64,000 nucleotides of DNA from Ornithinimicrobium sp. F0845 (lineage in GTDB: Bacteria; Actinomycetota; Actinomycetes; Actinomycetales; Dermatophilaceae), in NCBI RefSeq assembly GCF_023015765.1, contig NZ_JALKAL010000007.1:1-64000 (forward strand), in the 5' to 3' direction. Below the pieces are notes generated by a model. The model was not told the origin of the DNA. It saw nothing but the letters and a program-made list of their open reading frames with translations, and searched no databases. Shown here piece after piece: positions 1-64,000 of this stretch. The position numbers and the translations under genes were made by a program. Position 1 is the stretch's first letter, and each line of letters opens with the position of its first letter.

Positions 1-297
1 CAGGTCACCGGCACCCTGACCAACGGCTGGCTCAAGATCGCTGGCGGGCAGTACATCAGCTCCGTCGTGCTCTCCTCCACCCCCGTCGACGGCGGCGAGA
101 ACCCCGGCGATGTCACCCGCTACGTCAGCGCGAACTACGCGGCCAACGTCCGCTCCGGCCCGAGCACCGGCTACGGCGTCGTCGACACCGTCCCGCGCGG
201 GACGAAGGTCACCGGCACCCTCACCTCCTCCGGCTGGCTCAAGATCGGCAGCAACCGCTACATCGGCCCGTCGGTGCTGTCCAGCACCCCGGTCTGA
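1..297 (+). CDS. SH3b-domain surface/cell-wall protein, C-terminal part
   Basis: The reading frame is open from the first base, so the start lies outside the window. The visible 98 residues contain the end of one bacterial SH3 repeat and one complete repeat: the pattern ANVRSGPSTGYGVV, then KVTGT, then GWLKI, then YIG is the usual SH3b signature. The protein ends directly after the last repeat with the same LSSTPV tail that ends the preceding repeat, so these are tandem copies. SH3b repeats normally target peptidoglycan hydrolases or other exported proteins to the cell wall. The catalytic part, if any, is not visible, so the enzyme type cannot be named. Confidence 0.75.
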   Translation, partial: QVTGTLTNGWLKIAGGQYISSVVLSSTPVDGGENPGDVTRYVSANYAANVRSGPSTGYGVVDTVPRGTKVTGTLTSSGWLKIGSNRYIGPSVLSSTPV

Positions 298-306
298 CCG
301 AGGCGC

Positions 307-876
307 TCAGACCCAGCGGTCCTGCGCCAGACGGACCGCGTCCACCACTTCCTCGGACAGGCCGGGCGGCCCGTTCGGCCTGCCGAGGGAGATCACCGGC
401 CACCACCGCACGTCGAGCGACTCGGCGCTGACCGCGTGCTCCGCGCCCGGCGGCGCCACGGCGACGAAGCGCACGTCCAGGTGGTGCACGCCGCCGCGGT
501 CCCCGCAGAACGGCACCGGGTGCTCGTCCAGGTGGATCGGGACCTCGTCGATCTCCAGGCCCGCGATCCCCGACTCCTCGGTCGCCTCGCGCAGCGCCGC
601 GTCCACCAGGCGGGCATCCTCCGGCTCGCAGTGCCCGCCGAACTGGAACCACCGGCCGGCGCGTGCGTGCAGCGTGAGCAGCACCCGCAGGCCGTCCTCG
701 GAGAGCACGACGGTGCTGGCGGTGATGTGGTCGGGATAGCAGGAACGCTCCAGCCCGTCCGGGAAGTCGTGCAGGTGCCCGCCGAACCGGTCCCGCAGCG
801 CCGCCTGCCCGGCGTCGGGCGGCACCCAGGCGGTCAGGGTCGCCAGGGCGTCGCGATGCAGTCCTGCGTTCCTCAC
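307..876 (-). CDS. NUDIX hydrolase
   Basis: About 189 residues. A Nudix-type motif sits mid-protein: GGHCEPEDARLVDAALREAT followed by EESGI. The second half fits REUXEEXGU well, while the first Glu of the motif is replaced by Asp. NUDIX enzymes cleave nucleoside-diphosphate-linked substrates in the cytoplasm; the substrate cannot be read from sequence. I placed the start at a GTG (874-876 on the plus strand as CAC). The upstream extension of about 30 residues is encoded by low-complexity tandem-repeat DNA and looks non-coding. The gene is convergent with the SH3b gene, with 9 bases between the stops and no obvious terminator. Confidence 0.7.
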   Translation of the reverse strand: MRNAGLHRDALATLTAWVPPDAGQAALRDRFGGHLHDFPDGLERSCYPDHITASTVVLSEDGLRVLLTLHARAGRWFQFGGHCEPEDARLVDAALREATEESGIAGLEIDEVPIHLDEHPVPFCGDRGGVHHLDVRFVAVAPPGAEHAVSAESLDVRWWPVISLGRPNGPPGLSEEVVDAVRLAQDRWV

Positions 877-942
877 TCGGGCAGTATGCCGTGCGCTCGC
901 GCCCGTGCGCTCCGGCCCGTGCGCTCTGGCCCGTGCGTTCGA

Positions 943-998
943 GCCCACGCGCTCTGACCCGCTCACTCGAGCCCACGCGCTCTGACCCGCGCACTCGA
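943..998. repeat. 28-bp direct repeat, two copies, inside a degenerate 14-bp repeat tract
   Basis: Positions 943-970 and 971-998 are the same 28-mer except for one base (unit begins GCCCACGCGCTCTGACCC). Upstream, 890-942 holds looser copies of the half-unit (GCCCGTGCGCTCTGG), so the whole 890-1000 tract looks built from a unit of about 14 bp. It lies between the NUDIX start and REP copy 1 and encodes nothing convincing. Confidence 0.7.
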
Positions 999-1030
999 GC
1001 CGCCGACGCCGACAACCCGCGCCCTCCCGA

Positions 1031-1102
1031 CGTCTTCGAGCGCCCCGCGGTTCTTCGGGCCGACTGCAACCAGCCCGAGGATCACCGAGGCGCTCGAAGA
1101 CG
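1031..1102. repeat. REP-like palindromic element, copy 1 of 5
   Basis: The element opens with CGTCTTCGAGCGCC and closes with its exact reverse complement GGCGCTCGAAGACG. The middle carries TTCTTCGGGCCGACTGCAAC and then a GCCCGAGGA block. The same arrangement recurs at 5623, 15003, 34421 and 36724. This copy is an uninterrupted reference for the disrupted copy 4. It lies between two minus-strand genes. Confidence 0.85.
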
Positions 1103-1141
1103 CCCGGGTGAGGCCGCAGCGCACGCTCGGTCGACGGGTCG

Positions 1142-1924
1142 TCAACGGGTCAGCGCCAGGCTCACCCAGACTACGAGGGCTCCGGCAGCCAGGCCGGCCA
1201 GCGACTGGGCGGGGTGGGTCTGGTAGCGGCGGGCGGCCGGGATCAGCTCGCGCAGGCTCAGCGCGATCATCATGCCGGCGACCAGGGACAGGGTCAGCAC
1301 GAGCAGCTCGGGCGGCAGCAGGGCCCGCAGCGCGAAGTAGCCGATGAGGGCACCGGCGGGCTCGGCGACGCCCGCGACGGCGGCCCACCCGAGGGCAGGA
1401 GCGCGCCGACCGGTGGCGGCATAGAGCGGTGCCGCGACGGCCATGCCCTCGGGGATGTTGTGGATCGCGATCGCGACGGCGAGTCCGACCCCGAGCTCGG
1501 GCGACTCGAGCATCGCCAGGAAGGTCATCAGACCCTCTGGCGCGTTGTGCGCCCCGATGACCAGCGCGATCAGCAGACCGCTGCGCAGCAGGCCGTGGCT
1601 GCCGGTGAGGTCCCCGTCGAGGTCCAGGGCGTCGGCCTGGACAACCCGCTCCGGCAACAGGGCGTCGATCAGCAGCACCGCGCCGCACCCCGCGAGGAAC
1701 GCCCCGGCCGTCCACCACACCGCCGCGTCCACGCCCGAGTCCCGCAGGGTGGACAGGCTCAGCGGCAGGATCTCCACGATGGACAGCACGATCATCAGCC
1801 CGGCGGCGAAGGCCAGGCCGACCGCCAGCGGCCCCCTCTGTCGCATGCCCGGGTGCAGCGCCAGGAACCCGCCGACCACGGTGGCCGACCCGGCCAGCGC
1901 CGTCGCCGCGACGGCCCAGATCAC
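1142..1924 (-). CDS. ZIP-family metal ion transporter
   Basis: A 260-residue polytopic membrane protein with about eight hydrophobic segments. Two family motifs are clear: HNAPEGL in the first conserved helix and HNIPEGMAVAAP in the second, the His/Asn/Glu metal pathway of ZIP (ZupT-like) carriers. These proteins import zinc or other divalent cations into the cytosol. A His-poor, Asp-rich loop (DALDLDGDLTG) precedes the first motif. The ATG is at 1922-1924. A GGCATAC motif lies just upstream (1934-1940). It is monocistronic by appearance, and metal specificity is unknown. Confidence 0.85.
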   Translation of the reverse strand: MIWAVAATALAGSATVVGGFLALHPGMRQRGPLAVGLAFAAGLMIVLSIVEILPLSLSTLRDSGVDAAVWWTAGAFLAGCGAVLLIDALLPERVVQADALDLDGDLTGSHGLLRSGLLIALVIGAHNAPEGLMTFLAMLESPELGVGLAVAIAIHNIPEGMAVAAPLYAATGRRAPALGWAAVAGVAEPAGALIGYFALRALLPPELLVLTLSLVAGMMIALSLRELIPAARRYQTHPAQSLAGLAAGALVVWVSLALTR

Positions 1925-2018
1925 CTGAGTCCCGGCATACTGCGTGCGCTGTGCATGCGGTCACTATCTCACCGGCTCCGACGGGCCGCGGATCCCCCGA
2001 CCTGGGATGATGGCGACC

Positions 2019-2816
2019 ATGACCGAGCTGCTGCCCGTCGACTCCTGGCTGACCGACATGGACGGGGTCCTCGTCCACGAGGAGCGGGCCCTGCCCGGTG
2101 GTGCCGAGTTCATCGCCGAGCTCATCGCCTCCGGCAGCCGGTTCCAGCTGCTCACCAACAACTCGATCTTCACCCCGCGCGACCTGCGCGCCCGGCTGGC
2201 CGCTGGCGGCATCGAGGTGCCCGAGGAGGCGATCTGGACCTCGGCGCTGGCGACCGCGCAGTTCCTGGCCGAGCAGCGTGAGGGCGGCTCGGCCTACGTG
2301 ATCGGCGAGGCGGGGCTCACCAACGCCCTGCACAACGTGGGCTACGTGATGACCGACCGCAGCCCGGACTACGTCGTGCTCGGGGAGACGCGCACCTACT
2401 CGTTCGAGGCGATCACACGCGCCATCCGCCTGGTGCAGGACGGCGCCCGGTTTATCGCGACCAACCCGGACCCGACCGGCCCTTCGGCGCACGGCCCGCT
2501 GCCGGCGACCGGCTCCGTGGCCGCGCTGATCACGCGGGCCACGGGTGTGGAGCCCTACTTCGTCGGCAAGCCCAACCCGCTGATGATGCGCAGCGCGCTG
2601 CGCCGGATCGAGGCCCACTCCGAGCACACCGTGATGATCGGGGACCGGATGGACACCGACATCATCAGCGGGCTGGAGGCCGGGTTGCGCACCATCCTGG
2701 TGCTGACCGGGTCGACCCGCGCGGACCAGGTCGAGCGCTTCCCGTTCCGGCCGACCCGGGTGTGCGACTCGATCGCCGACGTGGTCCCGCTCGTGCGGGA
2801 GTTCGCGCGGGACTGA
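2019..2816 (+). CDS. HAD-IIA family phosphatase (NagD-like)
   Basis: About 265 residues. HAD motif I is DMDGVLV (nucleophile Asp and acid/base Asp). Motif II is LLTNNS, in which the variable residue after TNN is typical of the NagD subgroup. Motif III/IV is VGKPNPLMMRSALRR followed by MIGDRMDTDIISGLEAG. The C2-type cap lies between motifs II and III, as expected for class IIA. Likely a cytoplasmic phosphatase acting on small phosphorylated metabolites such as nucleotides or sugar phosphates. I chose the ATG at 2019 because it starts next to the first conserved strand; upstream ATGs at 2007 and 2010 are alternatives. Confidence 0.85.
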   Translation: MTELLPVDSWLTDMDGVLVHEERALPGGAEFIAELIASGSRFQLLTNNSIFTPRDLRARLAAGGIEVPEEAIWTSALATAQFLAEQREGGSAYVIGEAGLTNALHNVGYVMTDRSPDYVVLGETRTYSFEAITRAIRLVQDGARFIATNPDPTGPSAHGPLPATGSVAALITRATGVEPYFVGKPNPLMMRSALRRIEAHSEHTVMIGDRMDTDIISGLEAGLRTILVLTGSTRADQVERFPFRPTRVCDSIADVVPLVREFARD

Positions 2817-2887
2817 CGCCGGCGGACCCGGCCCGCACCTCGTCACCCTTTAGCGTATTCCGCTGACCTGCACGTCTATGCCCCAGA

Positions 2888-2917
2888 TTGACGATGTCGC
2901 GGTTCTTTGCATAGGTT
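2888..2917 (+). promoter_or_regulatory. Sigma-70-type promoter for the S8 peptidase gene
   Basis: TTGACG at 2888-2893 and TAGGTT at 2912-2917 are separated by 18 bases, in an AT-rich pocket about 95 bases before the TTG start at 3011. I see no alternative in the 2817-3010 gap. Confidence 0.5.
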
Positions 2918-3010
2918 AACTGAGGCGCCCGTGGGGGGCGTCAGGCAGATTCGCTGGCAAGGGGCACGTCTCGCGACGTCTCGGCGTCAGCACGATCGAA
3001 TGGGGATATC

Positions 3011-5452
3011 TTGTCCAACAAGAAGAAATTCACGCGCGGCTCCGTAGCCGCCGTCGCGGGGATCGGGGTGGTCGTCGGCATGATGCCGGCGGTGACCGCG
3101 AACGCCGCTCCGGGACAGAGCGACGACAGTGGCCCGGAGATCAGCAGCGAGGTCACGGCCGAGCTCAAGGCGACCGGCTCGGCCGACGTCTGGCTGACGC
3201 TCAGCGACCAGGCGGACCTGTCCGCCGCCTACACCATGTCGTGGGAGGACCGCGGTCACTACGTCTACGACACGCTCCGCGCGCACGCTGCGGAGTCCCA
3301 GGCCGACCTCGTGGCCGACCTGGAGGCTCAGGGCGCTGACTACCAGACCTTCTGGGTCAACAACTCCATCCTGGTCAAGGGCGCCAGCGCTGACCTGGTC
3401 AGCTCGGTGACGTCTGATTCCACCCTGAGCGCCGTGACCCCGGACCGGACTCCCGAGCTGATCGACGGGGCTCCCGCGTCGAGCGAGGTCAACTCGACTG
3501 CTCCGCTGGCCACCGAGTGGGGCCTGGACTCCATCGGCGCCCCGGAGGTCTGGGACACCTACGGGACCACCGGTGAGGGCATCGTCGTCGGCACGTTCGA
3601 CACGGGCGCCGACACCACGCACCCGGCGCTGAACGCCGCCTACCGCGGCACCGCGACGGGCAGCCACGACTACAACTGGTTTGACAGCACGGGTGCCAGC
3701 GCCACCCCGGTGGACCACGGCATCGACATCGGTGTCCCGCACGGCACGCACGTGACCGGAACGATGGTCGGCGAGGACGGCGCGAACCAGATCGGTGTCG
3801 CCCCCGGCGCCCAGTTCATCGTCGCGGCCGGCTGCTGCGTCGACGAGGCTGACGTCTTTGAGAGCTTCGAGTGGTTCGTGGCTCCGACCCCGGTCGGCGG
3901 CACCGAGGGCGACCCGGACATGCGTCCGCACATCGTCAACAACTCGTGGGGCTTCGTGGACTACCAGGGCACGGACCCCGTGCTCGAGGCCTCCCTTGAC
4001 GCCTGGGACGCCGCCGGCATCTTCGGCACCTTCGCCTCCGGCAACGAAGGCCCCGGTGCCCAGTTCCCGGGCCCGGACTGTGACAACGTCATGTCCCCGG
4101 CCTGGAACGACGCGGCGCACTACGTCGTGGGCAACCACCAGCAGAACGGCGCGATCAACCCGAGCTCCAGCCGTGGGCCGGGCGAGGACGGTCAGCCGGC
4201 CGTCGACATCGCGGCACCGGGCACCAACGTCCGCTCCTCGGTCCCCGGTGACGGCTACCAGAACTGGGACGGCACGTCGATGGCCACCCCGCACGTCTCC
4301 GGCGCCGTCGCGCTGCTGTGGAGCTACTTCCCCGACCTCGTCGGCAACCAGGCGGCCACGGTCGCCGCGCTGGACGCCACGGCGATCGACAAGGCCGACC
4401 CGACCTGTGGTGGCGACGCCTCCAACAACGAGACCTGGGGCGAGGGTCAGATCGACCTCGTCGCAGCCTTCGAGTCGCTGGAGGAGCCGCCCGCGGATGG
4501 CCCCTCGGTGTCCCGCGCTGCTGGTGTGGACCGCTACGCCACCGCCGGCGCCGTCTCCGAGCTGTTCGAGGCCGAGGTCGACACCGTCTACCTCGCCTCC
4601 GGTCAGAACTACCCTGACGCTGTGACCGGCTCCCCGGCCGCTGCCCAGGGCAAGTTGGCCGTGGCCGGCATGCTGAACACTCCGGACGGCAACCCGGCTC
4701 CGGTGCTGCTGTCCAAGTCCGGCAAGCTCACCAACGCGACGACTGCCGCGCTGACCGAGCTGGCCCCGAGCAACGTCATCATCCTGGGTGGCGAGTCCAT
4801 CATCAACGCCGACGTCGAGGCCACCCTGGCCGAGGACTACACCGTCACGCGCGTCGCCGGTGCGGACCGCTACGAGACCGCCGCCAACCTGGCGGCCATG
4901 TTCACCGGGACCGACACGGTCTACGTCGCGGCGGGCACCGACAACGCCTTCTCCGACGCGCTGACCGCCTCGGCGCTGGCCGGTGCCGAGAACGCACCCG
5001 TCCTGCTGACCAAGCCGGACTCGGTGCCGAACGTGACCGCGGAAGCCATCGCGGAGCTCGCTCCCTCCCAGATCGTCGTCATCGGTGGCAGCGCGACCAT
5101 CAGCGACGAGGTCTACACCGAGCTGGGCGCGACCGGTCGTCTCGGTGGCGCCAACAAGTTCGAGACCGCTGCGCTGATCTCGGCCGAGTTCGGTGCTGAC
5201 GTCCCCGTCGTCTACGTGGCTTCGGCCAACGACTACCCGGACGCCCTGGCGTCCTCGGCGCTCGCTGGCTCGCAGGGCGCGCCGGTCGTCGTCGTCAAGG
5301 GCACGCACGACGCCGCTGAGGACAAGATCCCGGCCGTCATCGAGGACGCGTTGAAGACCCTCTCCCCGGAGCAGGTCGTCATCGTCGGTGGCGACAACGC
5401 CGTGGACGACAGCGTTCAGGCCTGGCTTGAGGACCCGGCCAACTGGGGGTGA
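3011..5452 (+). CDS. Secreted S8 (subtilisin-like) serine peptidase with CW-binding type-2 repeats
   Basis: 813 residues. Residues 1-33 form a signal peptide (KKK, hydrophobic core, ANAA). A propeptide-like region follows to about 160. The catalytic core has Asp197 (GTFDTGAD), His244 (PHGTHVTGT), the oxyanion Asn in NNSWG (about 311) and Ser423 (DGTSMATPHVSGA). Residues 503-813 hold three tandem cell-wall-binding type-2 repeats (AGVDRYATAG, AGADRYETAA and the diverged GGANKFETAA, each followed by VYxAxG...DAL and VxILGG-type strands). It is probably exported and held non-covalently in the wall. The start is TTG, and a promoter is visible upstream. A related but larger gene lies at 47422. Confidence 0.92.
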   Translation: MSNKKKFTRGSVAAVAGIGVVVGMMPAVTANAAPGQSDDSGPEISSEVTAELKATGSADVWLTLSDQADLSAAYTMSWEDRGHYVYDTLRAHAAESQADLVADLEAQGADYQTFWVNNSILVKGASADLVSSVTSDSTLSAVTPDRTPELIDGAPASSEVNSTAPLATEWGLDSIGAPEVWDTYGTTGEGIVVGTFDTGADTTHPALNAAYRGTATGSHDYNWFDSTGASATPVDHGIDIGVPHGTHVTGTMVGEDGANQIGVAPGAQFIVAAGCCVDEADVFESFEWFVAPTPVGGTEGDPDMRPHIVNNSWGFVDYQGTDPVLEASLDAWDAAGIFGTFASGNEGPGAQFPGPDCDNVMSPAWNDAAHYVVGNHQQNGAINPSSSRGPGEDGQPAVDIAAPGTNVRSSVPGDGYQNWDGTSMATPHVSGAVALLWSYFPDLVGNQAATVAALDATAIDKADPTCGGDASNNETWGEGQIDLVAAFESLEEPPADGPSVSRAAGVDRYATAGAVSELFEAEVDTVYLASGQNYPDAVTGSPAAAQGKLAVAGMLNTPDGNPAPVLLSKSGKLTNATTAALTELAPSNVIILGGESIINADVEATLAEDYTVTRVAGADRYETAANLAAMFTGTDTVYVAAGTDNAFSDALTASALAGAENAPVLLTKPDSVPNVTAEAIAELAPSQIVVIGGSATISDEVYTELGATGRLGGANKFETAALISAEFGADVPVVYVASANDYPDALASSALAGSQGAPVVVVKGTHDAAEDKIPAVIEDALKTLSPEQVVIVGGDNAVDDSVQAWLEDPANWG

Positions 5453-5459
5453 TCACCCC
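5446..5459. repeat. 14-bp perfect palindrome overlapping the peptidase stop codon
   Basis: GGGGTGATCACCCC reads the same on both strands and contains the TGA stop of the peptidase gene. It may be the first part of the 3-prime structure completed by the hairpin at 5511. Confidence 0.5.
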
Positions 5460-5510
5460 TTGGGTGACCAACCCTTGACGCTATGAGCCCTCGGGCCTAG
5501 CACCTCACAA

Positions 5511-5544
5511 ACCGCCGGTCGGAGCATCAGCTCCGGCCGGCGGT
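5511..5544 (+). terminator. Strong hairpin terminator after the S8 peptidase gene
   Basis: Fifteen-base arms (ACCGCCGGTCGGAGC and GCTCCGGCCGGCGGT) with one mismatch and a 4-base loop, followed by CTTGTGTGTG. It stands about 60 bases after the stop. Confidence 0.8.
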
Positions 5545-5622
5545 CTTGTGTGTGCGGGCGCCTACGTTCGGGTGCAGCCACGCGACTTCTGTCGGGCACC
5601 GCCTGCAGGTGCGGACCAGCCC

Positions 5623-5694
5623 CGTCTTCGAGCGCCCTCGTGTTCTTCGGGCTGGCTGCAGTCGGCCCGAGGATACGGACGGCGCTCGAAGAAG
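5623..5694. repeat. REP-like palindromic element, copy 2 of 5
   Basis: CGTCTTCGAGCGCC opens the element and GGCGCTCGAAGA closes it, with the internal TTCTTCGGGCTGGCTGCAG block. It lies in the convergent gap between the peptidase and hspR. The rest of that gap (5545-5622 and 5695-5879) contains no gene that I can support. Confidence 0.85.
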
Positions 5695-5810
5695 GCGGGC
5701 AGGCCAGCGGAGTGCATCCGCGCGCTCGGTGGGTGGAGGCGCTGCGGGAGGAAGGCTCGGCGAGAGGGAAACGGTGGGAGGGGAAAGCGGCGCTCGGCGC
5801 TCGGCGGGGC

Positions 5811-5873
5811 GGCACGGCGCTCGGCGGGGAGGCGGGGCGGCACGGCGCTCGGCGGGCGGCACGGCGCTCGGCG
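5811..5873. repeat. GC-rich tandem repeat, 16-bp unit
   Basis: GGCACGGCGCTCGGCG occurs at 5811-5826, 5839-5854 and 5858-5873 in a nearly pure G+C tract that runs from about 5785 to the hspR stop. It is not coding. Confidence 0.7.
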
Positions 5874-5879
5874 CGGCGC

Positions 5880-6326
5880 TCAGAAGGGCAACGGACGCCA
5901 GAGCGCGACGGCGGTGGTGGTCGACTCCTGCCGGGGGCGGGTGCCGGGGCGCATCACGACGGCCTCACCCGACGGCCCGGCGGCGAAGACGCGGCTGCGG
6001 ACGTCCAGGGCCTCCCGGAGCACGCGGTTCTGCTCGAGCAGCTCGGCGGTGCGCTCACGCAGCGCGTCCACCTGGTGCTCCAGCACCATGATCCGCTGGA
6101 TGCCGGCCAGGCTGACGCCCTCGTCCTGGGACAGCCGCTGCACCTCGCGCAGCCGCGAGACGTCGCGCGCGGAGTACCGACGCACCCCGCCCCGGGTCCG
6201 CTGCGGCGTCACCAGGCCAAGCCGGTCATACTGCCGCAGCGTCTGAGCGTGCATCCCCGCGAGCTCGGCCGCGATGGAGATGACATAGACGGGGGTGTCC
6301 TCGTCCGGGTTGCTCTGCCGTGCCAT
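5880..6326 (-). CDS. hspR: HspR, MerR-family heat-shock repressor
   Basis: 148 residues. The N-terminal MerR winged helix is clear: VYVISIAAELAGMHAQTLRQ then YDRLGLVTPQRTRGGVRRYS, the hallmark of HspR. A coiled-coil segment follows (about 80-110, LEHQVDALRERTAELLEQNR). The C-terminus is basic and hydrophobic, as in other HspR proteins. HspR binds HAIR inverted repeats and represses the dnaK operon, with DnaK acting as co-repressor in Streptomyces. This gene is the last of the dnaK-grpE-dnaJ-hspR set, 64 bases after dnaJ. Candidate HAIR sites occur at 10319 and 14790. The call is secure from sequence and synteny. Confidence 0.95.
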   Translation of the reverse strand: MARQSNPDEDTPVYVISIAAELAGMHAQTLRQYDRLGLVTPQRTRGGVRRYSARDVSRLREVQRLSQDEGVSLAGIQRIMVLEHQVDALRERTAELLEQNRVLREALDVRSRVFAAGPSGEAVVMRPGTRPRQESTTTAVALWRPLPF

Positions 6327-6390
6327 CGCCTGCCTCCTTCGCAGTATGTCGTCGGGTCTGGTCTCAGGGGCAACTCGCCCACGCAGGTGG

Positions 6391-7392
6391 TTACTCCCGG
6401 GCGCGTTGCAGCAGGTCGGCGCGCGGGTCGGCGCCGTCCTCCTCGGCCGCGAGCACCTGCACGGCCTCGCGGGCCGCGTCGGACAGGCGCTGCGGGACCA
6501 CGATGCTGACCCTGGCCAGCAGGTCCCCGGTGCCGTTCTTGGTCTGGATCCCCCGGCCCTTCACGCGCAGCACCCGGCCGGACGGCGTCCCCGGGGCCAC
6601 CTTGACCCGCACGGTGCCGCCGTCGAGCGTCGGCACGGTGACCGTGGCGCCGAGGGCCGCCTCGGCGAAGGTCACCGGCAGGTCCACGGTCAGGTTGTTG
6701 CCGTCCCGCTCGAACACGGGGTGCGGCCGGACCGTGACGACCAGCATCAGGTCGCCGTTCGGCGCGCCCGGATCGCCGGGCATGCCCTTGCCGCGCAGGC
6801 GGATCTTCTGCCCGTCCTTGACGCCGGCGGGGATCCGGGTGGTGATGCGCCCGCCCTCCGGGGTCTGCAGGGTCACCGTGTCGCCTGTGGCGGCCTGCGT
6901 GAAGTCGATCGTCGTCCGCGCCTCCACGTCCCGGCCCCTGCGCGGGCCGCGCGTGGCCCCGAAAGGCGAGCCCCCGGCATACTGCCCGCCACCACCGAAG
7001 CCACCCAGCAGGTCCTCGATGTTGATGCCCTGCCCACCGGAGGTGGTGAACCGGGTGCCCCCACCGCCACCGCCGCCGAACATCTGGGCGAAGACGTCCT
7101 CGAACCCTGCTCCGCCGCCCCCGCCCGGACCGCCGGCGGTGAACCGGGCGCCGCCGCGGGACATGGCGCGGACCGCGTCGTACTGCTTGCGCTGCTCAGG
7201 GTCGGAGAGCACCGCGTAGGCCTCACCGATCTCCTTGAACTTCTTCTCCGCCGCGGTGTCGCCGGGCTTGGCGTCGGGGTGCCACTCTCGGGCGAGCTTG
7301 CGGTAGGTGCTCTTGATCGTCTTGTCGTCCGCGTCCGACGGCACACCGAGGATCGCGTAGAAGTCCTTCTCGAACCAGTCCTGGCTCGCCAT
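6391..7392 (-). CDS. DnaJ/CbpA-type co-chaperone lacking the zinc finger
   Basis: 333 residues. The J domain spans about 4-70 with the HPD motif (REWHPDAK). A Gly/Phe-rich linker (about 95-150, [20 protein letters not shown]) leads straight into the C-terminal peptide-binding barrels ([20 protein letters not shown]). No CXXCXGXG repeats are present, so it resembles CbpA or class B DnaJ rather than the zinc-finger DnaJ1 usual in this operon. It stimulates DnaK ATPase. A GGGAGGTGAG ribosome site precedes the ATG. A two-unit 20-bp motif array stands 28-79 bases upstream, between grpE and this gene. Confidence 0.9.
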
Positions 7393-7419
7393 GTGCCCTC
7401 ACCTCCCTGACAGCATCCC

Positions 7420-7471
7420 AATTTTCGTAGTGGTTTTGTCGGTCCCACCCGCATTTTTGTAGTGGTTTTGT
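7420..7471 (-). repeat. Paired 20-bp A-rich motif, array 1
   Basis: Read on the minus strand, unit 1 (7471-7452) is ACAAAACCACTACAAAAATG and unit 2 (7439-7420) is ACAAAACCACTACGAAAATT. They are 32 bp apart start to start with a 12-base spacer. The array lies 3-prime of grpE and 5-prime of dnaJ, on their strand. The same two-unit architecture recurs at 29398, 40755 and 52971. The remaining part of the grpE-dnaJ gap (7472-7573) carries an AGTATGCC copy at 7504. Confidence 0.8.
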
Positions 7472-7573
7472 CGGTCCCGTGCGCCGGGCCGACGGTGTCC
7501 TGCAGTATGCCGTGCGCCCGGTGAGCGGTCGCCGGGGCGGTGCGGGTGGGCACCGCCCCGGCCACCTAGCTGC

Positions 7574-8271
7574 TCACGCGGGGTCGGCCACCGCGACGCG
7601 CGCGGCGCGCACCACCCGGTCACCGACCTTGAAGCCCGGCTGCATGACCTGGACGATCGTCGTCTCGGTCGCGCCCTCGGGCAGGTCGGCCTCCGGCAGG
7701 TGCATCAGCGCCTCGTGCACGGTGGGGTCGAAGGTCTCGCCCACCGCGCCCAGCCGCACGACACCGAACCGGCCGAGCGTCGCCTCGAGCTTGTCGGCGA
7801 TGGCCAGCAACGGCCCCTCCGGCAGCTCACCGTGCTCCTTGGCCATGTGCAGGTCATCGAGGACCGGCAGCAGGGCCTCGACCACGGTCGCGGCACCGGC
7901 CTCACGGTCGAGTGCCCGGTCCCGGTCGACGCGGCGCTTGTAGTTGACGTACTCCGCCTGGAGGCGGCGCAGGTCCTCGAGCCGGTCGGCCGCGAGCTGG
8001 GTGTCCGGGTGGGCCTCGTCGTCGGACCCGGCCGACCCGTCCTGGGCCTCCACGTCCGCCGCACCGGCCTCACCCGGCAACGCCTCGCCCACGTCACCAG
8101 CGAAGGCGTCGTCGCCCTCGGCCAGCACCTCGGCGTCCACCTGCTCCGCAGGCTCGGCGGGCCGCCGGACCTGACCGGTCTCGGGGTCCAGCCGCCGCTT
8201 GTCCCGGATCACCGGGCCGGTGGGGCCTTCGGACTCGGGGTCCCGCGGCCCACCGGCACCGGTGTGCTGGG

Positions 8272-8275
<4 letters not shown>
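7574..8275 (-). CDS. grpE: GrpE nucleotide-exchange factor
   Basis: 233 residues. Residues 1-90 form an acidic, probably disordered tail. A long coiled coil follows at about 92-135 ([20 protein letters not shown]). The C-terminal beta domain has the conserved core [11 protein letters not shown] and the end [20 protein letters not shown]. GrpE promotes ADP release from DnaK. The GTG start overlaps the dnaK stop by four bases (GTGA), so translational coupling is likely. The acidic tail is long compared with the E. coli protein, which is common in actinobacteria. Confidence 0.95.
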
Positions 8276-10206
<1,931 letters not shown>

Positions 10207-10318
10207 GCGTGACTCTCCTGTATGTCGTGTGGCTGGCCGCAGCGTCTCGCCCCGGCCGGGTCTTCGGTCACCAACTTGCTCCTTCGACCCGGTCATTGTC
10301 AAACCGAGACTCAGTGAA

Positions 10319-10339
10319 GTTGAGTACATCACGCTCAAC
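10319..10339 (-). promoter_or_regulatory. HAIR operator for HspR upstream of dnaK
   Basis: GTTGAGT at 10319-10325 and GCTCAAC at 10333-10339 form an inverted repeat with a 7-base gap, matching the HAIR pattern (CTTGAGT-N7-ACTCAAG) at most positions. It lies 113-133 bases before the dnaK ATG. A GACAAT box about 18 bases downstream on the minus strand (near 10300) could be the -10 element, so HspR binding would cover the promoter. Confidence 0.75.
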
Positions 10340-10405
10340 TTACCCCCGCGACGGTTTGTTCCCCTGCCGACCGTCCAGCCGGTCCACCTGCTTGTAGGTT
10401 CCTGC

Positions 10406-10466
10406 GCATCTTGTCGGATTCCTGATTACTTGTCGGCCGCGTGTCGGATTCCTGGCATCTTGTCGG
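10406..10466. repeat. Short interspersed direct repeats upstream of the toxin-antitoxin island
   Basis: GCATCTTGTCGG occurs at 10406-10417 and 10455-10466. TGTCGGATTCCTG occurs at 10412-10424 and 10442-10454, and a further CTTGTCGG lies at 10429. No gene is supported in the 10340-10603 stretch. The repeats look like an iterated binding site or recombination debris at the edge of the island. Confidence 0.5.
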
Positions 10467-10603
10467 TGGGTGCCGTCTGGACGTGTGGAGCAACGCAGGC
10501 AACGGGCGACGGGAGCTGAGCTCTTGCAGCGCCGGCTGTACGCGCGACCCACGGCAAGAGCGGATGGTTGGCGACAGGGCCCAAACCGTATTACGATTTG
10601 AGG

Positions 10604-10852
10604 GTGGAGAAGATCAAAGGAGTGCCGGTCACCGACCAGATGATCCAAGAGTGGGCCGACGAGGCTGAGCAGGGCTACGACGTCGAACAACTTCGCAAGC
10701 GGGGCCGCAAGCCGATGGGCGACGGACCCGCTCGGGTGGTGCCCGTCCGCCTCGACGACACCCTGCTCAGCGCGCTGGACGAGCGCGCGGAGCGAGATCA
10801 CACCACCCGCTCCGAGCTGATCCGTGCTGCCCTTCGTGCCTACGTCGCGTGA
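10604..10852 (+). CDS. Ribbon-helix-helix antitoxin (CopG/MetJ fold)
   Basis: About 82 residues from a GTG at 10604; the upstream frame has no conserved content. The C-terminal half is a standard RHH fold: PVRLDDTLLSALDERAERDH then TTRSELIRAALRAYVA, with the beta-strand basic residue and the SELIRAALR helix. The N-terminal part (DQMIQEWADEAEQGYDVEQL) is the acidic segment that usually wraps the toxin. Its stop overlaps the next gene by four bases (GTGA), the layout of a type II module. It probably autoregulates the pair. Confidence 0.8.
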   Translation: MEKIKGVPVTDQMIQEWADEAEQGYDVEQLRKRGRKPMGDGPARVVPVRLDDTLLSALDERAERDHTTRSELIRAALRAYVA

Positions 10853-11088
10853 AGGTCAACCCCTCCGCACTCAAGCATGAACTGAGCGAACTCGACATCC
10901 TCTACGCGGCCGAGAACTGGGCCTACGCCAGCGAACCGGACGATGACATACCGGCCAAGCAGTTCGTGTTGGGCTTCGACCGAAGCGGCCGCCTCCTCGA
11001 GATGGCGATTCTGACTTTCGACAACGGGCACCAACTCGTCATCCACGCCATGAAGGCGCGGCGCCAGTACCTGCATCTCCTCGAATGA
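10849..11088 (+). CDS. Small toxin candidate paired with the RHH antitoxin (BrnT-like fold possible)
   Basis: 79 residues from a GTG overlapping the antitoxin stop. I do not recognise a firmly named family. What is visible: a helix with HELSELDILYAAENWAYASE, then alternating strands KQFVLGFDRSGRLLEMAILT and HQLVIHAMKARRQYLHLLE. A compact strand-rich domain with the I-H-A-M-K-A-R-R ending is reminiscent of BrnT or RelE-type ribonucleases (compare IISARRA near the end of BrnT). Position and size favour a toxin; the biochemical activity is inferred. Confidence 0.55.
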   Translation: MKVNPSALKHELSELDILYAAENWAYASEPDDDIPAKQFVLGFDRSGRLLEMAILTFDNGHQLVIHAMKARRQYLHLLE

Positions 11089-11668
11089 CCATTGGGCCAG
11101 CGATAAGGGCCGACCGACCAGCAGAGTTTTCGGCGATGCGGTTCCCTGACGCGACGTACGTCCTGAGTTTGTTGCGTCCGCGGACCCGGAGCATCACGAA
11201 CTCTGTCCGAAGAGTCGTTTACGTTCCACACGGGTCATCGCGTCAGTCACGCCCAGACACTATCTGTGCGGGTCAAGTTCGACCGCGAGGTGGCGGCCAC
11301 CACGCTCACGAGACGCGGCATGTCCCGTGATCAGCTTGCGCCCCAACTAGGCTGGCACGTGTCCAGAAACTACTCACTCTCCGCCGCGCGGCGGGGTAGT
11401 TTCCGGCCACGTGCCCGCGTGGCTGTGACCTGAGTGGCGGGTGTGGCTGGTGTGTCGTTAGTTGGCTCGCCCACATCGGCATGAGCGCGAGATACCGCGC
11501 AGCGGAGTGGAGGGCGAGACCGCCCGAGGATCTCGACAAGTTGGCAGGACTGGCGTGGCCCACGATCTTGTCGGACCGCAGGTCAGGCGCCGGCTCACCC
11601 GACAGATCGAGTGAGAACCTACAGTGGCACAACTGGAGTTGTGCCCAAGGTTTTGGCTACACTTGGGC
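11089..11668. other. 580-bp gap without a supportable gene
   Basis: Between the two toxin-antitoxin pairs. Short reading frames exist, but none has family resemblance or a convincing start. One stretch (about 11265-11335) translates to VKFDREVAATTLTRRGMSRD, which could be a decayed HTH fragment. The gap also holds the inverted repeat at 11354 and the operator at 11626. GC content is lower than in the surrounding genes. Confidence 0.5.
11354..11415. repeat. Long imperfect inverted repeat in a gene-free gap
   Basis: The left arm 11354-11373 (GGCACGTGTCCAGAAACTAC) pairs with 11396-11415 (GTAGTTTCCGGCCACGTGCC) with three mismatches in 20. The loop holds a second palindrome, CCGCCGCGCGGCGG at 11381-11394. 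It could be a bidirectional terminator or the remains of a mobile element. Confidence 0.6.
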
Positions 11669-11669
11669 A
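11626..11669 (+). promoter_or_regulatory. Nested inverted-repeat operator before the YefM/RelE-type pair
   Basis: GGCACAACT and AGTTGTGCC (11626-11645) form a perfect 9-bp inverted repeat with a 2-base centre. TGCCCAAG (11642-11649) and CTTGGGCA (11662-11669) form a second that touches the start codon. The two overlap at 11642-11645, so the DNA could bind two antitoxin dimers or switch between two structures. Autorepression by the antitoxin is the usual mechanism in this family. Confidence 0.65.
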
Positions 11670-11938
11670 TGACTGCTGTACCCCTTGGCGACGCGCGAGA
11701 CCGGCTCTCAGAGTACGTTTCGGAGGTCGAACGCACCCATCAACGCGTGACAATCACCCGTCACGGCCATCCGGCCGCGGTCCTCATCTCCGCGGACGAT
11801 CTCGCTGCCATCGAGGAGACCGTGGAGATCCTTGGAACACCTGGCGCCGCCGAAGCCATCAATGAAGGCCTCGCCGACGCCGCCGCCGGCCGCTTCGCCG
11901 ACAACGACGCCATCAAGTCCCGCTACGGGATCGCCTGA
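11669..11938 (+). CDS. Phd/YefM-family antitoxin
   Basis: 89 residues. The N-terminal DNA-binding domain shows the family pattern: VPLGDARDRLSEYVSEVERT then HQRVTITRHGHPAAVLISAD, with the dimerising strands and the DLAAIEETVEIL helix. The C-terminal part (EGLADAAAGRFADNDAIKSR) is the flexible toxin-neutralising segment. The ATG at 11669 is immediately preceded by a two-part palindromic operator. The following toxin gene begins directly after the stop with no gap, so the two are co-translated. Confidence 0.85.
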   Translation: MTAVPLGDARDRLSEYVSEVERTHQRVTITRHGHPAAVLISADDLAAIEETVEILGTPGAAEAINEGLADAAAGRFADNDAIKSRYGIA

Positions 11939-12208
11939 GTGGAGGAGCGGTACTCGATCCGAGTCACGGCTCGAGCCGAACGCGATCTACAGCGGTTGCC
12001 AGAGAAGATCGCCACGGCCTGCGTCGAGTTCATCTTCGGGCCTCTCGCCGACAAGCCACGGCGAGTAGGCAAGCCCCTCCGGGGCAAGCTTGGCGGCCTG
12101 CACTCTGCTCGCCGGGGTGACTACCGGGTGATCTACGGCGTCGTTGAAGACGCCCGCACCGTGGAGATCGTGCATATAGACCGACGCAGCGACATCTACA
12201 GGCGATGA
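11939..12208 (+). CDS. RelE/ParE-superfamily mRNA interferase toxin
   Basis: 89 residues from a GTG that abuts the antitoxin stop. The core fits RelE: YSIRVTARAERDLQRLPEKI, then GKPLRGKLGGLHSARRGDYR, then VIYGVVEDARTVEIVHIDRR and SDIYRR. The basic residues in the LHSARRGDYRVIY segment and the C-terminal HIDRRSDIYR correspond to the catalytic basic cluster of RelE enzymes. It would cleave ribosome-bound mRNA when not held by the antitoxin. The pairing with a Phd/YefM antitoxin is common. Confidence 0.88.
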   Translation: MEERYSIRVTARAERDLQRLPEKIATACVEFIFGPLADKPRRVGKPLRGKLGGLHSARRGDYRVIYGVVEDARTVEIVHIDRRSDIYRR

Positions 12209-12404
12209 AGGGACCTTCGCCGTCCCGCTCACCGATCCACTTGCCGAACACCGTCGGCTCAAGCTCAACTGCGAACAGCCCTCTCGTGCGAGGATCCGGA
12301 CAAGATACTGAGAATCTGTGAGCGCCACAAAGGTGTCACACTGCTGGTCACGGCGGTCTCCCATCTGACAAATCGCGCGAAAACCTACAGGCTGCGGCTG
12401 TGCG
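12209..12404. other. Gap with no recognisable gene
   Basis: About 200 bases between the RelE gene and the antitoxin remnant. No frame shows family features and no strong hairpin is visible. It is lower in GC than the neighbouring genes. Confidence 0.4.
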
Positions 12405-12497
12405 GCTCTCGTCGCAGCACTGGATGCGGCCCACGCCAACCCGGAGTCGCTGCTTGAGTGGACCGACGTCCGCAAGACTCTCCCAGGTCGACGTTGA
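12405..12497 (+). pseudogene. Remnant of an addiction-module antitoxin (PF09720-like C-terminus)
   Basis: The frame ending at the TGA at 12495-12497 reads LDAAHANPESLLEWTDVRKT LPGRR. This matches the usual end of the short antitoxins paired with ParE-like toxins (a HxANPxSxxxWxxVRxxL pattern). Upstream of about 12405 the expected body of the protein is not present. Its stop overlaps the start of the ParE-like frame (CGTTGAGG), the same layout as an intact module, so this is a decayed pair. Confidence 0.55.
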
Positions 12498-12765
12498 GGA
12501 TTGTCCTCACCCGGCATGCGGTAGGTGACGTCGAAGAGGCCCCTGACTACTACGCCGGAATCGGCCGGAAGCTCGGTTCACGCTTCGCCGGAGACGTCGA
12601 CGCGGCCTGCGAGCGGATCGTGAAGTTCCCCGAGGAGTATCCCCCGTTGAAGGATTCGACGAGCTCCCCAGGGCCCGGATGAGCCGGTTCCCCTACGCAA
12701 TCTGCTACCAGCAGACCCCTCGCGACCTGCTTGCCGTCCGCGTGCTGCATTCCGGCGCCAACAGC
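12494..12765 (+). pseudogene. ParE/RelE-type toxin, frameshifted
   Basis: From a TTG at 12494 the frame gives RIVLTRHAVGDVEEAPDYYA, then GIGRKLGSRFAGDVDAACER, then IVKFPEEYPPL, the first two thirds of a ParE-like toxin. Near 12650 the frame breaks. The continuation FDELPRARMSRFPYAICYQQ then TPRDLLAVRVLHSGAN is found in the neighbouring frame, consistent with loss of a single G in the AAGG run. The last residues run directly into a truncated VOC gene. Both the frameshift and the damaged antitoxin argue that the module is dead. Confidence 0.75.
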
Positions 12766-13156
12766 CCTCGCGGCATTCTGGGCCGAGGCGCTTGGCTACG
12801 CAATGGCGCCGCCTCCCGACGGCTTCGAGAGCAGGGCGGCGTGGTTCGCCGAGCACGCGGTCCCCGAGGGCGAGTGGGACGACGGTGCGTTCCTCCACGA
12901 CCCGAGCGTGCGCGGGCCCACGATCTGGTTCCTGCGCGTGCCCGAGGCGAAGACGGTCAAGAACCGGCTCCATCTCGATCTCCAGGTCGGTGGAGGTCGT
13001 CAGACGCCATGGGAGCAGCGGTGGCCGCGCGTGACCGGCGAGGTTGCGCGCCTGGGCAGGCTTGGCGCACAGGTCGTCCAGGAAGTTCCTCCGGGCGAGC
13101 GGCCAGACCATGTGATCATGGTCGATCCAGAAGGCAACGAGTTCTGCGTCGTCTGA
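12758..13156 (+). pseudogene. Glyoxalase-like (VOC) domain protein missing its N-terminus
   Basis: The homologous part begins at PTALAAFWAEALGYAMAPPP and continues to the conserved end RPDHVIMVDPEGNEFCVV. Family members normally start about a dozen residues earlier with a beta-strand and a DCADP turn carrying a metal ligand. Here that segment is replaced by the ParE C-terminus in another frame. The remaining metal-site Glu (in NEFCV) and the second beta-alpha-beta module (NRLHLDLQV) are intact. A 5-prime deletion that fused this gene to the dead toxin is the simplest reading. Expression from an internal GTG or TTG (for example 12731) cannot be excluded. Confidence 0.6.
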
Positions 13157-13195
13157 TCCCCGAGATGTCAGCCCACCACAGAGGAGTCACGAGCC

Positions 13196-13636
13196 ATGAG
13201 CTTTCAGGTCTATCTTTCTGGCGAGATCCACACCGACTGGCGTGAGGAGATCCAGCGCGGCGCCGAGGCCGCCGGGCTGAACGTCACCTTTACCGCGCCC
13301 GTGACCGACCACTCCGCGAGCGACGCCGCGGGCGACTACCTGGGAGAGACCAGCAACGAGTTCTGGCGTGATCACCAGTCCGCCAAGGTGAACGCAATCC
13401 GCACTCGCACCCTCATCCAGCAGAGCGACCTGGTGGTGGTGCGCTTCGGGGACCAGTACAAGCAGTGGAACGCCGCCTTCGACGCCGGCTACTGCGCCGC
13501 GCTGGGCAAGCCCTACGTCACCCTGCACGAGTCCGACATCGTCCATCCCCTGAAGGAGGTCGACGCGGAGGCCCAGGCCTGGTGCACGACGACCGACCAG
13601 GTGGTGGAGATCCTGCGCTACGTGCTCACGGCCTGA
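13196..13636 (+). CDS. ytoQ: YtoQ family protein
   Basis: 146 residues that match the YtoQ family along the whole length: MSFQVYLSGEIHTDWREEIQ at the start, APVTDHSASDAAGDYLG in the middle and IQQSDLVVVRFGDQYKQWNA then FDAGYCAALGKPYVTLH near the end. The fold is thought to resemble nucleoside 2-deoxyribosyltransferases, and the SDLVVVRFGDQYKQWNAAFDAG block fits the nucleotide-binding half of that fold. No activity has been established to my knowledge. The ATG is preceded by GAGGAG. It runs tail-to-tail into the NUDIX gene with an 11-base overlap. Confidence 0.88.
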   Translation: MSFQVYLSGEIHTDWREEIQRGAEAAGLNVTFTAPVTDHSASDAAGDYLGETSNEFWRDHQSAKVNAIRTRTLIQQSDLVVVRFGDQYKQWNAAFDAGYCAALGKPYVTLHESDIVHPLKEVDAEAQAWCTTTDQVVEILRYVLTA

Positions 13637-14066
13637 GGCGTTCGACCGCCACGTCAACCACGTCGGCGGTCGGCTCGGGGAGCGGGAAGTCGGCCAGCCG
13701 GACCCAGCGGGCGAAGTCCGTCGTCCCGTCCTGCTCGGTCGTGCCCAACCGACCTCCCACGATGGTCGCCTCGAAGAGCAGTCGCTGGGAGCGGAAGGGG
13801 CGCGACGCCCGTCGGCTCGCCGGCCCCGTGAAGTGGTGCGTCGCCAGGAGCGGCCCGACCTGCACGTCATACCCCGTCTCCTCGTAGGTCTCGCGCACCA
13901 CCGCGTCCTCGATGCCCTCGTCGAACTCCACCCCGCCCCCCGGCACCGACCAGCACGCGTTGGCACGGTCTGCCCCGCCGTTGAACCAGGTCAGCAGGAT
14001 CTCTCCCGCGTCGTTGACCAGCACCGCATAGGCGGCGAGCCGGGTGTCGTACTCGGTGAAGTGCAC
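13626..14066 (-). CDS. NUDIX hydrolase
   Basis: 146 residues with a textbook Nudix box: GGGVEFDEGIEDAVVRETYE then ETGY, all acidic residues present. The N-terminal strand RLAAYAVLVNDAGEILLTWF and the C-terminal RWVRLADFPLPEPTADVVDV complete the fold. It is a cytoplasmic pyrophosphohydrolase of unknown substrate, possibly a MutT-like sanitising or ADP-ribose-type enzyme. It is convergent with ytoQ and overlaps it by 11 bases at the 3-prime end. Confidence 0.88.
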   Translation of the reverse strand: MHFTEYDTRLAAYAVLVNDAGEILLTWFNGGADRANACWSVPGGGVEFDEGIEDAVVRETYEETGYDVQVGPLLATHHFTGPASRRASRPFRSQRLLFEATIVGGRLGTTEQDGTTDFARWVRLADFPLPEPTADVVDVAVERLRP

Positions 14067-14075
14067 CCGGTGACC

Positions 14076-14201
14076 CTACGTGAGTCGCCGCACCAGGGTC
14101 AACGCGTGCGGGTCCGCGCCACCGATTGCGGCCGAGATGTCCCGCACCTCGCCCCCGCTGAGCACCAGCCGACCACCGACGTATGCCGTGGGGCCGGACA
14201 C
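14076..14201 (-). CDS. Possible small protein of unknown function (41 aa)
   Basis: From a GTG at 14201 the frame reads VSGPTAYVGGRLVLSGGEVR DISAAIGGADPHALTLVRRL and a final T before TAG, with typical high GC at third positions. The frame stays open further upstream, so it may be the tail of a lost gene. I recognise no family. Two GTATGCC/GGCATAC motifs lie in or beside it (14181 and 14213). Confidence 0.3.
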   Translation of the reverse strand: MSGPTAYVGGRLVLSGGEVRDISAAIGGADPHALTLVRRLT

Positions 14202-14235
14202 GAGCAGGAGCCGTATGCCGTGGAGCCGGACAGCG

Positions 14236-14268
14236 CGAAGGCCCCCGACTCTGCGTCGAGGGCCTTCG
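14236..14268 (-). terminator. Hairpin after hsp20
   Basis: CGAAGGCCC at 14236-14244 and GGGCCTTCG at 14260-14268 pair perfectly, and a short CGAC/GTCG extension closes the loop. It lies 15 bases beyond the hsp20 stop. No T-run is visible. Confidence 0.65.
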
Positions 14269-14282
14269 TCAGGGTGAGCGGC

Positions 14283-14744
14283 TCAGGCCGCGTCGGTCTC
14301 CTCGGAGACCTCGCCCTTCACTGGCTCGTCCAGGCCACGCTGGCCCTCGTGGGCCACGGTGATCTTGCGCGGCTTGGCCTCGTCGGCGACCGGGATGACC
14401 AGCCGCAGGACGCCGTCGGCGTACATCGCGTCGATCTTGTCGGTCGCCAGACCGCGACCCAGGGTCAGCTGCCGGGCGAAGGAGCCGGTCGGGCGCTCCC
14501 GGGTCAGCCACTTGCCGTTCTCGGTGGAGCGGCCCACGCGCTCGGCCCGGATCGTCAGGCTGCGGTCGTCGACGTCGATGTCGATCGTGCTCGGGTCAAC
14601 GCCCGGCAGGTCGACCTCGACGACGAAGCGGTCCCCGTCGCGGTAGAGGTCCATCGGCATGCCCGGTCCGGCCGGCCCGCGGCTGACCGAACCGAAGACG
14701 CGGTCGATCTCGCGGAACGGGTCGAAGGTGCTGAAGGTGTTCAC
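14283..14744 (-). CDS. Hsp20 / alpha-crystallin small heat-shock protein
   Basis: 153 residues. A short N-terminal arm (FDPFREIDRVFGSVSRGPAG) leads to the alpha-crystallin domain (about 35-130): MDLYRDGDRFVVEVDLPGVD, the DDRSLTIRAER strand, FARQLTLGRGLATDKIDAMY and ADGVLRLVIPV. The C-terminal tail is acidic (EVSEETDAA). It acts as an ATP-independent holdase. A HAIR-like sequence sits 46-66 bases upstream, so HspR, encoded 8 kb away in this window, probably controls it together with dnaK, as for hsp18-type genes in other actinobacteria. A hairpin follows the stop. Confidence 0.95.
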   Translation of the reverse strand: MNTFSTFDPFREIDRVFGSVSRGPAGPGMPMDLYRDGDRFVVEVDLPGVDPSTIDIDVDDRSLTIRAERVGRSTENGKWLTRERPTGSFARQLTLGRGLATDKIDAMYADGVLRLVIPVADEAKPRKITVAHEGQRGLDEPVKGEVSEETDAA

Positions 14745-14789
14745 GGTTCCTCCTCAGTGATCAGCCAATCCGCCACCCTGGCGGGTTAA

Positions 14790-14810
14790 CTTGAGTCTAT
14801 ATCAGTCAAC
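14790..14810 (-). promoter_or_regulatory. HAIR-like operator upstream of hsp20
   Basis: CTTGAGT at 14790-14796 is an exact HAIR half-site. After 7 bases, AGTCAAC (14804-14810) is a weaker second half. On the minus strand the site contains TTGACT, a usable -35 box. Confidence 0.6.
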
Positions 14811-14935
14811 TTTCTTGATGCCGCGCGTATTCCGCGACTGGTCGGGCAGCTTCGAACCGTCAGCGGGCGGCCGGCTCCCACGAGCGGTGCGGGCGTTCCT
14901 GGTCGACGAGGACGACGCGCGACTGATGCGGACGC

Positions 14936-14977
14936 GCGAGGCGTGTCAGCGGACGGGCGAGGCGTGTCAGCGGACGG
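14936..14977. repeat. 21-bp tandem repeat, two copies
   Basis: Positions 14936-14956 and 14957-14977 are identical (unit begins GCGAGGCGTGTCAGCGGACG). The stretch from 14811 to 15199 otherwise holds REP copy 3 and no gene that I can support. Confidence 0.75.
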
Positions 14978-15002
14978 GCCCGCGCGACCCGCCACCGCCG
15001 GC

Positions 15003-15073
15003 AACTTCGAGCGCCTTCCGGTTCTTCGGGGCGACTGCAGTCGTCTGTAGGAACACGACGGCGCTCGAAGACG
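15003..15073. repeat. REP-like palindromic element, copy 3 of 5
   Basis: It opens AACTTCGAGCGCC, contains GTTCTTCGGGGCGACTGCAG and closes GGCGCTCGAAGACG. It is the most diverged copy in its central right half (TCGTCTGTAGGAACACG). It lies between hsp20 and the DUF5996 gene. Confidence 0.8.
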
Positions 15074-15199
15074 GGGCGAGGTCGCCCTCGAAGACGATGC
15101 GCGGTCGACCGACCTGGCCAGACGCTGGCCAAGCGCTGGGCGGGCGGAGCGTCCGGGACTGGCAGCGGCGCGGCCACCCGCTGCACTACGGTCGGAGAC

Positions 15200-16108
15200 A
15201 TGACCTCCCCCTGGCCCGAGATGCCGCTCGCGAAGTGGCAGCCGACGAAGGACACCTTCCTGCTGTGGACGCAGGTCATCGGGAAGATCCGGCTGGCCCG
15301 CGAACCCCTGCTGAACCACTGGTGGAACGCCCCGCTCTACGTCACCGGTCGCGGGCTCTCCACCTCGCTCATGCCGGCCGGACCGGGGCGGGGCTTCTCC
15401 ATCGACCTCGACCTGCTCGACCACCGGCTCGAGGTGACCACCACGACCGGCCCGAGAGCCGCCATGGAACTCGAACCCATGACCGTCGCGGACTTCTACG
15501 CCCGGCTCGCCGGCCTGCTGGACCAGCTGGACCTGACCACAGAGATCTGGCCGGTGCCGGTGGAGCTGCCTGACGCCATACCGTTCGCCGAGGACACCAC
15601 CCACAGCGACTACGACCCCGAGACGGTGACCAGGTTCTGGCACAGCCTGGTCGAGGCCCAGCGCGTCTTCGCGACCTTCCGGACCGGCTTCGTCGGCAAG
15701 TCCAGCCCGGTCCACCTCTTCTGGGGCGCGCTGGACCTGGCGACCACGCGCTTCTCCGGCAGGACCGCGCCCCCGCACCCCGGCGGCGCGCACAACTGCG
15801 GACCGCACGTGATGCACGAGGCCTACTCCCACGAGGTCAGCAGCGCGGGCTACTGGCCGGGTGGTGCAGAGGAGGGGATCTTCTACTCCTACGCCTACCC
15901 CGAGCCGGCGGGCTATCGCACGATGCCGGCCGGCCCGGCCGGCGCGCGCTTCGACGAGGAGCTCGGCGAGTTCGTCCTGCCCTACGCCGCCGTCCGCACC
16001 GCCGTCGACCCCGACGCGGTGCTCCTGGACTTCCTGCAGAAGACCTACGAGGCGGCCGCGGTCGCCGCCGGCTGGGACCGCGCGGCGCTGGAACGCCCGC
16101 GGTCCTAG
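15200..16108 (+). CDS. DUF5996 family protein
   Basis: 302 residues, matching the uncharacterised DUF5996 family along its length. Characteristic blocks are WPEMPLAKWQPTKDTFLLWT, KIRLAREPLLNHWWNAPLYV, SPVHLFWGALDLATTRFSGR and a histidine-rich region AHNCGPHVMHEAYSHEVSS followed by GYWPGG. The conserved His, Glu and Cys residues in that last region could bind a metal, but no function is known. No signal peptide or membrane span is visible. The ATG at 15200 coincides with the start of similarity. Confidence 0.8.
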   Translation: MTSPWPEMPLAKWQPTKDTFLLWTQVIGKIRLAREPLLNHWWNAPLYVTGRGLSTSLMPAGPGRGFSIDLDLLDHRLEVTTTTGPRAAMELEPMTVADFYARLAGLLDQLDLTTEIWPVPVELPDAIPFAEDTTHSDYDPETVTRFWHSLVEAQRVFATFRTGFVGKSSPVHLFWGALDLATTRFSGRTAPPHPGGAHNCGPHVMHEAYSHEVSSAGYWPGGAEEGIFYSYAYPEPAGYRTMPAGPAGARFDEELGEFVLPYAAVRTAVDPDAVLLDFLQKTYEAAAVAAGWDRAALERPRS

Positions 16109-16134
16109 AACGTCTGGCTGCGCGCCGGCTCCCG

Positions 16135-16230
16135 CACCAGAGGGACCAAGACCCACGCACTCAGCGTCCGGCGGGGTTCACTGCGTGGGATTGTGTCCAC
16201 CAGAGGGATCAAGACCCACGCAATGAGCGT
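16135..16230. repeat. 63-bp-period direct repeat with the core CAAGACCCAC
   Basis: CACCAGAGGGACCAAGACCC (from 16135) recurs as CACCAGAGGGATCAAGACCC from 16198, each followed by an ACGCA...GCGTC block. An inverted partial copy (TGCGTGGGATTGTGTCC) lies between them. A single related copy (CCAAGACCCAC) occurs in another gap at 38795. The tract is non-coding. Confidence 0.65.
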
Positions 16231-16261
16231 CACAGGCCGGCACGAGTGCTGCCTGTGCGCA

Positions 16262-16450
16262 GGCTCCCGGTAGCGTCCCAGCGCCCGCAGCGCCGCGGCC
16301 CGGTAGCTGCCGCCGAGCAGGATCGCGTGGACCAGCAGCGGGCCAGCTGGTACCACGCCACCCGGTCGCGCCAGCCGTCTGATCGCCGCCCCCGCCGCGG
16401 CGGCGCCTCCGGGGCCATCGGGCTGACCTCCTGGTAGGCCCCCAGGCACT
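16262..16450 (-). pseudogene. C-terminal remnant of a fructosamine kinase-like gene
   Basis: On the minus strand the frame from about 16450 reads LGAYQEVSPMAPE and then DGWRDRVAWYQLA. A neighbouring frame then continues GPLLVHAILLGGSYRAAALR and ALGRY. Together these match the end of fructosamine/ketosamine-3-kinases (AYQEV...GWRDRVxxYQLYPLLVHxxLFGGxYRxxxxR). The rest of the gene is missing and the two pieces are out of frame. It is a relic; the 63-bp repeats lie immediately beyond it. Confidence 0.55.
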
Positions 16451-16482
16451 TCGGCCCGAACCTGGCAGTTAGTGTCAGGCAC

Positions 16483-16917
16483 ATGGACGAGCCGATGGAG
16501 CCAGTGCCCTTCGAGGTCTACCAGACCGGTGTGTACCTGCACGGCACGAAGGCGGACCTTGACGTCGGGGACGTTCTGACTCCCGGCCGGGAGTCGAACT
16601 TCGAGGCCGGTCGCGTCATGAACTACGTCTACTTCACCGAGACCCTGGACGCGGCGACCTGGGGTGCCGAACTGTCCGCGGGTCAAGGGCCTGGCCGCAT
16701 CTACATCGTCGAGCCGATGGGCGACTTCGAGGACGATCCCAACGTCACCGACAAGAAGTTCCCAGGCAACCCAACTCGATCCTTTCGGTCCCGCGAACCG
16801 TTGCGAGTTGTCGGTGAACTGCGCAGCTGGGTCGGCCACTCCCCCGACGCGTTGCAGGCCATGCACGACGGTCTCGCTGCGTTGAAGCGGGACGGCGAGG
16901 CCACCATCGACGACTGA
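16483..16917 (+). CDS. arr: Arr, NAD-dependent rifampin ADP-ribosyltransferase
   Basis: 144 residues matching Arr enzymes throughout: TGVYLHGTKADLDVGDVLTP, VMNYVYFTETLDAATWGAEL, GRIYIVEPMGDFEDDPNVTD, KKFPGNPTRSFRSREPLRVV and the terminal GHSPDALQAMHDGL. The HGT near the N-terminus and the Tyr-rich NYVYFT strand belong to the NAD site, and FEDDPN is the family signature. The enzyme inactivates rifamycins by ADP-ribosylating the 23-hydroxyl. It stands alone between a fructosamine kinase relic and a DUF1272 gene. Chromosomal arr genes are widespread in actinobacteria, so it need not be recently acquired. Two in-frame ATGs (16483 and 16495) are possible starts. Confidence 0.93.
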   Translation: MDEPMEPVPFEVYQTGVYLHGTKADLDVGDVLTPGRESNFEAGRVMNYVYFTETLDAATWGAELSAGQGPGRIYIVEPMGDFEDDPNVTDKKFPGNPTRSFRSREPLRVVGELRSWVGHSPDALQAMHDGLAALKRDGEATIDD

Positions 16918-16931
16918 CGCGGGCCAGGAGG

Positions 16932-17525
16932 TCAGCCGACGAGGTCCTCGAGCGTCGGCTCAGGGCACTTCGTGCGCATGGCGGGCACCTGAGCCGGTGG
17001 GACCGCGGCGTGGGGACGCCAGGTCTCGACATTCGTCCCCACCGCCGCGGCATGGTGTGCCTCCACGAAGACGTCCTCGGAGGGAGGCGCAGGGACAGTG
17101 ATGCCCTCGGCTTCCAGGCAGGCCGCGACCTCCAGGTTGAGCGCGAAGTATGCGCGGACCTCGGCATCGCTGAGTGGCTGAAAGGTCGGCAGCGGCCCAG
17201 CCTCCAGCGTGCATGCGTCGAGATCCTGGTTGTAGCGTTCGCCAACCTCGGGTCCCGGATCCACCCCGTCGTAGCTGATGCCTGCGCCGTCATCGGTGCG
17301 CTTCACTGGCCAACCACGCACCCCGGCCGGGTGGTCGATCAGGTGCACCGCAGGGCGCACCGGGCGTCTCTTGAGGTTGCCGCCGCAGTTGGGGCAGACC
17401 CCCTCCAGGCAGGTCTCGACGCAGGTCGCGCACCACGTGCACTCGAAGGTGCAGATCAGCGCATCCGGCGACTCGGGGGGCAGGTCGACGTCGCAGCACT
17501 CACAGTTGGGACGCAGCTCCAGCAT
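16932..17525 (-). CDS. DUF1272 protein with a C-terminal extension
   Basis: 197 residues. Residues 1-58 are the DUF1272 zinc-ribbon-like domain: MLELRPNCECCDVDLPPESP, then ICTFECTWCATCVETCLEG, then CPNCGGNLKRRPVRP, with the paired cysteines (CECC, CTWC, CETC, CPNC) expected to bind metal. DUF1272 proteins are usually about 60-90 residues long. Here another 130 residues follow, with no recognised domain and an acidic, Pro/Ala-rich character (SDAEVRAYFALNLEVAACLE). I start at the ATG at 17525, where the family begins. Function unknown. Confidence 0.75.
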   Translation of the reverse strand: MLELRPNCECCDVDLPPESPDALICTFECTWCATCVETCLEGVCPNCGGNLKRRPVRPAVHLIDHPAGVRGWPVKRTDDGAGISYDGVDPGPEVGERYNQDLDACTLEAGPLPTFQPLSDAEVRAYFALNLEVAACLEAEGITVPAPPSEDVFVEAHHAAAVGTNVETWRPHAAVPPAQVPAMRTKCPEPTLEDLVG

Positions 17526-17677
17526 GAGCAGAGTGTCGCAGGGCGCAGCCGACGCACCACGGTGACCGAGTCTGTGACGCACGGTTCACCAGCAGGACTA
17601 CGACGAGGCAGTATGCCGTGAGGCCGGGGCCGGCCTGCCCGCTCGCGGGCGGCCAGGGGTCGACATAGGTTCCGCAG

Positions 17678-18401
17678 ATGGGCGTCCTCCTGGCCCTGGC
17701 CTCAGCAGGTGCCTACGGAGTCGTCGACTTCGCGGGCGGGATCCTGTCGCGGCGCGTGCACTACGCCCTGGTGACGTGGCTGGGGCAGGTCGGCGGTCTG
17801 GTGTTCGCCGTCGTGGCAGCGGTGCTGATCCCGGCCGAGCGCGTCACCGCGGTGGACCTCGGCTGGGGTGCACTGTCCGGAGTTGGCAGCGCGGTCACCA
17901 TGCTGTTCCTCAACCGGGCCCTGTCGCGCGGCTCGATGAGCACGGTCGTGCCGATCAGTGCTGTCACGGGCGTCGCGCTGTCGGTGCTCTGCGGCGTCTG
18001 GTTGCTGGGTGAGCAACCCGGTGCGGCGGCCTGGTGGGGGATCGTGCTCCTGCTGCCGTCGCTGTGGCTCATCTCGCGCACCACCGACCACGACCCGGCG
18101 CACCTGGGGGCCGTCCGGGACGGACTGGTCGCGAGCACCGGGGTCGCCGTGCAGTACATCGGGCTGGCCATGGCCGGGCCGGAGAGCGGGCTCTGGGCGG
18201 TGGCGGCCGGTCGCCTCCTGGCCGTCCTGATCATCTCGCCCGTTGGTCTCCGGGCGAGGGACCACGGGCACCTCACCTGGCGGGACCGGGCCAAGGCCCT
18301 GGCCATCGGGGCCGGCGCCGCGCTCGCCCTCTCGCTCTACCTGCTGGCCACGCGGGAGCAGCTGCTCGCCGTCGCGGGTGGTGCTGCTCAGCATCGCGTA
18401 G
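17678..18401 (+). pseudogene. EamA/DMT-family transporter, frameshifted and truncated
   Basis: The first 230 codons encode a drug/metabolite-type transporter with about eight membrane segments (LALASAGAYGVVDFAGGILS at the start, then SGVGSAVTMLFLNRALSRGS and MSTVVPISAVTGVALSVLCG). After LLATREQLLAVA the frame runs into non-homologous sequence that is antisense to the next gene. Removing one G near 18376 restores VAVVLLSIA and a stop at 18399-18401. The last two transmembrane helices expected in this family are absent. A frameshift plus a 3-prime deletion up to the convergent gene is the likely history. Confidence 0.7.
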
Positions 18402-18412
18402 GCAGCACTGAC

Positions 18413-19645
18413 TCAGGAGGACTCGGCCAGCACCTGCTCGATCGCGGCGAGAACGACGTCCGGCTCGTCCAGATAGACGTAGTGCGTGCTGTCCTCCGCG
18501 ACGACCAGCTCGCTGTTGCTCGACAACGTCAGGAGGTCCTCCTGCAACCCGCGCCAGATGGTGTCGAAGCGGTCCAGCACCTCCGGGGTCAGCCCCACCG
18601 ACCCCAGCGCCTCCGGCGGGAGCTGTCCCTCCAGGCCGATGCCGCGGGCGATGACCACGAGCGGCGTGTCGCCGAGAGCGCCCGGTCCACCGACCGCGGC
18701 CATGCCCTCCTCGAGCGCGGCGTACTCCGCCACCGCCGTCTCCAGCGACTCCGGCTGCGCCCGGTGCAGGGCCCACAGCTCGCGCGCCTTGCTCGGCAGC
18801 TCCGGGGCGGCCGACCGCAGCTCGTCCGGTCCCGACACGCCCGCCTCGATCGCGGTCGCGAGACGGGCCAGCCCGGCGATCTCTGCCTCCTGGACCGCGA
18901 CGACCGCCGGCACAGCGGCCAGCGCCTGCCCCTGGTTGGGATGGGAGGAGTCCACCAGCACCACCCCGGCGGTGTCCTCGGGGTTGGCCTGCGCGAACGC
19001 CAGCATGGTCAGGCCGCCGAAGGAGTGCCCGACCAGGACAAACGGCCCCTCCTCGTCAGCGTTGTCCAGCAGCGTGCCCAGCTCGGTCACGATCTGATCG
19101 ATCGACCGGGGCTCCGGGCCGGGTTGGCTCCATCCGTAGCCCGCCCGGTCGTAGCTGCACACCCGCACGGTCCCCGTGAGCTGCGCCTGGAGCGGCCAGA
19201 AGTTGACCGAGGTGTCCCCCAGCCCGGCATCCAGCAGCACCGTGGGGCTCCCCTCGCCCGCGCAGTAGAGGTGCATCGTGTGCCCGTCCACGTCCACCAG
19301 CTCACCGGGCGGCGCCGGCAGGTCGGGGTTGTAGGCGGCCTCCGGTGGAGCACTGGTGGCCGTGGAGTCCGGGGCGCCCGTCTCCCCTGCCGCGTCGGCG
19401 CCTGCCGCGTCGGTGCCGGCCGCGTCGCTGCCGGCCGCGTCGCTCTCCGCCGCCGCATCCTGCGTCCCGGTGTCCTCCCCCGTGTCCTCCGCCACGTCGG
19501 AGGTCACGGCTCCCCCGTCGTCCGGGCCGGCCGTCGGTCCGGCCGGGTCGTCCCCCTCGTCAGAGCTGCAGGCGCCCAGGGCCACCGCCATGAGTGCCCC
19601 GGCACAGGCCAGGGCGAGAGTCTTGCGTGCTGCACCGACAGGCAT
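18413..19645 (-). CDS. Alpha/beta-hydrolase lipoprotein
   Basis: 410 residues. An N-terminal lipoprotein signal ends in the lipobox ALGACSS (Cys about 26). Next comes a low-complexity Asp/Ala/Gly linker (about 28-105) with repeated DAAGSDAAGTDAAG units. The alpha/beta-hydrolase domain has the nucleophile elbow LVGHSFGGLTML, the preceding oxyanion region LLDAGLGDTS and the catalytic His in EDSTHYVYLDEPDVV. It resembles small-molecule esterases or epoxide-hydrolase-like enzymes. It is presumably anchored outside the membrane. The gene is convergent with the broken EamA gene, 11 bases away. Confidence 0.85.
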   Translation of the reverse strand: MPVGAARKTLALACAGALMAVALGACSSDEGDDPAGPTAGPDDGGAVTSDVAEDTGEDTGTQDAAAESDAAGSDAAGTDAAGADAAGETGAPDSTATSAPPEAAYNPDLPAPPGELVDVDGHTMHLYCAGEGSPTVLLDAGLGDTSVNFWPLQAQLTGTVRVCSYDRAGYGWSQPGPEPRSIDQIVTELGTLLDNADEEGPFVLVGHSFGGLTMLAFAQANPEDTAGVVLVDSSHPNQGQALAAVPAVVAVQEAEIAGLARLATAIEAGVSGPDELRSAAPELPSKARELWALHRAQPESLETAVAEYAALEEGMAAVGGPGALGDTPLVVIARGIGLEGQLPPEALGSVGLTPEVLDRFDTIWRGLQEDLLTLSSNSELVVAEDSTHYVYLDEPDVVLAAIEQVLAESS

Positions 19646-19776
19646 CGGCCCACCTCCGTGGTGTCGTGACCAGGAGCGGGTGCTCCGTGGCCCCCGACGC
19701 TAGAGGGATGGCGGACCGGTGGCAAGACCCGCGGCGTCGGGTGCGGGCCGGGCGCCAGGGTGGCAGCGTGGGCAGT

Positions 19777-21426
19777 ATGCCGCACAAGCAGGGCCGCTCC
19801 CCGGCTCCGGGGGACTCTCAGGAACCGCTGGCGAAGTACCGCCGGATGCGCGACTTCGCCCGCACGCCCGAGCCCAGCGGCGCCCCGCCGGAGCGCTCCG
19901 AGGGAGGGGACCGGGTCTTCGTCGTGCAGCGCCACCGGGCCACGGCGCGACACTACGACTTCCGCCTGGAGGTCGACGGGGTGCTGGCCAGCTGGGCGGT
20001 GCCGAAGGGCCCCAGCCTGGACCCCGAGATCCGTCGGCTGGCCATCCACGTCGAGGACCACCCTATGGAGTATCTCCACTTCGAGGGCGTGATCCCCAGC
20101 AAGGAGTACGGCGGCGGCGACGTGATCGTCTGGGACACCGGCACGTGGGAGCCGGGGCACGACGAGGACCCGGCGGCGGCCATCCGCGCAGGCACGCTGC
20201 ACGTCATACTGCACGGCGAGAAGTTGCGCGGCCAGTTCATGCTGGTGCGCACCGCGCGCCAGCAGGGTGACAAGGAGCAGTGGCTGCTGTTCCACAAGCA
20301 CGACGAGCACACGGTGCAGGGTTGGGACGCCGAGGACTTCCCGCGCTCGGTCCTCAGCGGCCGCACCAACGAGGAGGTGCTCGCCGACCCCGACGAGGTG
20401 TGGCACTCCGACCGGCCGGCCGACCAGGCGGCCGAGTCGCTGCGGGTGGACGTCCCGGACCCGCTCACCGAGGACGAGCTGTCGACGCTGCGCGACCTGG
20501 GCACCTCGGGGACCTGGGAGGTCTTCGGGCGCACGGTGCGGCTGACCAACCTGGACAAGGTCATGTTCCCGGGCCGCGAGGGTGCGGGGCCGGTCACCGC
20601 CGAGGAGCCGGTCACCAAGCGCGAGTTCATCGAGTATGCCGGGCGCGTCGCCCCCGTGCTCCTCCCCTATCTCGCGGGTCGGGCGGTCAACCTGCACCGC
20701 TATCCCGACGGCGCGCAGGCGAAGGGGTTCTGGCACAAGGAGGTCCCGAAGCACGCGCCGGAGTGGCTGCCGCGGTGGGACAACCCGGACGCCGACCCCG
20801 GCGAGACGAAGACCTACCTGGTGGTGGACGAGGCCGCGGCGCTGGTCTGGGCGGCCAACTACGGCGCGCTGGAGTGGCACCCCTGGACGTCGCCGACGGA
20901 CGCTCCGGACTGTCCGTCCTACGTCATGTTCGACATCGACCCGGGTGAGCGGACCTCCTGGGAGGAGACGCTGGAGCTCGCGCGGCTGCACCGGGCCGCG
21001 TTCGAGGCGCTGCAGCTGCGGGCCTATCCGAAGGTGACCGGTCGGCGCGGGCTGCAGGTGTGGGTGCCGATCCGGCGCGGCCCGAGCTTCGCCGACACCC
21101 GGGCCTGGGCCGAGAAGGTGTCCCGGAGCATCGGCGCGATGGTGCCCGAGCTGGTCAGCTGGCGCTGGGAGGTGCGGGCGCGCAAGGGTCTGGCGCGGCT
21201 GGACTACACGCAGAACGCGGTGAACAAGACGCTCGTCGCGCCCTACAGCCCGCGGCCGTCGGCGGGTGCACCGGTGTCGGTGCCGATCACGTGGGACGAG
21301 CTCGACGACCCCGACCTGCGGCCGGACCGGTGGACGATCCGCACCGTGCTGGACCGGCTGGCCGAGACCGGTGACTCGTTCAGCGGCGTGCTGCACCACG
21401 ACCAGACGCTGCCGCGCGTGCGCTGA
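19777..21426 (+). CDS. LigD-like DNA repair protein: 3-prime phosphoesterase plus polymerase domains, no ligase
   Basis: 549 residues. Residues about 25-190 form the LigD phosphoesterase domain, with FVVQRHRATARHYDFRLEVD (His-x-x-x-x-His-Tyr-Asp) and the SWAVPKGPSLDP block. Residues about 245-545 are the archaeo-eukaryotic primase-type polymerase domain: NLDKVMFPG, GFWHKEVPKHAPEW, the catalytic pair in YVMFDIDPG, and KVTGRRGLQVWVPI. The ATP-dependent ligase domain of full LigD is absent. Such proteins function in non-homologous end joining with Ku and a separate ligase; neither is in this window. The ATG lies inside an AGTATGCC motif. Confidence 0.88.
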   Translation: MPHKQGRSPAPGDSQEPLAKYRRMRDFARTPEPSGAPPERSEGGDRVFVVQRHRATARHYDFRLEVDGVLASWAVPKGPSLDPEIRRLAIHVEDHPMEYLHFEGVIPSKEYGGGDVIVWDTGTWEPGHDEDPAAAIRAGTLHVILHGEKLRGQFMLVRTARQQGDKEQWLLFHKHDEHTVQGWDAEDFPRSVLSGRTNEEVLADPDEVWHSDRPADQAAESLRVDVPDPLTEDELSTLRDLGTSGTWEVFGRTVRLTNLDKVMFPGREGAGPVTAEEPVTKREFIEYAGRVAPVLLPYLAGRAVNLHRYPDGAQAKGFWHKEVPKHAPEWLPRWDNPDADPGETKTYLVVDEAAALVWAANYGALEWHPWTSPTDAPDCPSYVMFDIDPGERTSWEETLELARLHRAAFEALQLRAYPKVTGRRGLQVWVPIRRGPSFADTRAWAEKVSRSIGAMVPELVSWRWEVRARKGLARLDYTQNAVNKTLVAPYSPRPSAGAPVSVPITWDELDDPDLRPDRWTIRTVLDRLAETGDSFSGVLHHDQTLPRVR

Positions 21427-21461
21427 GCCGTCCCGGCAGCCCGCCGGTGGTGTCGGCGAAG

Positions 21462-22727
21462 CTACCCGCCCGCCACGTGTCGGGGACCTCGCACACCGCC
21501 GCCGTAACCGAACGGTCGGCTCGGGGGCCGGCGGACCAGGTCACGGCGGAACCCCGCCCGCGCGACCAGCGTCAGGGTGCAGGCCACCAGGAAGGACCCC
21601 GCCGCGACCAGCCACGCCTCACGGAAGCCCAGCCCCGAGACGACCAGCCCCAGCAGCACCGGCCCGATCGCGCCGCCGGTGAAGGCCCCCGCCTGCACGA
21701 CCGACGAGGCCCGGGTGGGCGCGTCCCGGCCGACCCGCGCTACGGCATACAGGAAAAGCCCGGGCCAGGACCAGCCGAGCCCGAAGGCCAGGAACCCGAA
21801 GAGGACGACCGCCCACGGCACCGCGAACACACCGATGAGGAAGAGGCAGACCGCACCCGAGGCCATCTGGAGCGCGACCCACAGCAGGTTGCCGCCGTAG
21901 CGGCGGTCCGCCCGGTGACCCGCCACCACCCTGACGAGGATCGAGCTGCCGGAGCCGGCCGCCATCAGGAGCCCGGCCTGGCCGACCGTCAGCCCCACGT
22001 CATGGGCCCAGCTGGCCAGGTAGGCCCCGAGGAAGTTCGCGGCGGCGCTGGCGAAGGTGATCGCGATGCCGCACAGCAGGAGCGGCCCCCACGGTGCCCG
22101 GTCCACCGCGCCGCCGACGAAGCCACCCCGAGGCACCGTGCGCCCCACTCGCGGTTGCAGCAGCGCCAGCACGATCACCACCAACCCGGTGGTGCCCGTC
22201 ACGACGAAGGTGCTCCGCCAGCCGAAGAGGGCGGTCATGGTCGGCACGGCCAGCCCGCCAAACATGATCGCGGCCGGCACCGCACTCTGCTTGATGCCGA
22301 AGCCGAGACCCCGCCGGTGGGCCGGCAGGACCGTCGCCACCGTCTGGTTCGCGGTGCCCTGACAGGCCGCATTGGCCAGGCCGAGCACCGCCATCACCGC
22401 GATGAGGGTCTCCCAGCGGTGCACGAGGAAGGCGAGCCCAAAACCTCCCAGCGCGACGAGGACGCCAGAGGTGATCTGGCCCTGGCGGCGCGTCCACCTC
22501 TCCAGCAGCCCTCCACCCAGGATGGTGGCCAGCGCGGCGACGGCGAAGAAGGTGCTGACCACCAGGCCGAGCACGGACGGACCGAAGTCGAGGTCGCGTT
22601 GCATCAGCACGGCCTGGGCACCGACGAGGAACGGCGGGATGGCCCCGAGGGTCGTCAGCGCGCTGGCACCCAGCATCACCATCGCGGTCGGCGACCGGTG
22701 TGGGCTCTGGACCACCTGGGCGCCCAC
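21462..22727 (-). CDS. Major facilitator superfamily transporter
   Basis: 421 residues with about twelve hydrophobic segments. The first half contains the loop after helix 2 (LLERWTRRQGQITSG) in place of a canonical GxxxDRxGRR. The second half has the equivalent loop VVAGHRADRRYGGNLLW. Resembles CynX/NimT-like or general MFS exporters; the substrate cannot be assigned. It is convergent with the LigD-like gene and divergent from the GntR regulator, so the promoter region 22728-22848 may serve both directions. Confidence 0.82.
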   Translation of the reverse strand: MGAQVVQSPHRSPTAMVMLGASALTTLGAIPPFLVGAQAVLMQRDLDFGPSVLGLVVSTFFAVAALATILGGGLLERWTRRQGQITSGVLVALGGFGLAFLVHRWETLIAVMAVLGLANAACQGTANQTVATVLPAHRRGLGFGIKQSAVPAAIMFGGLAVPTMTALFGWRSTFVVTGTTGLVVIVLALLQPRVGRTVPRGGFVGGAVDRAPWGPLLLCGIAITFASAAANFLGAYLASWAHDVGLTVGQAGLLMAAGSGSSILVRVVAGHRADRRYGGNLLWVALQMASGAVCLFLIGVFAVPWAVVLFGFLAFGLGWSWPGLFLYAVARVGRDAPTRASSVVQAGAFTGGAIGPVLLGLVVSGLGFREAWLVAAGSFLVACTLTLVARAGFRRDLVRRPPSRPFGYGGGVRGPRHVAGG

Positions 22728-22756
22728 CTCCTGACCAAATTGTTATCTACATGACA

Positions 22757-22790
22757 TTGACGAAATGTACTGCCCTTTGCGATGGTAGTC
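22757..22790 (+). promoter_or_regulatory. Promoter/operator element shared with the catabolic operon, copy A
   Basis: Starts TTGACGAAATGTACTGCCC and continues TTTGCGATGGTAG. The same sequence with three changes in the first 23 bases occurs at 26815 before the CoA-transferase gene. The TTGACG serves as a -35 box; the conserved inner block (AAATGT, GCCCTTTG) is a candidate binding site for the GntR regulator encoded 60 bases downstream. Confidence 0.65.
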
Positions 22791-22848
22791 CCCATTGTCT
22801 GCGCCGGACACCTCGTGCGCGCCACCTTGAGTCAACGGAGACCAGAGT

Positions 22849-23649
22849 ATGTCGAGCAGCTCGCGCCGCGTGGAGGAGCCAGGTTATCGCCGCCTGGCCG
22901 GCCACCTTCGCGACGCGATCAAGGAGAAGCGCTGGGCCGAGGGCGAGGCGCTGCCCACCGACGGCGAGCTCGGCAGCGAGTTCAGCGTGAGCCGCCAGAC
23001 GGTGCGCCGCGCCTACCTCGAGCTCGTCAACGAGGGCCTGGTCTATCGCGTGCCCGGCAGCGGCACCTTCATCACCCCGTCCCACCTGCGCTACCGGCGC
23101 CCGTTCGAGACCGTGGACGACCTGCTCGGGCTGGCCGACGACACCGAGCTCGAGGTGGTGCAGCCCCTCGAGGGCACCTTCGACCCCGACGCGGCCCGCG
23201 AGCTCATGCTCGACTCCCGGCTGATGTATGGCATGCAGTTCCTGCGCCGGCACCAGGGCACTGTCTTCTGTCACACCTCGGTCTTCCTGCCGCCGGAGAT
23301 CGGCCGGCTGCTGGACGGCGAGGAGGCCTTCACCCAGGCCGGTGCCACGAGCACGGTCACCGTCATCGGAGCGCTCACCGCGCGGGGCATCCAGCTGAGC
23401 GGGGCCGAGCAGTCGATGACCGCGCGGTCCGCTACCGAGCTGGACCAGCAGCGACTCGGGTGCGCCATCGGCCACCCGCTGCTGCACGTCGAGCGCCTCT
23501 ACGTCGACCCCAGCGGCCGGGCGGTCGAGTGGGCCGTCTCAGACTTTCTGCCCGAGCACTACACGCACCGGATCCACCTTGGACGCCGGCGCAGCAACCC
23601 TTCGTCGATCACGGCGGAGCGGATCACCAGGAAAGGAACACCCTCATGA
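22849..23649 (+). CDS. GntR-family (HutC-type) transcriptional regulator
   Basis: 266 residues. The N-terminal winged helix (about 10-80) reads YRRLAGHLRDAIKEKRWAEG, ALPTDGELGSEFSVSRQTVR and RVPGSGTFITP, standard for GntR. The C-terminal UTRA ligand-binding domain (about 95-245) includes CHTSVFLPPEIGRLL and LLHVERLYVDPSGRAVEWAV. It probably senses the transported substrate or a CoA-derived intermediate and controls the adjacent TRAP and catabolic genes. Its stop overlaps the dctP start (ATGA), so it is cotranscribed with the transporter. A shared promoter-like element stands upstream of both units. Confidence 0.9.
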   Translation: MSSSSRRVEEPGYRRLAGHLRDAIKEKRWAEGEALPTDGELGSEFSVSRQTVRRAYLELVNEGLVYRVPGSGTFITPSHLRYRRPFETVDDLLGLADDTELEVVQPLEGTFDPDAARELMLDSRLMYGMQFLRRHQGTVFCHTSVFLPPEIGRLLDGEEAFTQAGATSTVTVIGALTARGIQLSGAEQSMTARSATELDQQRLGCAIGHPLLHVERLYVDPSGRAVEWAVSDFLPEHYTHRIHLGRRRSNPSSITAERITRKGTPS

Positions 23650-24695
23650 CCTCTCGCTCTCTGCGCACTCTCGCCATCGTCGCCGTCGGGGCACTGACGC
23701 TGGCTGGCTGCGGCGGCGCTCGCGGTGGTGGCGGCGACGGCGGTGACGCAACCGGTGGTGACGGTGAGACCTTCACGCTGAAGTTCTCCCACGTGACCAC
23801 CGACAGCACCCCCAAGGGCACGGCGGCGCTCTGGTTCGAGGAGGAGCTCGAGAAGCGCACCGATGGTCGCATCGACGTGGAGGTCTACTCCAACTCCTCG
23901 CTCTACGGCGACAAGGACGAGATGCAGGCCATCCAGCAGAACTCGGTCCAGATGCTGGCACCCGCCTCCGCGAAGTTCACCACCGTCGCACCGGCGCTGC
24001 AGGTCCTGGACCTGCCGTTCCTGTTCGACACCCCGGACGACATCCCCAGCGTGGCGGCGCCGGACACCGAGGTCGGCAAGGCGATCTTCGCCAACCCTGA
24101 CCTCGAGGCCAAGAACATGAAGGTCCTCGGCCTGTGGGACTCCGGCATGAAGCAGATCCACTCCAACAACCTCACCCAGTCGCCGGCCGACATGGAGGGC
24201 AAGAAGTACCGCATCCAGCCCTCCGACGTGCTCAAGAGCCAGATCGAGGCCTGGGGTGGCTCGGCCGAGGCGATCGCCTTCGCCGAGGTCTACTCCGCCC
24301 TCCAGCAGGGTGTCATCGACGGCGGTGAGAACACCTACTCCAACATCGAGTCGCAGAAGATGCACACGGTGCAGTCCAACATCGCCGAGTCCAACCACGG
24401 CTACATCGGCTACATCCTCGTGGTCAACACCGAGTTCTTCAACAGCCTGCCCGCGGACCTCCAGGAGATCCTGATCGAGACCGCCGAGGAAGCCTCGACC
24501 TACAACCGCGACAACGTCGTGGGGCTGAACCAGGAGTCCAAGGAGACCATCGAGGCCGAGGGCACCACCGAGATCAACGTGTGGACCGACGAGGAGCGTC
24601 AGGCGTTCAAGGACGTCGTCGTCCCCTCGATCTACGAGCAGTACCGCGATGTGATCGGTCCCGAGATCATCGACGAGCTCCTGGCCAACCAGTGA
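23646..24695 (+). CDS. dctP: TRAP transporter substrate-binding lipoprotein (DctP)
   Basis: 349 residues. A lipoprotein signal ends at LTLAGCGG (Cys about 22), followed by a Gly-rich linker. The DctP fold begins LKFSHVTTDSTPKGTAALWF. It contains ITG-like blocks DLPFLFDTPDDIPSVAA, KVLGLWDSGMKQIHSNN and the FAEVYSALQQGVIDGGENTY region, in which an Arg (KYRIQPSDVL) normally binds a substrate carboxylate. It captures an organic acid outside the membrane and hands it to DctQM. It overlaps the regulator gene by 4 bases and is followed by dctQ and dctM. Confidence 0.93.
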   Translation: MTSRSLRTLAIVAVGALTLAGCGGARGGGGDGGDATGGDGETFTLKFSHVTTDSTPKGTAALWFEEELEKRTDGRIDVEVYSNSSLYGDKDEMQAIQQNSVQMLAPASAKFTTVAPALQVLDLPFLFDTPDDIPSVAAPDTEVGKAIFANPDLEAKNMKVLGLWDSGMKQIHSNNLTQSPADMEGKKYRIQPSDVLKSQIEAWGGSAEAIAFAEVYSALQQGVIDGGENTYSNIESQKMHTVQSNIAESNHGYIGYILVVNTEFFNSLPADLQEILIETAEEASTYNRDNVVGLNQESKETIEAEGTTEINVWTDEERQAFKDVVVPSIYEQYRDVIGPEIIDELLANQ

Positions 24696-24756
24696 CCTCT
24701 GCCCACCCTGCCGGGGCGGTCAGCGACCGCCCCGGCGCCCCACCCCACAGAAGGGT

Positions 24757-25422
24757 GTGAGAGACGTGAGACAGCTAGACAGAGCGCTCACGAACGTCGA
24801 GAACGTCATCGCGGCAGGCACGCTCGGCCTCGCGGCGCTGATCTCGATCGTGAACGTCTTCCTGCGACAGTTAGGCGAGTCCTGGTTCTGGACCGAGGAA
24901 GCCGTCATCTATCTGATCATCTACTCCACGTTCATCGGCGCGGTGATCACACTGCGCCACAACGAGCACGTCAGCGTGGACATCCTCGGTGTCTTCTTCA
25001 AGGACCGGGGCAAGAAGTGGCTGGCCCTGGTCGCCGGTGTCGTGACGATCATCTATCTGCTGATCATGGGCTACCTCGGGTGGCAGCTGCTCTTCGAGCC
25101 GTTCTCCCGCACCACCGTCACCCCCGTCCTCAAGCTGCCCCTGTGGGTCGTGGAGCTCGCCGTCCCGATCGGCATGACGCTCATGCTGCTCCGGGCTCTG
25201 GAGATGCTCTGGCGCACCTGGCGCCACGGCATCCCGACCAGCGAGGACCTGCTGGCCGCCGAGGCCGAGGCCACCGGCCTGACCCTCGAGGAGATCCGTG
25301 CCTCCAACGCCGAGATCTCCGGCGCGGGCGACACCTTCGGTGCCTCACCCCCTGAGGGAGATGCCCGCGACGACAGGGGCGACGACAAGGGTCCCGGCGA
25401 GCCGAAGGGAGACGGCCGATGA
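24757..25422 (+). CDS. dctQ: TRAP transporter small permease (DctQ)
   Basis: 221 residues. Four membrane segments in the first 160 residues include NVFLRQLGESWFWTEEAVIY, which fits the DctQ signature, and VITLRHNEHVSVDILGVFF. The C-terminal 65 residues are a hydrophilic, acidic tail (EGDARDDRGDDKGPGEPKGD) that is longer than usual for the family. The start is a GTG at 24757 behind AGAAGGG; a second GTG at 24766 is possible. The stop overlaps dctM by four bases. Confidence 0.9.
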   Translation: MRDVRQLDRALTNVENVIAAGTLGLAALISIVNVFLRQLGESWFWTEEAVIYLIIYSTFIGAVITLRHNEHVSVDILGVFFKDRGKKWLALVAGVVTIIYLLIMGYLGWQLLFEPFSRTTVTPVLKLPLWVVELAVPIGMTLMLLRALEMLWRTWRHGIPTSEDLLAAEAEATGLTLEEIRASNAEISGAGDTFGASPPEGDARDDRGDDKGPGEPKGDGR

Positions 25423-26699
25423 GCACCGAAGTCATCACACTGCTGGTGATCCTGTTCGCGCTGCTGTTCACCTCGACGCCGATCGCGATGGCGTTGGGAC
25501 TGACGTCCTTCGTCTACCTCTACTACTTCACGACCATCCCGCTCACCCAGGTCGTGGAGCGCCTGTTCAACGCGCTCAACAGCTTCCCGCTGATGGCCAT
25601 CCCGTTCTTCATCCTGGCCGCCAACATCATGACCCGCGGAGGCATCAGCCGAAGGCTCACCGAGTTCGGCAACGCTCTCGTGGGGCAGTATCGCGGCGGC
25701 ATGGCGATGACGGCCGTGCTGGCCTGCATGTTCTTCGCCGCGGTTTCGGGCTCCAGCCCGGCCACCGTGATCGCCGTCGGCACGCTGATGATCCCGGCGA
25801 TGATCCGCCACGGCTACTCCAAGCAGTTCTCCACCGGTCTGATCGCCACCTCCGGCTCGCTGGGCATCCTGATCCCGCCGTCAATCCCGCTGATCGTCTA
25901 TGGCATCGCCACCGAGCAGAGCATTGGTGACCTGTTCATGGCCGGGATCATCCCCGGTGCGGTGGCCGGCGTGATGCTGCTCGGCATGGCCGTGTGGGTC
26001 TCGCGGCGCAAGAACTACGGTGAGCACACCGGCGAGCGACTGCCGAAGGGCACGCGCCGCCGCGCCCTGCGGGACGCCATACTGGCCCTGCTGCTGCCGG
26101 TCATCGTGCTGGGCGGCATCTACGGCGGCTTCTTCACCCCGACCGAGGCGGCAGCCATGGCCGTGGCCTACAGCCTGGTGGTCGCGCTGCTCATCTATCG
26201 CGAGCTGAGCCTCAAGGACCTCGGCAAGGTGCTGCTCTCCTCGGCGAAGACGTCGGCGATGATCATGTTCATCATCGCCAACGGCATCCTGTTCACCTTC
26301 GTCCTGGCGGCCGAGCGGATCCCCGACCAGATCACGACGGGCATCGCCAACATGAGTCTCGAGCCGTGGCAGTTCCTGGCCCTGGTCAACATCCTGCTGC
26401 TGATCGTCGGCTGCTTCATGGAGACCAGCAGTGCGATCCTGATCCTGGCGCCGATCCTGCTGCCGATCGCCATGGAGATGGGCGTGGACCCGATCCACCT
26501 GGGCATCATCATCGTGATGAACCTGGAGATCGGGATGATCACCCCGCCCCTCGGGCTCAACCTGTTCGTCGCCTCCGGCCTGTCCGGGATGAGTGTGCTG
26601 CAGGTGGCCAAGGCTGCGATCCCCAGCGCGGCGGCCCTGATAACCGCGCTGATCCTGGTGACCTACCTGCCGATCCTGTCGCTGGCGCTCATCAGATGA
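25419..26699 (+). CDS. dctM: TRAP transporter large permease (DctM)
   Basis: 426 residues with about twelve membrane segments. Family motifs include PLMAIPFFILAANIMTRGGI, FFAAVSGSSPATVIAVGTLM, SGSLGILIPPSIPLIVYGIA, TPTEAAAMAVAYSLVV and MITPPLGLNLFVASGLSGM. With DctPQ it forms a sodium-driven high-affinity importer for a di- or tricarboxylate or related acid. It starts inside the end of dctQ (ATGA). A hairpin terminator follows at 26704, which separates the transporter unit from the catabolic unit. Confidence 0.94.
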   Translation: MSTEVITLLVILFALLFTSTPIAMALGLTSFVYLYYFTTIPLTQVVERLFNALNSFPLMAIPFFILAANIMTRGGISRRLTEFGNALVGQYRGGMAMTAVLACMFFAAVSGSSPATVIAVGTLMIPAMIRHGYSKQFSTGLIATSGSLGILIPPSIPLIVYGIATEQSIGDLFMAGIIPGAVAGVMLLGMAVWVSRRKNYGEHTGERLPKGTRRRALRDAILALLLPVIVLGGIYGGFFTPTEAAAMAVAYSLVVALLIYRELSLKDLGKVLLSSAKTSAMIMFIIANGILFTFVLAAERIPDQITTGIANMSLEPWQFLALVNILLLIVGCFMETSSAILILAPILLPIAMEMGVDPIHLGIIIVMNLEIGMITPPLGLNLFVASGLSGMSVLQVAKAAIPSAAALITALILVTYLPILSLALIR

Positions 26700-26703
26700 C
26701 CCA

Positions 26704-26750
26704 GGAGTATGCCGGGGGCCGGCTCACCAGCCCGGCCCTCGGCATACTCC
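26704..26750 (+). terminator. Hairpin terminator after dctM, built from AGTATGCC and its complement
   Basis: Arms 26704-26722 and 26732-26750 are 19 bases each with one mismatch (GGAGTATGCCGGGGGCCGG against CCGGCCCTCGGCATACTCC), with a 9-base loop. There is no T-run. The outer part of the stem is one GTATGCC and one GGCATAC motif. Confidence 0.8.
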
Positions 26751-26814
26751 GCCACCGTCCCGCCCGTCGCCACACCTGATCCCGCACCACCTCATCACCG
26801 TGGCCCATCTCTCG

Positions 26815-26848
26815 TTGACAAAATGTGCGGCCCTTTGAAAATATAGCC
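26815..26848 (+). promoter_or_regulatory. Promoter/operator element shared with the regulator operon, copy B
   Basis: TTGACAAAATGTGCGGCCC followed by TTTGAAAATATAG. The -35 box TTGACA is perfect here. The AT-rich AAAATATAG lies where a -10 is expected. It is the counterpart of the element at 22757. Confidence 0.65.
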
Positions 26849-26872
26849 TCACATCTTTGGAGGAATCCCCCT

Positions 26873-28033
26873 ATGAACCCTCTCGACGGGATCACCGTCG
26901 TCAGCCTCGAGCAGGCCGTGGCGGCGCCGTTCGCCACCCGCCAGCTCGCCGATCTCGGCGCCCGCGTGATCAAGGTCGAGCGCCCCGGCCCCGGCGACTT
27001 CGCCCGTGCCTATGACGAGACCGTCAAGGGCATGTCCAGCCACTTCGTCTGGCTCAACCGCTCCAAGGAGTCGGTCGCGCTGGATCTGAAGAGCCCGCTG
27101 GGCCAGGAGGCGATCACCGCCCTGGCGCAGGAGGCAGACGTCTTCGTCCAGAACCTCGCCCCCGGCGCTGCCGAACGCCTCGGCCTGGGGGCCGAGGCGC
27201 TGCGTGCCATCAACCCGCGCCTGGTGCACGTGTCGATCTCCGGCTATGGCCCGGGCGGTCCCTACACGACCAAGAAGGCCTACGACCTGCTCGTGCAGTG
27301 CGAGGCCGGCCTGGTCTCGATCACCGGCACCGAGGACGAGCCGTCCAAGGTCGGCATCTCGGTGGCCGACATCGCCGCGGGGATGTATGCCTACACCGGG
27401 ATCCTGACCGCCCTCTTCCAGCGCGAGCGCACCGGCGAGGGCGCCACTCTGGAGGTGTCGATGCTGGAGGCGCTGGCCGAGTGGATGGGCTTCCCGCTGA
27501 ACTACGCGATGTATGGCGGCACGCCCCCGCGGCGCAGCGGTGCCCGGCACGCGGCAATCGCCCCCTATGGCCCGTTCCACTGCGGCGACGGGGAGCAGGT
27601 CTTCCTCGGCATCCAGAACGAGCGCGAGTGGGCGACCTTCTGCGAGCAGGTGCTCGGCAACGCCGGCCTGGCCACCGACCCCCGCTTCGAGCGCAACAGC
27701 CTGCGGGTGGAGAACACCGCCGAGCTCAACGCCGAGATCGAGCGGGCCTTCGCCGACCAGAGCGCCGAGCAGGCCGCGGACCGGCTCGAGGAGGTCGGGA
27801 TCGCCAACGCGCTGCTGCGCGACATGGCCGGTCTGGCCGCCCACCCTCAGCTGCAGGCGCGTGAGCGCTGGGTTGACTACGACTCCCCCGTCGGGCCCCT
27901 CCGGGCGCTGATCCCACCGGCCACGCTGCAGGGCAGCACACCCGTGATGGGCCCGATCCCCACCGTCGGTGAGCACACCGACCAGATCCTGACCGAGCTC
28001 GGTCTGGCCCCAGCCGCAGGAGGCACCCCGTGA
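26873..28033 (+). CDS. Class III CoA-transferase (CaiB/BaiF family), itaconate/C5-acid type inferred
   Basis: 386 residues. The family start is GITVVSLEQAVAAPFATRQL and the catalytic Asp (about 138) is in TTKKAYDLLVQCEAG. Further blocks are the KVERPGPGDFARAYD and TGTEDEPSKVGISVADIAAG regions. It moves CoA from a donor such as succinyl-CoA to an acid. In this context it is the candidate itaconate/mesaconate CoA-transferase (compare PA0882, Ict). A GGAGGA ribosome site precedes the ATG. The stop overlaps the MmgE/PrpD start (GTGA). The exact acid is inferred from neighbours only. Confidence 0.9.
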   Translation: MNPLDGITVVSLEQAVAAPFATRQLADLGARVIKVERPGPGDFARAYDETVKGMSSHFVWLNRSKESVALDLKSPLGQEAITALAQEADVFVQNLAPGAAERLGLGAEALRAINPRLVHVSISGYGPGGPYTTKKAYDLLVQCEAGLVSITGTEDEPSKVGISVADIAAGMYAYTGILTALFQRERTGEGATLEVSMLEALAEWMGFPLNYAMYGGTPPRRSGARHAAIAPYGPFHCGDGEQVFLGIQNEREWATFCEQVLGNAGLATDPRFERNSLRVENTAELNAEIERAFADQSAEQAADRLEEVGIANALLRDMAGLAAHPQLQARERWVDYDSPVGPLRALIPPATLQGSTPVMGPIPTVGEHTDQILTELGLAPAAGGTP

Positions 28034-29382
28034 GCATCGACACCATCAGCACCGAGGAAGGCGCCCCCGACGCGACTGCAACCGGCACGCCCGCCGTGGC
28101 TGTGGCGCTCGCCACGTGGGCAAGCACCACCAAGCCGTCGCAGGCCGACCTCGACCTGGCGGACCGGAGCCTGCTCGACACCGTCGCCGTGGCCCTGGCC
28201 GCCCGCACCCATCAGATCAGGCCGGTCGTGGACGCCCTCGACGGCCAGGCTGCCCGGTGGGCCGCGCTGGCCCACGTCATCGACTTCGACGACCTGCACC
28301 TGCCCTCGACCACGCACATCTCGACCGTCTGCGTCCCCGTCGCCCTGACGAGCGGCGGGCACGACGGGCAGGTCGCTGCCCGGGCCTATCTCGCCGGCGC
28401 AGGGGTCATGGCCCGGTTGGGCACGGCCCTGGGCTGGTCGCACTACACCGCGGGTTGGCACGCCACCACGACCTCCGGGGCGATCGCCGCGGCCGTGGTC
28501 GCGGGCATCGCGCGCGGGCTGAGCCAGGAGCAGCTGACCAACGCCATCGCGCTGGCCGTCCCCGCCTCCGGCGGTGTCCAGCGCGCGTTCGGCACCGACG
28601 CCAAGAGCCTGCAGGTCGGGCTGGCCGCGCAGGCCGGGATCACGGCGGCCCAGCTCGCCGCGGCCGGCGCCACCGCCGACCCGCGGGCGGTCGAGGCCTG
28701 GATGGAGCTGCTCGGCGGTGACCCGACCCACCCGCTGGTCACCGACCCCTCGTCCGATCCCGCGATGATCCCCGACGGTCTGGCCATCAAGGTCTACCCC
28801 GCCTGCTATGCCCTCCAGCGACCGATCGGCGCGCTGCGCGAGACCGTCGGCGAGCCGATCAGCGCCGAGCAGGTCGCAGCGATCCGGCTGAGCACCCCGC
28901 GCGGCACGGTCACCCCGCTGGTCCACCACCAGCCGCAGACCGGCCTCGAGGGCAAGTTCAGCCTGGAGTATGCCGCCGCGACCGCCCTGCTCGACCCGCA
29001 CTCCGGCTTCCGCGCCTTCGGCGACGAGGCCGTGCAGCGCGCCGACGCGCAGCGGCTCATCGACCTCACCGAGATCACCCTCACCGACGAGACCGGCGAC
29101 GGCCTGCTGCTCGGCGCGGTCGAGGTCGAGGTGGACCTGAGCGACGGGCGCACCCTCACCGGCTCCCTGGACCTGCCGCCGGGCTCACCCGGCAAGCCGC
29201 CGACCGACGCCGAGATGGAGGCGAAGGTCACCGACTGCCTGCAGCTCGGCGGCATCGAGGGCGTCACGCCCGCGGAGATCACGTGGGACACCGGCGCCCA
29301 CCTGCTCATCACCCACCTGGGGCCGAGCGTCCCAGCCGACCGTTCGGCATACGTCCTGGGAACCGATGGCACCTCTCCCTGA
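28030..29382 (+). CDS. MmgE/PrpD family protein
   Basis: 450 residues from a GTG overlapping the CoA-transferase stop. MmgE/PrpD features include SLLDTVAVALAAR, the HVIDFDDLHLPSTTHISTVC block (corresponding to the D-D-x-H active-site region), GWHATTTSGAIAAAVVAGIA and IKVYPACYALQRPIGALRE. Known members are 2-methylcitrate dehydratase, cis-aconitate decarboxylase and iminodisuccinate epimerase, so a lyase or dehydratase acting on a polycarboxylate is likely. Homologues occur in itaconate clusters (PA0881 from memory), where their role is not settled. A paired-motif array follows the stop by 15 bases. Confidence 0.9.
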   Translation: MSIDTISTEEGAPDATATGTPAVAVALATWASTTKPSQADLDLADRSLLDTVAVALAARTHQIRPVVDALDGQAARWAALAHVIDFDDLHLPSTTHISTVCVPVALTSGGHDGQVAARAYLAGAGVMARLGTALGWSHYTAGWHATTTSGAIAAAVVAGIARGLSQEQLTNAIALAVPASGGVQRAFGTDAKSLQVGLAAQAGITAAQLAAAGATADPRAVEAWMELLGGDPTHPLVTDPSSDPAMIPDGLAIKVYPACYALQRPIGALRETVGEPISAEQVAAIRLSTPRGTVTPLVHHQPQTGLEGKFSLEYAAATALLDPHSGFRAFGDEAVQRADAQRLIDLTEITLTDETGDGLLLGAVEVEVDLSDGRTLTGSLDLPPGSPGKPPTDAEMEAKVTDCLQLGGIEGVTPAEITWDTGAHLLITHLGPSVPADRSAYVLGTDGTSP

Positions 29383-29397
29383 CGTGCGGGAGGAGCA

Positions 29398-29449
29398 GCA
29401 AAACCACTACGAAAATTGCAGACAGACCAGCAAAACCACTACGAAAAAT
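29398..29449 (+). repeat. Paired 20-bp A-rich motif, array 2
   Basis: Units GCAAAACCACTACGAAAATT (29398-29417) and GCAAAACCACTACGAAAAAT (29430-29449), 32 bp apart start to start with spacer GCAGACAGACCA. The array lies between the MmgE/PrpD stop and the acyl-CoA dehydrogenase start, on their strand. Confidence 0.85.
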
Positions 29450-29460
29450 GATGGGACACG

Positions 29461-30642
29461 ATGAGCACCGAGATGCTGTCCGAAGACGAGGTTGAGATCG
29501 TCCGCCTGGTGCGGGAGTTCGTCACCGAGCAGGTCAAGCCGACCGCCAGCGAGCTGGAGCACGCCAACACCTATCCCGAGGAGCTCATCGACGCGATGAA
29601 GCAGATGGGCATCTTCGGGCTCGCCATCCCCGAGCCGTGGGGCGAGGCTCAGGTGAGCCTGCCGGCATACTGCTTGGTCACCGAGGAGCTGGCCCGCGGC
29701 TGGATGAGCCTGGCGGGCGCGATGGGCGGGCACACGGTGGTCGCCAAGCTGATCCTGGCCTACGGCACGCAGGAGCAGAAGGACACCTACCTGCCGCGGA
29801 TGGCCACCGGCGAGCTGCGCGCGACGATGGCGCTGACCGAGCCCGGCGGCGGCTCCGACCTGCAGGCGATGCGCACCACCGCCAAGGTCGACGGCGATGA
29901 CTATGTCGTGAACGGCTCCAAGACCTGGATCACCAACGCCCGCAAGGCCGAGCTGATCGCCCTCATGGTCAAGACCGACCCCGAGGCGCAGCCGCGGCAC
30001 AAGGGCGTCTCGATCCTGCTCGTGGAGAAGTCCGGCGAGGACGGGCTTGAGGGCTTCCACCTCTCCCGCGACCTGCCCAAGCTCGGATACAAGGGCGTGG
30101 AGTCCTGCGAGATCGCCTTCGACGGGATGCGGGTCCCGCGCTCGGCGCTGCTCGGCGAGACCGAGGGCCTCGGCTTCTCCCAGATGATGAAGGGCCTGGA
30201 GGTCGGCCGCCTGCAGGTCGCCTCCCGCGCGCTCGGTGTCGGCCGGGCGGCCCTGGAGGACTCGCTGCAGTATGCCCAGGAGCGCGAGTCGTTCGGCGTC
30301 CCCATCTGGAAGCACCAGTCGATCGGCAACTACCTGGCCGAGATGGCCACCAAGCTGGTCGCCGCCCGCCAGCTCACCCTGCACGCCGCCCGCGCGTTCG
30401 ACGCCGGTCAGCGCGCCGACATGGAGGCCGGGATGGCCAAGCTGTTCGCCTCCGAGGTCGGCATGGAGATCGCCCTTGACGCGATCCGGATCCACGGCGG
30501 CTACGGCTACTCCACCGAGTTCGACGTGGAGCGCTATTTCCGCGATGCTCCTCTCATGATCGTCGGCGAGGGCACCAACGAGATCCAGAAGAACGTGATC
30601 GCCCGCCAGCTGGTCAAGCGCGGCAACGTGGACCCCGTATGA
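29461..30642 (+). CDS. Acyl-CoA dehydrogenase
   Basis: 393 residues. The FAD and substrate motifs are standard: ATMALTEPGGGSDLQAMRTT, NGSKTWITNA, GRLQVASRALGVGRAALED and the C-terminal IHGGYGYSTEFDVERYFRDA then IVGEGTNEIQKNVIARQL, in which the Glu of GEGTNEI is the expected catalytic base. It oxidises an acyl-CoA to an enoyl-CoA using electron-transfer flavoprotein. Within this cluster a methylsuccinyl-CoA-like substrate is possible (compare PA0879); this is inference. The ATG lies 11 bases after the paired-motif array, and the stop overlaps the lyase start (ATGA). Confidence 0.92.
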   Translation: MSTEMLSEDEVEIVRLVREFVTEQVKPTASELEHANTYPEELIDAMKQMGIFGLAIPEPWGEAQVSLPAYCLVTEELARGWMSLAGAMGGHTVVAKLILAYGTQEQKDTYLPRMATGELRATMALTEPGGGSDLQAMRTTAKVDGDDYVVNGSKTWITNARKAELIALMVKTDPEAQPRHKGVSILLVEKSGEDGLEGFHLSRDLPKLGYKGVESCEIAFDGMRVPRSALLGETEGLGFSQMMKGLEVGRLQVASRALGVGRAALEDSLQYAQERESFGVPIWKHQSIGNYLAEMATKLVAARQLTLHAARAFDAGQRADMEAGMAKLFASEVGMEIALDAIRIHGGYGYSTEFDVERYFRDAPLMIVGEGTNEIQKNVIARQLVKRGNVDPV

Positions 30643-31457
30643 CGCAGGTCCAGTCCGCGCGCTCCTTCCTGTTCGTCCCGGGTGACCGGCCGGACCGGTT
30701 CGACAAGGCCGTCGCCACCGGCGCCGACGTGGTGATCATCGACCTGGAGGACGCGGTCGCCCCCGAGACCAAGGCGGAGGCACGGCATGCCGCGACCATG
30801 TTTATCAGCGAGGGCGGCCGAGCGGCCGTGCGCCTCAACGGTGCCGACAGCACCGAGCATGCGGCCGACGTGCTGGCACTCGCCGGGACCCACAACGCAC
30901 CCCGGCATCAGCTCGTGGCAGTGGTGCTGCCCAAGGCCGAGGACCCTGACGTGGCCAGCACCATCGCCGAGCAGATCGGGGTGCCCGTCATCGCCCTCGT
31001 GGAGTCCGCCCTCGGTGTCGCGCGGGCCCACGAGCTGGCACGTGCCCCCGGCGTGGCACGGCTGGCGCTGGGCCACCTGGACCTGGCCGCCGACCTGGGC
31101 AGCGGCAATGGCCGGGAGGCGATGCTGCTGGCCCGCTCGACCCTGGTGCTGGCCTCCCGTGCTGCCGGACTACCCGGCCCGATCGACGGCGTGACCACCG
31201 CCCTCGACGACACCGACGTGCTCGTCGACGACCTGGCCTACGCCCGAGACCTGGGCCTGACCGGCAAGCTCCTCATCCACCCCCGACAGGTGGAGCCCAC
31301 GCACGCCGCGCACCGCCCCTCCGAGGACGAGGTCGCCTGGGCTCAGCGTGTGCTCGAGGCCGCGGCCGGTGGAGGCGCCGTGCGCGTCGACGGCGACATG
31401 GTCGACGCGCCCGTCGTGGCGCGCGCCGAGGACATCCTGCGACGGAGGGAGGGCTGA
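30639..31457 (+). CDS. CitE-like lyase (HpcH/HpaI family), citramalyl-CoA lyase candidate
   Basis: 272 residues. CitE features: SFLFVPGDRPDRFDKAVATG, DLEDAVAPETKAEAR, the substrate-Arg strand VRLNG, the metal-binding Glu122 in VIALVESALG and Asp148 in GHLDLAADLG, and LLIHPRQVEP. Stand-alone CitE proteins cleave malyl-, methylmalyl- or citramalyl-CoA. In an itaconate cluster it would split citramalyl-CoA to acetyl-CoA and pyruvate (Ccl). It overlaps both neighbours by 1-4 bases. Confidence 0.88.
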   Translation: MTQVQSARSFLFVPGDRPDRFDKAVATGADVVIIDLEDAVAPETKAEARHAATMFISEGGRAAVRLNGADSTEHAADVLALAGTHNAPRHQLVAVVLPKAEDPDVASTIAEQIGVPVIALVESALGVARAHELARAPGVARLALGHLDLAADLGSGNGREAMLLARSTLVLASRAAGLPGPIDGVTTALDDTDVLVDDLAYARDLGLTGKLLIHPRQVEPTHAAHRPSEDEVAWAQRVLEAAAGGGAVRVDGDMVDAPVVARAEDILRRREG

Positions 31458-32278
31458 TGACCGAGACCACGACCCGCACCGAGGTGATCTCCGCCGAGCC
31501 GGTCGAGTCGCTGGCCGCGGTGCTCGAGACCCCCGTGCCGTTCGAGGCCGGATCACCCGTCCCGCCGCTGTGGCACTGGATGTACCTGCTGGACCGCCGC
31601 CGCCAGTCCGACCTCGGCCCCGACGGCCACCCGACCAGCGGCATCCCCGCCCCACCCGGCCCAGGACGCCGCCGCATGTTCGCGGGCGGGCGCGTGACGA
31701 CATACTCCCCGCTGGTCATCGGCGAGCCCGCGACCAAGGTCACCTCCATCGCCAAGACCGTGGAGAAGGAGGGGCGCACCGGCCCGCTGACCTTCGTCAC
31801 GGTCCTGCAGGAGATCAGCCAGGGCGGTCAGCTCGCCGTCCGCGAGGAGCAGGACATCGTCTATCGCGCTCCCGGCACCGGCGCCCTGCCGCCCGCCCCC
31901 GAGCCGCCCACCCCACCGGCCGGACCTAGGCTGACCCTGGCGGTCGACGAACGGCTGCTCTTCCGGTTCAGCGCGCTGACCTACAACACGCACCGCATCC
32001 ACTACGACCTGGGGTATGTGCCGACCGAGGGCTACGACGGGCTGGTCATCCACGGCCCGCTGCAGGCCCTGCTGATGGGCGACCTGATGCGCCGCGAGGG
32101 CATCGACCTGGTGGGACAGACCTTCGGCTACCGGCTGGTCTCCCCGATGGTCGGCACGCAGACGCTGACCATCGTGCCCGGCCAGGACGGGCTGGAGCGG
32201 GGGGCGGAGTCCCGCAGCGCGGCCGGGGCGATCTGCGCGACCAGCACGCTGTCGCCCGCGGGTGAGACCGTTGGCTGA
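31457..32278 (+). CDS. FAS1-like dehydratase/hydratase (mesaconyl- or itaconyl-CoA hydratase candidate)
   Basis: 273 residues of the HTD2/FAS1-like dehydratase type: PLWHWMYLLDRRRQSDLGPD, RRRMFAGGRVTTYSPLVIGE, and the hot-dog hydratase segment LLFRFSALTYNTHRIHYDLG followed by GYDGLVIHGPLQALLMGDLM. YNTHRIHYD carries the His/Asp expected for hydration. Chloroflexus mesaconyl-C4-CoA hydratase and the itaconyl-CoA hydratases of itaconate clusters belong to this group. Predicted step: itaconyl-CoA or mesaconyl-CoA plus water to citramalyl-CoA. The last residues are overlapped by the next gene. Confidence 0.82.
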   Translation: MTETTTRTEVISAEPVESLAAVLETPVPFEAGSPVPPLWHWMYLLDRRRQSDLGPDGHPTSGIPAPPGPGRRRMFAGGRVTTYSPLVIGEPATKVTSIAKTVEKEGRTGPLTFVTVLQEISQGGQLAVREEQDIVYRAPGTGALPPAPEPPTPPAGPRLTLAVDERLLFRFSALTYNTHRIHYDLGYVPTEGYDGLVIHGPLQALLMGDLMRREGIDLVGQTFGYRLVSPMVGTQTLTIVPGQDGLERGAESRSAAGAICATSTLSPAGETVG

Positions 32279-33071
32279 CGCGGTCCTGCTCGAGGTCGAC
32301 GACCGCGGCGTCGCGACGGTCACGCTCAACCGGCCCGAGGTCAACAACGCCTATGACGAGGCGATGCTGCGCGGCGTCCACGCGGCCGTCGACGCCGCCG
32401 AGGCGTCACTGACGACAGACTCCCCCGTGCGCTGCGTCGTGCTGCGCGGCAACGGGCGGCACTTCCAGGCGGGCGCCGACCTGCACTGGCTCAACGCCGT
32501 GCGCACCGGCAGCCCCGAGGACAACCTCGCGGCCTCCGACCTGACCGGCAGCGCCGTGCGCCGGCTCAGCCAGCTGAACGTGCCGGTCGTCGCCCTCGTG
32601 CAGGGCGCCTGCTTCGGCGGGGGCACCGGCGTGCTGGCCGCCGCCGACGTCGTGCTGTGCGGCGAGGACTCGGTCTTCTCCATCGCCGAGGTCCGCTGGG
32701 GCCTGCACGCCTCGATCATCCTGCCGCAGCTGGCGGACGCGATCGGCGCGCGGCAGGTGCGGCGTTATGCCCTCACCGGCGAGCGCTTCGACGCCGCGGA
32801 GGCCCGTCGGATCGGGCTCGTGCACGACGTCGTGCCCCGCGAGGCGCTTGAGGAGCGCGGTGCCGCGGTCGTCGAGGCGATCCTGGCGAGCGGGCCAGGC
32901 GCCGTCAGCACGACCAAGCGGATCGCCCGCGACCTGTCCTGGACGGCCGTTGACGACGCCGAGTTCACCGACCTGGTCGCCGAGCACAGCGCCGCCCGCC
33001 AGTCGCCCGAGGCGGCCGAGGGTCTCGCGGCCTTCGCCGAGAAGCGGCCGCCGGCCTGGGCGGTCAACTAA
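32262..33071 (+). CDS. Enoyl-CoA hydratase/isomerase
   Basis: 269 residues. Crotonase-fold motifs: VATVTLNRPEVNNAYDEAML, the oxyanion-hole Gly region VVLRGNGRHFQAGADLHWLN, and FGGGTGVLAAADVVLCGEDS with IAEVRWGL, which provides the second catalytic position. Similar to methylglutaconyl-CoA hydratases of leucine-type pathways. It starts at GTG 32262, or TTG 32271, inside the end of the preceding gene. This step is not part of the minimal itaconate route, so it may handle a branched C5 or C6 enoyl-CoA made by the dehydrogenase. Confidence 0.87.
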   Translation: MRPLADAVLLEVDDRGVATVTLNRPEVNNAYDEAMLRGVHAAVDAAEASLTTDSPVRCVVLRGNGRHFQAGADLHWLNAVRTGSPEDNLAASDLTGSAVRRLSQLNVPVVALVQGACFGGGTGVLAAADVVLCGEDSVFSIAEVRWGLHASIILPQLADAIGARQVRRYALTGERFDAAEARRIGLVHDVVPREALEERGAAVVEAILASGPGAVSTTKRIARDLSWTAVDDAEFTDLVAEHSAARQSPEAAEGLAAFAEKRPPAWAVN

Positions 33072-33163
33072 AGACCCGTCCCCGGCCGCGGATCGGCTGA
33101 CGGGCGATGGGCGAAGGACGGGACTAGCGTCGGTCACACGCCACTGTCGAGGGAGGGTTTGCC

Positions 33164-34351
33164 ATGTCCGGACTGCACCTGCTGGCCGGGATCCGGGTCG
33201 TCTCGATGGAGCAGTTCATCGCCGGCCCCTACTGTTCCTCGCTGCTGTCCGACGCCGGCGCCGAGGTCATCAAGGTCGAGCGTCCCGGCACGGGCGAGCC
33301 GCGCCGGACCTACCAGCCCCGCCTCGGGCCGGAGGACGACTACGTCAGTGGCGGCTTCGCGTCATACAACCGGGGCAAGCGGTCCGTCGAGATCGACCTG
33401 CGCAGCGACGAGGGGCGCGAGTCGTTGCTCGGCCTGCTCGCCGACGCGGACGTCTTCCTCTGCAACAACCGGCCCGGGTCGCTGGAGCGCCTCGGCCTGG
33501 GCGTCCCGGTGCTGCGCGAGCGCTTCCCCCAGCTGGTGATCTGCGAGATCACCGGCTTCGGGGTCTCTGGTGGGCCGTATGCCGAGTGGCCGGCCTTCGA
33601 CTCCGTCATCCAGGCGATGAGCGGGCTGAGCAGCCTCCTCGGCACCGCCCCGGAGGAGCCGCCGCTGCTGGCGCCGATGGGGACGATGGACCTGCTCACC
33701 GGGGTCTATGCCTGCCTCGGCATCCTCACCGCGCTGGTGCACCGCAGCCGCACCGGCGAGGGCACGCACGTGGACGCGGCGATGTATGACATCGGTGCCG
33801 CGTTCCTCGAGCGTCCGCTGACCCTTCACGAGTTCACCGGTGAGGTGCCCACGCGCGGCATCGACCGGTTCAGCCCGGTCGGGGCCTTCCGTGCGGGCGA
33901 CGGCGGCTGGATCTCGATCGTCATCCCCACCGACGAGATGTGGCAGCGCTGTTGCGCCGCGATGGGCCGGCCCGACCTGGTCGACGACCCGGCCCTCGAC
34001 ACCGTGCTGAAGCGGGCCGAGCGGATGCAGGACCGGGTGCTGCCCGCCCTCGAGGAGTGGGCCGCGAGCCTGGGTCAGCACGAGGCGGTCGAGGCGTTGC
34101 GCGGCGCGGGCCAGCCCGCCGGGGCGGTGCAGACGATCGCGGACGTGCGGGACTGTCCGCAGCTGGCGCACCGCGGGCTCTTCGTGCCGATGCAGGACGA
34201 GCGCCTCGAGCGCGAGGACGGCAGCCACCCCGCCCTGCCGCGGCTGCCGCTGCTCTTCAACGGCCAGGCCGCCGACCCCGGCACCGTGCCACGGCTCGGC
34301 GAGTCCAACGGACTGCTGAACCCGCCACCGGACGCGTCCTCTCCGGGCTGA
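33164..34351 (+). CDS. Second class III CoA-transferase (CaiB/BaiF family)
   Basis: 395 residues. The same fold as the gene at 26873 but clearly diverged: LLAGIRVVSMEQFIAGPYCS, AGAEVIKVERPGTGEPRRTY, the catalytic Asp146 in EWPAFDSVIQAMSG and MDLLTGVYACLGILTALVHR. A 92-base gap and a GGAGGG site precede the ATG. Two CoA-transferases in one cluster suggest two different acids, or sequential activation of substrate and product. The gene ends the catabolic unit; REP copy 4 follows. Confidence 0.88.
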   Translation: MSGLHLLAGIRVVSMEQFIAGPYCSSLLSDAGAEVIKVERPGTGEPRRTYQPRLGPEDDYVSGGFASYNRGKRSVEIDLRSDEGRESLLGLLADADVFLCNNRPGSLERLGLGVPVLRERFPQLVICEITGFGVSGGPYAEWPAFDSVIQAMSGLSSLLGTAPEEPPLLAPMGTMDLLTGVYACLGILTALVHRSRTGEGTHVDAAMYDIGAAFLERPLTLHEFTGEVPTRGIDRFSPVGAFRAGDGGWISIVIPTDEMWQRCCAAMGRPDLVDDPALDTVLKRAERMQDRVLPALEEWAASLGQHEAVEALRGAGQPAGAVQTIADVRDCPQLAHRGLFVPMQDERLEREDGSHPALPRLPLLFNGQAADPGTVPRLGESNGLLNPPPDASSPG

Positions 34352-34420
34352 GTCATCGGCGTCGGCGGCGGCCGTGCTTCCGGCCAGCGCCGCGCTTACC
34401 CCGGCGCGCGCCTCCGGCCG

Positions 34421-34687
34421 CCTCTTCGAGCGCCCCGTCGTTCTTCGGGCCGACTGCAGGGCCTGTTGCTAAATGGAGAGTGCTGGGCGGGCCGCCGGAC
34501 GATCTCCCGCACGATCGCTCCGGGCGCCCTGGATTCGCCTCGGTAGCGCGGTATTTGGACACTGTCCGGCCCAGTTCCGGGCCCCGCGACTCGCGTGACC
34601 GGAAATTTTCCGGTCACGCCGCGAGCGCCGTCCATTTTGCAACAGGCCCTGCAACCGGCTCGAGGAACCGTTGGGCGCTCGAAGACG
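34421..34687. repeat. REP-like palindromic element, copy 4 of 5, interrupted by a MITE
   Basis: The left half (34421-34458) opens CCTCTTCGAGCGCC and ends CGACTGCA. The right half (34650-34687) begins TGCAACCGGCTCGAGG and closes GGGCGCTCGAAGACG. Joining the halves over one TGCA gives a sequence that aligns with copy 1. The 360-bp gap 34352-34711 contains only this element and its insert. Confidence 0.88.
34459..34649. mobile_element. 191-bp MITE-like insertion with terminal inverted repeats and TGCA duplication
   Basis: The left end reads GGGCCTGTTGCTAAATGGA. The right end, reverse-complemented, reads GGGCCTGTTGCAAAATGGA: 19 bases, one mismatch. TGCA stands on both sides (34455-34458 and 34650-34653). 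The interior has no reading frame of note but contains an 11-bp-arm palindrome at 34595-34617 (GTGACCGGAAA, one base, TTTCCGGTCAC). It is non-autonomous; the transposase family is not determined. Confidence 0.8.
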
Positions 34688-34711
34688 AATAGGCGGAGAT
34701 GGAGATAAGGC

Positions 34712-35401
34712 TCAGGAAGTGCTCGTCGGCACCCGCGGGACCGCGGCAAAGCTCGACAGCTTCAGCCACGAAGGGAAGGCGCGCCGCAGGTCGGGTGCGC
34801 CCGTGACGCGCACGGTGCCGTCGCGGAGGGTCCGGCTCCACGACAGGTCGCCGCGCCACACGTGGACCAGCGTGGGCAGGTCGGCGCTCACCGTGACGTC
34901 GACCGGGAAGCCAGGGTCGGCGTCGCACAGGTCGACGACGCGGTCGGCCTCCACCACGATCCACCAGCGCCGGGTCCGGGGCTCCACATCCGGGAACTCG
35001 AAGGCCAGCACGGTCCGCCCACTCGGCATGGAGGCCAGGTCGAGATTGCGCTGCATGTCCCACATGAGCAGCGAGGGGTCGTAGTCCTCCTCGCCGAGCG
35101 CGGTGCGCCACTGGACGCCCCACGCGCCCAGCGCCATCACGATCGGCTCGAGCGCACGACCGCCGGGCGTGAGCTCGTAGCGGATCCGGTTGCCGTCGTC
35201 CCGGCGCAGCACGATTCCGGCCTTCGCCAGACTCCGCAGCCGCTTGGAGAGCAGAGCCGGGGACATCTTGGGCACCCCGCGGCGCAGCTCGTTGAAGTGC
35301 TGACTGCCGCTCAACAGCTCCCGGATGATCAGGACCGTCCACCGCTCGTCCAGGATCTCCATCGTCTTGGCGACCGGGCAGAACTGGCCGTAACCCGCCA
35401 C
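34712..35401 (-). CDS. HxlR-family regulator with C-terminal SCP2-like domain
   Basis: 229 residues from a GTG at 35401, chosen because AAGGAGG stands 8 bases before it and because similarity begins there (VAGYGQFCPVAKTMEILDER). Residues 1-100 form the HxlR winged helix: WTVLIIRELLSGSQHFNELR, RGVPKMSPALLSKRLRSLAK and YELTPGGRALEPIVMALG. Residues about 115-225 resemble an SCP2-type fold (VLAFEFPDVEPRTRRWWIVV, VDVTVSADLPTLVHVWRGD). It probably controls itself and the divergent methyltransferase through the palindrome at 35467. Confidence 0.85.
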   Translation of the reverse strand: MAGYGQFCPVAKTMEILDERWTVLIIRELLSGSQHFNELRRGVPKMSPALLSKRLRSLAKAGIVLRRDDGNRIRYELTPGGRALEPIVMALGAWGVQWRTALGEEDYDPSLLMWDMQRNLDLASMPSGRTVLAFEFPDVEPRTRRWWIVVEADRVVDLCDADPGFPVDVTVSADLPTLVHVWRGDLSWSRTLRDGTVRVTGAPDLRRAFPSWLKLSSFAAVPRVPTSTS

Positions 35402-35466
35402 GAGCCTCGCCTCCTTCGAACGATCCGACGCTACGCCCGGCCCGCACGCCCAACAAGTACACATCG

Positions 35467-35489
35467 TGAACCGGAACAGTTCAGGTTCA
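35467..35489. promoter_or_regulatory. 23-bp palindromic operator between HxlR and methyltransferase genes
   Basis: TGAACC, a base, GAAC, a centre base, GTTC, a base, GGTTCA: symmetric at every position except the one pair flanking GAAC/GTTC. It lies 66 bases before the HxlR start and 71 bases before the methyltransferase start, the expected place for an operator serving both. Confidence 0.7.
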
Positions 35490-35559
35490 GAACTATCGGC
35501 CCCGGGCGCACCGACCGAGTCTGGAGAGGTCAGCCACACCACCAACGAAAGGACCTGGC

Positions 35560-36690
35560 ATGACCACCACCGAGAGCCGCACAACCACCCCGACCGCCAC
35601 CACCGAGAGTCGCGCGACCAGCCCGACCGCCACCGCCGAGACACCTGCGACCGCCACCACCGAAACCCCCGCACCCGAGGTGCCACTGCCCCAACAGGCC
35701 GGCACCGTCCTGACCCACATCGCCGGCTACATGGCCACTCGGGTCACCCAGATGGGCCTGCAGTCCGGGCTCCTCCGCGCACTCGCCACGACTCCCGGAG
35801 CGACACCCGGCGACCTGGCGGACGCGCTGGAGATGGACGAGTTCTTCGTCTCCGTCTGGTGCCGCGGCGCCTTCGGCGCCGGCCTCCTGGAGCGCGCGGG
35901 AGCCGGCTATCGCCTCGCGCCGCACATGGACACGCTGCTGCTTGACGAGACCTCCCCCGCGTTCGCGGGCGGCATGTTCGGGGTCGTCTCCCAGCCGGAG
36001 ATGTTCGGCCGATTCGCCGACAACCTGCACACCGGCGAGCGCTTCTGGTGGGACGACACCAGCCCCGACTGGATCGCCGGCGTCGCCGGCACCGGCCGTC
36101 CCTTCTACACCCGCCTGGTCCCCGGCGGGCTCGCCCGGGTGCCCGGCCTCGAGGAGGTGCTGACCTCCGGTGCCCGCGTCGTGGACACCGCCTGCGGGGC
36201 CGGACTGGGAGTGCTCCGGCTCGCCACGACATACTCCTCAGCAACCGTGATCGGCGTCGACGGCGACCCTCACTCGATCACCCGGGCGCAGTATGCCGTG
36301 GAGCAGGCCGGTCTGTCCGACCGGGTCGAGCTGCTGGTCAGTCCGCTGGAGGAGTTCGCGCTGGCGGAGCCCGCCGACGTCGTGATCAACAACATCTCGA
36401 TGCACGAGTGCCGCGACATCGACCAGGTGGCAGAGCGGGTGCTCGCCGCGCTGCGGCCGGGCGGGTGGTTCGTGATCTCGGACTTCCCGTTCCCGGACAC
36501 CGACGAGGGGCTGCGCTCGGTGCCGGGCCGGCTGATGTCGGGCATCCAGTTCTTCGAGGCGCAGATCGACGACCAGCTGCTGCCGCGTCGTGCCTACGAC
36601 GACCTGCTCACCCGGCACGGCTTCACCGACCTCGGCTCGTTCGAGATCTCGCCGGTGCACGCGGTGACGTACGGCCGTCGGCCTGCGTAA
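35560..36690 (+). CDS. SAM-dependent methyltransferase
   Basis: 376 residues. The first 45 residues are Thr/Ala-rich and repetitive (TTTESRTTTPTATTESRATS), probably disordered. A winged-helix-like dimerisation region follows (about 50-115). The Rossmann fold shows motif I VVDTACGAGLGVLRLATTYS, motif II ATVIGVDGDPHSI and motif IV ADVVINNISMHECRDIDQVA, with the usual ALRPGGWFVISDF. The substrate is unknown. It is divergent from the HxlR regulator, so it is probably induced by an electrophile or other effector of that regulator. A ribosome site (GAAAGGA) precedes the ATG. Confidence 0.85.
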   Translation: MTTTESRTTTPTATTESRATSPTATAETPATATTETPAPEVPLPQQAGTVLTHIAGYMATRVTQMGLQSGLLRALATTPGATPGDLADALEMDEFFVSVWCRGAFGAGLLERAGAGYRLAPHMDTLLLDETSPAFAGGMFGVVSQPEMFGRFADNLHTGERFWWDDTSPDWIAGVAGTGRPFYTRLVPGGLARVPGLEEVLTSGARVVDTACGAGLGVLRLATTYSSATVIGVDGDPHSITRAQYAVEQAGLSDRVELLVSPLEEFALAEPADVVINNISMHECRDIDQVAERVLAALRPGGWFVISDFPFPDTDEGLRSVPGRLMSGIQFFEAQIDDQLLPRRAYDDLLTRHGFTDLGSFEISPVHAVTYGRRPA

Positions 36691-36723
36691 CCCCCGCTCA
36701 CGCTTGTCAGCCCCTGGGACACG

Positions 36724-36800
36724 CGCGTCTTCGAGCGCCTCCGCGTTCTTCGAGCCGACTGTAACCGTCGGAAAGATGAAGTGGGCGCTCGAAGACGCGT
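36724..36800. repeat. REP-like palindromic element, copy 5 of 5
   Basis: GCGTCTTCGAGCGCC opens it and GGGCGCTCGAAGACGCG closes it, with the central GTTCTTCGAGCCGACTGTAA. It lies between the methyltransferase and the VapBC promoter. Confidence 0.83.
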
Positions 36801-36822
36801 CTCCCACAGCCGTGCGCCTCAG

Positions 36823-36856
36823 ACTTCATGCACACTTCATGCATGCGGCGTAGACT
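36823..36856 (+). promoter_or_regulatory. VapBC promoter with direct repeats
   Basis: ACTTCATGCA occurs at 36823-36832 and 36834-36843, one helical turn apart, and the second copy extends into the palindrome CATGCATG (36838-36845). TAGACT at 36851-36856 is a likely -10 box directly before the ATG at 36863, so the transcript would have almost no leader. The repeats are a candidate VapB operator. Confidence 0.55.
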
Positions 36857-36862
36857 GTCGCT

Positions 36863-37093
36863 ATGAGCACCGAGATCCTCCAGGTCCGTGATGTCCCGGC
36901 GAAGGACGCACAGACCCTGCGGGCCCGGGCCGCCGCCCGCAACATGTCACTCTCGAGCTATCTGCGTGAACTCATCCACGATGACGTGTCCCGCCCGGCG
37001 ATGAACGAGACTCTCGCAAAGATCGCCGCACGGGAGAGCATCGAGGCCAGCACCGAGGACATCCGGTCGTTCATCGACGAAGACCGCCACTGA
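36863..37093 (+). CDS. vapB: VapB/FitA-type ribbon-helix-helix antitoxin
   Basis: 76 residues. The RHH domain is ILQVRDVPAKDAQTLRARAA then ARNMSLSSYLRELIHDDVSR, close to FitA/VapB antitoxins. The C-terminal tail (ESIEASTEDIRSFIDEDRH) would block the PIN-domain active site. It is followed one base later by the toxin gene. Repeated ACTTCATGCA sites in the promoter fit autoregulation. GC content and codon use match the neighbouring genes. Confidence 0.88.
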   Translation: MSTEILQVRDVPAKDAQTLRARAAARNMSLSSYLRELIHDDVSRPAMNETLAKIAARESIEASTEDIRSFIDEDRH

Positions 37094-37094
37094 G

Positions 37095-37499
37095 ATGACG
37101 GTCGTCGACGCGTCGGTCGTCGTGCGGCTCCTGCAGAACCGGCGCGGGGACGAACGGTTGCGCGAACGGTTTGGTCGGCAGCGGCACATCCACGCGCCAG
37201 CGCTGATCGACGCCGAGGTGGCCTCGGCGATCCGGGGGCTCATGATGACGTCGAAGTCCACCATCAGGGTCACGAGCGAACGCGCGGGACAGATGCTCGA
37301 GGACTTTGCGGACCTCCCCCTCTTTCGCCACCCGATGCAGCCGTACCAGCGTCGCGTGCTCAGCCTGCGAGACAACCTCACGGCCTACGACGCGTTCTAC
37401 GTCGCCCTGGCCGAGTCCCTCGACATGCCTCTGCTCACCGACGACCAGAAGTTCGCCGGGTCTCCGGTGGAGTCGGTCGTGGTGGAGACGTGGCGCTAG
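37095..37499 (+). CDS. vapC: VapC PIN-domain ribonuclease toxin
   Basis: 134 residues. The PIN-domain acidic residues are visible: Asp5 in MTVVDASVVVRLL, Glu in PALIDAEVASAIRG, Asp in NLTAYDAFYVALAESLDMPL and the final Asp pair in LLTDDQKFAG. The enzyme would cut tRNA or rRNA in the absence of VapB. The ATG begins one base after the antitoxin stop. Nothing suggests inactivation. Confidence 0.9.
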   Translation: MTVVDASVVVRLLQNRRGDERLRERFGRQRHIHAPALIDAEVASAIRGLMMTSKSTIRVTSERAGQMLEDFADLPLFRHPMQPYQRRVLSLRDNLTAYDAFYVALAESLDMPLLTDDQKFAGSPVESVVVETWR

Positions 37500-37523
37500 C
37501 CGGGCGACCTCACAGCCACTTGC

Positions 37524-38393
37524 ATGGGCGCACGACGCCGCGGTCGCGGGCTGCTGGTCGCGCTCGCCTGCCTGGTCGCGTTGGCCGTGGCGGCCGGGGG
37601 CGGCTGGTGGGCGGCACGCGCCACCCTCGAGCCTCAGACGCCGGAGACCGCGACGACGACGCCCGACATCGTGTGGGCCGAGGCGACGACCTCCAGCGTC
37701 GGTCGGTCCCTCCCGCTGTCCACGACGCTGCGGCAGCCGGCGCGCACGGTCGCCTCCAACGCCGTGCCCGGGGTGGTGCTCAGCACCTCGCCGGGCGAGG
37801 TCGCCCATGGCGACACGATCTACGTGGTCGCTGGCATACCGGTGCGGGTGGTGCAGGGCGAGGTGCCGTTCTATCGGGACCTGGCCCGCAACCTCGAGGG
37901 CGACGACGTCGCGCAGCTGCAGCAGGCGCTCATCGACCTTGACTACCTGGACGCCGACGAGCCGGACGGCGACTTCGGGTGGCGGACCGAGCGGGCGGTC
38001 AAGGACTGGCAGGACGACCTCGGTCTGGACGACACGGGGAGGATCCCGCTGGGCCGCCTGGTGGCGGTCGACCGGCTCCCCACGGTGATCCAGCTCGGCG
38101 ACTCGATCGTGCGCGGCGCCACCCTCGGCGGCGGTGAGGAGTCGGTCCTGGCGCCCACTGGCGAGCAGCACTTCGTCCTGGTCGTCACGCAGGAGCAGGC
38201 GCGGATGATCCCGGCCGAGGCCACGGTGCAGATCACCTGGCAGGACCAGACCTGGGAGGCCGTGATCGGCGGCTCGGAGCAGGACGAGTTCGGCAACACC
38301 GAGTTCACCCTGACCGCACCCGACGGCGGGCCCGTCTGCGGGGACGCCTGCGACACCCTGCCCGGTGACAGACTGGTTTCATGGCAGCAATGA
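37524..38393 (+). CDS. Peptidoglycan-binding/HlyD-like efflux adaptor, apparently truncated
   Basis: 289 residues. An N-terminal membrane anchor (GLLVALACLVALAVAAGGGW) is followed by a region typical of actinobacterial periplasmic adaptors. An embedded PG_binding_1 domain (about 110-170) reads LEGDDVAQLQQALIDLDYLD and DGDFGWRTERAVKDWQDDLG. The later beta-barrel region (VVTQEQARMIPAEATVQITW, EFTLTAPDGGPVCGDACDTL) stops abruptly at LPGDRLVSWQQ. Relatives continue for roughly 80-100 residues and are followed by an ABC ATPase and permease; none is present here. The 3-prime end overlaps the upstream part of the next frame. A deletion that removed the rest of the operon is likely, so function is doubtful. 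Confidence 0.6.
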   Translation: MGARRRGRGLLVALACLVALAVAAGGGWWAARATLEPQTPETATTTPDIVWAEATTSSVGRSLPLSTTLRQPARTVASNAVPGVVLSTSPGEVAHGDTIYVVAGIPVRVVQGEVPFYRDLARNLEGDDVAQLQQALIDLDYLDADEPDGDFGWRTERAVKDWQDDLGLDDTGRIPLGRLVAVDRLPTVIQLGDSIVRGATLGGGEESVLAPTGEQHFVLVVTQEQARMIPAEATVQITWQDQTWEAVIGGSEQDEFGNTEFTLTAPDGGPVCGDACDTLPGDRLVSWQQ

Positions 38394-38545
38394 CGTCGAG
38401 CAAGGAGATTGACCGGGCGTATGTGCGGGCGTACCGACAGGTCCCCGTGGACACGCCCGACGCCTGGGGCGATCTGACGTCCTTCCTGGACGCGGCCGCA
38501 CAGACACAGACGGCCGAGCCGGGCTGGCCGCGTAGGCTGGAAGCC

Positions 38546-38773
38546 ATGAGCCGTCACCTGGAGGTCCCGATCCGGGACGAGTCGATCCGCCTGGGGCAGT
38601 TGCTCAAGCTCGCCGGCGTGGTGCAGGACGGCGCGATGGCCCGGATGGTCATCGAGAACGGCGAGGTCACCGTGGACGGCGAGACCGTGATGCGCCGCGG
38701 CATCCAGGTCCGACCCGGCGCGGTCGTCTCGTATGCCGGGGAGTCCATCCTGGTGACCAGCTCACCTGAGTGA
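38546..38773 (+). CDS. S4-domain RNA-binding protein
   Basis: 75 residues from an ATG at 38546, which is where similarity starts (MSRHLEVPIRDESIRLGQLL). The S4 fold is KLAGVVQDGAMARMVIENGE then VTVDGETVMRRGIQVRPGAV, like the YbcJ-type small S4 proteins. The same frame is open upstream to 38381 with plausible coding content (KEIDRAYVRAYRQVPVDTPD), so a longer form beginning at 38381 is possible. Its role, probably in ribosome or RNA binding, is not established. Confidence 0.78.
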   Translation: MSRHLEVPIRDESIRLGQLLKLAGVVQDGAMARMVIENGEVTVDGETVMRRGIQVRPGAVVSYAGESILVTSSPE

Positions 38774-38827
38774 TCGCTCGCCGGAGCCACGGAGCCAAGA
38801 CCCACTCGGCACGCTGATCGCTCCTCC

Positions 38828-39538
38828 CTACAGGAGGCCGCGCTCCCGAGCCACGGTGACCGCACCGGTGCGGTTGTCGACACCGAGCTTCTCGTAGGCG
38901 TGCACCAGGTGGGTCTTCACCGTGGCCTCACTGACGAAGAGCGCCTTGGCGATGGCCCGGTTGCTCGCGCCCTGAGCCACCAGCCGGAGCACCTCGAGCT
39001 CGCGCGGCGTGAGCGTCGGCTCGGCCGGGGCACGCATCCTGCTCACCAACCGTTGGGCCAGTCCGCTGGCCAGCACCGTCTCCCCGCGGGCAGCGGCCGC
39101 GACGGCATCGGCGATGGCCTCGGGTGAGGCGTCCTTGAGCAGGTAGCCGGAAGCACCCGCCTCCACCGCCCGCACGATGTCGGCGTCGTGGTCATAGGTC
39201 GTCAGGATCAGCACGACGGGAGTCCGGCTGCGCTCTCCGCGAGCGCCAGCGGATGTCACGACCCTGGCCGCAGTCCCAGTCCCAGTCCCAGTCCCAGCCA
39301 GGATGCGGGTGGTGGCCGTGACACCGTCCATCCCTTCCCCCAGGTTGAGATCCATCAGCACCACGTCGGGTTCGGTGGCTGGCACGAGGGCCAGCGCCTG
39401 CTCACCAGAGCTGGCCTCCCCGACCACCTCCACCCGGCCGGTGGCCTCCAGCACTGCCCGCAGGCCGGACCGGACGACCGGGTGATCGTCCACCAGCAGC
39501 ACCCGCAGGATCCTGGCCTGCTCACCCCTCCCGCTCAC
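38828..39538 (-). CDS. NarL/LuxR-family response regulator
   Basis: 236 residues. The receiver domain has the acidic pair and phospho-acceptor in RVLLVDDHPVVRSGLRAVLE and EPDVVLMDLNLGEGMDGV, and the conserved Lys in ASGYLLKDASPE. The LuxR helix-turn-helix is LTPRELEVLRLVAQGASNRA then IAKALFVSEATVKTHLVHAY. The receiver is interrupted by an extra Gly/Thr/Arg-rich loop of about 25 residues (GTGTGTGTAARVVTSAGARG) encoded partly by a hexanucleotide repeat. It pairs with the adjacent kinase; the GTG start overlaps its stop by four bases. Confidence 0.92.
   Translation of the reverse strand: MSGRGEQARILRVLLVDDHPVVRSGLRAVLEATGRVEVVGEASSGEQALALVPATEPDVVLMDLNLGEGMDGVTATTRILAGTGTGTGTAARVVTSAGARGERSRTPVVLILTTYDHDADIVRAVEAGASGYLLKDASPEAIADAVAAAARGETVLASGLAQRLVSRMRAPAEPTLTPRELEVLRLVAQGASNRAIAKALFVSEATVKTHLVHAYEKLGVDNRTGAVTVARERGLL
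39271..39294. repeat. Hexanucleotide microsatellite (CAGTCC)x4 inside the response regulator gene
   Basis: Four exact tandem copies of CAGTCC followed by CAGCCA. On the coding strand they give alternating Gly-Thr. Copy-number changes would lengthen or shorten a loop without shifting the frame. Confidence 0.85.
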
Positions 39539-40752
39539 GATCCGTCGCCCGCTTTCCGGCTCGGCTCCGCGCCGGGCACCGACACGGGCAGGTGCGCACC
39601 GAGCACCGTGCCGTCCCCGGGGGCCGACTCCACCACCAGGTCACCGCCCAGGTCGCGCAGCCGGTCCCGCATCGAGCGCAGGCCGTAGCCGCCCCGCGGC
39701 GCCGGCAACGGCGCGGCGTCCTCCCACGCCGCGGCGTCGAACCCGACGCCGTCGTCGGCCACGTCGAGGCGCACCTGGTCCGGTGCCGTCGTGAGGGTGA
39801 CCATCACCCGGCTGGCCCCGGAGTGCTGGCGGACGTTGGCCAGCGCGCTCTGGGCGACGCGGAGCAGGGCCACCTCCTGGGCGGTGGCCAGCGGTGCCTC
39901 CGGCCCGTCGACGGTGAAGTCCGCGACGATGCCGCTCTCCGACGACATGCTCTCCACCAGACGGGACAGGGCTGCCGACAGCCCGGAGCCCTCCAGGGCC
40001 GCGGGCGTGAGGGCGTTGACCACGCGGCGGGACTCCTCCAGGTTGTCCCCGGCCGTCTCCTCGATCCGCCGCAGGAGGGTGTGCAGCTCCGCCGGATCCT
40101 GCTGGTGCTCACCCGCCCGGGCCAACAGCAGGATGGAGGAGAAGCCCTGCGCCAGGGTGTCGTGGATGTCGCGGGAGAGCCGGGTGCGCTCGGCCAGCGC
40201 ACCGCTCTCGCGCTGGGTCCGCGTGAGGTCGTCGTGCAGCACCACCATCTCCTCCTGCGTGGCGACCAACCGGTCCACGAGCTCCTGCCGCTCAACGGCC
40301 TCCCGTGCCAGGAGCTGCTCGCCTCGCGAGGCGGCGAGCGCCACCAGGCACCCAATGGCGGGCCCGAGGATCGCCCCCGCGAGGTGCGTGCCGAGGTCGA
40401 TCTGGACGCCGATCACCACCGCGAGGACCAGCACGGAGTAGGCCATCGCCAGCGGGAAGGCCATCAGATGCACGGACAGCAGCCACAGGGCGAAGGCCAC
40501 CCAGACGAAGTCCGGCGACAGCACGACCAGCCCACCCCAGAGAAGGGTCAGCCCCAGCAGCCACCAGGGCCCGGCCCCCGCCGTGACGAACGGGGCGCGC
40601 CAGGCCGTGCCCACGACATACCAGGCCGCCGTGACCAGGACCAGAGGGATGAGCCACCGCAGCTCGGTGTCCGAGCCGACCGCGCGCACCGTGCCGATCA
40701 CCAGCAGCAGCGCGAACAGCGTGTGCCGCCCCACCGCCAGCCACCGCGCCAC
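39535..40752 (-). CDS. Two-component sensor histidine kinase (HisKA_3 type)
   Basis: 405 residues from a GTG at 40752. About five or six N-terminal membrane segments (to about 155) are followed by a coiled-coil linker. The dimerisation/phospho-acceptor helix is RTRLSRDIHDTLAQGFSSIL (His). The ATPase domain has NVRQHSGASRVMVTL (N box), VADDGVGFD (G1) and GGYGLRSMRDRLRDLGG (G2). It works with the regulator at 38828. A longer frame begins at 40851, but its first 33 residues are encoded by the paired A-rich motif array and look non-coding. A GTG at 40734 is a further option. Confidence 0.9.
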   Translation of the reverse strand: MARWLAVGRHTLFALLLVIGTVRAVGSDTELRWLIPLVLVTAAWYVVGTAWRAPFVTAGAGPWWLLGLTLLWGGLVVLSPDFVWVAFALWLLSVHLMAFPLAMAYSVLVLAVVIGVQIDLGTHLAGAILGPAIGCLVALAASRGEQLLAREAVERQELVDRLVATQEEMVVLHDDLTRTQRESGALAERTRLSRDIHDTLAQGFSSILLLARAGEHQQDPAELHTLLRRIEETAGDNLEESRRVVNALTPAALEGSGLSAALSRLVESMSSESGIVADFTVDGPEAPLATAQEVALLRVAQSALANVRQHSGASRVMVTLTTAPDQVRLDVADDGVGFDAAAWEDAAPLPAPRGGYGLRSMRDRLRDLGGDLVVESAPGDGTVLGAHLPVSVPGAEPSRKAGDGS

Positions 40753-40754
40753 CC

Positions 40755-40806
40755 CATTTTTGGGGAGTTTTTGCAGGCGCCACACGCCTTTTTGGGGAGG
40801 GTTTGC
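40755..40806 (-). repeat. Paired 20-bp A-rich motif, array 3
   Basis: On the minus strand, GCAAACCCTCCCCAAAAAGG (40806-40787) and GCAAAAACTCCCCAAAAATG (40774-40755), 32 bp apart start to start. Both units carry CTCCCC where other arrays have CACTAC. The array lies between the GNAT gene stop and the histidine kinase start, on their strand. Confidence 0.75.
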
Positions 40807-40847
40807 ACGCCCTTCTCCCGGCACAGGGTCGCTCGGCGGGCCTTCGA

Positions 40848-41294
40848 TCATCGCTCCGATCCCATCCGGCGCCGCGCTTCCAGCTCAGGGTCGAGGAAGC
40901 GGCCGAGCGTGATCGTCCCCTGGTCGGTGTAGCCCAGCGCCGCATAGAACTCGACGACCGCGGCGTTGCCCTGCCGCACCATGAGCTGGACCTTCGGCGC
41001 ACCGCGGTCCCTGAGCCACTGCTCGCAGGCCTCCATCAGACACCGACCTACACCGTCGCGCCGCCGGCCGGGAGCGACCGCCAGGTAGTAGACCCACCCG
41101 CGGTGCCCGTCGTGGCCGACCATCGCGGTGCCGACGAGCTCCTCGCCCCGGACCGCAGCGAGCACGGTGGAGTTCGCGCCGCCCAGGGCTCGGGCGAGGT
41201 CGGCGTGCGGGTCGTTCCACGGACGGGTCAGCCCGCACTCCGCCCAGAGCTCGACGGCCCGATCCGCCTCGTGCGGCTGCAGCTCGCGAATCTC
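40848..41294 (-). CDS. GNAT-family acetyltransferase (YpeA-like)
   Basis: 148 residues from a GTG at 41294. The acetyl-CoA site is YYLAVAPGRRRDGVGRCLME. The start VEIRELQPHEADRAVELWAE, the WNDPHADLARAL block and MVGHDGHRGWVYYLAV match YpeA-type enzymes along the whole length. The substrate is unknown. Longer starts (41315, 41336) add residues that are not conserved. The gene lies 38 bases after the MMPL stop and is followed by the array-3 motif and the kinase. Confidence 0.85.
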   Translation of the reverse strand, partial: EIRELQPHEADRAVELWAECGLTRPWNDPHADLARALGGANSTVLAAVRGEELVGTAMVGHDGHRGWVYYLAVAPGRRRDGVGRCLMEACEQWLRDRGAPKVQLMVRQGNAAVVEFYAALGYTDQGTITLGRFLDPELEARRRMGSER

Positions 41295-41332
41295 CACGCC
41301 CCGAGTGTGCCGCATCGCCACCCCCGAGCCCG

Positions 41333-43474
41333 TCACGCCCGAGTGCGACCAACGGCGGCGGCCGGTTGACTCGGCCGCTCAACCGGCTCGGTCGGCAGAC
41401 GTCGGCCAACCGGGTCGGCCGGCAGAGGTCGGCCACCCCGGGCCACCGGGTGACTCGGCCACCAGATCCGGTCACCCACCAGCGCGAAGATCGCCGGCAC
41501 GAGCACGGCCCGCACGAGGAGGGTGTCCAGCAGCACCCCGACCCCGACGATCAGACCGAGCTGGCCGAGCGTGACCAGCGGCAGCACACCCAGTGCGGCG
41601 AACACCCCGGCCAGCACGATGCCCGCGCTGGTGATGACGGCGCCGGTGTGCGCGACGGCGCGGACCATCCCCTCGCGCGTCCCGTGCGCCACCGCCTCGT
41701 GACGGGCCCGGTGCACCAGGAAGATCGTGTAGTCGATGCCCAGCGCCACGAGGAACAGGAAGGCCAACAGCGGCACCATCACATCCAGCGCTGGGAAACC
41801 GAACAGCACGCGGCCCAGCCAGGCGCCGGCCCCGATCGCCGCGGCCGAGCTGGCCACGTTGACCACCAGCAGCAGCAGGGGCGCCAGCACCGAGCGCAGC
41901 AGCACCACCAGCACGGCGAGCCCGACCAGCAGCACCAGCGGTGCCACCACCAGGAAGTCACGGTCCGCCGCGGCCGCCTCGTCCAGGTCCTCGGCGTTGG
42001 CACCACCGACCAGCACGGCACGCTCCTCGACCGGCACCTCAGGGTCGGTGACGGCGCCCCGGATCGTGGTGACCAGTGCCTCGGCCTCGGGCGTCCCGGG
42101 CGCGGCCTCACCGACCACGGTGAACCGCGTCCACCCATCGGTCTGCGTCGGCTGCACGCGCACGATGCCGTCCAGCCGGCCCAGCTCCGTCGCCACCCGG
42201 TCGGTCTCGGCGGGGCGCGCATAGACCTGCAGCGGCGCCGCCTCACCAGCCGGGTAGTGCTCGGCCAGGACCTCCAGCCCCGTCGCCGACTCCGAGGCGA
42301 CCCGGAACTTCTCGGTCTGCGTCAGCCCGACCTGGGTGCCCAACAACCCGGAGGCCAGTATGCCGAGGGCCAGGACCGCGGCCACCACCACCTGGGTGGG
42401 GCGCCGGACCACGGCGCGCGCGATGCGCGACCAGACACCGGTCGCCTGCGGGTCGGGCTGGCCGGCACGCGGGATGAACGGCCAGAACACCCTGCGCCCG
42501 CAGACCGCGAGCGCGGCGGGCAGGGCGAGCAGGGCGGCCACGAGTGCGACCACGAGACCTGCGGCTGAGGCGACACCCAGGCCCTGCGTGCCGGGCAGGG
42601 TCGCCAGGGCCAGGGTCAGCAGCGCGAGCACGACGGTCACGTTGCTGGCGAGGATGGCCGGTGCCGCACCCCGCCAGGCGGTGGCCAGTGCCGCACGGTG
42701 GTCCTCGTCGCGGCGGAGCTCCTCGCGGTAGCGGCTGATCAGCAGCAGCGCATAGTTGGTGCCGGCGCCGAAGACCAGCACGCTGATGATCCCGCCGTCG
42801 AACTGGAGGCCGAAGGTCGTGCCGAGCCACCTGGTCAGGACGGAGGCGACCTGGTCGGCCACCCCGACCACCAGCAGCGGCACCAGGAAGAGGACCGGCG
42901 AGCGGTAGGTCCCGATCAGCAGCACCGCCACGATCCCGATGGTGACCATCAGCAGGGTGATGTCCGCCCCGTCGAAGCTGGAGGCGATGTCGGCACCGAA
43001 CGCGGGACCGCCGGTGACGGACGCACTCAGGCCTGGCACGGCATACTCAGCGACGGTGTCGCGCACCTGCTGGACCACCTCCGCCGTGGCCGAGCTGTCG
43101 GCCCCGAGCGTGACGGGGACCGAGAGCATCGCGGCGGCGCCGTCCTCGGACGGGATCACCGGCGACACCTCGTGACCGGTCACGCCGGCCAGCGCCTCGC
43201 CCATCGTGGCGGCGGCCTCGAGGTCGCCGCGCTGCAGGGCGTCGCCACCGCGGTCGAGGACGACCAGCACGGGAGCGACGTCGCTGTCCGGGAAGGTCTG
43301 CCCGACCTGCGCCGCCACCGCCGACTCGGCGGCGGCCGGGACGGAGTCACCGCGGGGCGGCGCCTCGGTGGCGCGGATCGGGCCGAGCACGATCGCGCTG
43401 ATCGCCAGGGCGACCGCGAGCACGATCCAGGCGCCGCGGCGCGTGCTGAGGAATCGGGTTGTGCGCTGGGACAT
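41333..43474 (-). CDS. MMPL-family RND transporter
   Basis: 713 residues. Twelve membrane segments lie in two repeats: TM1, a periplasmic domain (about 35-165), five helices, then the same again. Family motifs are VLVFGAGTNYALLLISRYRE and VALGIDYTIFLVHRARHEAV, which carry the acidic or Tyr residues of the proton path. The C-terminus is a short Pro/Arg-rich tail. Such proteins export lipids or drugs. Overlapping inverted repeats lie just before the ATG, so a local repressor is likely, though no TetR or MarR gene is adjacent. Confidence 0.92.
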   Translation of the reverse strand: MSQRTTRFLSTRRGAWIVLAVALAISAIVLGPIRATEAPPRGDSVPAAAESAVAAQVGQTFPDSDVAPVLVVLDRGGDALQRGDLEAAATMGEALAGVTGHEVSPVIPSEDGAAAMLSVPVTLGADSSATAEVVQQVRDTVAEYAVPGLSASVTGGPAFGADIASSFDGADITLLMVTIGIVAVLLIGTYRSPVLFLVPLLVVGVADQVASVLTRWLGTTFGLQFDGGIISVLVFGAGTNYALLLISRYREELRRDEDHRAALATAWRGAAPAILASNVTVVLALLTLALATLPGTQGLGVASAAGLVVALVAALLALPAALAVCGRRVFWPFIPRAGQPDPQATGVWSRIARAVVRRPTQVVVAAVLALGILASGLLGTQVGLTQTEKFRVASESATGLEVLAEHYPAGEAAPLQVYARPAETDRVATELGRLDGIVRVQPTQTDGWTRFTVVGEAAPGTPEAEALVTTIRGAVTDPEVPVEERAVLVGGANAEDLDEAAAADRDFLVVAPLVLLVGLAVLVVLLRSVLAPLLLLVVNVASSAAAIGAGAWLGRVLFGFPALDVMVPLLAFLFLVALGIDYTIFLVHRARHEAVAHGTREGMVRAVAHTGAVITSAGIVLAGVFAALGVLPLVTLGQLGLIVGVGVLLDTLLVRAVLVPAIFALVGDRIWWPSHPVARGGRPLPADPVGRRLPTEPVERPSQPAAAVGRTRA

Positions 43475-43480
43475 CTCTCT

Positions 43481-43515
43481 CCTGGGATCGGGAGATCCCA
43501 GGACATCCCCGATCC
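43481..43515 (-). promoter_or_regulatory. Overlapping inverted repeats upstream of the MMPL gene
   Basis: CCTGGGATC and GATCCCAGG (43481-43502) form a perfect 9-bp-arm repeat around GGGA. GGATCGGG (43485-43492) also pairs with CCCCGATCC (43507-43515). The two structures are mutually exclusive and lie 7-41 bases before the ATG, covering the ribosome site (AGGAGAGA). Confidence 0.6.
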
Positions 43516-43595
43516 AGGCTCAGCACATCGACCGTGCGGTCACAGCTGACGTCAACCGTTCGGATGAGGCCCGCCGCTTGACGGCTCCGCACCGC

Positions 43596-44162
43596 TCAGG
43601 TAGGCGCCCACGCCGGGTCGCGGCCGAGCAGCGCGACGAGCTGGTCGACCCGGCTCTCGGACTCGGTGGGCACCGGCGCGGCAAAGATCCCCGGCACCTC
43701 GCCGGCTCCGACGCGGGGCTTCTCGTAGGCCAGGCACTCCTCGACGGCGTCGGCCACCAGGTGCGGCCGGACGCCGACCGCCCGCGCCAGGTCCCAGGCG
43801 TGGACCGTGAGGTCGACCAGCATCTGGGAGGCGTACTCCACCAGCGGCGTCCGCCCCACCGAGGTGTGCACCGTGCCGTCCGGGTCGGCCTGTCCCCACG
43901 CAAGGACCGACGCGGAGATCGCGCGCCGCCAGGCCCCGACCGGGTCCTTGCCCAGCACGTCGCCGTCATAGCGCGAGCCCACTTGCTCCAGCGTCTCGCC
44001 GCGCAACAGGTGTGGTGCCCAGAGGTGCTCGGACGTCAGATGGTTCAGCAGATCGCGCACGTTCCACCCCTCGCACGGGGTCGGCCGGGACCACTCTCCC
44101 TCCAGCGGGAGATCGGTCACGACGCGCGAAGCCTCGGGGATCAACTCGATTGCTCTGCTCAC
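43596..44162 (-). CDS. TIGR03086/mycothiol-dependent-type DinB-fold protein
   Basis: 188 residues from a GTG at 44162. Features of the family are EWSRPTPCEGWNVRDLLNHL, VDLTVHAWDLARAVGVRPHL and PAPVPTESESRVDQLVALLG followed by RDPAW. The two His residues (NHL and HAWD) with the PCEGW motif form the metal site of DinB-like or mycothiol-dependent proteins. Its function is unknown. It is divergent from the isoaspartyl methyltransferase; longer starts would overlap that gene (the two ATGs share a CATG at 44181-44184). Confidence 0.8.
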   Translation of the reverse strand: MSRAIELIPEASRVVTDLPLEGEWSRPTPCEGWNVRDLLNHLTSEHLWAPHLLRGETLEQVGSRYDGDVLGKDPVGAWRRAISASVLAWGQADPDGTVHTSVGRTPLVEYASQMLVDLTVHAWDLARAVGVRPHLVADAVEECLAYEKPRVGAGEVPGIFAAPVPTESESRVDQLVALLGRDPAWAPT

Positions 44163-44181
44163 GTGAGCCACACTAGGTGTC

Positions 44182-44742
44182 ATGGCAGGCCGGAGCGATC
44201 GCGACGCGGTGGCTCGTGCCATGGACGCGACCCCGCGCACTCAGTTCCTGCCGCCCAGCGTGCGCCGCTCCGCGGACGAGGACCGCGCCCTGCAGATCGG
44301 CTTCGGCTCGACCTGCTCCCAACCCAGCACCGTGCTGTCGATGCTGCGCTTCCTGGACCTGCAGCCCGGGCACCGCGTGCTCGACGTCGGCAGCGGCTCG
44401 GGGTGGACCACGGCGATCATGGCCCGTCTGGTGGGCCCTGACGGCAGCGTCCTCGGCGTGGAGCTGGAGGCCCCGCTCGTCGAGCGCAGCGCTGTGGCGC
44501 TCCGGGACGTGCCCAATGCCGAGGTCCGGGTCGCCACCAAGGGCCAGCTCGGTGCACCCGACGCTGGTCCGTTCGACCGGATCCTGGTCTCTGCGGCCAC
44601 CTCCAAACTGCCCGAGTCCCTGGTGGAGCAACTGACCCCCGACGGCGCGATGGTGCTCCCGCTCGCCGGCCGCCTGGTCCGGGCGACCCGGGAGGGCAAG
44701 GAAGTCGCGCCGGGCTACTACGCGTTCGTGCCGCTGCGCTGA
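44182..44742 (+). CDS. Protein-L-isoaspartate O-methyltransferase-like protein
   Basis: 186 residues. The Pcm pattern is evident: VARAMDATPRTQFLPPSVRR near the start, STCSQPSTVLSMLRFLDLQP, motif I HRVLDVGSGSGWTTAIMARL and FDRILVSAATSKLPESLVEQ then LTPDGAMVLPL. It methylates isoaspartyl residues in damaged proteins or, as in many actinobacterial relatives, a different target. It is slightly short (about 210 in E. coli). Confidence 0.87.
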   Translation: MAGRSDRDAVARAMDATPRTQFLPPSVRRSADEDRALQIGFGSTCSQPSTVLSMLRFLDLQPGHRVLDVGSGSGWTTAIMARLVGPDGSVLGVELEAPLVERSAVALRDVPNAEVRVATKGQLGAPDAGPFDRILVSAATSKLPESLVEQLTPDGAMVLPLAGRLVRATREGKEVAPGYYAFVPLR

Positions 44743-44832
44743 TCTGCTCCACGCCCTCTTCCGGTCACACCCGCCGCCCCAACAACCCCACTGGTCCCAC
44801 TGGTTCGCGCCGGACGCTCCGCCCGCCGCCCC

Positions 44833-45126
44833 TCAGCGCGGGTCAAGCAGCGGCTGGAACTCTGGGTGCCGGTGGACGTACTTCTTGACGAACGGGCACG
44901 TCGCGACCAGCGTGAGCGCCGGCTTCTCCTCCTGCAGGCGCTCCAACACCCCTCGCACGAGCTTGGAGCCGATGCCCTCGCCCTCGTGGCCGGGCTCGAC
45001 CTCGGTGTGCGTCAGGTCGATGGTGTTCGCGCCCGTCACGTAGTCGATCCAGCCGACGGTCTCACCCTCGACCTGCGCCTCGAAGCGGGACTCTGCCGCG
45101 TTGTTGACCACGATGACTTCGCTCAT
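44833..45126 (-). CDS. Small GNAT-family N-acetyltransferase
   Basis: 97 residues, the short single-domain type (Acetyltransf_CG). The key region is TEVEPGHEGEGIGSKLVRGV then LERLQEEKPALTLVATCPFV and KKYVHRHPEFQPLL. The acetyl-CoA loop is GHEGEGIGSKL. Function is not established; relatives include human NATD1. I start at the ATG at 45126 on the basis of similarity. Confidence 0.85.
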   Translation of the reverse strand: MSEVIVVNNAAESRFEAQVEGETVGWIDYVTGANTIDLTHTEVEPGHEGEGIGSKLVRGVLERLQEEKPALTLVATCPFVKKYVHRHPEFQPLLDPR

Positions 45127-45249
45127 GACAGCCACTGTCCCATGTCCGGCGGGCGGGGGCAGCCTGGAGTGCGACACGGCGGGCGGTGGCAGGAGGGAGG
45201 CGACACGACGGGCCCGGTCAAGGGCGGGACCGGAGGACGGCGCGCCCGG

Positions 45250-45756
45250 TCAGGCGCTGGGCGCACCCGCCGGAGGCTTGGCATCACGCTTGCGGCGCAC
45301 ATACAACTGCTTGCGCACGCGCGCGATGAGCGCGCCGTCCTCGGCCACCACGTCGGTGTCGAACCAGCGCAGCACCTTGGACCCGTCGGCCGCGGCCTCC
45401 CGCAGCTCGGTCAGGTGCTCCTCGGTCAGCCGGAACTCCGCGCGCACGGTGGTCCGCCCCGGGGCCACAAACTCGATCTCGCCGGCCTTGTCCCACACGA
45501 CATACTCCCGGCCGATGTTGTGCATCACCATGAGCATCCAGAACGGGTCGACCATCGCGAAGAGCGAGCCGCCGAACTGGGTGCCGACGTAGTTGCGGTT
45601 GAACACGCCCTTGCGCAGCGCCACCCGGACATAGCGGTAGTCCGCGGACATCTCCTCGATGCGGATGCCTGCCGCGGCGAACGGCGGCCACAGGTTCATG
45701 CCGTGCCGCAGGACGCGGTGGTCGCCCCCGAGGTTCTGCCAGGTCGGCACCTTCAC
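45250..45756 (-). CDS. DUF4442 / hot-dog fold protein
   Basis: 168 residues from a GTG at 45756 that overlaps the DedA stop by four bases. The sequence FNRNYVGTQFGGSLFAMVDP then FWMLMVMHNIGREYVVWDKA matches the DUF4442 group of thioesterase-like hot-dog proteins. The C-terminus is basic (YVRRKRDAKPPAG). It probably acts on an acyl-CoA or acyl carrier; no activity is known for this group to my knowledge. It is cotranscribed with dedA. Confidence 0.8.
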   Translation of the reverse strand: MKVPTWQNLGGDHRVLRHGMNLWPPFAAAGIRIEEMSADYRYVRVALRKGVFNRNYVGTQFGGSLFAMVDPFWMLMVMHNIGREYVVWDKAGEIEFVAPGRTTVRAEFRLTEEHLTELREAAADGSKVLRWFDTDVVAEDGALIARVRKQLYVRRKRDAKPPAGAPSA

Positions 45757-46388
45757 GTGCTCTGCTCCTTCTCGGCCTCGGAGGCCGCCTCGTCCGGTGA
45801 TCCGGTGAACATCTTGATCAACCGCTCGACAACCAGGCCGAGCAGCACGCCACCGGTGACGGCCACGGCCATCGCCAGCAGCGGGTTGTCGTGCAGCCAG
45901 TTGCCGGCGACGGTCCCGATCGCGATCGAGTAGGCCGCCCAGCTGACCGCCGCGATCGCGTCCAGGATCATGAAGAGCGGCCGGGGGAAGCGGGTCGCGC
46001 CCGCGGTGATGTTGACCGCGACCCGCCCGACCGGGATGTAGCGCGCGGCCATGATGATCACCGCGCCGCGCCGGTCCAGCTGGTGGGCGGCCCAGGCCAT
46101 GGCCCGCCGGATCCGGGGGTGGTTGCTGCGCGCCAGCCCGGTCAGCCAGTGCCGCCCGATCGTGTAGGCCAGGTTGTCGCCGATGAACGCCCCGGTGGCC
46201 GCGGCCAGAAAGACCAGCCACAGGTTGGGCTCCCCCACCGACACCGACACGGCGGCCAGCCCCACGATGATCGACTCGCTCGGCAGGGGCGGGAAGATGC
46301 CGTCGATGATGCACAGCCCGAAGACGACCCACAGCACCCACGTCGAGTCGGCGTGCGTGCTGACGAACTCGTTGATCGCATCGATCAC
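45753..46388 (-). CDS. DedA-family membrane protein
   Basis: 211 residues, about five membrane segments. Family blocks are LCIIDGIFPPLPSESIIVGL, GAFIGDNLAYTIGRHW and AARYIPVGRVAVNITAGATR, where the Arg residues are essential in E. coli homologues. DedA proteins are lipid-phosphate flippases or scramblases involved in recycling of undecaprenyl phosphate or envelope homeostasis. The C-terminal 15 residues are acidic. It is followed by the DUF4442 gene in an overlapping pair. Confidence 0.92.
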   Translation of the reverse strand: MIDAINEFVSTHADSTWVLWVVFGLCIIDGIFPPLPSESIIVGLAAVSVSVGEPNLWLVFLAAATGAFIGDNLAYTIGRHWLTGLARSNHPRIRRAMAWAAHQLDRRGAVIIMAARYIPVGRVAVNITAGATRFPRPLFMILDAIAAVSWAAYSIAIGTVAGNWLHDNPLLAMAVAVTGGVLLGLVVERLIKMFTGSPDEAASEAEKEQST

Positions 46389-46469
46389 CGGCGCACTCCT
46401 CTCCCTCGACCTGCAGTCAACTCACCGGACGTCCGCGGCGTTCCCGGCCTCACGGCATACTGCCCGGGC

Positions 46470-47231
46470 TCACAGCCACGACACGTGCGGGGCCAGCAGG
46501 GCATAGCCGACGAACGCCACCACGTCCAGGACAGTGTGGGCGATCACCAGCGGCATCACCCGCTTGGTGCGGGCGAAGACCAGGCCCAGGATCAGCCCCA
46601 TCGCCACGTTGCCGATGAACCCGCCGAACCCCTGGTAGAGATGGTAGCTGCCGCGGACCAGTGCGCTGGTGACGATGATCGTGGCCGTCGACCACCCGGC
46701 CTGCGCCCACCGCGTGAACAGGTAGCCGACCATCACCACCTCCTCCAGCAGGGCGTTGCCGACCGCCGCGAGCACCAGCACCGGGACGCCCCACCAGATG
46801 TCCGGCAGGCCGGCGGCGCTGATCGTGGTGTTGACGCCGAGCTCGCGCGCCAGGAGATAGAGACCCAGGCCGGGGAGCCCGATGAGGGCGGCCAGCCCGA
46901 GTCCGGCGACGGTGTCGTGGCCGGGACGGGTCAGGTCCAGCCCCATCGCCCGGTGCGCGCTCGTGGCTCCCCGGGGCAGGTCCTGCGCCAGCAGGAACAG
47001 GGCCAGGGCGACAGGCACCAGCGGCAGCAGTATGTCGGCGAGCTGGTAGGCCAGGTCCAGCCAGGGCCGATCTGGGACCCGGGAGGTGTTCATCGCCGTG
47101 GTCTGCGCGGACAGTGGAGCGGGCTGGGTGAGCTTGTTGATCAGCGAGAGCAGCGCCCAGACCGCCGAGGCCCCCAGACTCACGCCGAGGACGAGCACCG
47201 TCTCGGTGACCAGCCGGTTCCGATGGGTCAC
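46470..47231 (-). CDS. CPBP-family intramembrane metalloprotease
   Basis: 253 residues with about seven membrane segments. The CPBP (Abi) motifs are NALLEEVVMVGYLFTRWAQA (motif 1, Glu-Glu; the usual Arg at +6 is replaced), SALVRGSYHLYQGFGGFIGN (motif 2 His) and PLVIAHTVLDVVAFVGY (motif 3 His). These residues coordinate zinc in CAAX-type prenyl proteases, but the bacterial substrate is unknown. It ends 81 bases before the DedA start; a GGCATAC motif lies in that gap. The 190-bp gap 47232-47421 carries the promoter region of the next subtilase; I see no clear boxes. Confidence 0.87.
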   Translation of the reverse strand: MTHRNRLVTETVLVLGVSLGASAVWALLSLINKLTQPAPLSAQTTAMNTSRVPDRPWLDLAYQLADILLPLVPVALALFLLAQDLPRGATSAHRAMGLDLTRPGHDTVAGLGLAALIGLPGLGLYLLARELGVNTTISAAGLPDIWWGVPVLVLAAVGNALLEEVVMVGYLFTRWAQAGWSTATIIVTSALVRGSYHLYQGFGGFIGNVAMGLILGLVFARTKRVMPLVIAHTVLDVVAFVGYALLAPHVSWL

Positions 47232-47421
47232 AGGGCAGCCCGCACGGACGTGAGGACCGGTCCGGAATCAAGGCGCATGGACCAAAGGTAACGATTGGGC
47301 TACACCTCTAGACAACTGCCGTACCGCCGGTGAGACTGCGAACGCAACCCGTGTCCCTGCGCCGATTTGTTGTGCGTCGACACGACCGGTTGCGGCGTAT
47401 CCCCTCGAGTAAGGACACCAA

Positions 47422-50400
47422 GTGCGTACCACTTCCCCGGGAAAGCGAGCGCGGATCGCCGCGTTCGCCGCCTCCGCGGTCGTCGTATCGCCACTGGCGA
47501 TCGGGACCATGTCGGCGCAGGCCGACGAGGTCCCCGAGCTCCAGCTAGGCGAGACGAAGACCTATATCGTGCAGCTGGCCGACGACCCGCTGGTCGCCTT
47601 TGACGGGGGTCATGGGCTGACCGGCACCGCCCCCAAGGAGGGCGAGAAGGTCGACGTCAACAGCGCGGCCGCTGCCGCCTACACGGACTTCTTGGCCGCC
47701 CAGCGCGCCGAGGTGCTCGCGTCGGTCGGTCTGAGCAAGTCCGACCTGGTGACCACCTACGAGGTGGCGCTGAACGGCTTCGCCGTGAAGATGAACGGCG
47801 CCGAGGCGATCCACATGAAGAGGGCGCCGGGTGTCCTCAACGTCTGGGAGGACGAGGTCCGCTACGCCGACACCGTCCAGACCCCGGACTACCTGGGCCT
47901 CTCCGGTGAGACCGGCGTCTGGGCCGAGCAGTTCGGTGGGGTCAACAACGCCGGTGACGGGGTCATCGTCGGTGTCATCGACACCGGCATCGACCCCAAC
48001 AACCCGAGCTTCGACCCGACCGGCATGCCTGCGGCTCCTGCGGACTGGGAGGGCATCTGCCAGGAGAGTGGCGTCGACGAGGGCGGCGACTTCGAGTGCA
48101 ACAACAAGATCATCGGCGCCCGCTGGTATGGCACGGAATTCGGCAACGACGTGATCCCCTCGGAGTACGAGTCCGCGCGTGACCGCAACGGTCACGGCTC
48201 GCACACCGCCGGCACCGCCGCCGGCAACAACGGCGTTGACATGAGCATCCTGGGCGCCGACCTGGGCACCGGCTCGGGCATGGCCCCGAGGGCCCACATT
48301 GCCGTCTACAAGGGTCTCTGGCAGACCGAGGACGGTCGCGGCTCCGGCGCCACCGCTGGCCTGGTCCAGGGCATCGACGACGCCGTCGCCGACGGTGTCG
48401 ACGTCATCAACTACTCGGTGTCCGGCTCCTCGCAGTACGTCGTGAGCGCGGACGAGGTCGCTTTCATGTTCGCCGCCGACTCGGGCATCTTCGTCTCCAC
48501 CTCGGCCGGCAACTCCGGTGACACCGTTGGTGTCTCCTCGGTGGCCCACAACGCCCCGTGGACGATCACCGTCGCGGCCAGCACCCACAACCGGGGCGCC
48601 CTGAACAGCGTCACCCTGGGCAACGAGGTGACCTACGACGGCGTCGGCTACGGCGGACCGCTCGAGTCGACCGCCCTGGTCGACGCCGAGTCGATCCCGG
48701 CCACTGGCATTCCCGCCAGCGAAGCCAACCTCTGCGCCCCGGGCTCCGTGGACGACGCCGAGGCCGCAGGCAAGATCGTGGTCTGCACCCGTGGCGCCTA
48801 CGCCCTGGTCGACAAGGCCGACGAGGTCATCAATAGCGGTGGTGCGGGCATGATCCTGATCAACGACCCGGCGGGCGCCGGCGGTCAGAACGCCATCATC
48901 TACGGTCTCCCCGCGACTCACCTGTTGGCGGAAGATGGCGTCGAGGTCAAGGCGTACGCCGCTAGCGAGGGTGCGACCGCCTCGATCTCCGCGACGACCC
49001 CGACAGAGGTCAACGCGCCGGAGATGGCTGCCTTCTCGTCGTTCGGCCCGGCGATCGCTGGTGGCGGCGACTTGCTCAAGCCGGACATCACGGGTCCTGG
49101 TGTCGACGTCGCGGCGGCCTACCACGGCGACTACGAGACCGGTGAGCCCACGTTCAACCAGATCTCCGGCACGTCGATGTCGGCCCCCCACATCGCCGGT
49201 CTCGGTGCGCTGATGAAGCAGAAGTACCCCGACTGGAGCCCGATGGCCATCAAGTCAGCCATGATGACCACCGCACGGGACACGGACGACTCCGGTGGTC
49301 CGATCCAGCGTGGCGGCGCCGACGCCAGCCCGCTCGACTTCGGTGCCGGTGAGGTCCAGCCTGCCCCGTCCTACAACCCGGGTCTGGTCTATGACTCCGA
49401 CCTCACCGACTGGGCGGCCTACGCCTGCGCCATCGGTCAGCTGGAGCTGGCGTTCGTGCCCGGGACCTGCGATAGCTTCCCGGTGATCGACCCGAGCGAC
49501 ATGAACTACCCGAGCATCTCGATCGGCGACCTGCCGGGCCGGCAGACGGTCACCCGCACGGTGACGGACGTGACCGGTGCCGGCGGCACCTACACGTTCG
49601 ACATCGACGCCCCGGCCGGCACCACCGTCAGCGTCTCCCCGGAGACCCTGACGGTCGAGCCGGACGGCTCGGCGACCTACACGGCGACCATCACCGCCAC
49701 CGAGGACGCGGTGATGGGTGAGTGGACGTTCGGTCAGCTGCGACTGGTCAGCGATGACGTCACGGTGGAGAGCCCGATCGCGGTTCGTCCGCTAGACGTC
49801 GGTGCACCCGGCGACCTGCTCGGTGAGGGCCCCTCGGGCAGCATCGACTACCAGGTCACCCCGGGCTTCAACGGGACCCTGGACACCGACATCGACGGGC
49901 TGATCCCCTCGTCCGCGACGCCGGTCGAGGTCATCTCGGACGGCCCGTCCGGCGGTCCTGGCTTCGCGGATCACGTCGAGACGATCACGGTGCCTGAGGG
50001 CACCAGGACCCTCCGGGTCTCGATCTACGACTCGGAGATCACCCCGTCGGGGACAGACATGGACCTGTTCCTGGCGACGTCGGCGGGCGCGGTCATTGCC
50101 CAGAGCGCTGCCGGTGGCTCGGACGAGAGCATCACGCTGCACGACGTCCCGGCCGGCACCTACCTCGTGGCACTCGACTACTGGAACGGCGCAGCCGGTG
50201 CCGCGGCGAACATGCCGCTGCACGTCTGGTCGGTGACCGACGCCGACGAGGGCAACATGACTGTCTCTCCGGAGTCGTCGCCCGCCTCTATCGGCGAGGC
50301 GCTCGACCTCACGGTGAGCTGGAGCGGTCTGTCGGCCAACACCCGCTACCTGGGCAACGTCAACTACGTCAACACCGGTGAGGTGGTCGGCAAGACCGTC

Positions 50401-51366
50401 GTCCAGGTCGACGTGGCTGACGCAGGAGACGTCGCGGTCGACCGTGTCTACGGCGAGAGCCGCTACGGCACGGCCGCGGCGATCGCGGCGGAGTACCCCG
50501 AGGGTGCTGACACCGTCTACGTCGCCTCCGGCCAGGCCTTCGCCGACGCCCTCACGGGTTCGGCGGCTGCGGGCTCCGGCATCACGCCGGGCGGCAAGCT
50601 CATGACCACGCCTGACGGCCAGGCGGCCCCGGTGCTGCTGGTCCAGCAGGACCGGATCCCGCTGGACACCCAGGCGGCGCTGACCGCGCTCAGCCCGAGT
50701 AACGTCGTCGTCCTCGGTGGCACGGCTGCCGTGTCGGCCGGTGTCGAGGCTGACCTCGGCGCCTACGGCACGGTCTCCCGCATCGGTGGCGTGGACCGCT
50801 ACGAGACTGCTGCGCTGCTGGCGCAGGAGTTCACCGGCGTGTCCAAGGTCTACGTCGCCGTCGGCGAGGGCAACAACTTCGCTGACGCGCTGTCGGCCTC
50901 GGCCCTGGCCGGGTCCGAGGGTGTCCCGGTGCTGCTCACCAAGAGCGGTCACGCCCCCAACTCCCTGCTCGACGCGCTCGACGCGCTCGCGCCGGCCGAG
51001 GTGGTCGTGATCGGTGGCGAGGGCGCCGTGTCCGGGTCCGTGGCCGACCAGGTGGGCGCGACCTCGCGTCTGGCTGGTGTCGACCGCTACGCGACCAACG
51101 CGGAGATCACGGCGGCCTACCCGGCCGACGTGGCCCAGGCCTTCGTCGCTTCCGGTCAGAACTGGCCGGACGCCCTGTCCGGCGCCGCACTGGCCGGCTA
51201 CATGGACGCGCCGATGGTGCTGACCAAGGCCAACGCGCTGCCGAACGTCACCGTGACCGAGCTCAACCGGCTCTCGCCGGCCGCGGTCACCCTGTTCGGT
51301 GGCACCGGTGCGGTCAGCCAGGATGTGGAGGACGCGCTCAACGCGTTGCTCCCCAGCTGGCAGTGA
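47422..51366 (+). CDS. Large secreted S8 serine peptidase with PA domain and CW-binding type-2 repeats
   Basis: 1314 residues from a GTG start. Signal peptide 1-34 (basic N-region, SAQADE); I9-type propeptide about 46-150. The S8 catalytic domain has Asp187 (VGVIDTGIDPNNPSFD), His258 (RNGHGSHTAGTAAG) and Ser585 (ISGTSMSAPHIAGL). A PA domain is inserted at about 405-530 (GKIVVCTRGAYALVDKADEV). Residues about 690-790 form an fn3-like domain and about 810-1000 a PPC/beta-sandwich region. Residues 1006-1314 are three CW-binding type-2 repeats (GESRYGTAAA, GGVDRYETAA, AGVDRYATNA). It is an exported, wall-associated protease resembling streptococcal C5a-peptidase-like subtilases. A terminator follows at 51419. 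Confidence 0.94.
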   Translation: MRTTSPGKRARIAAFAASAVVVSPLAIGTMSAQADEVPELQLGETKTYIVQLADDPLVAFDGGHGLTGTAPKEGEKVDVNSAAAAAYTDFLAAQRAEVLASVGLSKSDLVTTYEVALNGFAVKMNGAEAIHMKRAPGVLNVWEDEVRYADTVQTPDYLGLSGETGVWAEQFGGVNNAGDGVIVGVIDTGIDPNNPSFDPTGMPAAPADWEGICQESGVDEGGDFECNNKIIGARWYGTEFGNDVIPSEYESARDRNGHGSHTAGTAAGNNGVDMSILGADLGTGSGMAPRAHIAVYKGLWQTEDGRGSGATAGLVQGIDDAVADGVDVINYSVSGSSQYVVSADEVAFMFAADSGIFVSTSAGNSGDTVGVSSVAHNAPWTITVAASTHNRGALNSVTLGNEVTYDGVGYGGPLESTALVDAESIPATGIPASEANLCAPGSVDDAEAAGKIVVCTRGAYALVDKADEVINSGGAGMILINDPAGAGGQNAIIYGLPATHLLAEDGVEVKAYAASEGATASISATTPTEVNAPEMAAFSSFGPAIAGGGDLLKPDITGPGVDVAAAYHGDYETGEPTFNQISGTSMSAPHIAGLGALMKQKYPDWSPMAIKSAMMTTARDTDDSGGPIQRGGADASPLDFGAGEVQPAPSYNPGLVYDSDLTDWAAYACAIGQLELAFVPGTCDSFPVIDPSDMNYPSISIGDLPGRQTVTRTVTDVTGAGGTYTFDIDAPAGTTVSVSPETLTVEPDGSATYTATITATEDAVMGEWTFGQLRLVSDDVTVESPIAVRPLDVGAPGDLLGEGPSGSIDYQVTPGFNGTLDTDIDGLIPSSATPVEVISDGPSGGPGFADHVETITVPEGTRTLRVSIYDSEITPSGTDMDLFLATSAGAVIAQSAAGGSDESITLHDVPAGTYLVALDYWNGAAGAAANMPLHVWSVTDADEGNMTVSPESSPASIGEALDLTVSWSGLSANTRYLGNVNYVNTGEVVGKTVVQVDVADAGDVAVDRVYGESRYGTAAAIAAEYPEGADTVYVASGQAFADALTGSAAAGSGITPGGKLMTTPDGQAAPVLLVQQDRIPLDTQAALTALSPSNVVVLGGTAAVSAGVEADLGAYGTVSRIGGVDRYETAALLAQEFTGVSKVYVAVGEGNNFADALSASALAGSEGVPVLLTKSGHAPNSLLDALDALAPAEVVVIGGEGAVSGSVADQVGATSRLAGVDRYATNAEITAAYPADVAQAFVASGQNWPDALSGAALAGYMDAPMVLTKANALPNVTVTELNRLSPAAVTLFGGTGAVSQDVEDALNALLPSWQ

Positions 51367-51386
51367 CTCCACGGAGGTGAGCAGAC

Positions 51387-51452
51387 GCCGGTGACCCACC
51401 GGCCCTGACACCACCAGGACGGGCCCATCCCCCTCACGGGGGGTGGGCCCGT
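51387..51452 (+). terminator. Double hairpin terminator after the large S8 peptidase gene
   Basis: A small GCCGGTG/CACCGGC hairpin at 51387-51403 precedes the main stem 51419-51452, whose arms ACGGGCCCATCCCCC and GGGGGGTGGGCCCGT pair with at most one imperfection, followed by TCCGTTGT. Confidence 0.8.
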
Positions 51453-51539
51453 TCCGTTGTGCGGGTGTCAAACGCCCCTCGTTCCCCTTCGTCCCCACGT
51501 CGCGACCGTCCCGAAGCGGCGCTAGCGTTGGGAGACGGC

Positions 51540-51797
51540 ATGGTGGACCTGACCGCGAGCCCTTACCTGGCGCTGACGACGTTCCGTCGCGACGGCGGAC
51601 CCGAGCTCGCAGGCACCGCCCGGGTGCTGCCCGACGACCGCTCCCGCGCCGCGCGACGGGCGTTGGGGCGTAAGTACGGCTGGCGGTTCCAGTGGTTCCG
51701 GCTCGTGCTCCTGCTCAGCCGGGCGCGGAAGCGCGGCGGGCGTCCTGTCCTGGTGGCGGTCGACCTCGAACGGCCTGGGCGGGCGGGGGTCGGTTGA
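51540..51797 (+). pseudogene. PPOX-type flavin/F420 reductase with an internal deletion
   Basis: 85 residues. The start TASPYLALTTFRRDGG matches the first strand of PPOX-class F420-dependent reductases. The text then jumps directly to PELAGTARVLPDDRSRAARR and ALGRKYGWRFQWFRLVLLLS, the C-terminal third of the same family. About 50 central residues that form most of the barrel and the cofactor site are missing, but the frame is kept. It is translationally coupled to the hydrolase (TGATG overlap), which may be why the frame has survived. Probably non-functional as an oxidoreductase. Confidence 0.6.
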
Positions 51798-52912
51798 TGG
51801 GCAGCTACTTCTGGGCAGTGGTGGTCGTCGCGGTCTACACCCTGGTGGGCCTGCGCCCGCTGCACGGGCCGCTGCCGCTGGGGGCGGTCAGCGGGATGCT
51901 CGGCTACCTGATCGACGAGCTGCCGTTCCTGGCGATCTACTGGCTCGTCGGCTGGAGCGTGGTCATCGTCGTCGCGGGCGACCCCGGCACGGTGCAGTGG
52001 GTCACCCTCGGCATCGCTGGGCTGACGGTGCTCGGCCTGCTCGAGATCATCCGCCGCGCGGCACTGACCGGACCGGCCGTCCGGACCACGCTGGCGCACG
52101 ACCTGGGCAGGACGCCGCCGGCACGATCCTGGCTCCGCCGGTGGTGCCGGATCCTGCTGGCGCCGGTGCCGCTGTTCGACCCCAGGGTGGAGCGGACCGC
52201 CAACCTCTCCTACGGCGACGCCGGCCGCCGGCACCGCCTCGACCTCTACCATCGGCGGGGCGGCCACGAGCCCGGCGCGCCGGTCCTGATCCACTTCCAC
52301 GGCGGGCACTTCCGGACCGGCGGGAAGAGCCGCGAGGCACGACCCCTGCTGCACCGCTTCGCCCGCCGGGGCTGGGTGTGCGTCAGCGCCGCCTATCGGC
52401 TCGGTGCGGCAGGGGCGTTCCCGCGCTCGCTGGTCGACGCCAAGGCGGTGGTCGCGTGGGTGCGACGTCACGCGCAGGAGTATGGCGTCGACCCTTCCGT
52501 GGTCGTCGTGGCGGGCAGCTCCGCCGGAGCCCACCTGGCGTCGATGGTCGCGCTCACCCCCGACGAGCCCGCGTTCCAGCCGGGCTTTGAGGACGAGGAC
52601 ACTTCCGTCGCCGGTGCCGTCTGCCTCTACGGCTTCCTCGGGGAACGGGACCCGTCGTCGGCGCTGCCGTCGTCGCCGACGGCCTACCTGGGGCCGGACG
52701 CCCCGCCGTTCTTCGTCGCCCACGGCACCGACGACACGCTCGTCCCAGTGGCCTGGGCCCGTCGCTTCGTGGATCGGCTGCGTCGGGCGTCGACCAACCA
52801 GGTCGCCTACCTGGAGCTGCCGGGCGCGCAGCACTCCTTCGACAACTTCCACTCCCTGCGCTTCGAGCAGGTGGTGGACGCGATCGAGGTCTTCACGGAC
52901 GAGGTCTGCTGA
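51797..52912 (+). CDS. Membrane-anchored alpha/beta hydrolase
   Basis: 371 residues from an ATG at 51797 that overlaps the preceding stop by one base. About three N-terminal membrane segments (to about 80) are followed by an esterase/lipase domain: HFHGGHFRTGGKSREARPLL (HGG oxyanion motif), VVVAGSSAGAHLASMVALTP (nucleophile Ser in GSSAG), the acidic residue in HGTDDTLVPVAWA and the His in LPGAQHSFDNFHS. This is the hormone-sensitive-lipase/carboxylesterase type found in membrane-bound actinobacterial esterases. A paired-motif array lies 58 bases after the stop. Confidence 0.87.
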   Translation: MGSYFWAVVVVAVYTLVGLRPLHGPLPLGAVSGMLGYLIDELPFLAIYWLVGWSVVIVVAGDPGTVQWVTLGIAGLTVLGLLEIIRRAALTGPAVRTTLAHDLGRTPPARSWLRRWCRILLAPVPLFDPRVERTANLSYGDAGRRHRLDLYHRRGGHEPGAPVLIHFHGGHFRTGGKSREARPLLHRFARRGWVCVSAAYRLGAAGAFPRSLVDAKAVVAWVRRHAQEYGVDPSVVVVAGSSAGAHLASMVALTPDEPAFQPGFEDEDTSVAGAVCLYGFLGERDPSSALPSSPTAYLGPDAPPFFVAHGTDDTLVPVAWARRFVDRLRRASTNQVAYLELPGAQHSFDNFHSLRFEQVVDAIEVFTDEVC

Positions 52913-52970
52913 GACCGGGCCGCAGGTGGAGTGCCTGGAGCGGATGTGCCTGAGCTGCTGCGGAGCGCCT

Positions 52971-53022
52971 GCAAAACCTCCCCAAGAATGCGTGGAGGGC
53001 GTGCAAAACCACTACAAGAATT
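52971..53022 (+). repeat. Paired 20-bp A-rich motif, array 4
   Basis: GCAAAACCTCCCCAAGAATG (52971-52990) and GCAAAACCACTACAAGAATT (53003-53022), 32 bp apart start to start. Unit 1 has the CTCCCC form and unit 2 the CACTAC form. The second unit contains the stop codon of the opposing DUF2891 gene. Confidence 0.8.
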
Positions 53023-54019
53023 GGTGGGTGGTGGCGAGCAGGAGGAAGCTCACCAGCCAGTGGGTCGCCATGAAGTCGCCGTCGGTCACGTGGGGCAGGA
53101 CGGCCGCGACCTGGGTGTCGGCGGACTGCCGCAGTATGTCGGCGCGAGGGCCGGGCAGCGACGTCGCCAGGGCGCGGAGCTGCCAGGCGCGGGAGAGCGC
53201 GAGGCCGAGCAGGTGGGCGCACTGCCCGTCGGTCGGGTCCAGGACCGTGGGCGGCTCGAGCAGGTGCTGGTGGGCGCCCTCGCCGAGGCCGGGCAGGAAG
53301 GCCTCCAGCCACGGCACGAAGTCCTCGGCCAGGACCACCTGCATGAGGGCCGCCTCGGTGAGCGCCGGGGAGAGGAAGTCGCTGCCGGACGGCTCGTCCG
53401 CCGTGCTGGCCGGCCCGTCGTCGGCGAACCAGTCGCGGGCCCGGGCGGCGACCGCGGCCACGACGTCCTCCCGTCCCAACTCGCCGTAGGCACTGTGGAG
53501 CAGCAGCAGCGCGAAGGCGTCGTTCTGGTGCTTGCCGTGCCGGATCGGGTAGGCCTGGCGCGGCAGCCAGGCCAGCACGTGGTCCGCGATCGTGTCGAGC
53601 AGCGGGGCCATGGCGGCCGACCAGGCGGGTTCCCCACGCACCGCGGCCCCGAGCATCGCAGCCCACGCCCAGCCGTAGGGCCGCTCGAAGGCCGGACGCT
53701 CCCGCAGGTAGGCCGCCTCCACGGCCAGGTGCTCGACAGTGAGACGCGCGTCCAGGAGCTCCCGAGCGGCCTGCGCCTCACGTCCCGATGCCGCCCCCGG
53801 CACCTCGGGACGCCGCCCGAGAAGCTGCACCAGGGACCACTGCATGTGGACCGACGAGTGCCAGTCCAGTGCACCGTGGAAGCTGGGATGGAGGCGCTGC
53901 GGGGTGATGTCGGTGTCGTCCGGGCCGGTGGCGACGTGGCCGGAGACATAGGGATAGGGCGTGTTCAGGACGTCGACCGCGACGGTGAGCAGGTGGCGGT
54001 CGAGCAGCTCGTGATCCAT
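53012..54019 (-). CDS. DUF2891 family protein
   Basis: 335 residues from an ATG at 54019. The family pattern includes DRHLLTVAVDVLNTPYPYVS, HPSFHGALDWHSSVHMQWSL (a His-rich core), RPYGWAWAAMLGAAVRGEP, IRHGKHQNDAFALLLLHSAY and THWLVSFLLLATTHQFL at the end. These proteins are predicted to adopt an alpha-alpha barrel, but their substrate is unknown. The last codons and the TAG stop are provided by the second unit of motif array 4, so the natural C-terminus may have been altered when that sequence arrived. Confidence 0.85.
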   Translation of the reverse strand: MDHELLDRHLLTVAVDVLNTPYPYVSGHVATGPDDTDITPQRLHPSFHGALDWHSSVHMQWSLVQLLGRRPEVPGAASGREAQAARELLDARLTVEHLAVEAAYLRERPAFERPYGWAWAAMLGAAVRGEPAWSAAMAPLLDTIADHVLAWLPRQAYPIRHGKHQNDAFALLLLHSAYGELGREDVVAAVAARARDWFADDGPASTADEPSGSDFLSPALTEAALMQVVLAEDFVPWLEAFLPGLGEGAHQHLLEPPTVLDPTDGQCAHLLGLALSRAWQLRALATSLPGPRADILRQSADTQVAAVLPHVTDGDFMATHWLVSFLLLATTHQFL

Positions 54020-54323
54020 GTGCCCATCCTGCCCTCCGAAGCCAGTGTGACCAGGGTCACAGGGCGTTCGTGCAACGGCCCCGGTGTGCGCGACGTCTGT
54101 TTGGTATACGGGCCTGGGGCAAGGCCCGCAGGGTGCTGGGGACCTCCTCGGAGGGAGCACCGCGGGGATCAGGGGCAGGGGCGCCGGCGCAGGGGGCCGG
54201 CGCCCCTCCTCCCTGTCCGGGACGGGACGGACCCTGTTCGAGACGGAACAGACCCCTGCGGGACGGAACGGAGCGGGCCGCCCACACGTCATACACTCGG
54301 GACCCGACGAGAGGTGAACGAGG
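54020..54323. other. Divergent 304-bp gap with hairpins and GGACGG repeats
   Basis: Upstream region of both the DUF2891 gene and the lipoprotein gene. It contains the perfect hairpin at 54178, CTGTTC/GAACAG (54234-54251), and several GGACGGGAC/GACGGAAC repeats between 54220 and 54275. TTGGTATACG near 54100 is the only AT-rich spot that could be a -10. There is no gene. Confidence 0.5.
54178..54206. repeat. Perfect 11-bp-arm hairpin upstream of the lipoprotein gene
   Basis: GGGGCGCCGGC (54178-54188) and GCCGGCGCCCC (54196-54206) with a 7-base loop. It lies about 120 bases before the lipoprotein ATG and could be a terminator for an upstream transcript or a leader structure. Confidence 0.65.
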
Positions 54324-54890
54324 ATGACCATCATGCGACTGCGTGCCGCGGCACCGCTGCTGGCGCTGACGATTGCCCTGGGGCTGGGGGGCTGCGGCAC
54401 CGAGGCCGACGACCCGGCCGGGGGCACGGGGACAGAGACGACCAGCGAGGCCGGTGACGACAGCACGGCGACCGACGACGCCCCGACGACCGAGGAGCCT
54501 ACGATGACCCCGACCCCGACCGACCCGGCTGACCCGACCGGCGGCACCGCGCTGCCCACCGGACCGGTCAGCGACGAGATCATCGCCCGCGACAACGTGC
54601 AGGCGGCCATCGCGGACCTGGCCGAGCGGGAGGGTGTCGACGCCGGGCAGGTGAGCGTGGCCGGCTTCACGGCCGTCACGTGGAACGACGGCAGCATCGG
54701 CTGCCCGGAGCCGGGGATGATGTACACCCAGGCCCTGGTGCCCGGCCACATGCTCGTCCTCGAGCTGGACGGGCAGTTCTTCAGTTATCACTCGGCCGAC
54801 CGGGGCAGCCAGGAGGGTGTCTTCAACTACTGCGCGAACCCCAAGATCCCCACCAACCTCGGACAGGACGGCCCGGGCGCCACGATGTGA
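54324..54890 (+). CDS. Small lipoprotein of unknown function
   Basis: 188 residues. A signal peptide ends in LGLGGCGTEA (lipobox Cys about 24). A Thr/Asp/Pro-rich linker (about 28-85, TTEEPTMTPTPTDPADPTGG) precedes a compact domain of about 100 residues: NVQAAIADLAEREGVDAGQV, VSVAGFTAVTWNDGSIGCPE, GMMYTQALVPGHMLVLELDG and FFSYHSADRGSQ. The VTWNDGSIGCP...MYTQ..VPG pattern occurs in many small exported proteins of actinobacteria and cyanobacteria without known function. It is transcribed alone, upstream of the third CW-binding gene. Confidence 0.8.
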   Translation: MTIMRLRAAAPLLALTIALGLGGCGTEADDPAGGTGTETTSEAGDDSTATDDAPTTEEPTMTPTPTDPADPTGGTALPTGPVSDEIIARDNVQAAIADLAEREGVDAGQVSVAGFTAVTWNDGSIGCPEPGMMYTQALVPGHMLVLELDGQFFSYHSADRGSQEGVFNYCANPKIPTNLGQDGPGATM

Positions 54891-55097
54891 CCAGGGGGCC
54901 GTGTCCGGGGCGCCCCGTCCATCTGCAGACTGACGATCACGTAGTCCCACAGGCTGATTCAGCACATCGTCGCTGGTGGAGGGGTGCGCAAAAGTACCCA
55001 TTGACGGTTCCGCTGATCGGCGGGAGTCTGGGAGCGCGCCGACGGGCACCCGTGGCGGGAAAACCTGCCTACCCGTGGCGCACCCCTGGAGGGAACC

Positions 55098-56555
55098 ATG
55101 GCGCCACATCGCAGCCGCCTGTCCGCACCACCCACGACCCGACCCGATCACCGCAGATGGCGCCCCATCGCCGCGATCGGTGCCGCGGGTCTGCTGGCCG
55201 TCGCAGCGGCCGTCCCCGCCTCGGCGGTAGACCTCGGTGACTGGGACGTCACCGGAATCCAGTTCGTCAACGTCGACTGCTCCCGCAACGAGTATGTCGT
55301 GGACCTCACCCTCACCGGCACCACCGATGACGGCGGCGGTTTCGACAAGGTGATCGTCTCCGTCTGGGATGACCAGGTGGAGAAGGACGCTCGGACCCTC
55401 GAGGTCCCGGTCGGGTCGACCGTCGACCGCACCGCCTTCCTGTCCTTCGTGGGGACCTACGGCTCCGGCGCGCCGGGCGTCGGGATCTATGTCTACGAGG
55501 CGGACTCGGCCGGCACGCAGGGCTCGCTCATCGACTACATCGACCCGTTCTATCCCGAGGACCAGGAGGGTCCGTGCGACTTCGACGTCGAGCGGATCGG
55601 CGGCCCGGACCGGATCGCGACGGCCGCGCTGCTGGCGCAGCGGTTCATCGTGGCCGACACCGTCGTGGTGGCCAAGTCCACGGACTACCCGGACGCCCTG
55701 ACCGCGGCGCCGCTGGCCGACCAGGAGGCCGGCCCGCTGCTGCTCACCAAGCCGACGCACCTGCCGAGCGCGACCGCCGCGGAGATCACCCGGTTGCAGC
55801 CCACCACCGTCATCGTGGTCGGCGGCACCGCCTCGGTCAGCCAGGACGTGGTCGACGACATCCAGGACCTGGCGCCCGGGGCGACCATCGAGCGCCTCTA
55901 CGGCTCCGACCGCTACGGCACGGCCGCGGCGGTGGCCGCCGAGATCACCCAGGACAGCACGCAGCAGGTCTTCCTGGCCACCGGCCAGGGCTTCCCGGAC
56001 GCGCTCGTGCTGAGTGCCCTGGCCGCCCGCGAGAACGCCCCGCTCGTGCTCGCCAAGGCCGACTCGCTGCCGGCCGCCACGGAGGCCTTCCTGGAGTCGA
56101 CGACCTATGACGACCTGTATGCCGCGGGCGGCACCATGGTGCTCAGCGACGCAGTGGTCGACGAGGCCGCCATGATCGGCGGTGCCACCGCCACCCGCTA
56201 CTCAGGCGCGGACCGCTATGAGACCGCGGCCGACGTGCTCGCGCAGTTCCCTGCCGAGGGCAAGGTGATGGTCGCCACGGGCGAGGAGTTCGCTGACGCA
56301 CTCACCGCCGTCCCGGTGGCGGGCCGGACGGGCGCGGGCATCGCGCTGTCCCGACCCGACTCGGTGCCGGCGAGTGTCATGACGGAGATCGAGCGGTTGA
56401 CCGACGGGTTCTCCTACCCGCTGGTCAGCATCGTCGGCGGCGAGGCCGCGCTCAGCTCGGACGTCTACGACCAGCTGCTGGCGCTGTTCCCCGTCTCGGC
56501 ACCGCCGGAGCCGGCAGCACCGGGCAGTATGTCGAGCAACAACCCTCAGGAGTGA
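55098..56555 (+). CDS. Exported cell-wall-binding type-2 repeat protein
   Basis: 485 residues. The long, basic N-region signal peptide is cleaved near PASAVD (about 44). Residues 45-160 form an unrecognised beta-rich domain (WDVTGIQFVNVDCSRNEYVV). Residues about 164-470 are three CW-binding type-2 repeats: GGPDRIATAALLAQRF, YGSDRYGTAAAVAAEI and SGADRYETAADVLAQF, each with VxVVGG- or AAGG-type strands. There is no catalytic domain, so it may be a surface adhesin or scaffold. AGGGAA precedes the ATG. A strong hairpin follows at 56596. Confidence 0.88.
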   Translation: MAPHRSRLSAPPTTRPDHRRWRPIAAIGAAGLLAVAAAVPASAVDLGDWDVTGIQFVNVDCSRNEYVVDLTLTGTTDDGGGFDKVIVSVWDDQVEKDARTLEVPVGSTVDRTAFLSFVGTYGSGAPGVGIYVYEADSAGTQGSLIDYIDPFYPEDQEGPCDFDVERIGGPDRIATAALLAQRFIVADTVVVAKSTDYPDALTAAPLADQEAGPLLLTKPTHLPSATAAEITRLQPTTVIVVGGTASVSQDVVDDIQDLAPGATIERLYGSDRYGTAAAVAAEITQDSTQQVFLATGQGFPDALVLSALAARENAPLVLAKADSLPAATEAFLESTTYDDLYAAGGTMVLSDAVVDEAAMIGGATATRYSGADRYETAADVLAQFPAEGKVMVATGEEFADALTAVPVAGRTGAGIALSRPDSVPASVMTEIERLTDGFSYPLVSIVGGEAALSSDVYDQLLALFPVSAPPEPAAPGSMSSNNPQE

Positions 56556-56734
56556 ACCAGGTCCTGTGACCAGCGCTCACCGAGCGCATCCGACCCGCGA
56601 CCCCCGGCCTCTTGCCAGCCGGGGGTCGCGGCCTCCTCGAAGTCCACGCTCGCCGCGTGCTCAAGGCACAGCAGCGTGCCGCCGACCCAGATTGCCCCCG
56701 ACTCAGCACACCGCAAGCTCATGCACCGGCGCAT
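56546..56734 (-). CDS. Possible small Cys-containing protein (62 aa)
   Basis: From an ATG at 56734 behind AGAGGGG: MRRCMSLRCAESGAIWVGGT then LLCLEHAASVDFEEAATPGW. Three Cys and one His (RRC, RC, LCLEH) resemble a small metal-binding knuckle. I recognise no family. The 3-prime third lies on the terminator hairpin of the opposing gene, which is unusual for coding DNA, so the C-terminal part or the whole gene may be spurious. Confidence 0.4.
   Translation of the reverse strand: MRRCMSLRCAESGAIWVGGTLLCLEHAASVDFEEAATPGWQEAGGRGSDALGERWSQDLVHS
56596..56630 (+). terminator. Perfect hairpin after the CW-binding gene
   Basis: CGCGACCCCCGGC (56596-56608) and GCCGGGGGTCGCG (56618-56630) with a 9-base loop, 41 bases after the stop. 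It overlaps the opposing small gene at 56546. Confidence 0.8.
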
Positions 56735-56913
56735 GGTCCATCCCCTCTGCGAACGATCCCCAATGCCTTCACCATAGAGCGCCCACCCCGACGGGTCGAG
56801 GGAGTTGGGACAACTTTGACTATCCCCATACACCCCCGAGATGCAGTGCGCCACAAGCGCATCAGGCAGCAAGCGGCGCCACGAGTGCGCGCTCAGGTGG
56901 GGTGTCGCGGGCT

Positions 56914-58008
56914 CTACGGGCCGAGGCGGGCCATCCCCACCGCGTGGGCCCGCACCCGGCACCTGTCCCCCGCCCTAAGTGTGGCGTGTTGGTCGGCCAG
57001 GGCCTCGACGACACCGACGCCGTCCAGGTCGAGCTCGACGCGGACCGCGTCGCTGATGGCGCCCGCTGACACGACCGTGCCCTCGAGAGAGCCGGCGGGG
57101 TCGACGCGCAGGGCGGAGCGGCGCAGGGCGAGCGTCGACCCGTCTCCGTCGACAGTCGACCTGCCTGCGTCGGCACTCGACCCGCCCGTTCCGGCCTGCC
57201 GGGGCGTCCTGGCCTCCGTCGCGGCCAGCACGCGGCGCGCGGGATCTCCCGTGAGGAAGGTGCTGAAGCCGATGAACTCGGCGACCTGGCGGGTCGCGGG
57301 CCGGGTCCACACCTCCTGGGTGGGTCCGTGCTGGACGATCCGGCCATCGAACATCAGCGCCATCCGGTCGGCGAGGGTGAACGCCTCGTCGTGGTCGTGG
57401 GTGACCAGGAGTGCGGTGGTGCCCGTCTGCGTGAGGATGCCGCGCAGGTCGCCGGCCAGCCGCTCCCGCAGGCTCCGGTCGAGCGCAGACAGCGGCTCGT
57501 CCAGCAGCAGCAGCCGCGGCTCGGCGGCCAGCGCCCGGGCCAGGGCCACACGCTGTTGCTCGCCGCCGGAGAGGGTGGACACCTCGCGGGAGCCGTAGCC
57601 GGGAAGTCCGACGGTCTCGAGGAGCTCCTCGACGCGCTCGGTCACGGCTGAGGGCGCAGCACGGCGCGCTCGGTCGGGGTTGGGACGGCGGTCGGGGTTG
57701 GGGCGGCGCAACGAGAGCGGGTAGCGGATGTTGCCCGCGACATCGAGGTGCCGGAAGAGCTGGCCGTCCTGGAACATCAGGGCAAAGCCACGCCTGTGCG
57801 TTGGCACGCCGGCGAGGTCAGTGCCGTCGAGGGCCACCGTCCCGGTGGCCAGCTCCTCGAGCCCGGCGATCGCCCGCAGCAGGGTGGACTTCCCGCAGCC
57901 CGACGGGCCGAGGACCGCCAGCACCTCACCCTCCGGCACGGTCAGGGTCACGTCGGCGACCGCGACCGTCGACCCGAAGCGGACACCCACATCGTTGAGC
58001 TCGAGCAC
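56914..58008 (-). CDS. thiQ: Thiamine ABC transporter ATP-binding protein
   Basis: 364 residues from a GTG at 58008 that overlaps the thiP stop by one base. Walker A is LGPSGCGKSTLLRAIAGLEE, the signature is STLSGGEQQRVALARALAAE, Walker B is LLLLDEPLSALD and the H-loop is LLVTHDHDEAF. The C-terminal 110 residues resemble a TOBE-like domain after an Ala/Gly-rich stretch. A small internal repeat (RPNPDRRPNPDR) lies before the signature. With ThiB and ThiP it imports thiamine or its phosphates; the leader riboswitch supports this over a generic iron/spermidine assignment. Confidence 0.88.
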   Translation of the reverse strand: MLELNDVGVRFGSTVAVADVTLTVPEGEVLAVLGPSGCGKSTLLRAIAGLEELATGTVALDGTDLAGVPTHRRGFALMFQDGQLFRHLDVAGNIRYPLSLRRPNPDRRPNPDRARRAAPSAVTERVEELLETVGLPGYGSREVSTLSGGEQQRVALARALAAEPRLLLLDEPLSALDRSLRERLAGDLRGILTQTGTTALLVTHDHDEAFTLADRMALMFDGRIVQHGPTQEVWTRPATRQVAEFIGFSTFLTGDPARRVLAATEARTPRQAGTGGSSADAGRSTVDGDGSTLALRRSALRVDPAGSLEGTVVSAGAISDAVRVELDLDGVGVVEALADQHATLRAGDRCRVRAHAVGMARLGP

Positions 58009-59663
58009 TAGAACGCACCCACACTTCCGACCCGGAGTCGCTCCACCAGGCCCATCACGGTCACGGTCAGCAGGGCGAGCACCACCGAGGCGGCGAGCGC
58101 CATGCCGAGATTGTCCACGCCCGGCCGGCTGATCAGTTGATAGATCACCACCGGGACGGTCGGTCGGTCCGGTCGGGACAGGAAGCTGGTCGCGCCGAAC
58201 TCGCCGAGGGAGATCGCGAAGGCGAACCCGGTGGCGGCCAGCAGCGGCCGCCACAGCACCGGCCCCTCAGCCGTCGACGCCGCACGCAACGGGCCGGCCC
58301 CAAGGGCGGCAGCCGCCTGCCGCAGCCGCGGATCCACGGACCGCAGCACCGGCGCGATGGTGCGCACCACGAGGGGCAGCGCCACGAGCGCCTGCGCGAT
58401 CGGCACCAGCACCGCCGAGGTCCGCAGGTCCAGCGGCGGTCGGTCGAGCGTGATGAGGAAGCCGAAGCCGACGGTCACCGCCGAGATGCCCAGCGGCAGC
58501 ATGAACGCCCCGTCCAGGGCACTCACCACGCGCCGGCCAGCCGCACGACGCGGGCGCCGGGACACCACGACCGCGACGCACAGCCCCAGCAGGACGGCCA
58601 GCACAGTGGCGTCGACCGCCGTGCGCAGCGAGTTCTCCACGGCCTCCATGATGCTGACCCGCAGCGCGGGCGACGCCCCGGGCTCAGCGAGCAACCGGTA
58701 GTTGTCCAGCGTCCAGCCGCCCCCGTCACGCAGCGACCGCCACACCAGGGTGAGCACCGGCAGCAGGATGAACCCCACGACCACGCCCGCCACCACCAGC
58801 AGCGGGCCATCCGCGCGGCGGGGCGCCCGGGCCACCCCACGGGTCCGGGTGAGGCTCTGCTCGGTGCGCGCCCTCCCCCGGGCGGCGAGCGCCAGCATCA
58901 CCACGACCGCGAGCAGCTGGATCACCGACAGCACGGCCGCCGCCTGCAGGTCCAGGAACTCGGTGGTCAGCAGATAGATCTCGCTCTCGATCGTGCCGTA
59001 GCGCAGGCCACCGAGGGTCAGCACGACCCCAAACGCGGTGGAGCAGAAGAGGAAGACCAGTGTCCCGGCCGAGATGATCGAGGGCATCAGGGCCGGCAGG
59101 GTCACGGTGCGGAAGACCCGCCCGGGCGAGGCCCCCAACGCGGCCGCGGCGTCCTCGGCGCGCCGGTCCAGCCCCTCCCACATGCTGCCCACGGTGCGCA
59201 CGACGACCGCCAGGTTGAAGAAGACATAGGCCAGCAGGATCGCGACCCAGCTGCGGTCCCAGCCGAGGAAGCCCAGCGGCCCCCCGCTCGAGAGCAGCGC
59301 CCGGAACATCACCCCGACCACCACGGTGGGCAGCACGAACGGCATGACGACCACGGCCCGCAGGACCGCCCGGCCGGCAAACCGCAGGCGATACAGCACA
59401 AAAGCCAGCGGCAGCCCCAGCAGGAGGGTCAGCGCGGTCCCGGCTGCCGCCATACTGACCGTGAACCACAGCACCCGCGCGGTGCGGGGGCGGCCGAGCA
59501 CCTCCGCGACCCCCGAGAAGTCCCAGGCACCGTCCGGATGGAAGCCGCGCATCAGCATGCCGCCCACCGGCAGCACGAAGAAGACCGCCAGGAACGCCAG
59601 CGGCACCAGGGCGAGGAGACCGACCCCGAGCGCCGGGATCAGCCGGTCGCGATGTCGGCCCAC
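58008..59663 (-). CDS. thiP: Thiamine ABC transporter permease
   Basis: 551 residues and about twelve membrane segments in a duplicated permease. The two EAA loops are EDAAAALGASPGRVFRTVTL and RQAAAALGAGPLRAASTAEG. The fused two-permease architecture is typical of ThiP and FbpB-type transporters; the thiamine riboswitch and the neighbouring ThiB resolve which. I place the start at a GTG at 59663, which overlaps the thiB end by 25 bases. Coupled translation of all three genes is likely. Confidence 0.88.
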   Translation of the reverse strand: MGRHRDRLIPALGVGLLALVPLAFLAVFFVLPVGGMLMRGFHPDGAWDFSGVAEVLGRPRTARVLWFTVSMAAAGTALTLLLGLPLAFVLYRLRFAGRAVLRAVVVMPFVLPTVVVGVMFRALLSSGGPLGFLGWDRSWVAILLAYVFFNLAVVVRTVGSMWEGLDRRAEDAAAALGASPGRVFRTVTLPALMPSIISAGTLVFLFCSTAFGVVLTLGGLRYGTIESEIYLLTTEFLDLQAAAVLSVIQLLAVVVMLALAARGRARTEQSLTRTRGVARAPRRADGPLLVVAGVVVGFILLPVLTLVWRSLRDGGGWTLDNYRLLAEPGASPALRVSIMEAVENSLRTAVDATVLAVLLGLCVAVVVSRRPRRAAGRRVVSALDGAFMLPLGISAVTVGFGFLITLDRPPLDLRTSAVLVPIAQALVALPLVVRTIAPVLRSVDPRLRQAAAALGAGPLRAASTAEGPVLWRPLLAATGFAFAISLGEFGATSFLSRPDRPTVPVVIYQLISRPGVDNLGMALAASVVLALLTVTVMGLVERLRVGSVGAF

Positions 59664-60739
59664 GCGCGCACCCAGTCCTCGCGGTGCTCCTCGATCAGCG
59701 CCGGGTCGACCTCGATCGGCTCGGTGGCGACCTCCGCCCACTGCGCCCACAGCTCGGGTAGCTCGACGTCGGTGACCGGGTAGACGTACATGGAGTCCGG
59801 GATCGCCGCCTGCACCGGGTCGGTGAGGAGGTAGTCGACCAGGGCCCTTGCGCCCTCGGGGTTGGCGGCGCCCTCGAGGACCCCGGCATACTCCACCTGG
59901 CGGAAGCAGGTGTCCAGGAGCGCGCTCGTGGTGGGCTCCTCACCACCCTCCGGGATGGTGAAGGGCGGGCTGGACGCATAGCTCAGCACGATCGGCCGGT
60001 CACCGCCGCTGAAGGTGAAGTCGACGCCGTAGGCGTCGGACCACCCGGAGGTCACGCGGGCACCGTTGGCCATCAGCCCCTCCCAGTAGTCCTGCCAGCC
60101 GTCCTCGCCGAACTCCCCGACGGTGGCGATGAGGAAGGCCAGGCCCGGGCTGGAGGAGCTGGCGCCGGGGGTGACGAACAGGTCGCGGTAGACCGGGTCG
60201 GTCAGGTCCTCCAGAGTCTGCGGGGGCTCCAGGCCCTCGGTCGCGAACCAGGCGTCGTCCACGTTGACGCAGACGTCGCCGAAGTCGACGGGCGTCAGGT
60301 AGTCGGCGGCCTCGCCGGGCAGCGCGTGGTCACTCACCCCGGGCGGCAGCTCCGAGGGAGAGTATGGCGTGAGCACGCCCTCCCCGACCGCGCGCGTGGC
60401 GAAGGTGTTGTCGATGCCGAAGACGGCATCGCCGATGGGGCTGTCCCTGGTCAGGACCAGCTGGTTGGTCAGGCTCCCCGCGTCACCGGAGGCCTGCACG
60501 ACCAGGTCGTAGCCGGTCGCCTCGGTGAAGCCGTCGAGCACCTCCTCCGGCACGGCGAACGAGTCGTGCGTGACGAGCACGACCTCCCCACCTGCTGGGG
60601 AGACCTGGTCCGTCTCCCGCGCGCTGTCGGGGGGACTCTGCCCGCTCTCCGGCTTATCCTCGCCCAGCAGGGTGCAGCCCGTGAGGGCCAGTGCCGCCGC
60701 GGCCGCGCAGACCGAGACTCGGATATGGCTGTGTGACAT
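59639..60739 (-). CDS. thiB: Thiamine ABC transporter substrate-binding lipoprotein
   Basis: 366 residues. The lipoprotein signal ends at ALTGCTLLG (Cys about 20). The ThiB fold shows VVLVTHDSFAVPEEVLDGF, DAVFGIDNTFATRAVGEGVL, TPVDFGDVCVNVDDAWFATE and DLTDPVYRDLFVTPGASSSS then PGLAFLIATVGEFGEDGWQD, all typical of the TbpA/ThiB group. It captures thiamine outside the membrane. AAGGAG precedes the ATG, directly next to the 3-prime end of a TPP riboswitch. Confidence 0.92.
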   Translation of the reverse strand: MSHSHIRVSVCAAAAALALTGCTLLGEDKPESGQSPPDSARETDQVSPAGGEVVLVTHDSFAVPEEVLDGFTEATGYDLVVQASGDAGSLTNQLVLTRDSPIGDAVFGIDNTFATRAVGEGVLTPYSPSELPPGVSDHALPGEAADYLTPVDFGDVCVNVDDAWFATEGLEPPQTLEDLTDPVYRDLFVTPGASSSSPGLAFLIATVGEFGEDGWQDYWEGLMANGARVTSGWSDAYGVDFTFSGGDRPIVLSYASSPPFTIPEGGEEPTTSALLDTCFRQVEYAGVLEGAANPEGARALVDYLLTDPVQAAIPDSMYVYPVTDVELPELWAQWAEVATEPIEVDPALIEEHREDWVRAWADIATG

Positions 60740-60752
60740 GTCGTCTCCTTCG

Positions 60753-60838
60753 ACTGCCTCCGCCGGTGCTAACCGGATCAGGTTCGAGGGTCTGCGGCCC
60801 GGTGCCGCACTCTCAGCGCTCATGCGCTCCCCTGTCGT
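60753..60838 (-). promoter_or_regulatory. TPP (thi-box) riboswitch controlling thiBPQ
   Basis: On the minus strand the conserved parts appear in order: AGGGGAGC (about 60833-60826), GCTGAGAGTGCGG (60820-60808), then ACCCTCGAACCTGATCCGGT and TAGCACCGGCGGAGG (about 60791-60757). The ribosome site AAGGAG lies immediately downstream, so thiamine pyrophosphate binding probably blocks translation start. The match to the thi-box is very strong. Confidence 0.95.
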
Positions 60839-60942
60839 GCCCACCAGCCTAGATCACGACGCGGCGAGCGCCCTGATCGGGCCACGTCGGTTAGGCTTCC
60901 CGTCCGGAGCACTCGCGCGACGGAAGGGCAGACCCAGCCCCC

Positions 60943-61845
60943 ATGGTGACCGGACCAACCCAGGACGAGGGCGGCCTCGTCTCGCAGGCTGACCACCTCG
61001 GTCAGTCGCTGCGCGTTGCCGCCGACGCCCGCCGGTCCCGCCGCACCCAGCGCGTCCGCAAGCTCGTCCTCAGCCTGGCGGTCCTGGTGGTGGCCCTCGC
61101 CGTGTGGTGGCTGGTCACTGCGCTCGAGCTGGTCCAGCCTCTTTATCTGCCGTCGCCGGCCGCGGTGTGGCAGGCCTTCGTGGAGTCCAACACCTGCCGG
61201 GAGCTGGAGAGCGGCCGGACGGTGTGCGGGGAGCAGAACTACTACATGTGGGAGCACCTCATCGCCTCGATGCAGCGCATCGCGGTCGGGGTGGGCGTGG
61301 CGATCGTCCTCGGGCCGCTCGTCGGCTTCCTGATGGCCAGCATCGGGTGGCTCAACACCGCCCTGGAGCCCTACCTCAACTTCCTGCGGGCGCTCCCGCC
61401 GCTGGGCTACATCGGTCTGCTGATCGTGTGGTTCGGCATCGGCAACACCAGCAAGTACTGGCTGCTCTTCCTCGCGGCGTTCCCCCCGATCGTGATCGCC
61501 ACGATCAACGGGGTGCGCGGCGTGCGGGAGGACAGCATCCACGCCGCCCGCTCGATGGGGGCCAGCCAGTGGCAGGTGGGGCGCCACGTCATACTCCCCG
61601 CGACTCTGCCCGAGGTGATCGGCGGCATCCGGATCGCCGTCGGCTTCGCGTGGACCACGGTCGTGGCGGCCGAGCTGAACGCCGGCATCCCCGGCATCGG
61701 CGGCCTGGCCTACGTCTCCGGGCAGCAGCTCCAGACCGCCCTGACCATCGCCTGCATCATCGTCATCGGCCTGGCGGCCGTGGCGCTCGACGCCCTGCTC
61801 AAGCACCTCGGGACACTGCTCGTGCCCTGGTATGGCCGGGCCTGA
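60943..61845 (+). CDS. tauC: Taurine/sulfonate-type ABC transporter permease
   Basis: 300 residues, about six membrane segments. The permease EAA loop is DSIHAARSMGASQWQVGRHV then ILPATLPEVIGGIRIAVGFA. LPSPAAVWQAF and FLRALPPLGYIGLLIVWFGI are typical of TauC/SsuC. The N-terminal 45 residues are hydrophilic. It is the first gene of an operon in the order permease, binding protein, ATPase. It is divergent from thiB; a roughly 100-base gap between the riboswitch and this ATG must contain both promoters. Taurine specificity is inferred from the binding protein. Confidence 0.85.
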   Translation: MVTGPTQDEGGLVSQADHLGQSLRVAADARRSRRTQRVRKLVLSLAVLVVALAVWWLVTALELVQPLYLPSPAAVWQAFVESNTCRELESGRTVCGEQNYYMWEHLIASMQRIAVGVGVAIVLGPLVGFLMASIGWLNTALEPYLNFLRALPPLGYIGLLIVWFGIGNTSKYWLLFLAAFPPIVIATINGVRGVREDSIHAARSMGASQWQVGRHVILPATLPEVIGGIRIAVGFAWTTVVAAELNAGIPGIGGLAYVSGQQLQTALTIACIIVIGLAAVALDALLKHLGTLLVPWYGRA

Positions 61846-61857
61846 CAAGGAGAAGAC

Positions 61858-62958
61858 ATGACCCAGAACCGGACCCACCGATCCCGAGCCACCGGCGCCG
61901 CCGCGGTGGTCGCCGCGGCGGCCCTCGCGCTCGCCGGGTGCGTGGACGAGAACCGCACGAGCAACCCCGACGAGGAGGAGGGCACAGCTGGTGGCGGGGC
62001 CGCCTCGGAGTGCCCGGTCGAGGTCAACGAGGACATCGACGTCGCGGTGAGCGTCGGCTACCAGCCGATCCCCAATGGCGACCTGGTGGTGCGGGACCTG
62101 GGGTGGCTGGAGGCCTGCATGCCGAACGCCGACATCACCTGGGTCAAGGTCGCCTCGGGCGGTGAGATGGTCCAGGCCTTCGGCTCCGGGTCGGTCGACC
62201 TCGGCCTGGTCGGCTCCAGCCCGGCCACCAAGGCGGTCTCACCGCCCAACAACATCGACATGCAGGTGATCTGGATCCACGGTGTCATCGGCGAGGCCGA
62301 GTCGCTGGTCGTGCAGGAGGGTGAGGGCGAGACCCTGGCCGACCTCGCCGGCAAGACCGTCGCCGTGCCGTTCGCCTCGACCGCCCACTACTCGCTGCTC
62401 GCGGCGCTGGAGCGGGACGGGATGAGCACGGCCGACATCGACCTGATCAACCTGTCCCCGGACGCCATGCTCGCCGCGTGGGACCGCGGGGAGATCGACG
62501 CCGCCTGGGTGTGGGCCCCGACGCTGCCGCTGCTGACCGAGACCGGCCACATCATCCTGTCCGCCGCGGACACCGCCGAGGCGGGTGCGCCGACCTTCGA
62601 CCTCGCCGGTGCCACCACCGAGTTCATCGAGGCCAACCCTGAGTTCATGCAGGTCTGGACCGCCGCACAGGACCAGGCGGTGCAGCTGATCCAGGACGAC
62701 CCGGACGCCGCGGCCGAGTCGATCGCCGTGCAGCTGGGCATCACCCCGGAGGAGGTGCTGGACCAGATCGGCGGCTACACCTTCCTCACCGCCGCCGAGC
62801 AGGCCGGTCCGGACTACTTCGGTGGCCAGCTGGCGCAGGACCTCATCAACACCGCTGACTTCCTGGTCACCCAGGAGGAGATCGACGAGGTCAACACCGT
62901 CGAGGCCTACGAGGCGGCCATCTTCAGCGACGCGATCAACCAGGTCGCCGGTCAGTGA
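61858..62958 (+). CDS. tauA: Taurine-type ABC transporter substrate-binding lipoprotein
   Basis: 366 residues. The lipobox is LALAGCVDE (Cys about 28). The start of the mature domain (VAVSVGYQPIPNGDLVVRDL) and GWLEACMPNADITWVKVASG, FGSGSVDLGLVGSSPATKAV and VIWIHGVIGEAESLVV follow TauA closely. TauA binds taurine in the periplasm or at the membrane face. It provides sulfur and nitrogen from sulfonates. AAGGAG precedes the ATG, and the stop overlaps the ATPase start (GTGA). No taurine dioxygenase gene is visible nearby. Confidence 0.88.
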   Translation: MTQNRTHRSRATGAAAVVAAAALALAGCVDENRTSNPDEEEGTAGGGAASECPVEVNEDIDVAVSVGYQPIPNGDLVVRDLGWLEACMPNADITWVKVASGGEMVQAFGSGSVDLGLVGSSPATKAVSPPNNIDMQVIWIHGVIGEAESLVVQEGEGETLADLAGKTVAVPFASTAHYSLLAALERDGMSTADIDLINLSPDAMLAAWDRGEIDAAWVWAPTLPLLTETGHIILSAADTAEAGAPTFDLAGATTEFIEANPEFMQVWTAAQDQAVQLIQDDPDAAAESIAVQLGITPEEVLDQIGGYTFLTAAEQAGPDYFGGQLAQDLINTADFLVTQEEIDEVNTVEAYEAAIFSDAINQVAGQ

Positions 62959-63737
62959 GCTTCACCCTGGACGGCGTCTCGCAGCGGTATATCACCGACA
63001 GCGGGGAGGTCGTCCACGCCCTGGCCGACACCTCGCTGGAGGTGCCCACCGGCCAGTTCCTCTGCGTCGTGGGCCCGTCCGGGTGCGGCAAGACCACCCT
63101 GCTCAAGATCCTGGCCGGCTTCCTGCGCCCGACCGGCGGTGAGGCCCGCGTCAACGGTTCCGCCATCTCCGGCCCCTCCTGGGAGCGGGGCGTGGTCTTC
63201 CAGCAGGCCAACCTCTATCCCTGGCTGACCGTGCGCAAGAACGTCGAGCTGGGACTGAAGTTCCGTGGCGTCGGCGCCGCCGAGCGGCGGGAGACGGGGC
63301 AGCAGTGCCTCGACCTCGTGGGGCTGTCCGGCTTCGAGGACCAGAAGACCTATGAGCTGTCCGGCGGCATGCAGCAGCGGGCGCAGATCGCACGCGTGCT
63401 CGCCAACGACCCCGAGATCATCCTCATGGACGAGCCGTTCGGGGCGCTCGACGCCTTGACCAGGGAGCGGCTGCAGATGGACCTCCTGCAGATCTCCCGC
63501 GAGCGCCGCAAGACCGTGTTCTTCATCACACACAGCGTCGAGGAGGCAGTCTTCCTCGGTGACCGCGTCCTGGTGATGAGTCCCCGTCCAGGACGGGTCG
63601 TCCTGGACGAGAAGGTGGAGATCTCCAAGAAGTATGGTCGGCTGCTGCCGGGCAAGGAACTTCGTTCCACGCCAGAGTTTGTCGGATTAAGAGACCTCAT
63701 CGCCGAGACCATCTACGCCGGGCAGGCACCCGCCTAG
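62955..63737 (+). CDS. tauB: Taurine-type ABC transporter ATPase
   Basis: 260 residues from a GTG overlapping the tauA stop. Walker A is VVGPSGCGKTTLLKILAGFL, the Q-loop region is GVVFQQANLYPWLTVRKNVE, the signature is YELSGGMQQRAQIARVLAND, Walker B is IILMDEPFGALDALT, and the switch His is in FFITHSVEEAVFLGDRVLVM. This is the TauB/SsuB type. A small hairpin (GGTCCCGC/GCGGAACC, 63746-63764) follows the stop and may end the operon. Confidence 0.9.
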   Translation: MSFTLDGVSQRYITDSGEVVHALADTSLEVPTGQFLCVVGPSGCGKTTLLKILAGFLRPTGGEARVNGSAISGPSWERGVVFQQANLYPWLTVRKNVELGLKFRGVGAAERRETGQQCLDLVGLSGFEDQKTYELSGGMQQRAQIARVLANDPEIILMDEPFGALDALTRERLQMDLLQISRERRKTVFFITHSVEEAVFLGDRVLVMSPRPGRVVLDEKVEISKKYGRLLPGKELRSTPEFVGLRDLIAETIYAGQAPA

Positions 63738-63865
63738 GCCGCACCGGTCCCGCATCGCGGAACCGCCAGAAAAGGGCTCAGCGCGCGTCGGGCCAAGGTA
63801 GACCATTGCGTCTGGCCAGGCGATCCAAGGCTATAGCCGGGGTAATGCGCAGGTATAGCGCGACA

Positions 63866-63894
63866 TTGGCGCGACACGTTCGGTGCATTATGGT
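63866..63894 (+). promoter_or_regulatory. Promoter for the gene entering at 63933
   Basis: TTGGCG (63866-63871), 17 bases, TATGGT (63889-63894), followed by an AT-rich leader and GGAAGGG before the ATG. A second TATAGC occurs near 63833 and 63854. Confidence 0.45.
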
Positions 63895-63932
63895 GGCCAA
63901 AACTAGTTGAAATTTCTGCCGGAAGGGTGGTC

Positions 63933-64000
63933 ATGGCAGAGGTTGGTCGAGCCACGCCGTCTGCGCATCGAGAGAGCGCCGTCCGCGCCGTGTGGATCAT
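63933..64000 (+). CDS. Start of an unidentified gene, cut by the window end
   Basis: The ATG at 63933 follows a good ribosome site (GGAAGGG, 6 bases). Only 22 codons are visible: MAEVGRATPSAHRESAVRAV then WI. This is too short to identify; a DNA-binding regulator of the ROK type is one possibility from the general character, but nothing in the sequence proves it. Confidence 0.5.
   Translation, partial: MAEVGRATPSAHRESAVRAVWI

Follow-up and report, generated by a model that had tools for sequence, protein, structure and literature searches.

Organization of the locus

The window analysed was a 64,000-nucleotide stretch of Ornithinimicrobium sp. F0845 DNA. Eleven genes (gntR, dctP, dctQ, dctM, caiB1, mmgE, acad, citE, ich, ech and caiB2) lay on its + strand between 22849 and 34351, so that every gene listed in the original prediction (GntR, DctPQM, two CaiB, MmgE/PrpD, acyl-CoA dehydrogenase, CitE, hydratase and enoyl-CoA hydratase) was confirmed in the same direction. 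The first, gntR (22849..23649), encoded a GntR/HutC-type regulator with a UTRA ligand domain (Pfam PF00392, 66 bits; PF07702, 48 bits). It was followed by the genes of a TRAP transporter: dctP (23646..24695) for an IctP-like substrate-binding protein with a lipobox-type start recognized by eye, dctQ (24757..25422) for the small permease (PF04290, 106 bits) and dctM (25419..26699) for the large permease (PF06808, 421 bits; TIGR00786, 461 bits against a cut-off of 268). Downstream were caiB1 (26873..28033; family III CoA-transferase, PF02515, 382 bits; predicted itaconate/(R)-methylsuccinate CoA-transferase, Ict), mmgE (28030..29382; MmgE/PrpD in Pfam, predicted to isomerize a C5 dicarboxylate (methylsuccinate) and placed in a non-Msi subfamily), acad (29461..30642; FadE3-like acyl-CoA dehydrogenase, predicted methylsuccinyl-CoA dehydrogenase), citE (30639..31457; predicted (S)-citramalyl-CoA lyase, Ccl) and ich (31457..32278; FAS1/MaoC hydratase, predicted itaconyl-CoA/mesaconyl-C4-CoA hydratase). 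The accessory genes ech (32262..33071; crotonase, PF00378, 150 bits) and caiB2 (33164..34351; second family III CoA-transferase, PF02515, 347 bits) closed the run.

The genes had been taken as one unit. The common strand was confirmed, and six of the ten junctions overlapped; the region 22849-34351 is probably not a single transcript, however, because the 173-bp gap between dctM and caiB1 held both a hairpin and a promoter. The hairpin (26704..26750, +) was a long stem-loop without a T run (−43.8 kcal/mol, z −7.1; 0 of 200 shuffles as strong). The promoter was the sole sigma-70-like one returned by a consensus scan of 22600-34800 (0.4 expected by shuffling), and the gntR promoter was not among the results of that scan.

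The caiB1 promoter carried a putative operator, TGTGCGGCC-N12-AGCCTCACA, at 26815..26853 (+), behind the -35 element TTGACA and across the -10 region. The ATG start of caiB1 at 26873 was preceded by GGAGGA, and a longer GTG start at 26825 fell within the operator. Upstream of gntR-dctPQM, a promoter (-35 TTGACG) with the left operator half-site was located at 22757..22779 (+). Exact matches to TTGACRAAATGTRCKGCCCTTTG numbered two in the window, against a mean of 0.00 in 100 shuffles, and two in the whole genome, both at this locus; one more genomic site with two mismatches was treated as chance. The caiB1 operator formed a dyad with 9 of 11 positions paired (7 of 200 shuffles equally good), while the gntR site of the window had the left half-site only and no significant dyad (200 of 200 shuffles equally good). 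The half-site upstream of gntR occurred at the same position in five same-genus loci and in L013. The caiB1-promoter dyad was near-perfect in L015, L016 and L017 and weaker in L133. Neither L016 nor, at ≤2 mismatches, L019 was picked up by the first operator pattern; the dyads in L016, L019 and L133 were recognized by reading the intergenic DNA. A variant pattern (≤2 mismatches) gave one site in L019 and another close to where the L132 mmgE frame starts, with no match in L016, L018, L020, L023-L025, L131 or L133-L135.

Since the only two exact genomic matches lie here, the overlap of the putative operator with the gntR and caiB1 promoters argues for GntR acting locally on two transcripts, and the predicted GntR control was upheld at the sequence level by a conserved candidate operator at both promoters. 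GntR would repress the gntR-dctPQM and caiB1-onward promoters through this operator until relieved by an inducer; both the repression and the inducer are inferred. The cluster PA0878-PA0886 of P. aeruginosa is reportedly under a LysR-type regulator. A word search of the main texts of PMC12290011 and PMC9875883, which cover methylsuccinate isomerase, returned no mention of LysR, and no paper combining itaconate, GntR and a TRAP transporter was found in the open-access literature.

The proposed neighbourhood comparison across actinobacteria showed the nine-gene core from gntR to ich to recur. Five genomes of the same genus (L095-L098, L100) carried all nine genes together, and the core was found again, partly rearranged, in loci of other actinobacterial families; the arrangement is therefore not due to chance. 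Loci L103-L130 were left out of the neighbour reading. The remaining pair, counted as part of the cluster in the original prediction, fell outside this core: ech-caiB2 is a genus-level add-on, present in three of seven same-genus clusters (the window and genomes G015 and G005) and absent from four, and among the loci read ech occurred only in the window, L095 and L099.

The CoA-transferase, hydratase and lyase core and its transporter

In the comparisons below, window-like sequences are designated A-type and those of proteobacterial clusters P-type, the P-type rows being relatives of the assayed proteins from the same genera. Against the cluster of Pseudomonas dryadis (PA0878-PA0884 order), CaiB1 was 59% identical over 382 aa, and Ich and CitE were each 44% identical to their counterparts. 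The CaiB of clusters with an A-type MmgE matched that of P. dryadis with 455-489 bits in 10 of 11 cases; the L021 protein gave 370 bits, in a match split between two frames. The best solved relatives of CaiB1 were only a formyl-CoA transferase and YfdE (4hl6, 237 bits), and these and its best NCBIfam model, the latter below cut-off, were oxalate/formyl-type transferases.

Ich retained the HRIHYD block, and only two PDB entries matched it strongly: 8khg, which bears the name itaconyl-CoA hydratase (E 1.5e-47), and 8huc, which is nearly identical to 8khg but labelled just MaoC_dehydrat_N. CitE matched 9nzb/8khl with E 4e-54, the next distinct member of the family reaching 9e-35, and scored 187 bits to 8khl/9nzb against 124 bits to 6aq4. 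The entry 8khl, titled "Probable acyl-CoA lyase beta chain", is presumably PA0883. The best NCBIfam model for CitE was RipC (155 bits, below the cut-off of 375).

The solved relatives of DctP were 4o94, 9dsy, 9dtl and 9ht3 (IctP), with E from 9e-72 to 3e-66. Eight of the ten site residues of IctP (IctPQM; PMC12599236) were identical: K41, K94, R169, Q171, F192, N209, N213 and Y236. The window protein and all other A-type rows (12/12) differed from IctP in carrying Ala for S91 and Ile for V234. Position 234 is the itaconate-specifying site of IctP, where Val was the residue sought; Ile was also present there in 4o94 and in two of four proteobacterial binding proteins near such clusters (L053, L085).

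By sequence, then, an Ich of the 8khg family, a Ccl-family lyase and a family III transferase of the cluster line, as in the Pseudomonas-type pathway, were all present. The CoA-transferase, FAS1/MaoC hydratase and CitE are of the same lines as those of the Pseudomonas/Cupriavidus cluster (PA0878-PA0886), which likewise holds an MmgE and an acyl-CoA dehydrogenase, joined in P. aeruginosa by a TRAP carrier (PMC12290011). The predicted itaconate-type core of CoA-transferase, itaconyl-CoA hydratase, citramalyl-CoA lyase and linked TRAP uptake is supported at this level. A different pathway made from the same superfamilies and involving no branched C5 dicarboxylate (e.g. glutarate-like or leucine-derived) would fit the breadth of all these superfamilies, in which no enzyme passed an NCBIfam equivalog cut-off, and the resemblance of ECH to carboxygeranoyl-CoA hydratase (NCBIfam, below cut-off). 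It would also fit the dual role of mycobacterial CitE in leucine and itaconate breakdown (PMC6689899). Such a pathway is hardly to be expected, given that 8khg and 8huc alone were strong relatives of Ich, that CitE matched 8khl/9nzb with 63 bits more than 6aq4, and that a TRAP dicarboxylate carrier is linked. An Ich paralogue of C. necator is thought to belong to another pathway (PMC12290011).

The accessory pair had been suggested to widen the substrate range, and its presence in just three of seven same-genus clusters does not support this. The nearest NCBIfam model to CaiB2 was succinyl-CoA:mesaconate CoA-transferase (237 bits, below the cut-off of 700), and the P. aeruginosa hydratase doubles as a mesaconyl-C4-CoA hydratase (PMC12290011). 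Both points would suit catabolism of mesaconate or citramalate, with activation by CaiB1 or CaiB2, completion by Ich and CitE, and itaconate incidental. That scheme is improbable: CaiB2 and ECH are missing from the four other same-genus clusters, and the closest relatives of CaiB1 are the cluster transferases, among them the C. necator enzyme, which did not use mesaconate (PMC12290011, Table 2).

Subfamilies of MmgE and the acyl-CoA dehydrogenase

The Pseudomonas-type itaconate cluster also serves methylsuccinate; its proteobacterial MmgE is a methylsuccinate isomerase (Msi) and its dehydrogenase a methylsuccinyl-CoA dehydrogenase (PMC12290011). The window MmgE and dehydrogenase were from other subfamilies than these. 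In the MmgE tree (rows <280 aa or <90 bits left out) the A-type rows formed one clade (100/98) and the P-type rows another (100/100); for both the MmgE and dehydrogenase trees the program flagged BsIRG1, IDS epimerase and a number of outgroup rows as long-branched. With our own profile from 18 P-type MmgE rows, 15 A-type rows scored 35-90 bits and P-type rows 551-861; the A-type scores lie below the published Msi cut-off of 550, which was set on the authors' own profile (PMC12290011). No NCBIfam family was assigned to the window MmgE.

The nearest solved MmgE/PrpD relatives were iminodisuccinate (IDS) epimerase and the B. subtilis IRG1 homologue (2hp3, 7bra), the latter described as undetermined in function (PMC12290011). 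The seven catalytic residues of IDS epimerase, including Tyr145, were shared by these relatives and the window protein and were present in 15/15 A-type rows, as were the two-base His and Tyr and the carboxylate-binding His, Lys and Lys. The A-type rows had Asp where P-type rows carry Glu. The window MmgE differed from the two relatives in context and scored only 137 and 164 bits to them. As it is nearer to IDS epimerase and the B. subtilis "IRG1" than to Msi, its substrate could be another diacid.

The best solved relative of the dehydrogenase (393 aa) was 4iv6 (FadE3; 642 bits), followed by 6es9 (278 bits), which we take to be the (2S)-methylsuccinyl-C1-CoA dehydrogenase of the ethylmalonyl-CoA pathway. 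Residues 9-385 aligned with 169-550 of 6es9. In the tree (rows <300 aa or <120 bits left out) the A-type clade had support of 100/100 and the P-type clade 96/93; identity to the P-type cluster dehydrogenase was 33%, and orthology to proteobacterial Mcd was not found. The controls included 12 of the 13 own-genome Acyl-CoA_dh_M matches besides acad, the short L145 being left out; alignment A3 did not include L098. E370, R256 and M123 were present in 29/29 A-type rows, R256 against only 1/20 controls. The canonical catalytic Glu site was occupied by Pro in 22/22 P-type rows. Met at the flavin-side aromatic position was found in 29/29 A-type, 21/22 P-type and 2/20 control rows. A further residue, R120, was rejected as common with the P-type, being offset by one residue in a more careful alignment. 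In common with the Mcd of the ethylmalonyl pathway (PMC5798300), the window protein has the canonical catalytic Glu and a helix G Arg at equal spacing (114 residues), R256 being matched to PdMCD Arg421 by residue spacing alone. Unlike that enzyme it is FadE3-like, without the N-terminal extension of about 170 residues, and would be expected to act on the C4 rather than the C1 ester.

Among 80 Ich loci, A-type MmgE occurred in six, all six with an A-type dehydrogenase, CaiB1 and CitE; mixed pairing of A-type MmgE with a P-type dehydrogenase, or the reverse, was found in none of the 80. Neither MmgE nor dehydrogenase of either type was present in 31/80, some on short contigs. Elsewhere, genome G143 had an mmgE-caiB-acad trio without ich or citE, G092 had an A-type mmgE with gntR and a different TRAP system, and in the G421 cluster citE was not found within the 19 kb read. 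No paper on Rhodococcus equi and itaconate was found in the open-access literature.

The cluster could serve itaconate only, through Ict, Ich and Ccl, with MmgE and the dehydrogenase handling another imported diacid (e.g. an alkylsuccinate) that joins at the acyl-CoA level. The trio of G143, the lack of Msi or Mcd orthologues and the modelled Msi site, with room for larger substrates bearing C3 modifications (PMC12290011), are all in keeping with this. We consider it rather unlikely, in view of five gene kinds identical to those of the proven itaconate/methylsuccinate cluster, the constant company of A-type MmgE in the six Ich loci, and the flavin-side Met common to both dehydrogenase types.

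Proposed pathway and relation to known clusters

The locus is probably catabolic for itaconate and methylsuccinate under GntR control, a reading in which the substrates and direction of flow are inferred, and superfamily membership, synteny, the non-orthology of MmgE and the dehydrogenase, catalytic residues and the conserved operator are established by sequence. DctPQM would bring in a branched C5 dicarboxylate, and CaiB1 would transfer CoA from succinyl-CoA onto itaconate or (R)-methylsuccinate. Ich may isomerize and hydrate itaconyl-CoA, or hydrate mesaconyl-C4-CoA, to (S)-citramalyl-CoA, which CitE would cleave to acetyl-CoA and pyruvate. MmgE would interconvert the two enantiomers of methylsuccinate, (S) and (R); the dehydrogenase would convert methylsuccinyl-C4-CoA to mesaconyl-C4-CoA, joining the same route.

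The original prediction that the locus mirrors the itaconate locus held for the Ict/Ich/Ccl core; MmgE and the dehydrogenase were non-orthologous, so that for these two genes the likeness would be convergence, and the methylsuccinate role had been missed. The window also differs from the Pseudomonas/Cupriavidus cluster in the canonical catalytic Glu, a position taken by Pro in P-type rows, in a GntR/UTRA regulator with its own operator, in gene order and in its actinobacterial host. As these enzymes belong to other subfamilies than Msi and Mcd, a single Ict/Ich/Ccl core seems to have acquired both steps on two separate occasions, which suggests a convergent actinobacterial itaconate/methylsuccinate cluster beyond the reach of a proteobacterial MmgE profile. 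We lean towards the view that Actinobacteria built the pathway a second time, adding an IDS-epimerase-like MmgE, a FadE3-like dehydrogenase and a GntR operator to the shared core.

Itaconate is an antimicrobial produced by macrophages and fungi, and the range of organisms able to eat it matters. If the proposal is true, methylsuccinate use would no longer be almost confined to Proteobacteria, which held 96.2% of isomerases in a published survey (PMC12290011). Methylsuccinate isomerase and methylsuccinyl-C4-CoA dehydrogenase would each gain a second, unrecognized family, by convergent recruitment of chemistry onto one core; there would be a substrate to test for FadE3-like dehydrogenases, and the defined repressor/operator pair would be a candidate for use in sensing a branched C5 dicarboxylate.

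With the Yersinia-type rip cluster the window has in common the overall pathway and RipC as the best model for CitE; it departs from that cluster in the sub-threshold RipC score given above and in the added MmgE, dehydrogenase and TRAP genes. RipA, to our knowledge, lies outside the family III transferases. Clusters of the Y. pestis type usually comprise three genes (PMC12290011).

Gene content and the itaconate-type core

All genes named in the original prediction (gntR, dctP, dctQ, dctM, caiB1, mmgE, acad, citE, ich, ech and caiB2) were recovered on the + strand at 22849-34351 using open frames and Pfam and NCBIfam scans. Their description as mostly overlapping held at six of the ten junctions, the exceptions being dctP-dctQ, dctM-caiB1 (173 bp), mmgE-acad and ech-caiB2. 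The dctP start (ATG 23646, +) overlaps the gntR stop and is followed by LTLAGC, lipobox-like by eye; GGAGGA precedes the likely caiB1 start (ATG 26873, +). The cluster is flanked upstream by genes for an MFS and a LigD-like protein, and downstream by HxlR-like and methyltransferase-like genes, all of which look unrelated to it. The LigD-like protein (19594-21426) carries phosphoesterase and primase-polymerase domains and gave no match to a ligase domain at E 0.001. Six short open frames at 10568-13636 lie around the lowest-GC stretch of the window (64%), five of them with third-position GC of 0.73-0.82, below the rest of the window.

Among 177,635 distinct PDB sequences, Ich (a FAS1/MaoC-type hydratase) had strong matches to a pair of almost identical chains: 8khg, which bears the name itaconyl-CoA hydratase (E 1.5e-47), and 8huc, which is called MaoC_dehydrat_N only. 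CitE best matched 9nzb and 8khl (E 4e-54), with 6aq4, presumably a mycobacterial CitE-like protein, behind (9e-35). The closest solved relatives of CaiB1 were YfdE (237 bits) and a formyl-CoA transferase, which counts against itaconate-type membership. None of the three reached an NCBIfam equivalog cut-off, and their membership therefore rests on relative similarity rather than a curated call. Against the Pseudomonas dryadis cluster (L085), CaiB1 was 59% identical and Ich and CitE 44% each; the gene order there (ich, dehydrogenase, mmgE, caiB, citE, dctP) is that of PA0878, PA0879, PA0881, PA0882, PA0883 and PA0884 in PMC12290011 and PMC12599236. Taken alone, the itaconate-type core is well supported and very probable. 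This genome has a match to isocitrate lyase, an enzyme inhibited by itaconate (PMC7397319); the match falls in two adjoining parts of a single 462-aa open frame.

MmgE and the acyl-CoA dehydrogenase

In the proteobacterial cluster, MmgE is an (S)-(R)-methylsuccinate isomerase (Msi) and the dehydrogenase an (RS)-methylsuccinyl-C4-CoA dehydrogenase, and that cluster therefore serves methylsuccinate as well as itaconate (Goenner et al., PMC12290011). The proteobacterial-type (P-type) proteins compared here were relatives, rather than the assayed proteins themselves, taken from Pseudomonas, Cupriavidus, Paraburkholderia and other genera; they were divided from those like the window's (A-type) by bit score. 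The window's acyl-CoA dehydrogenase (ACAD) scored 160-201 bits against P-type and 530-850 against A-type dehydrogenases, and its MmgE 55-87 bits against P-type MmgE. In trees, 15 A-type (100/98) and 18 P-type (100/100) MmgE rows formed separate clades, as did 29 A-type (100/100) and 22 P-type (96/93) dehydrogenases; deeper placement is unsure because the tree program warned of long outgroup branches. A profile of the 18 P-type MmgE rows gave those rows 551-861 bits and the 15 A-type rows 35-90, with fragments of iminodisuccinate (IDS) epimerase and the B. subtilis IRG1 homologue (BsIRG1) at 112 and 164. The proposal that the cluster mirrors the itaconate locus thus stands for CaiB1, Ich and CitE, but not for MmgE and ACAD, which are, judged from these comparisons, non-orthologous to the known proteobacterial enzymes. 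On their own profile, the authors of PMC12290011 set the Msi cut-off at 550, and their survey places 96.2% of methylsuccinate isomerases in Pseudomonadota; A-type MmgE would go uncounted under a threshold like that one.

Genomic pairing was read in the best 80 of 591 confirmed stretches from a named-genome scan for Ich, a sample in which some contigs were short and absences there are lower bounds. Both partners were A-type in 6 of these 80 loci and P-type in 11; 14 had an A-type dehydrogenase only, 11 a P-type dehydrogenase only, 7 a P-type MmgE only and 31 neither protein of either type, and none of the 80 mixed the types. A quick Ich tree separated an actinobacterial clade (37 rows) from another (55 rows). 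Partner types matched this split except in L046, which has a P-type dehydrogenase and falls in the actinobacterial clade; three loci of Actinomycetota origin (L083, L086 and L101, the phylum of the last inferred from kinship to the window) nevertheless lie in the other clade.

The seven IDS epimerase residues H85, D88, H99, Y145, H150, K198 and K266, including the Tyr proposed for a two-base isomerase mechanism, were all present in 15/15 A-type MmgE rows. They also occur in other MmgE rows, BsIRG1 included, and so mark competence rather than substrate. A third MmgE type, next to ich in Gordonia, Rhodococcus koreensis and genome G261 (L014:8546-10786, L094:10154-18329, L135:8422-10669), has Thr in place of the Tyr in all three, and neither type of dehydrogenase was found in the surrounding stretches that were read. 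This MmgE type scored 46-49 bits on a PrpD model with a cut-off of 950, which gave no match to the window's MmgE.

The closest solved relative of ACAD was FadE3 (4iv6, 642 bits), with 6es9, which we take to be PdMCD, far behind (278) and 4u83 third (272), an order of the last two that does not discriminate at such close scores. The catalytic Glu stands at the canonical place in 29/29 A-type rows, where 22/22 P-type rows have Pro. Arg256, 114 residues before this Glu, was found in 29/29 A-type rows and in 1/20 control dehydrogenases, of which 8 came from the loci and 12 from the genome that holds the window. The same spacing separates Arg421 and Glu535 of PdMCD, where Arg421 and two further Arg have a proposed role in binding the carboxylate of the substrate (PMC5798300). 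At the flavin-side aromatic position, 29/29 A-type, 21/22 P-type and 2/20 control rows have Met instead. These residues would fit a short branched dicarboxyl-CoA substrate, without proving it. That MmgE and ACAD are two convergent enzymes acting on methylsuccinate is likely, at moderate confidence.

Transport and regulation

The window's DctP keeps eight of the ten ligand residues checked in the itaconate TRAP binding protein IctP. Every A-type row, the window's included, has Ala for S91 and Ile for V234 (12/12); the V234 site cannot settle the ligand, since Ile also occurs there in 2/4 proteobacterial proteins compared and in 4o94.

The sequence TTGACRAAATGTRCKGCCCTTTG has two exact matches in the window, upstream of gntR and of caiB1 (mean 0.00 in 100 shuffles). 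In the 4.2-Mb genome, AAATGTRCKGCCCTTY at up to 2 mismatches gave three matches: the exact pair and a third that has 2 mismatches. Its reversed control gave none. Both sites (up to 2 mismatches) are retained in five same-genus loci and L013; none was found at this tolerance in L014, L018 and L094, loci in which no gntR relative was found. The gntR promoter in L019 and the caiB1 promoter in L015, L016 and L017 each carry the near-perfect dyad TGTRCGGCC...GGCCGYACA (0/200 shuffles as good in every case). At caiB1 of the window the dyad is decayed (9/11 pairs, 7/200 shuffles), and that of L133 is similar (5/200); no significant dyad was found in the window's gntR region (200/200) or in L021 (176/200). 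The left half-site lies directly behind the caiB1 -35 element TTGACA and the right half past the -10 region, an arrangement most naturally read as polymerase occlusion at this putative operator. A strong hairpin upstream of the caiB1 promoter fits two transcripts.

Distribution of the cluster and of Ich

Ich at 86% identity or above was present in 7 of 31 same-genus genomes, its own included, and the trait is therefore patchy; all matches at E <= 0.001 came to 10/58 genomes. The neighbourhood comparison suggested earlier recovered the nine-gene core (gntR to ich) in five same-genus loci (L095-L098, L100), a sixth (L099) being a 6.3-kb contig running from acad to caiB2. Among the best 80 of 591, it also recovered six loci (L013, L015, L016, L017, L019, L021) in which A-type MmgE is accompanied by CaiB1, CitE and an A-type ACAD; five of these have a gntR relative, and the sixth lies on a contig whose start is roughly 2.1 kb upstream of caiB1. 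The gntR-dctP block and the enzyme genes run divergently in L015, L016 and L133, and L021 has its own gene order. Of the loci read, those of the window, G015 and G005 have ech and caiB2; the ech match of G015 (L095:11386-12196) is split over two overlapping frames, as if frameshifted.

A-type MmgE (at least 395 bits) was found in 4/394 class genomes, the window's own among them, and Ich-like proteins (E <= 1e-20) in 33/394; besides the window's genome, the two were adjacent in 1/32 (G421). G421 carries the cluster (L133), with no citE found in the 19 kb read, and the other two differ. In G092, gntR accompanies mmgE and the TRAP system is a different one. G143 has an mmgE-caiB-acad trio of A types alone (L131:8598-12727), near pknG-like and PLP-enzyme genes, with no hydratase or lyase in the surrounding 19.5 kb.

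On plasmid pVAPN1571 of Prescottella (Rhodococcus) equi, an open frame 64% identical to the window's Ich lies between vapP and vapO (L093:4402-5298); the match begins upstream of the annotated CDS start. No pathway CoA-transferase or lyase was found in the 9.8 kb read around it, and no open-access literature was found joining 'Rhodococcus equi' with 'itaconate'. The frame groups with Gordonia/Rhodococcus hydratases in the quick tree, and of the 207 plasmid records that have an Ich match, 36 belong to Prescottella.
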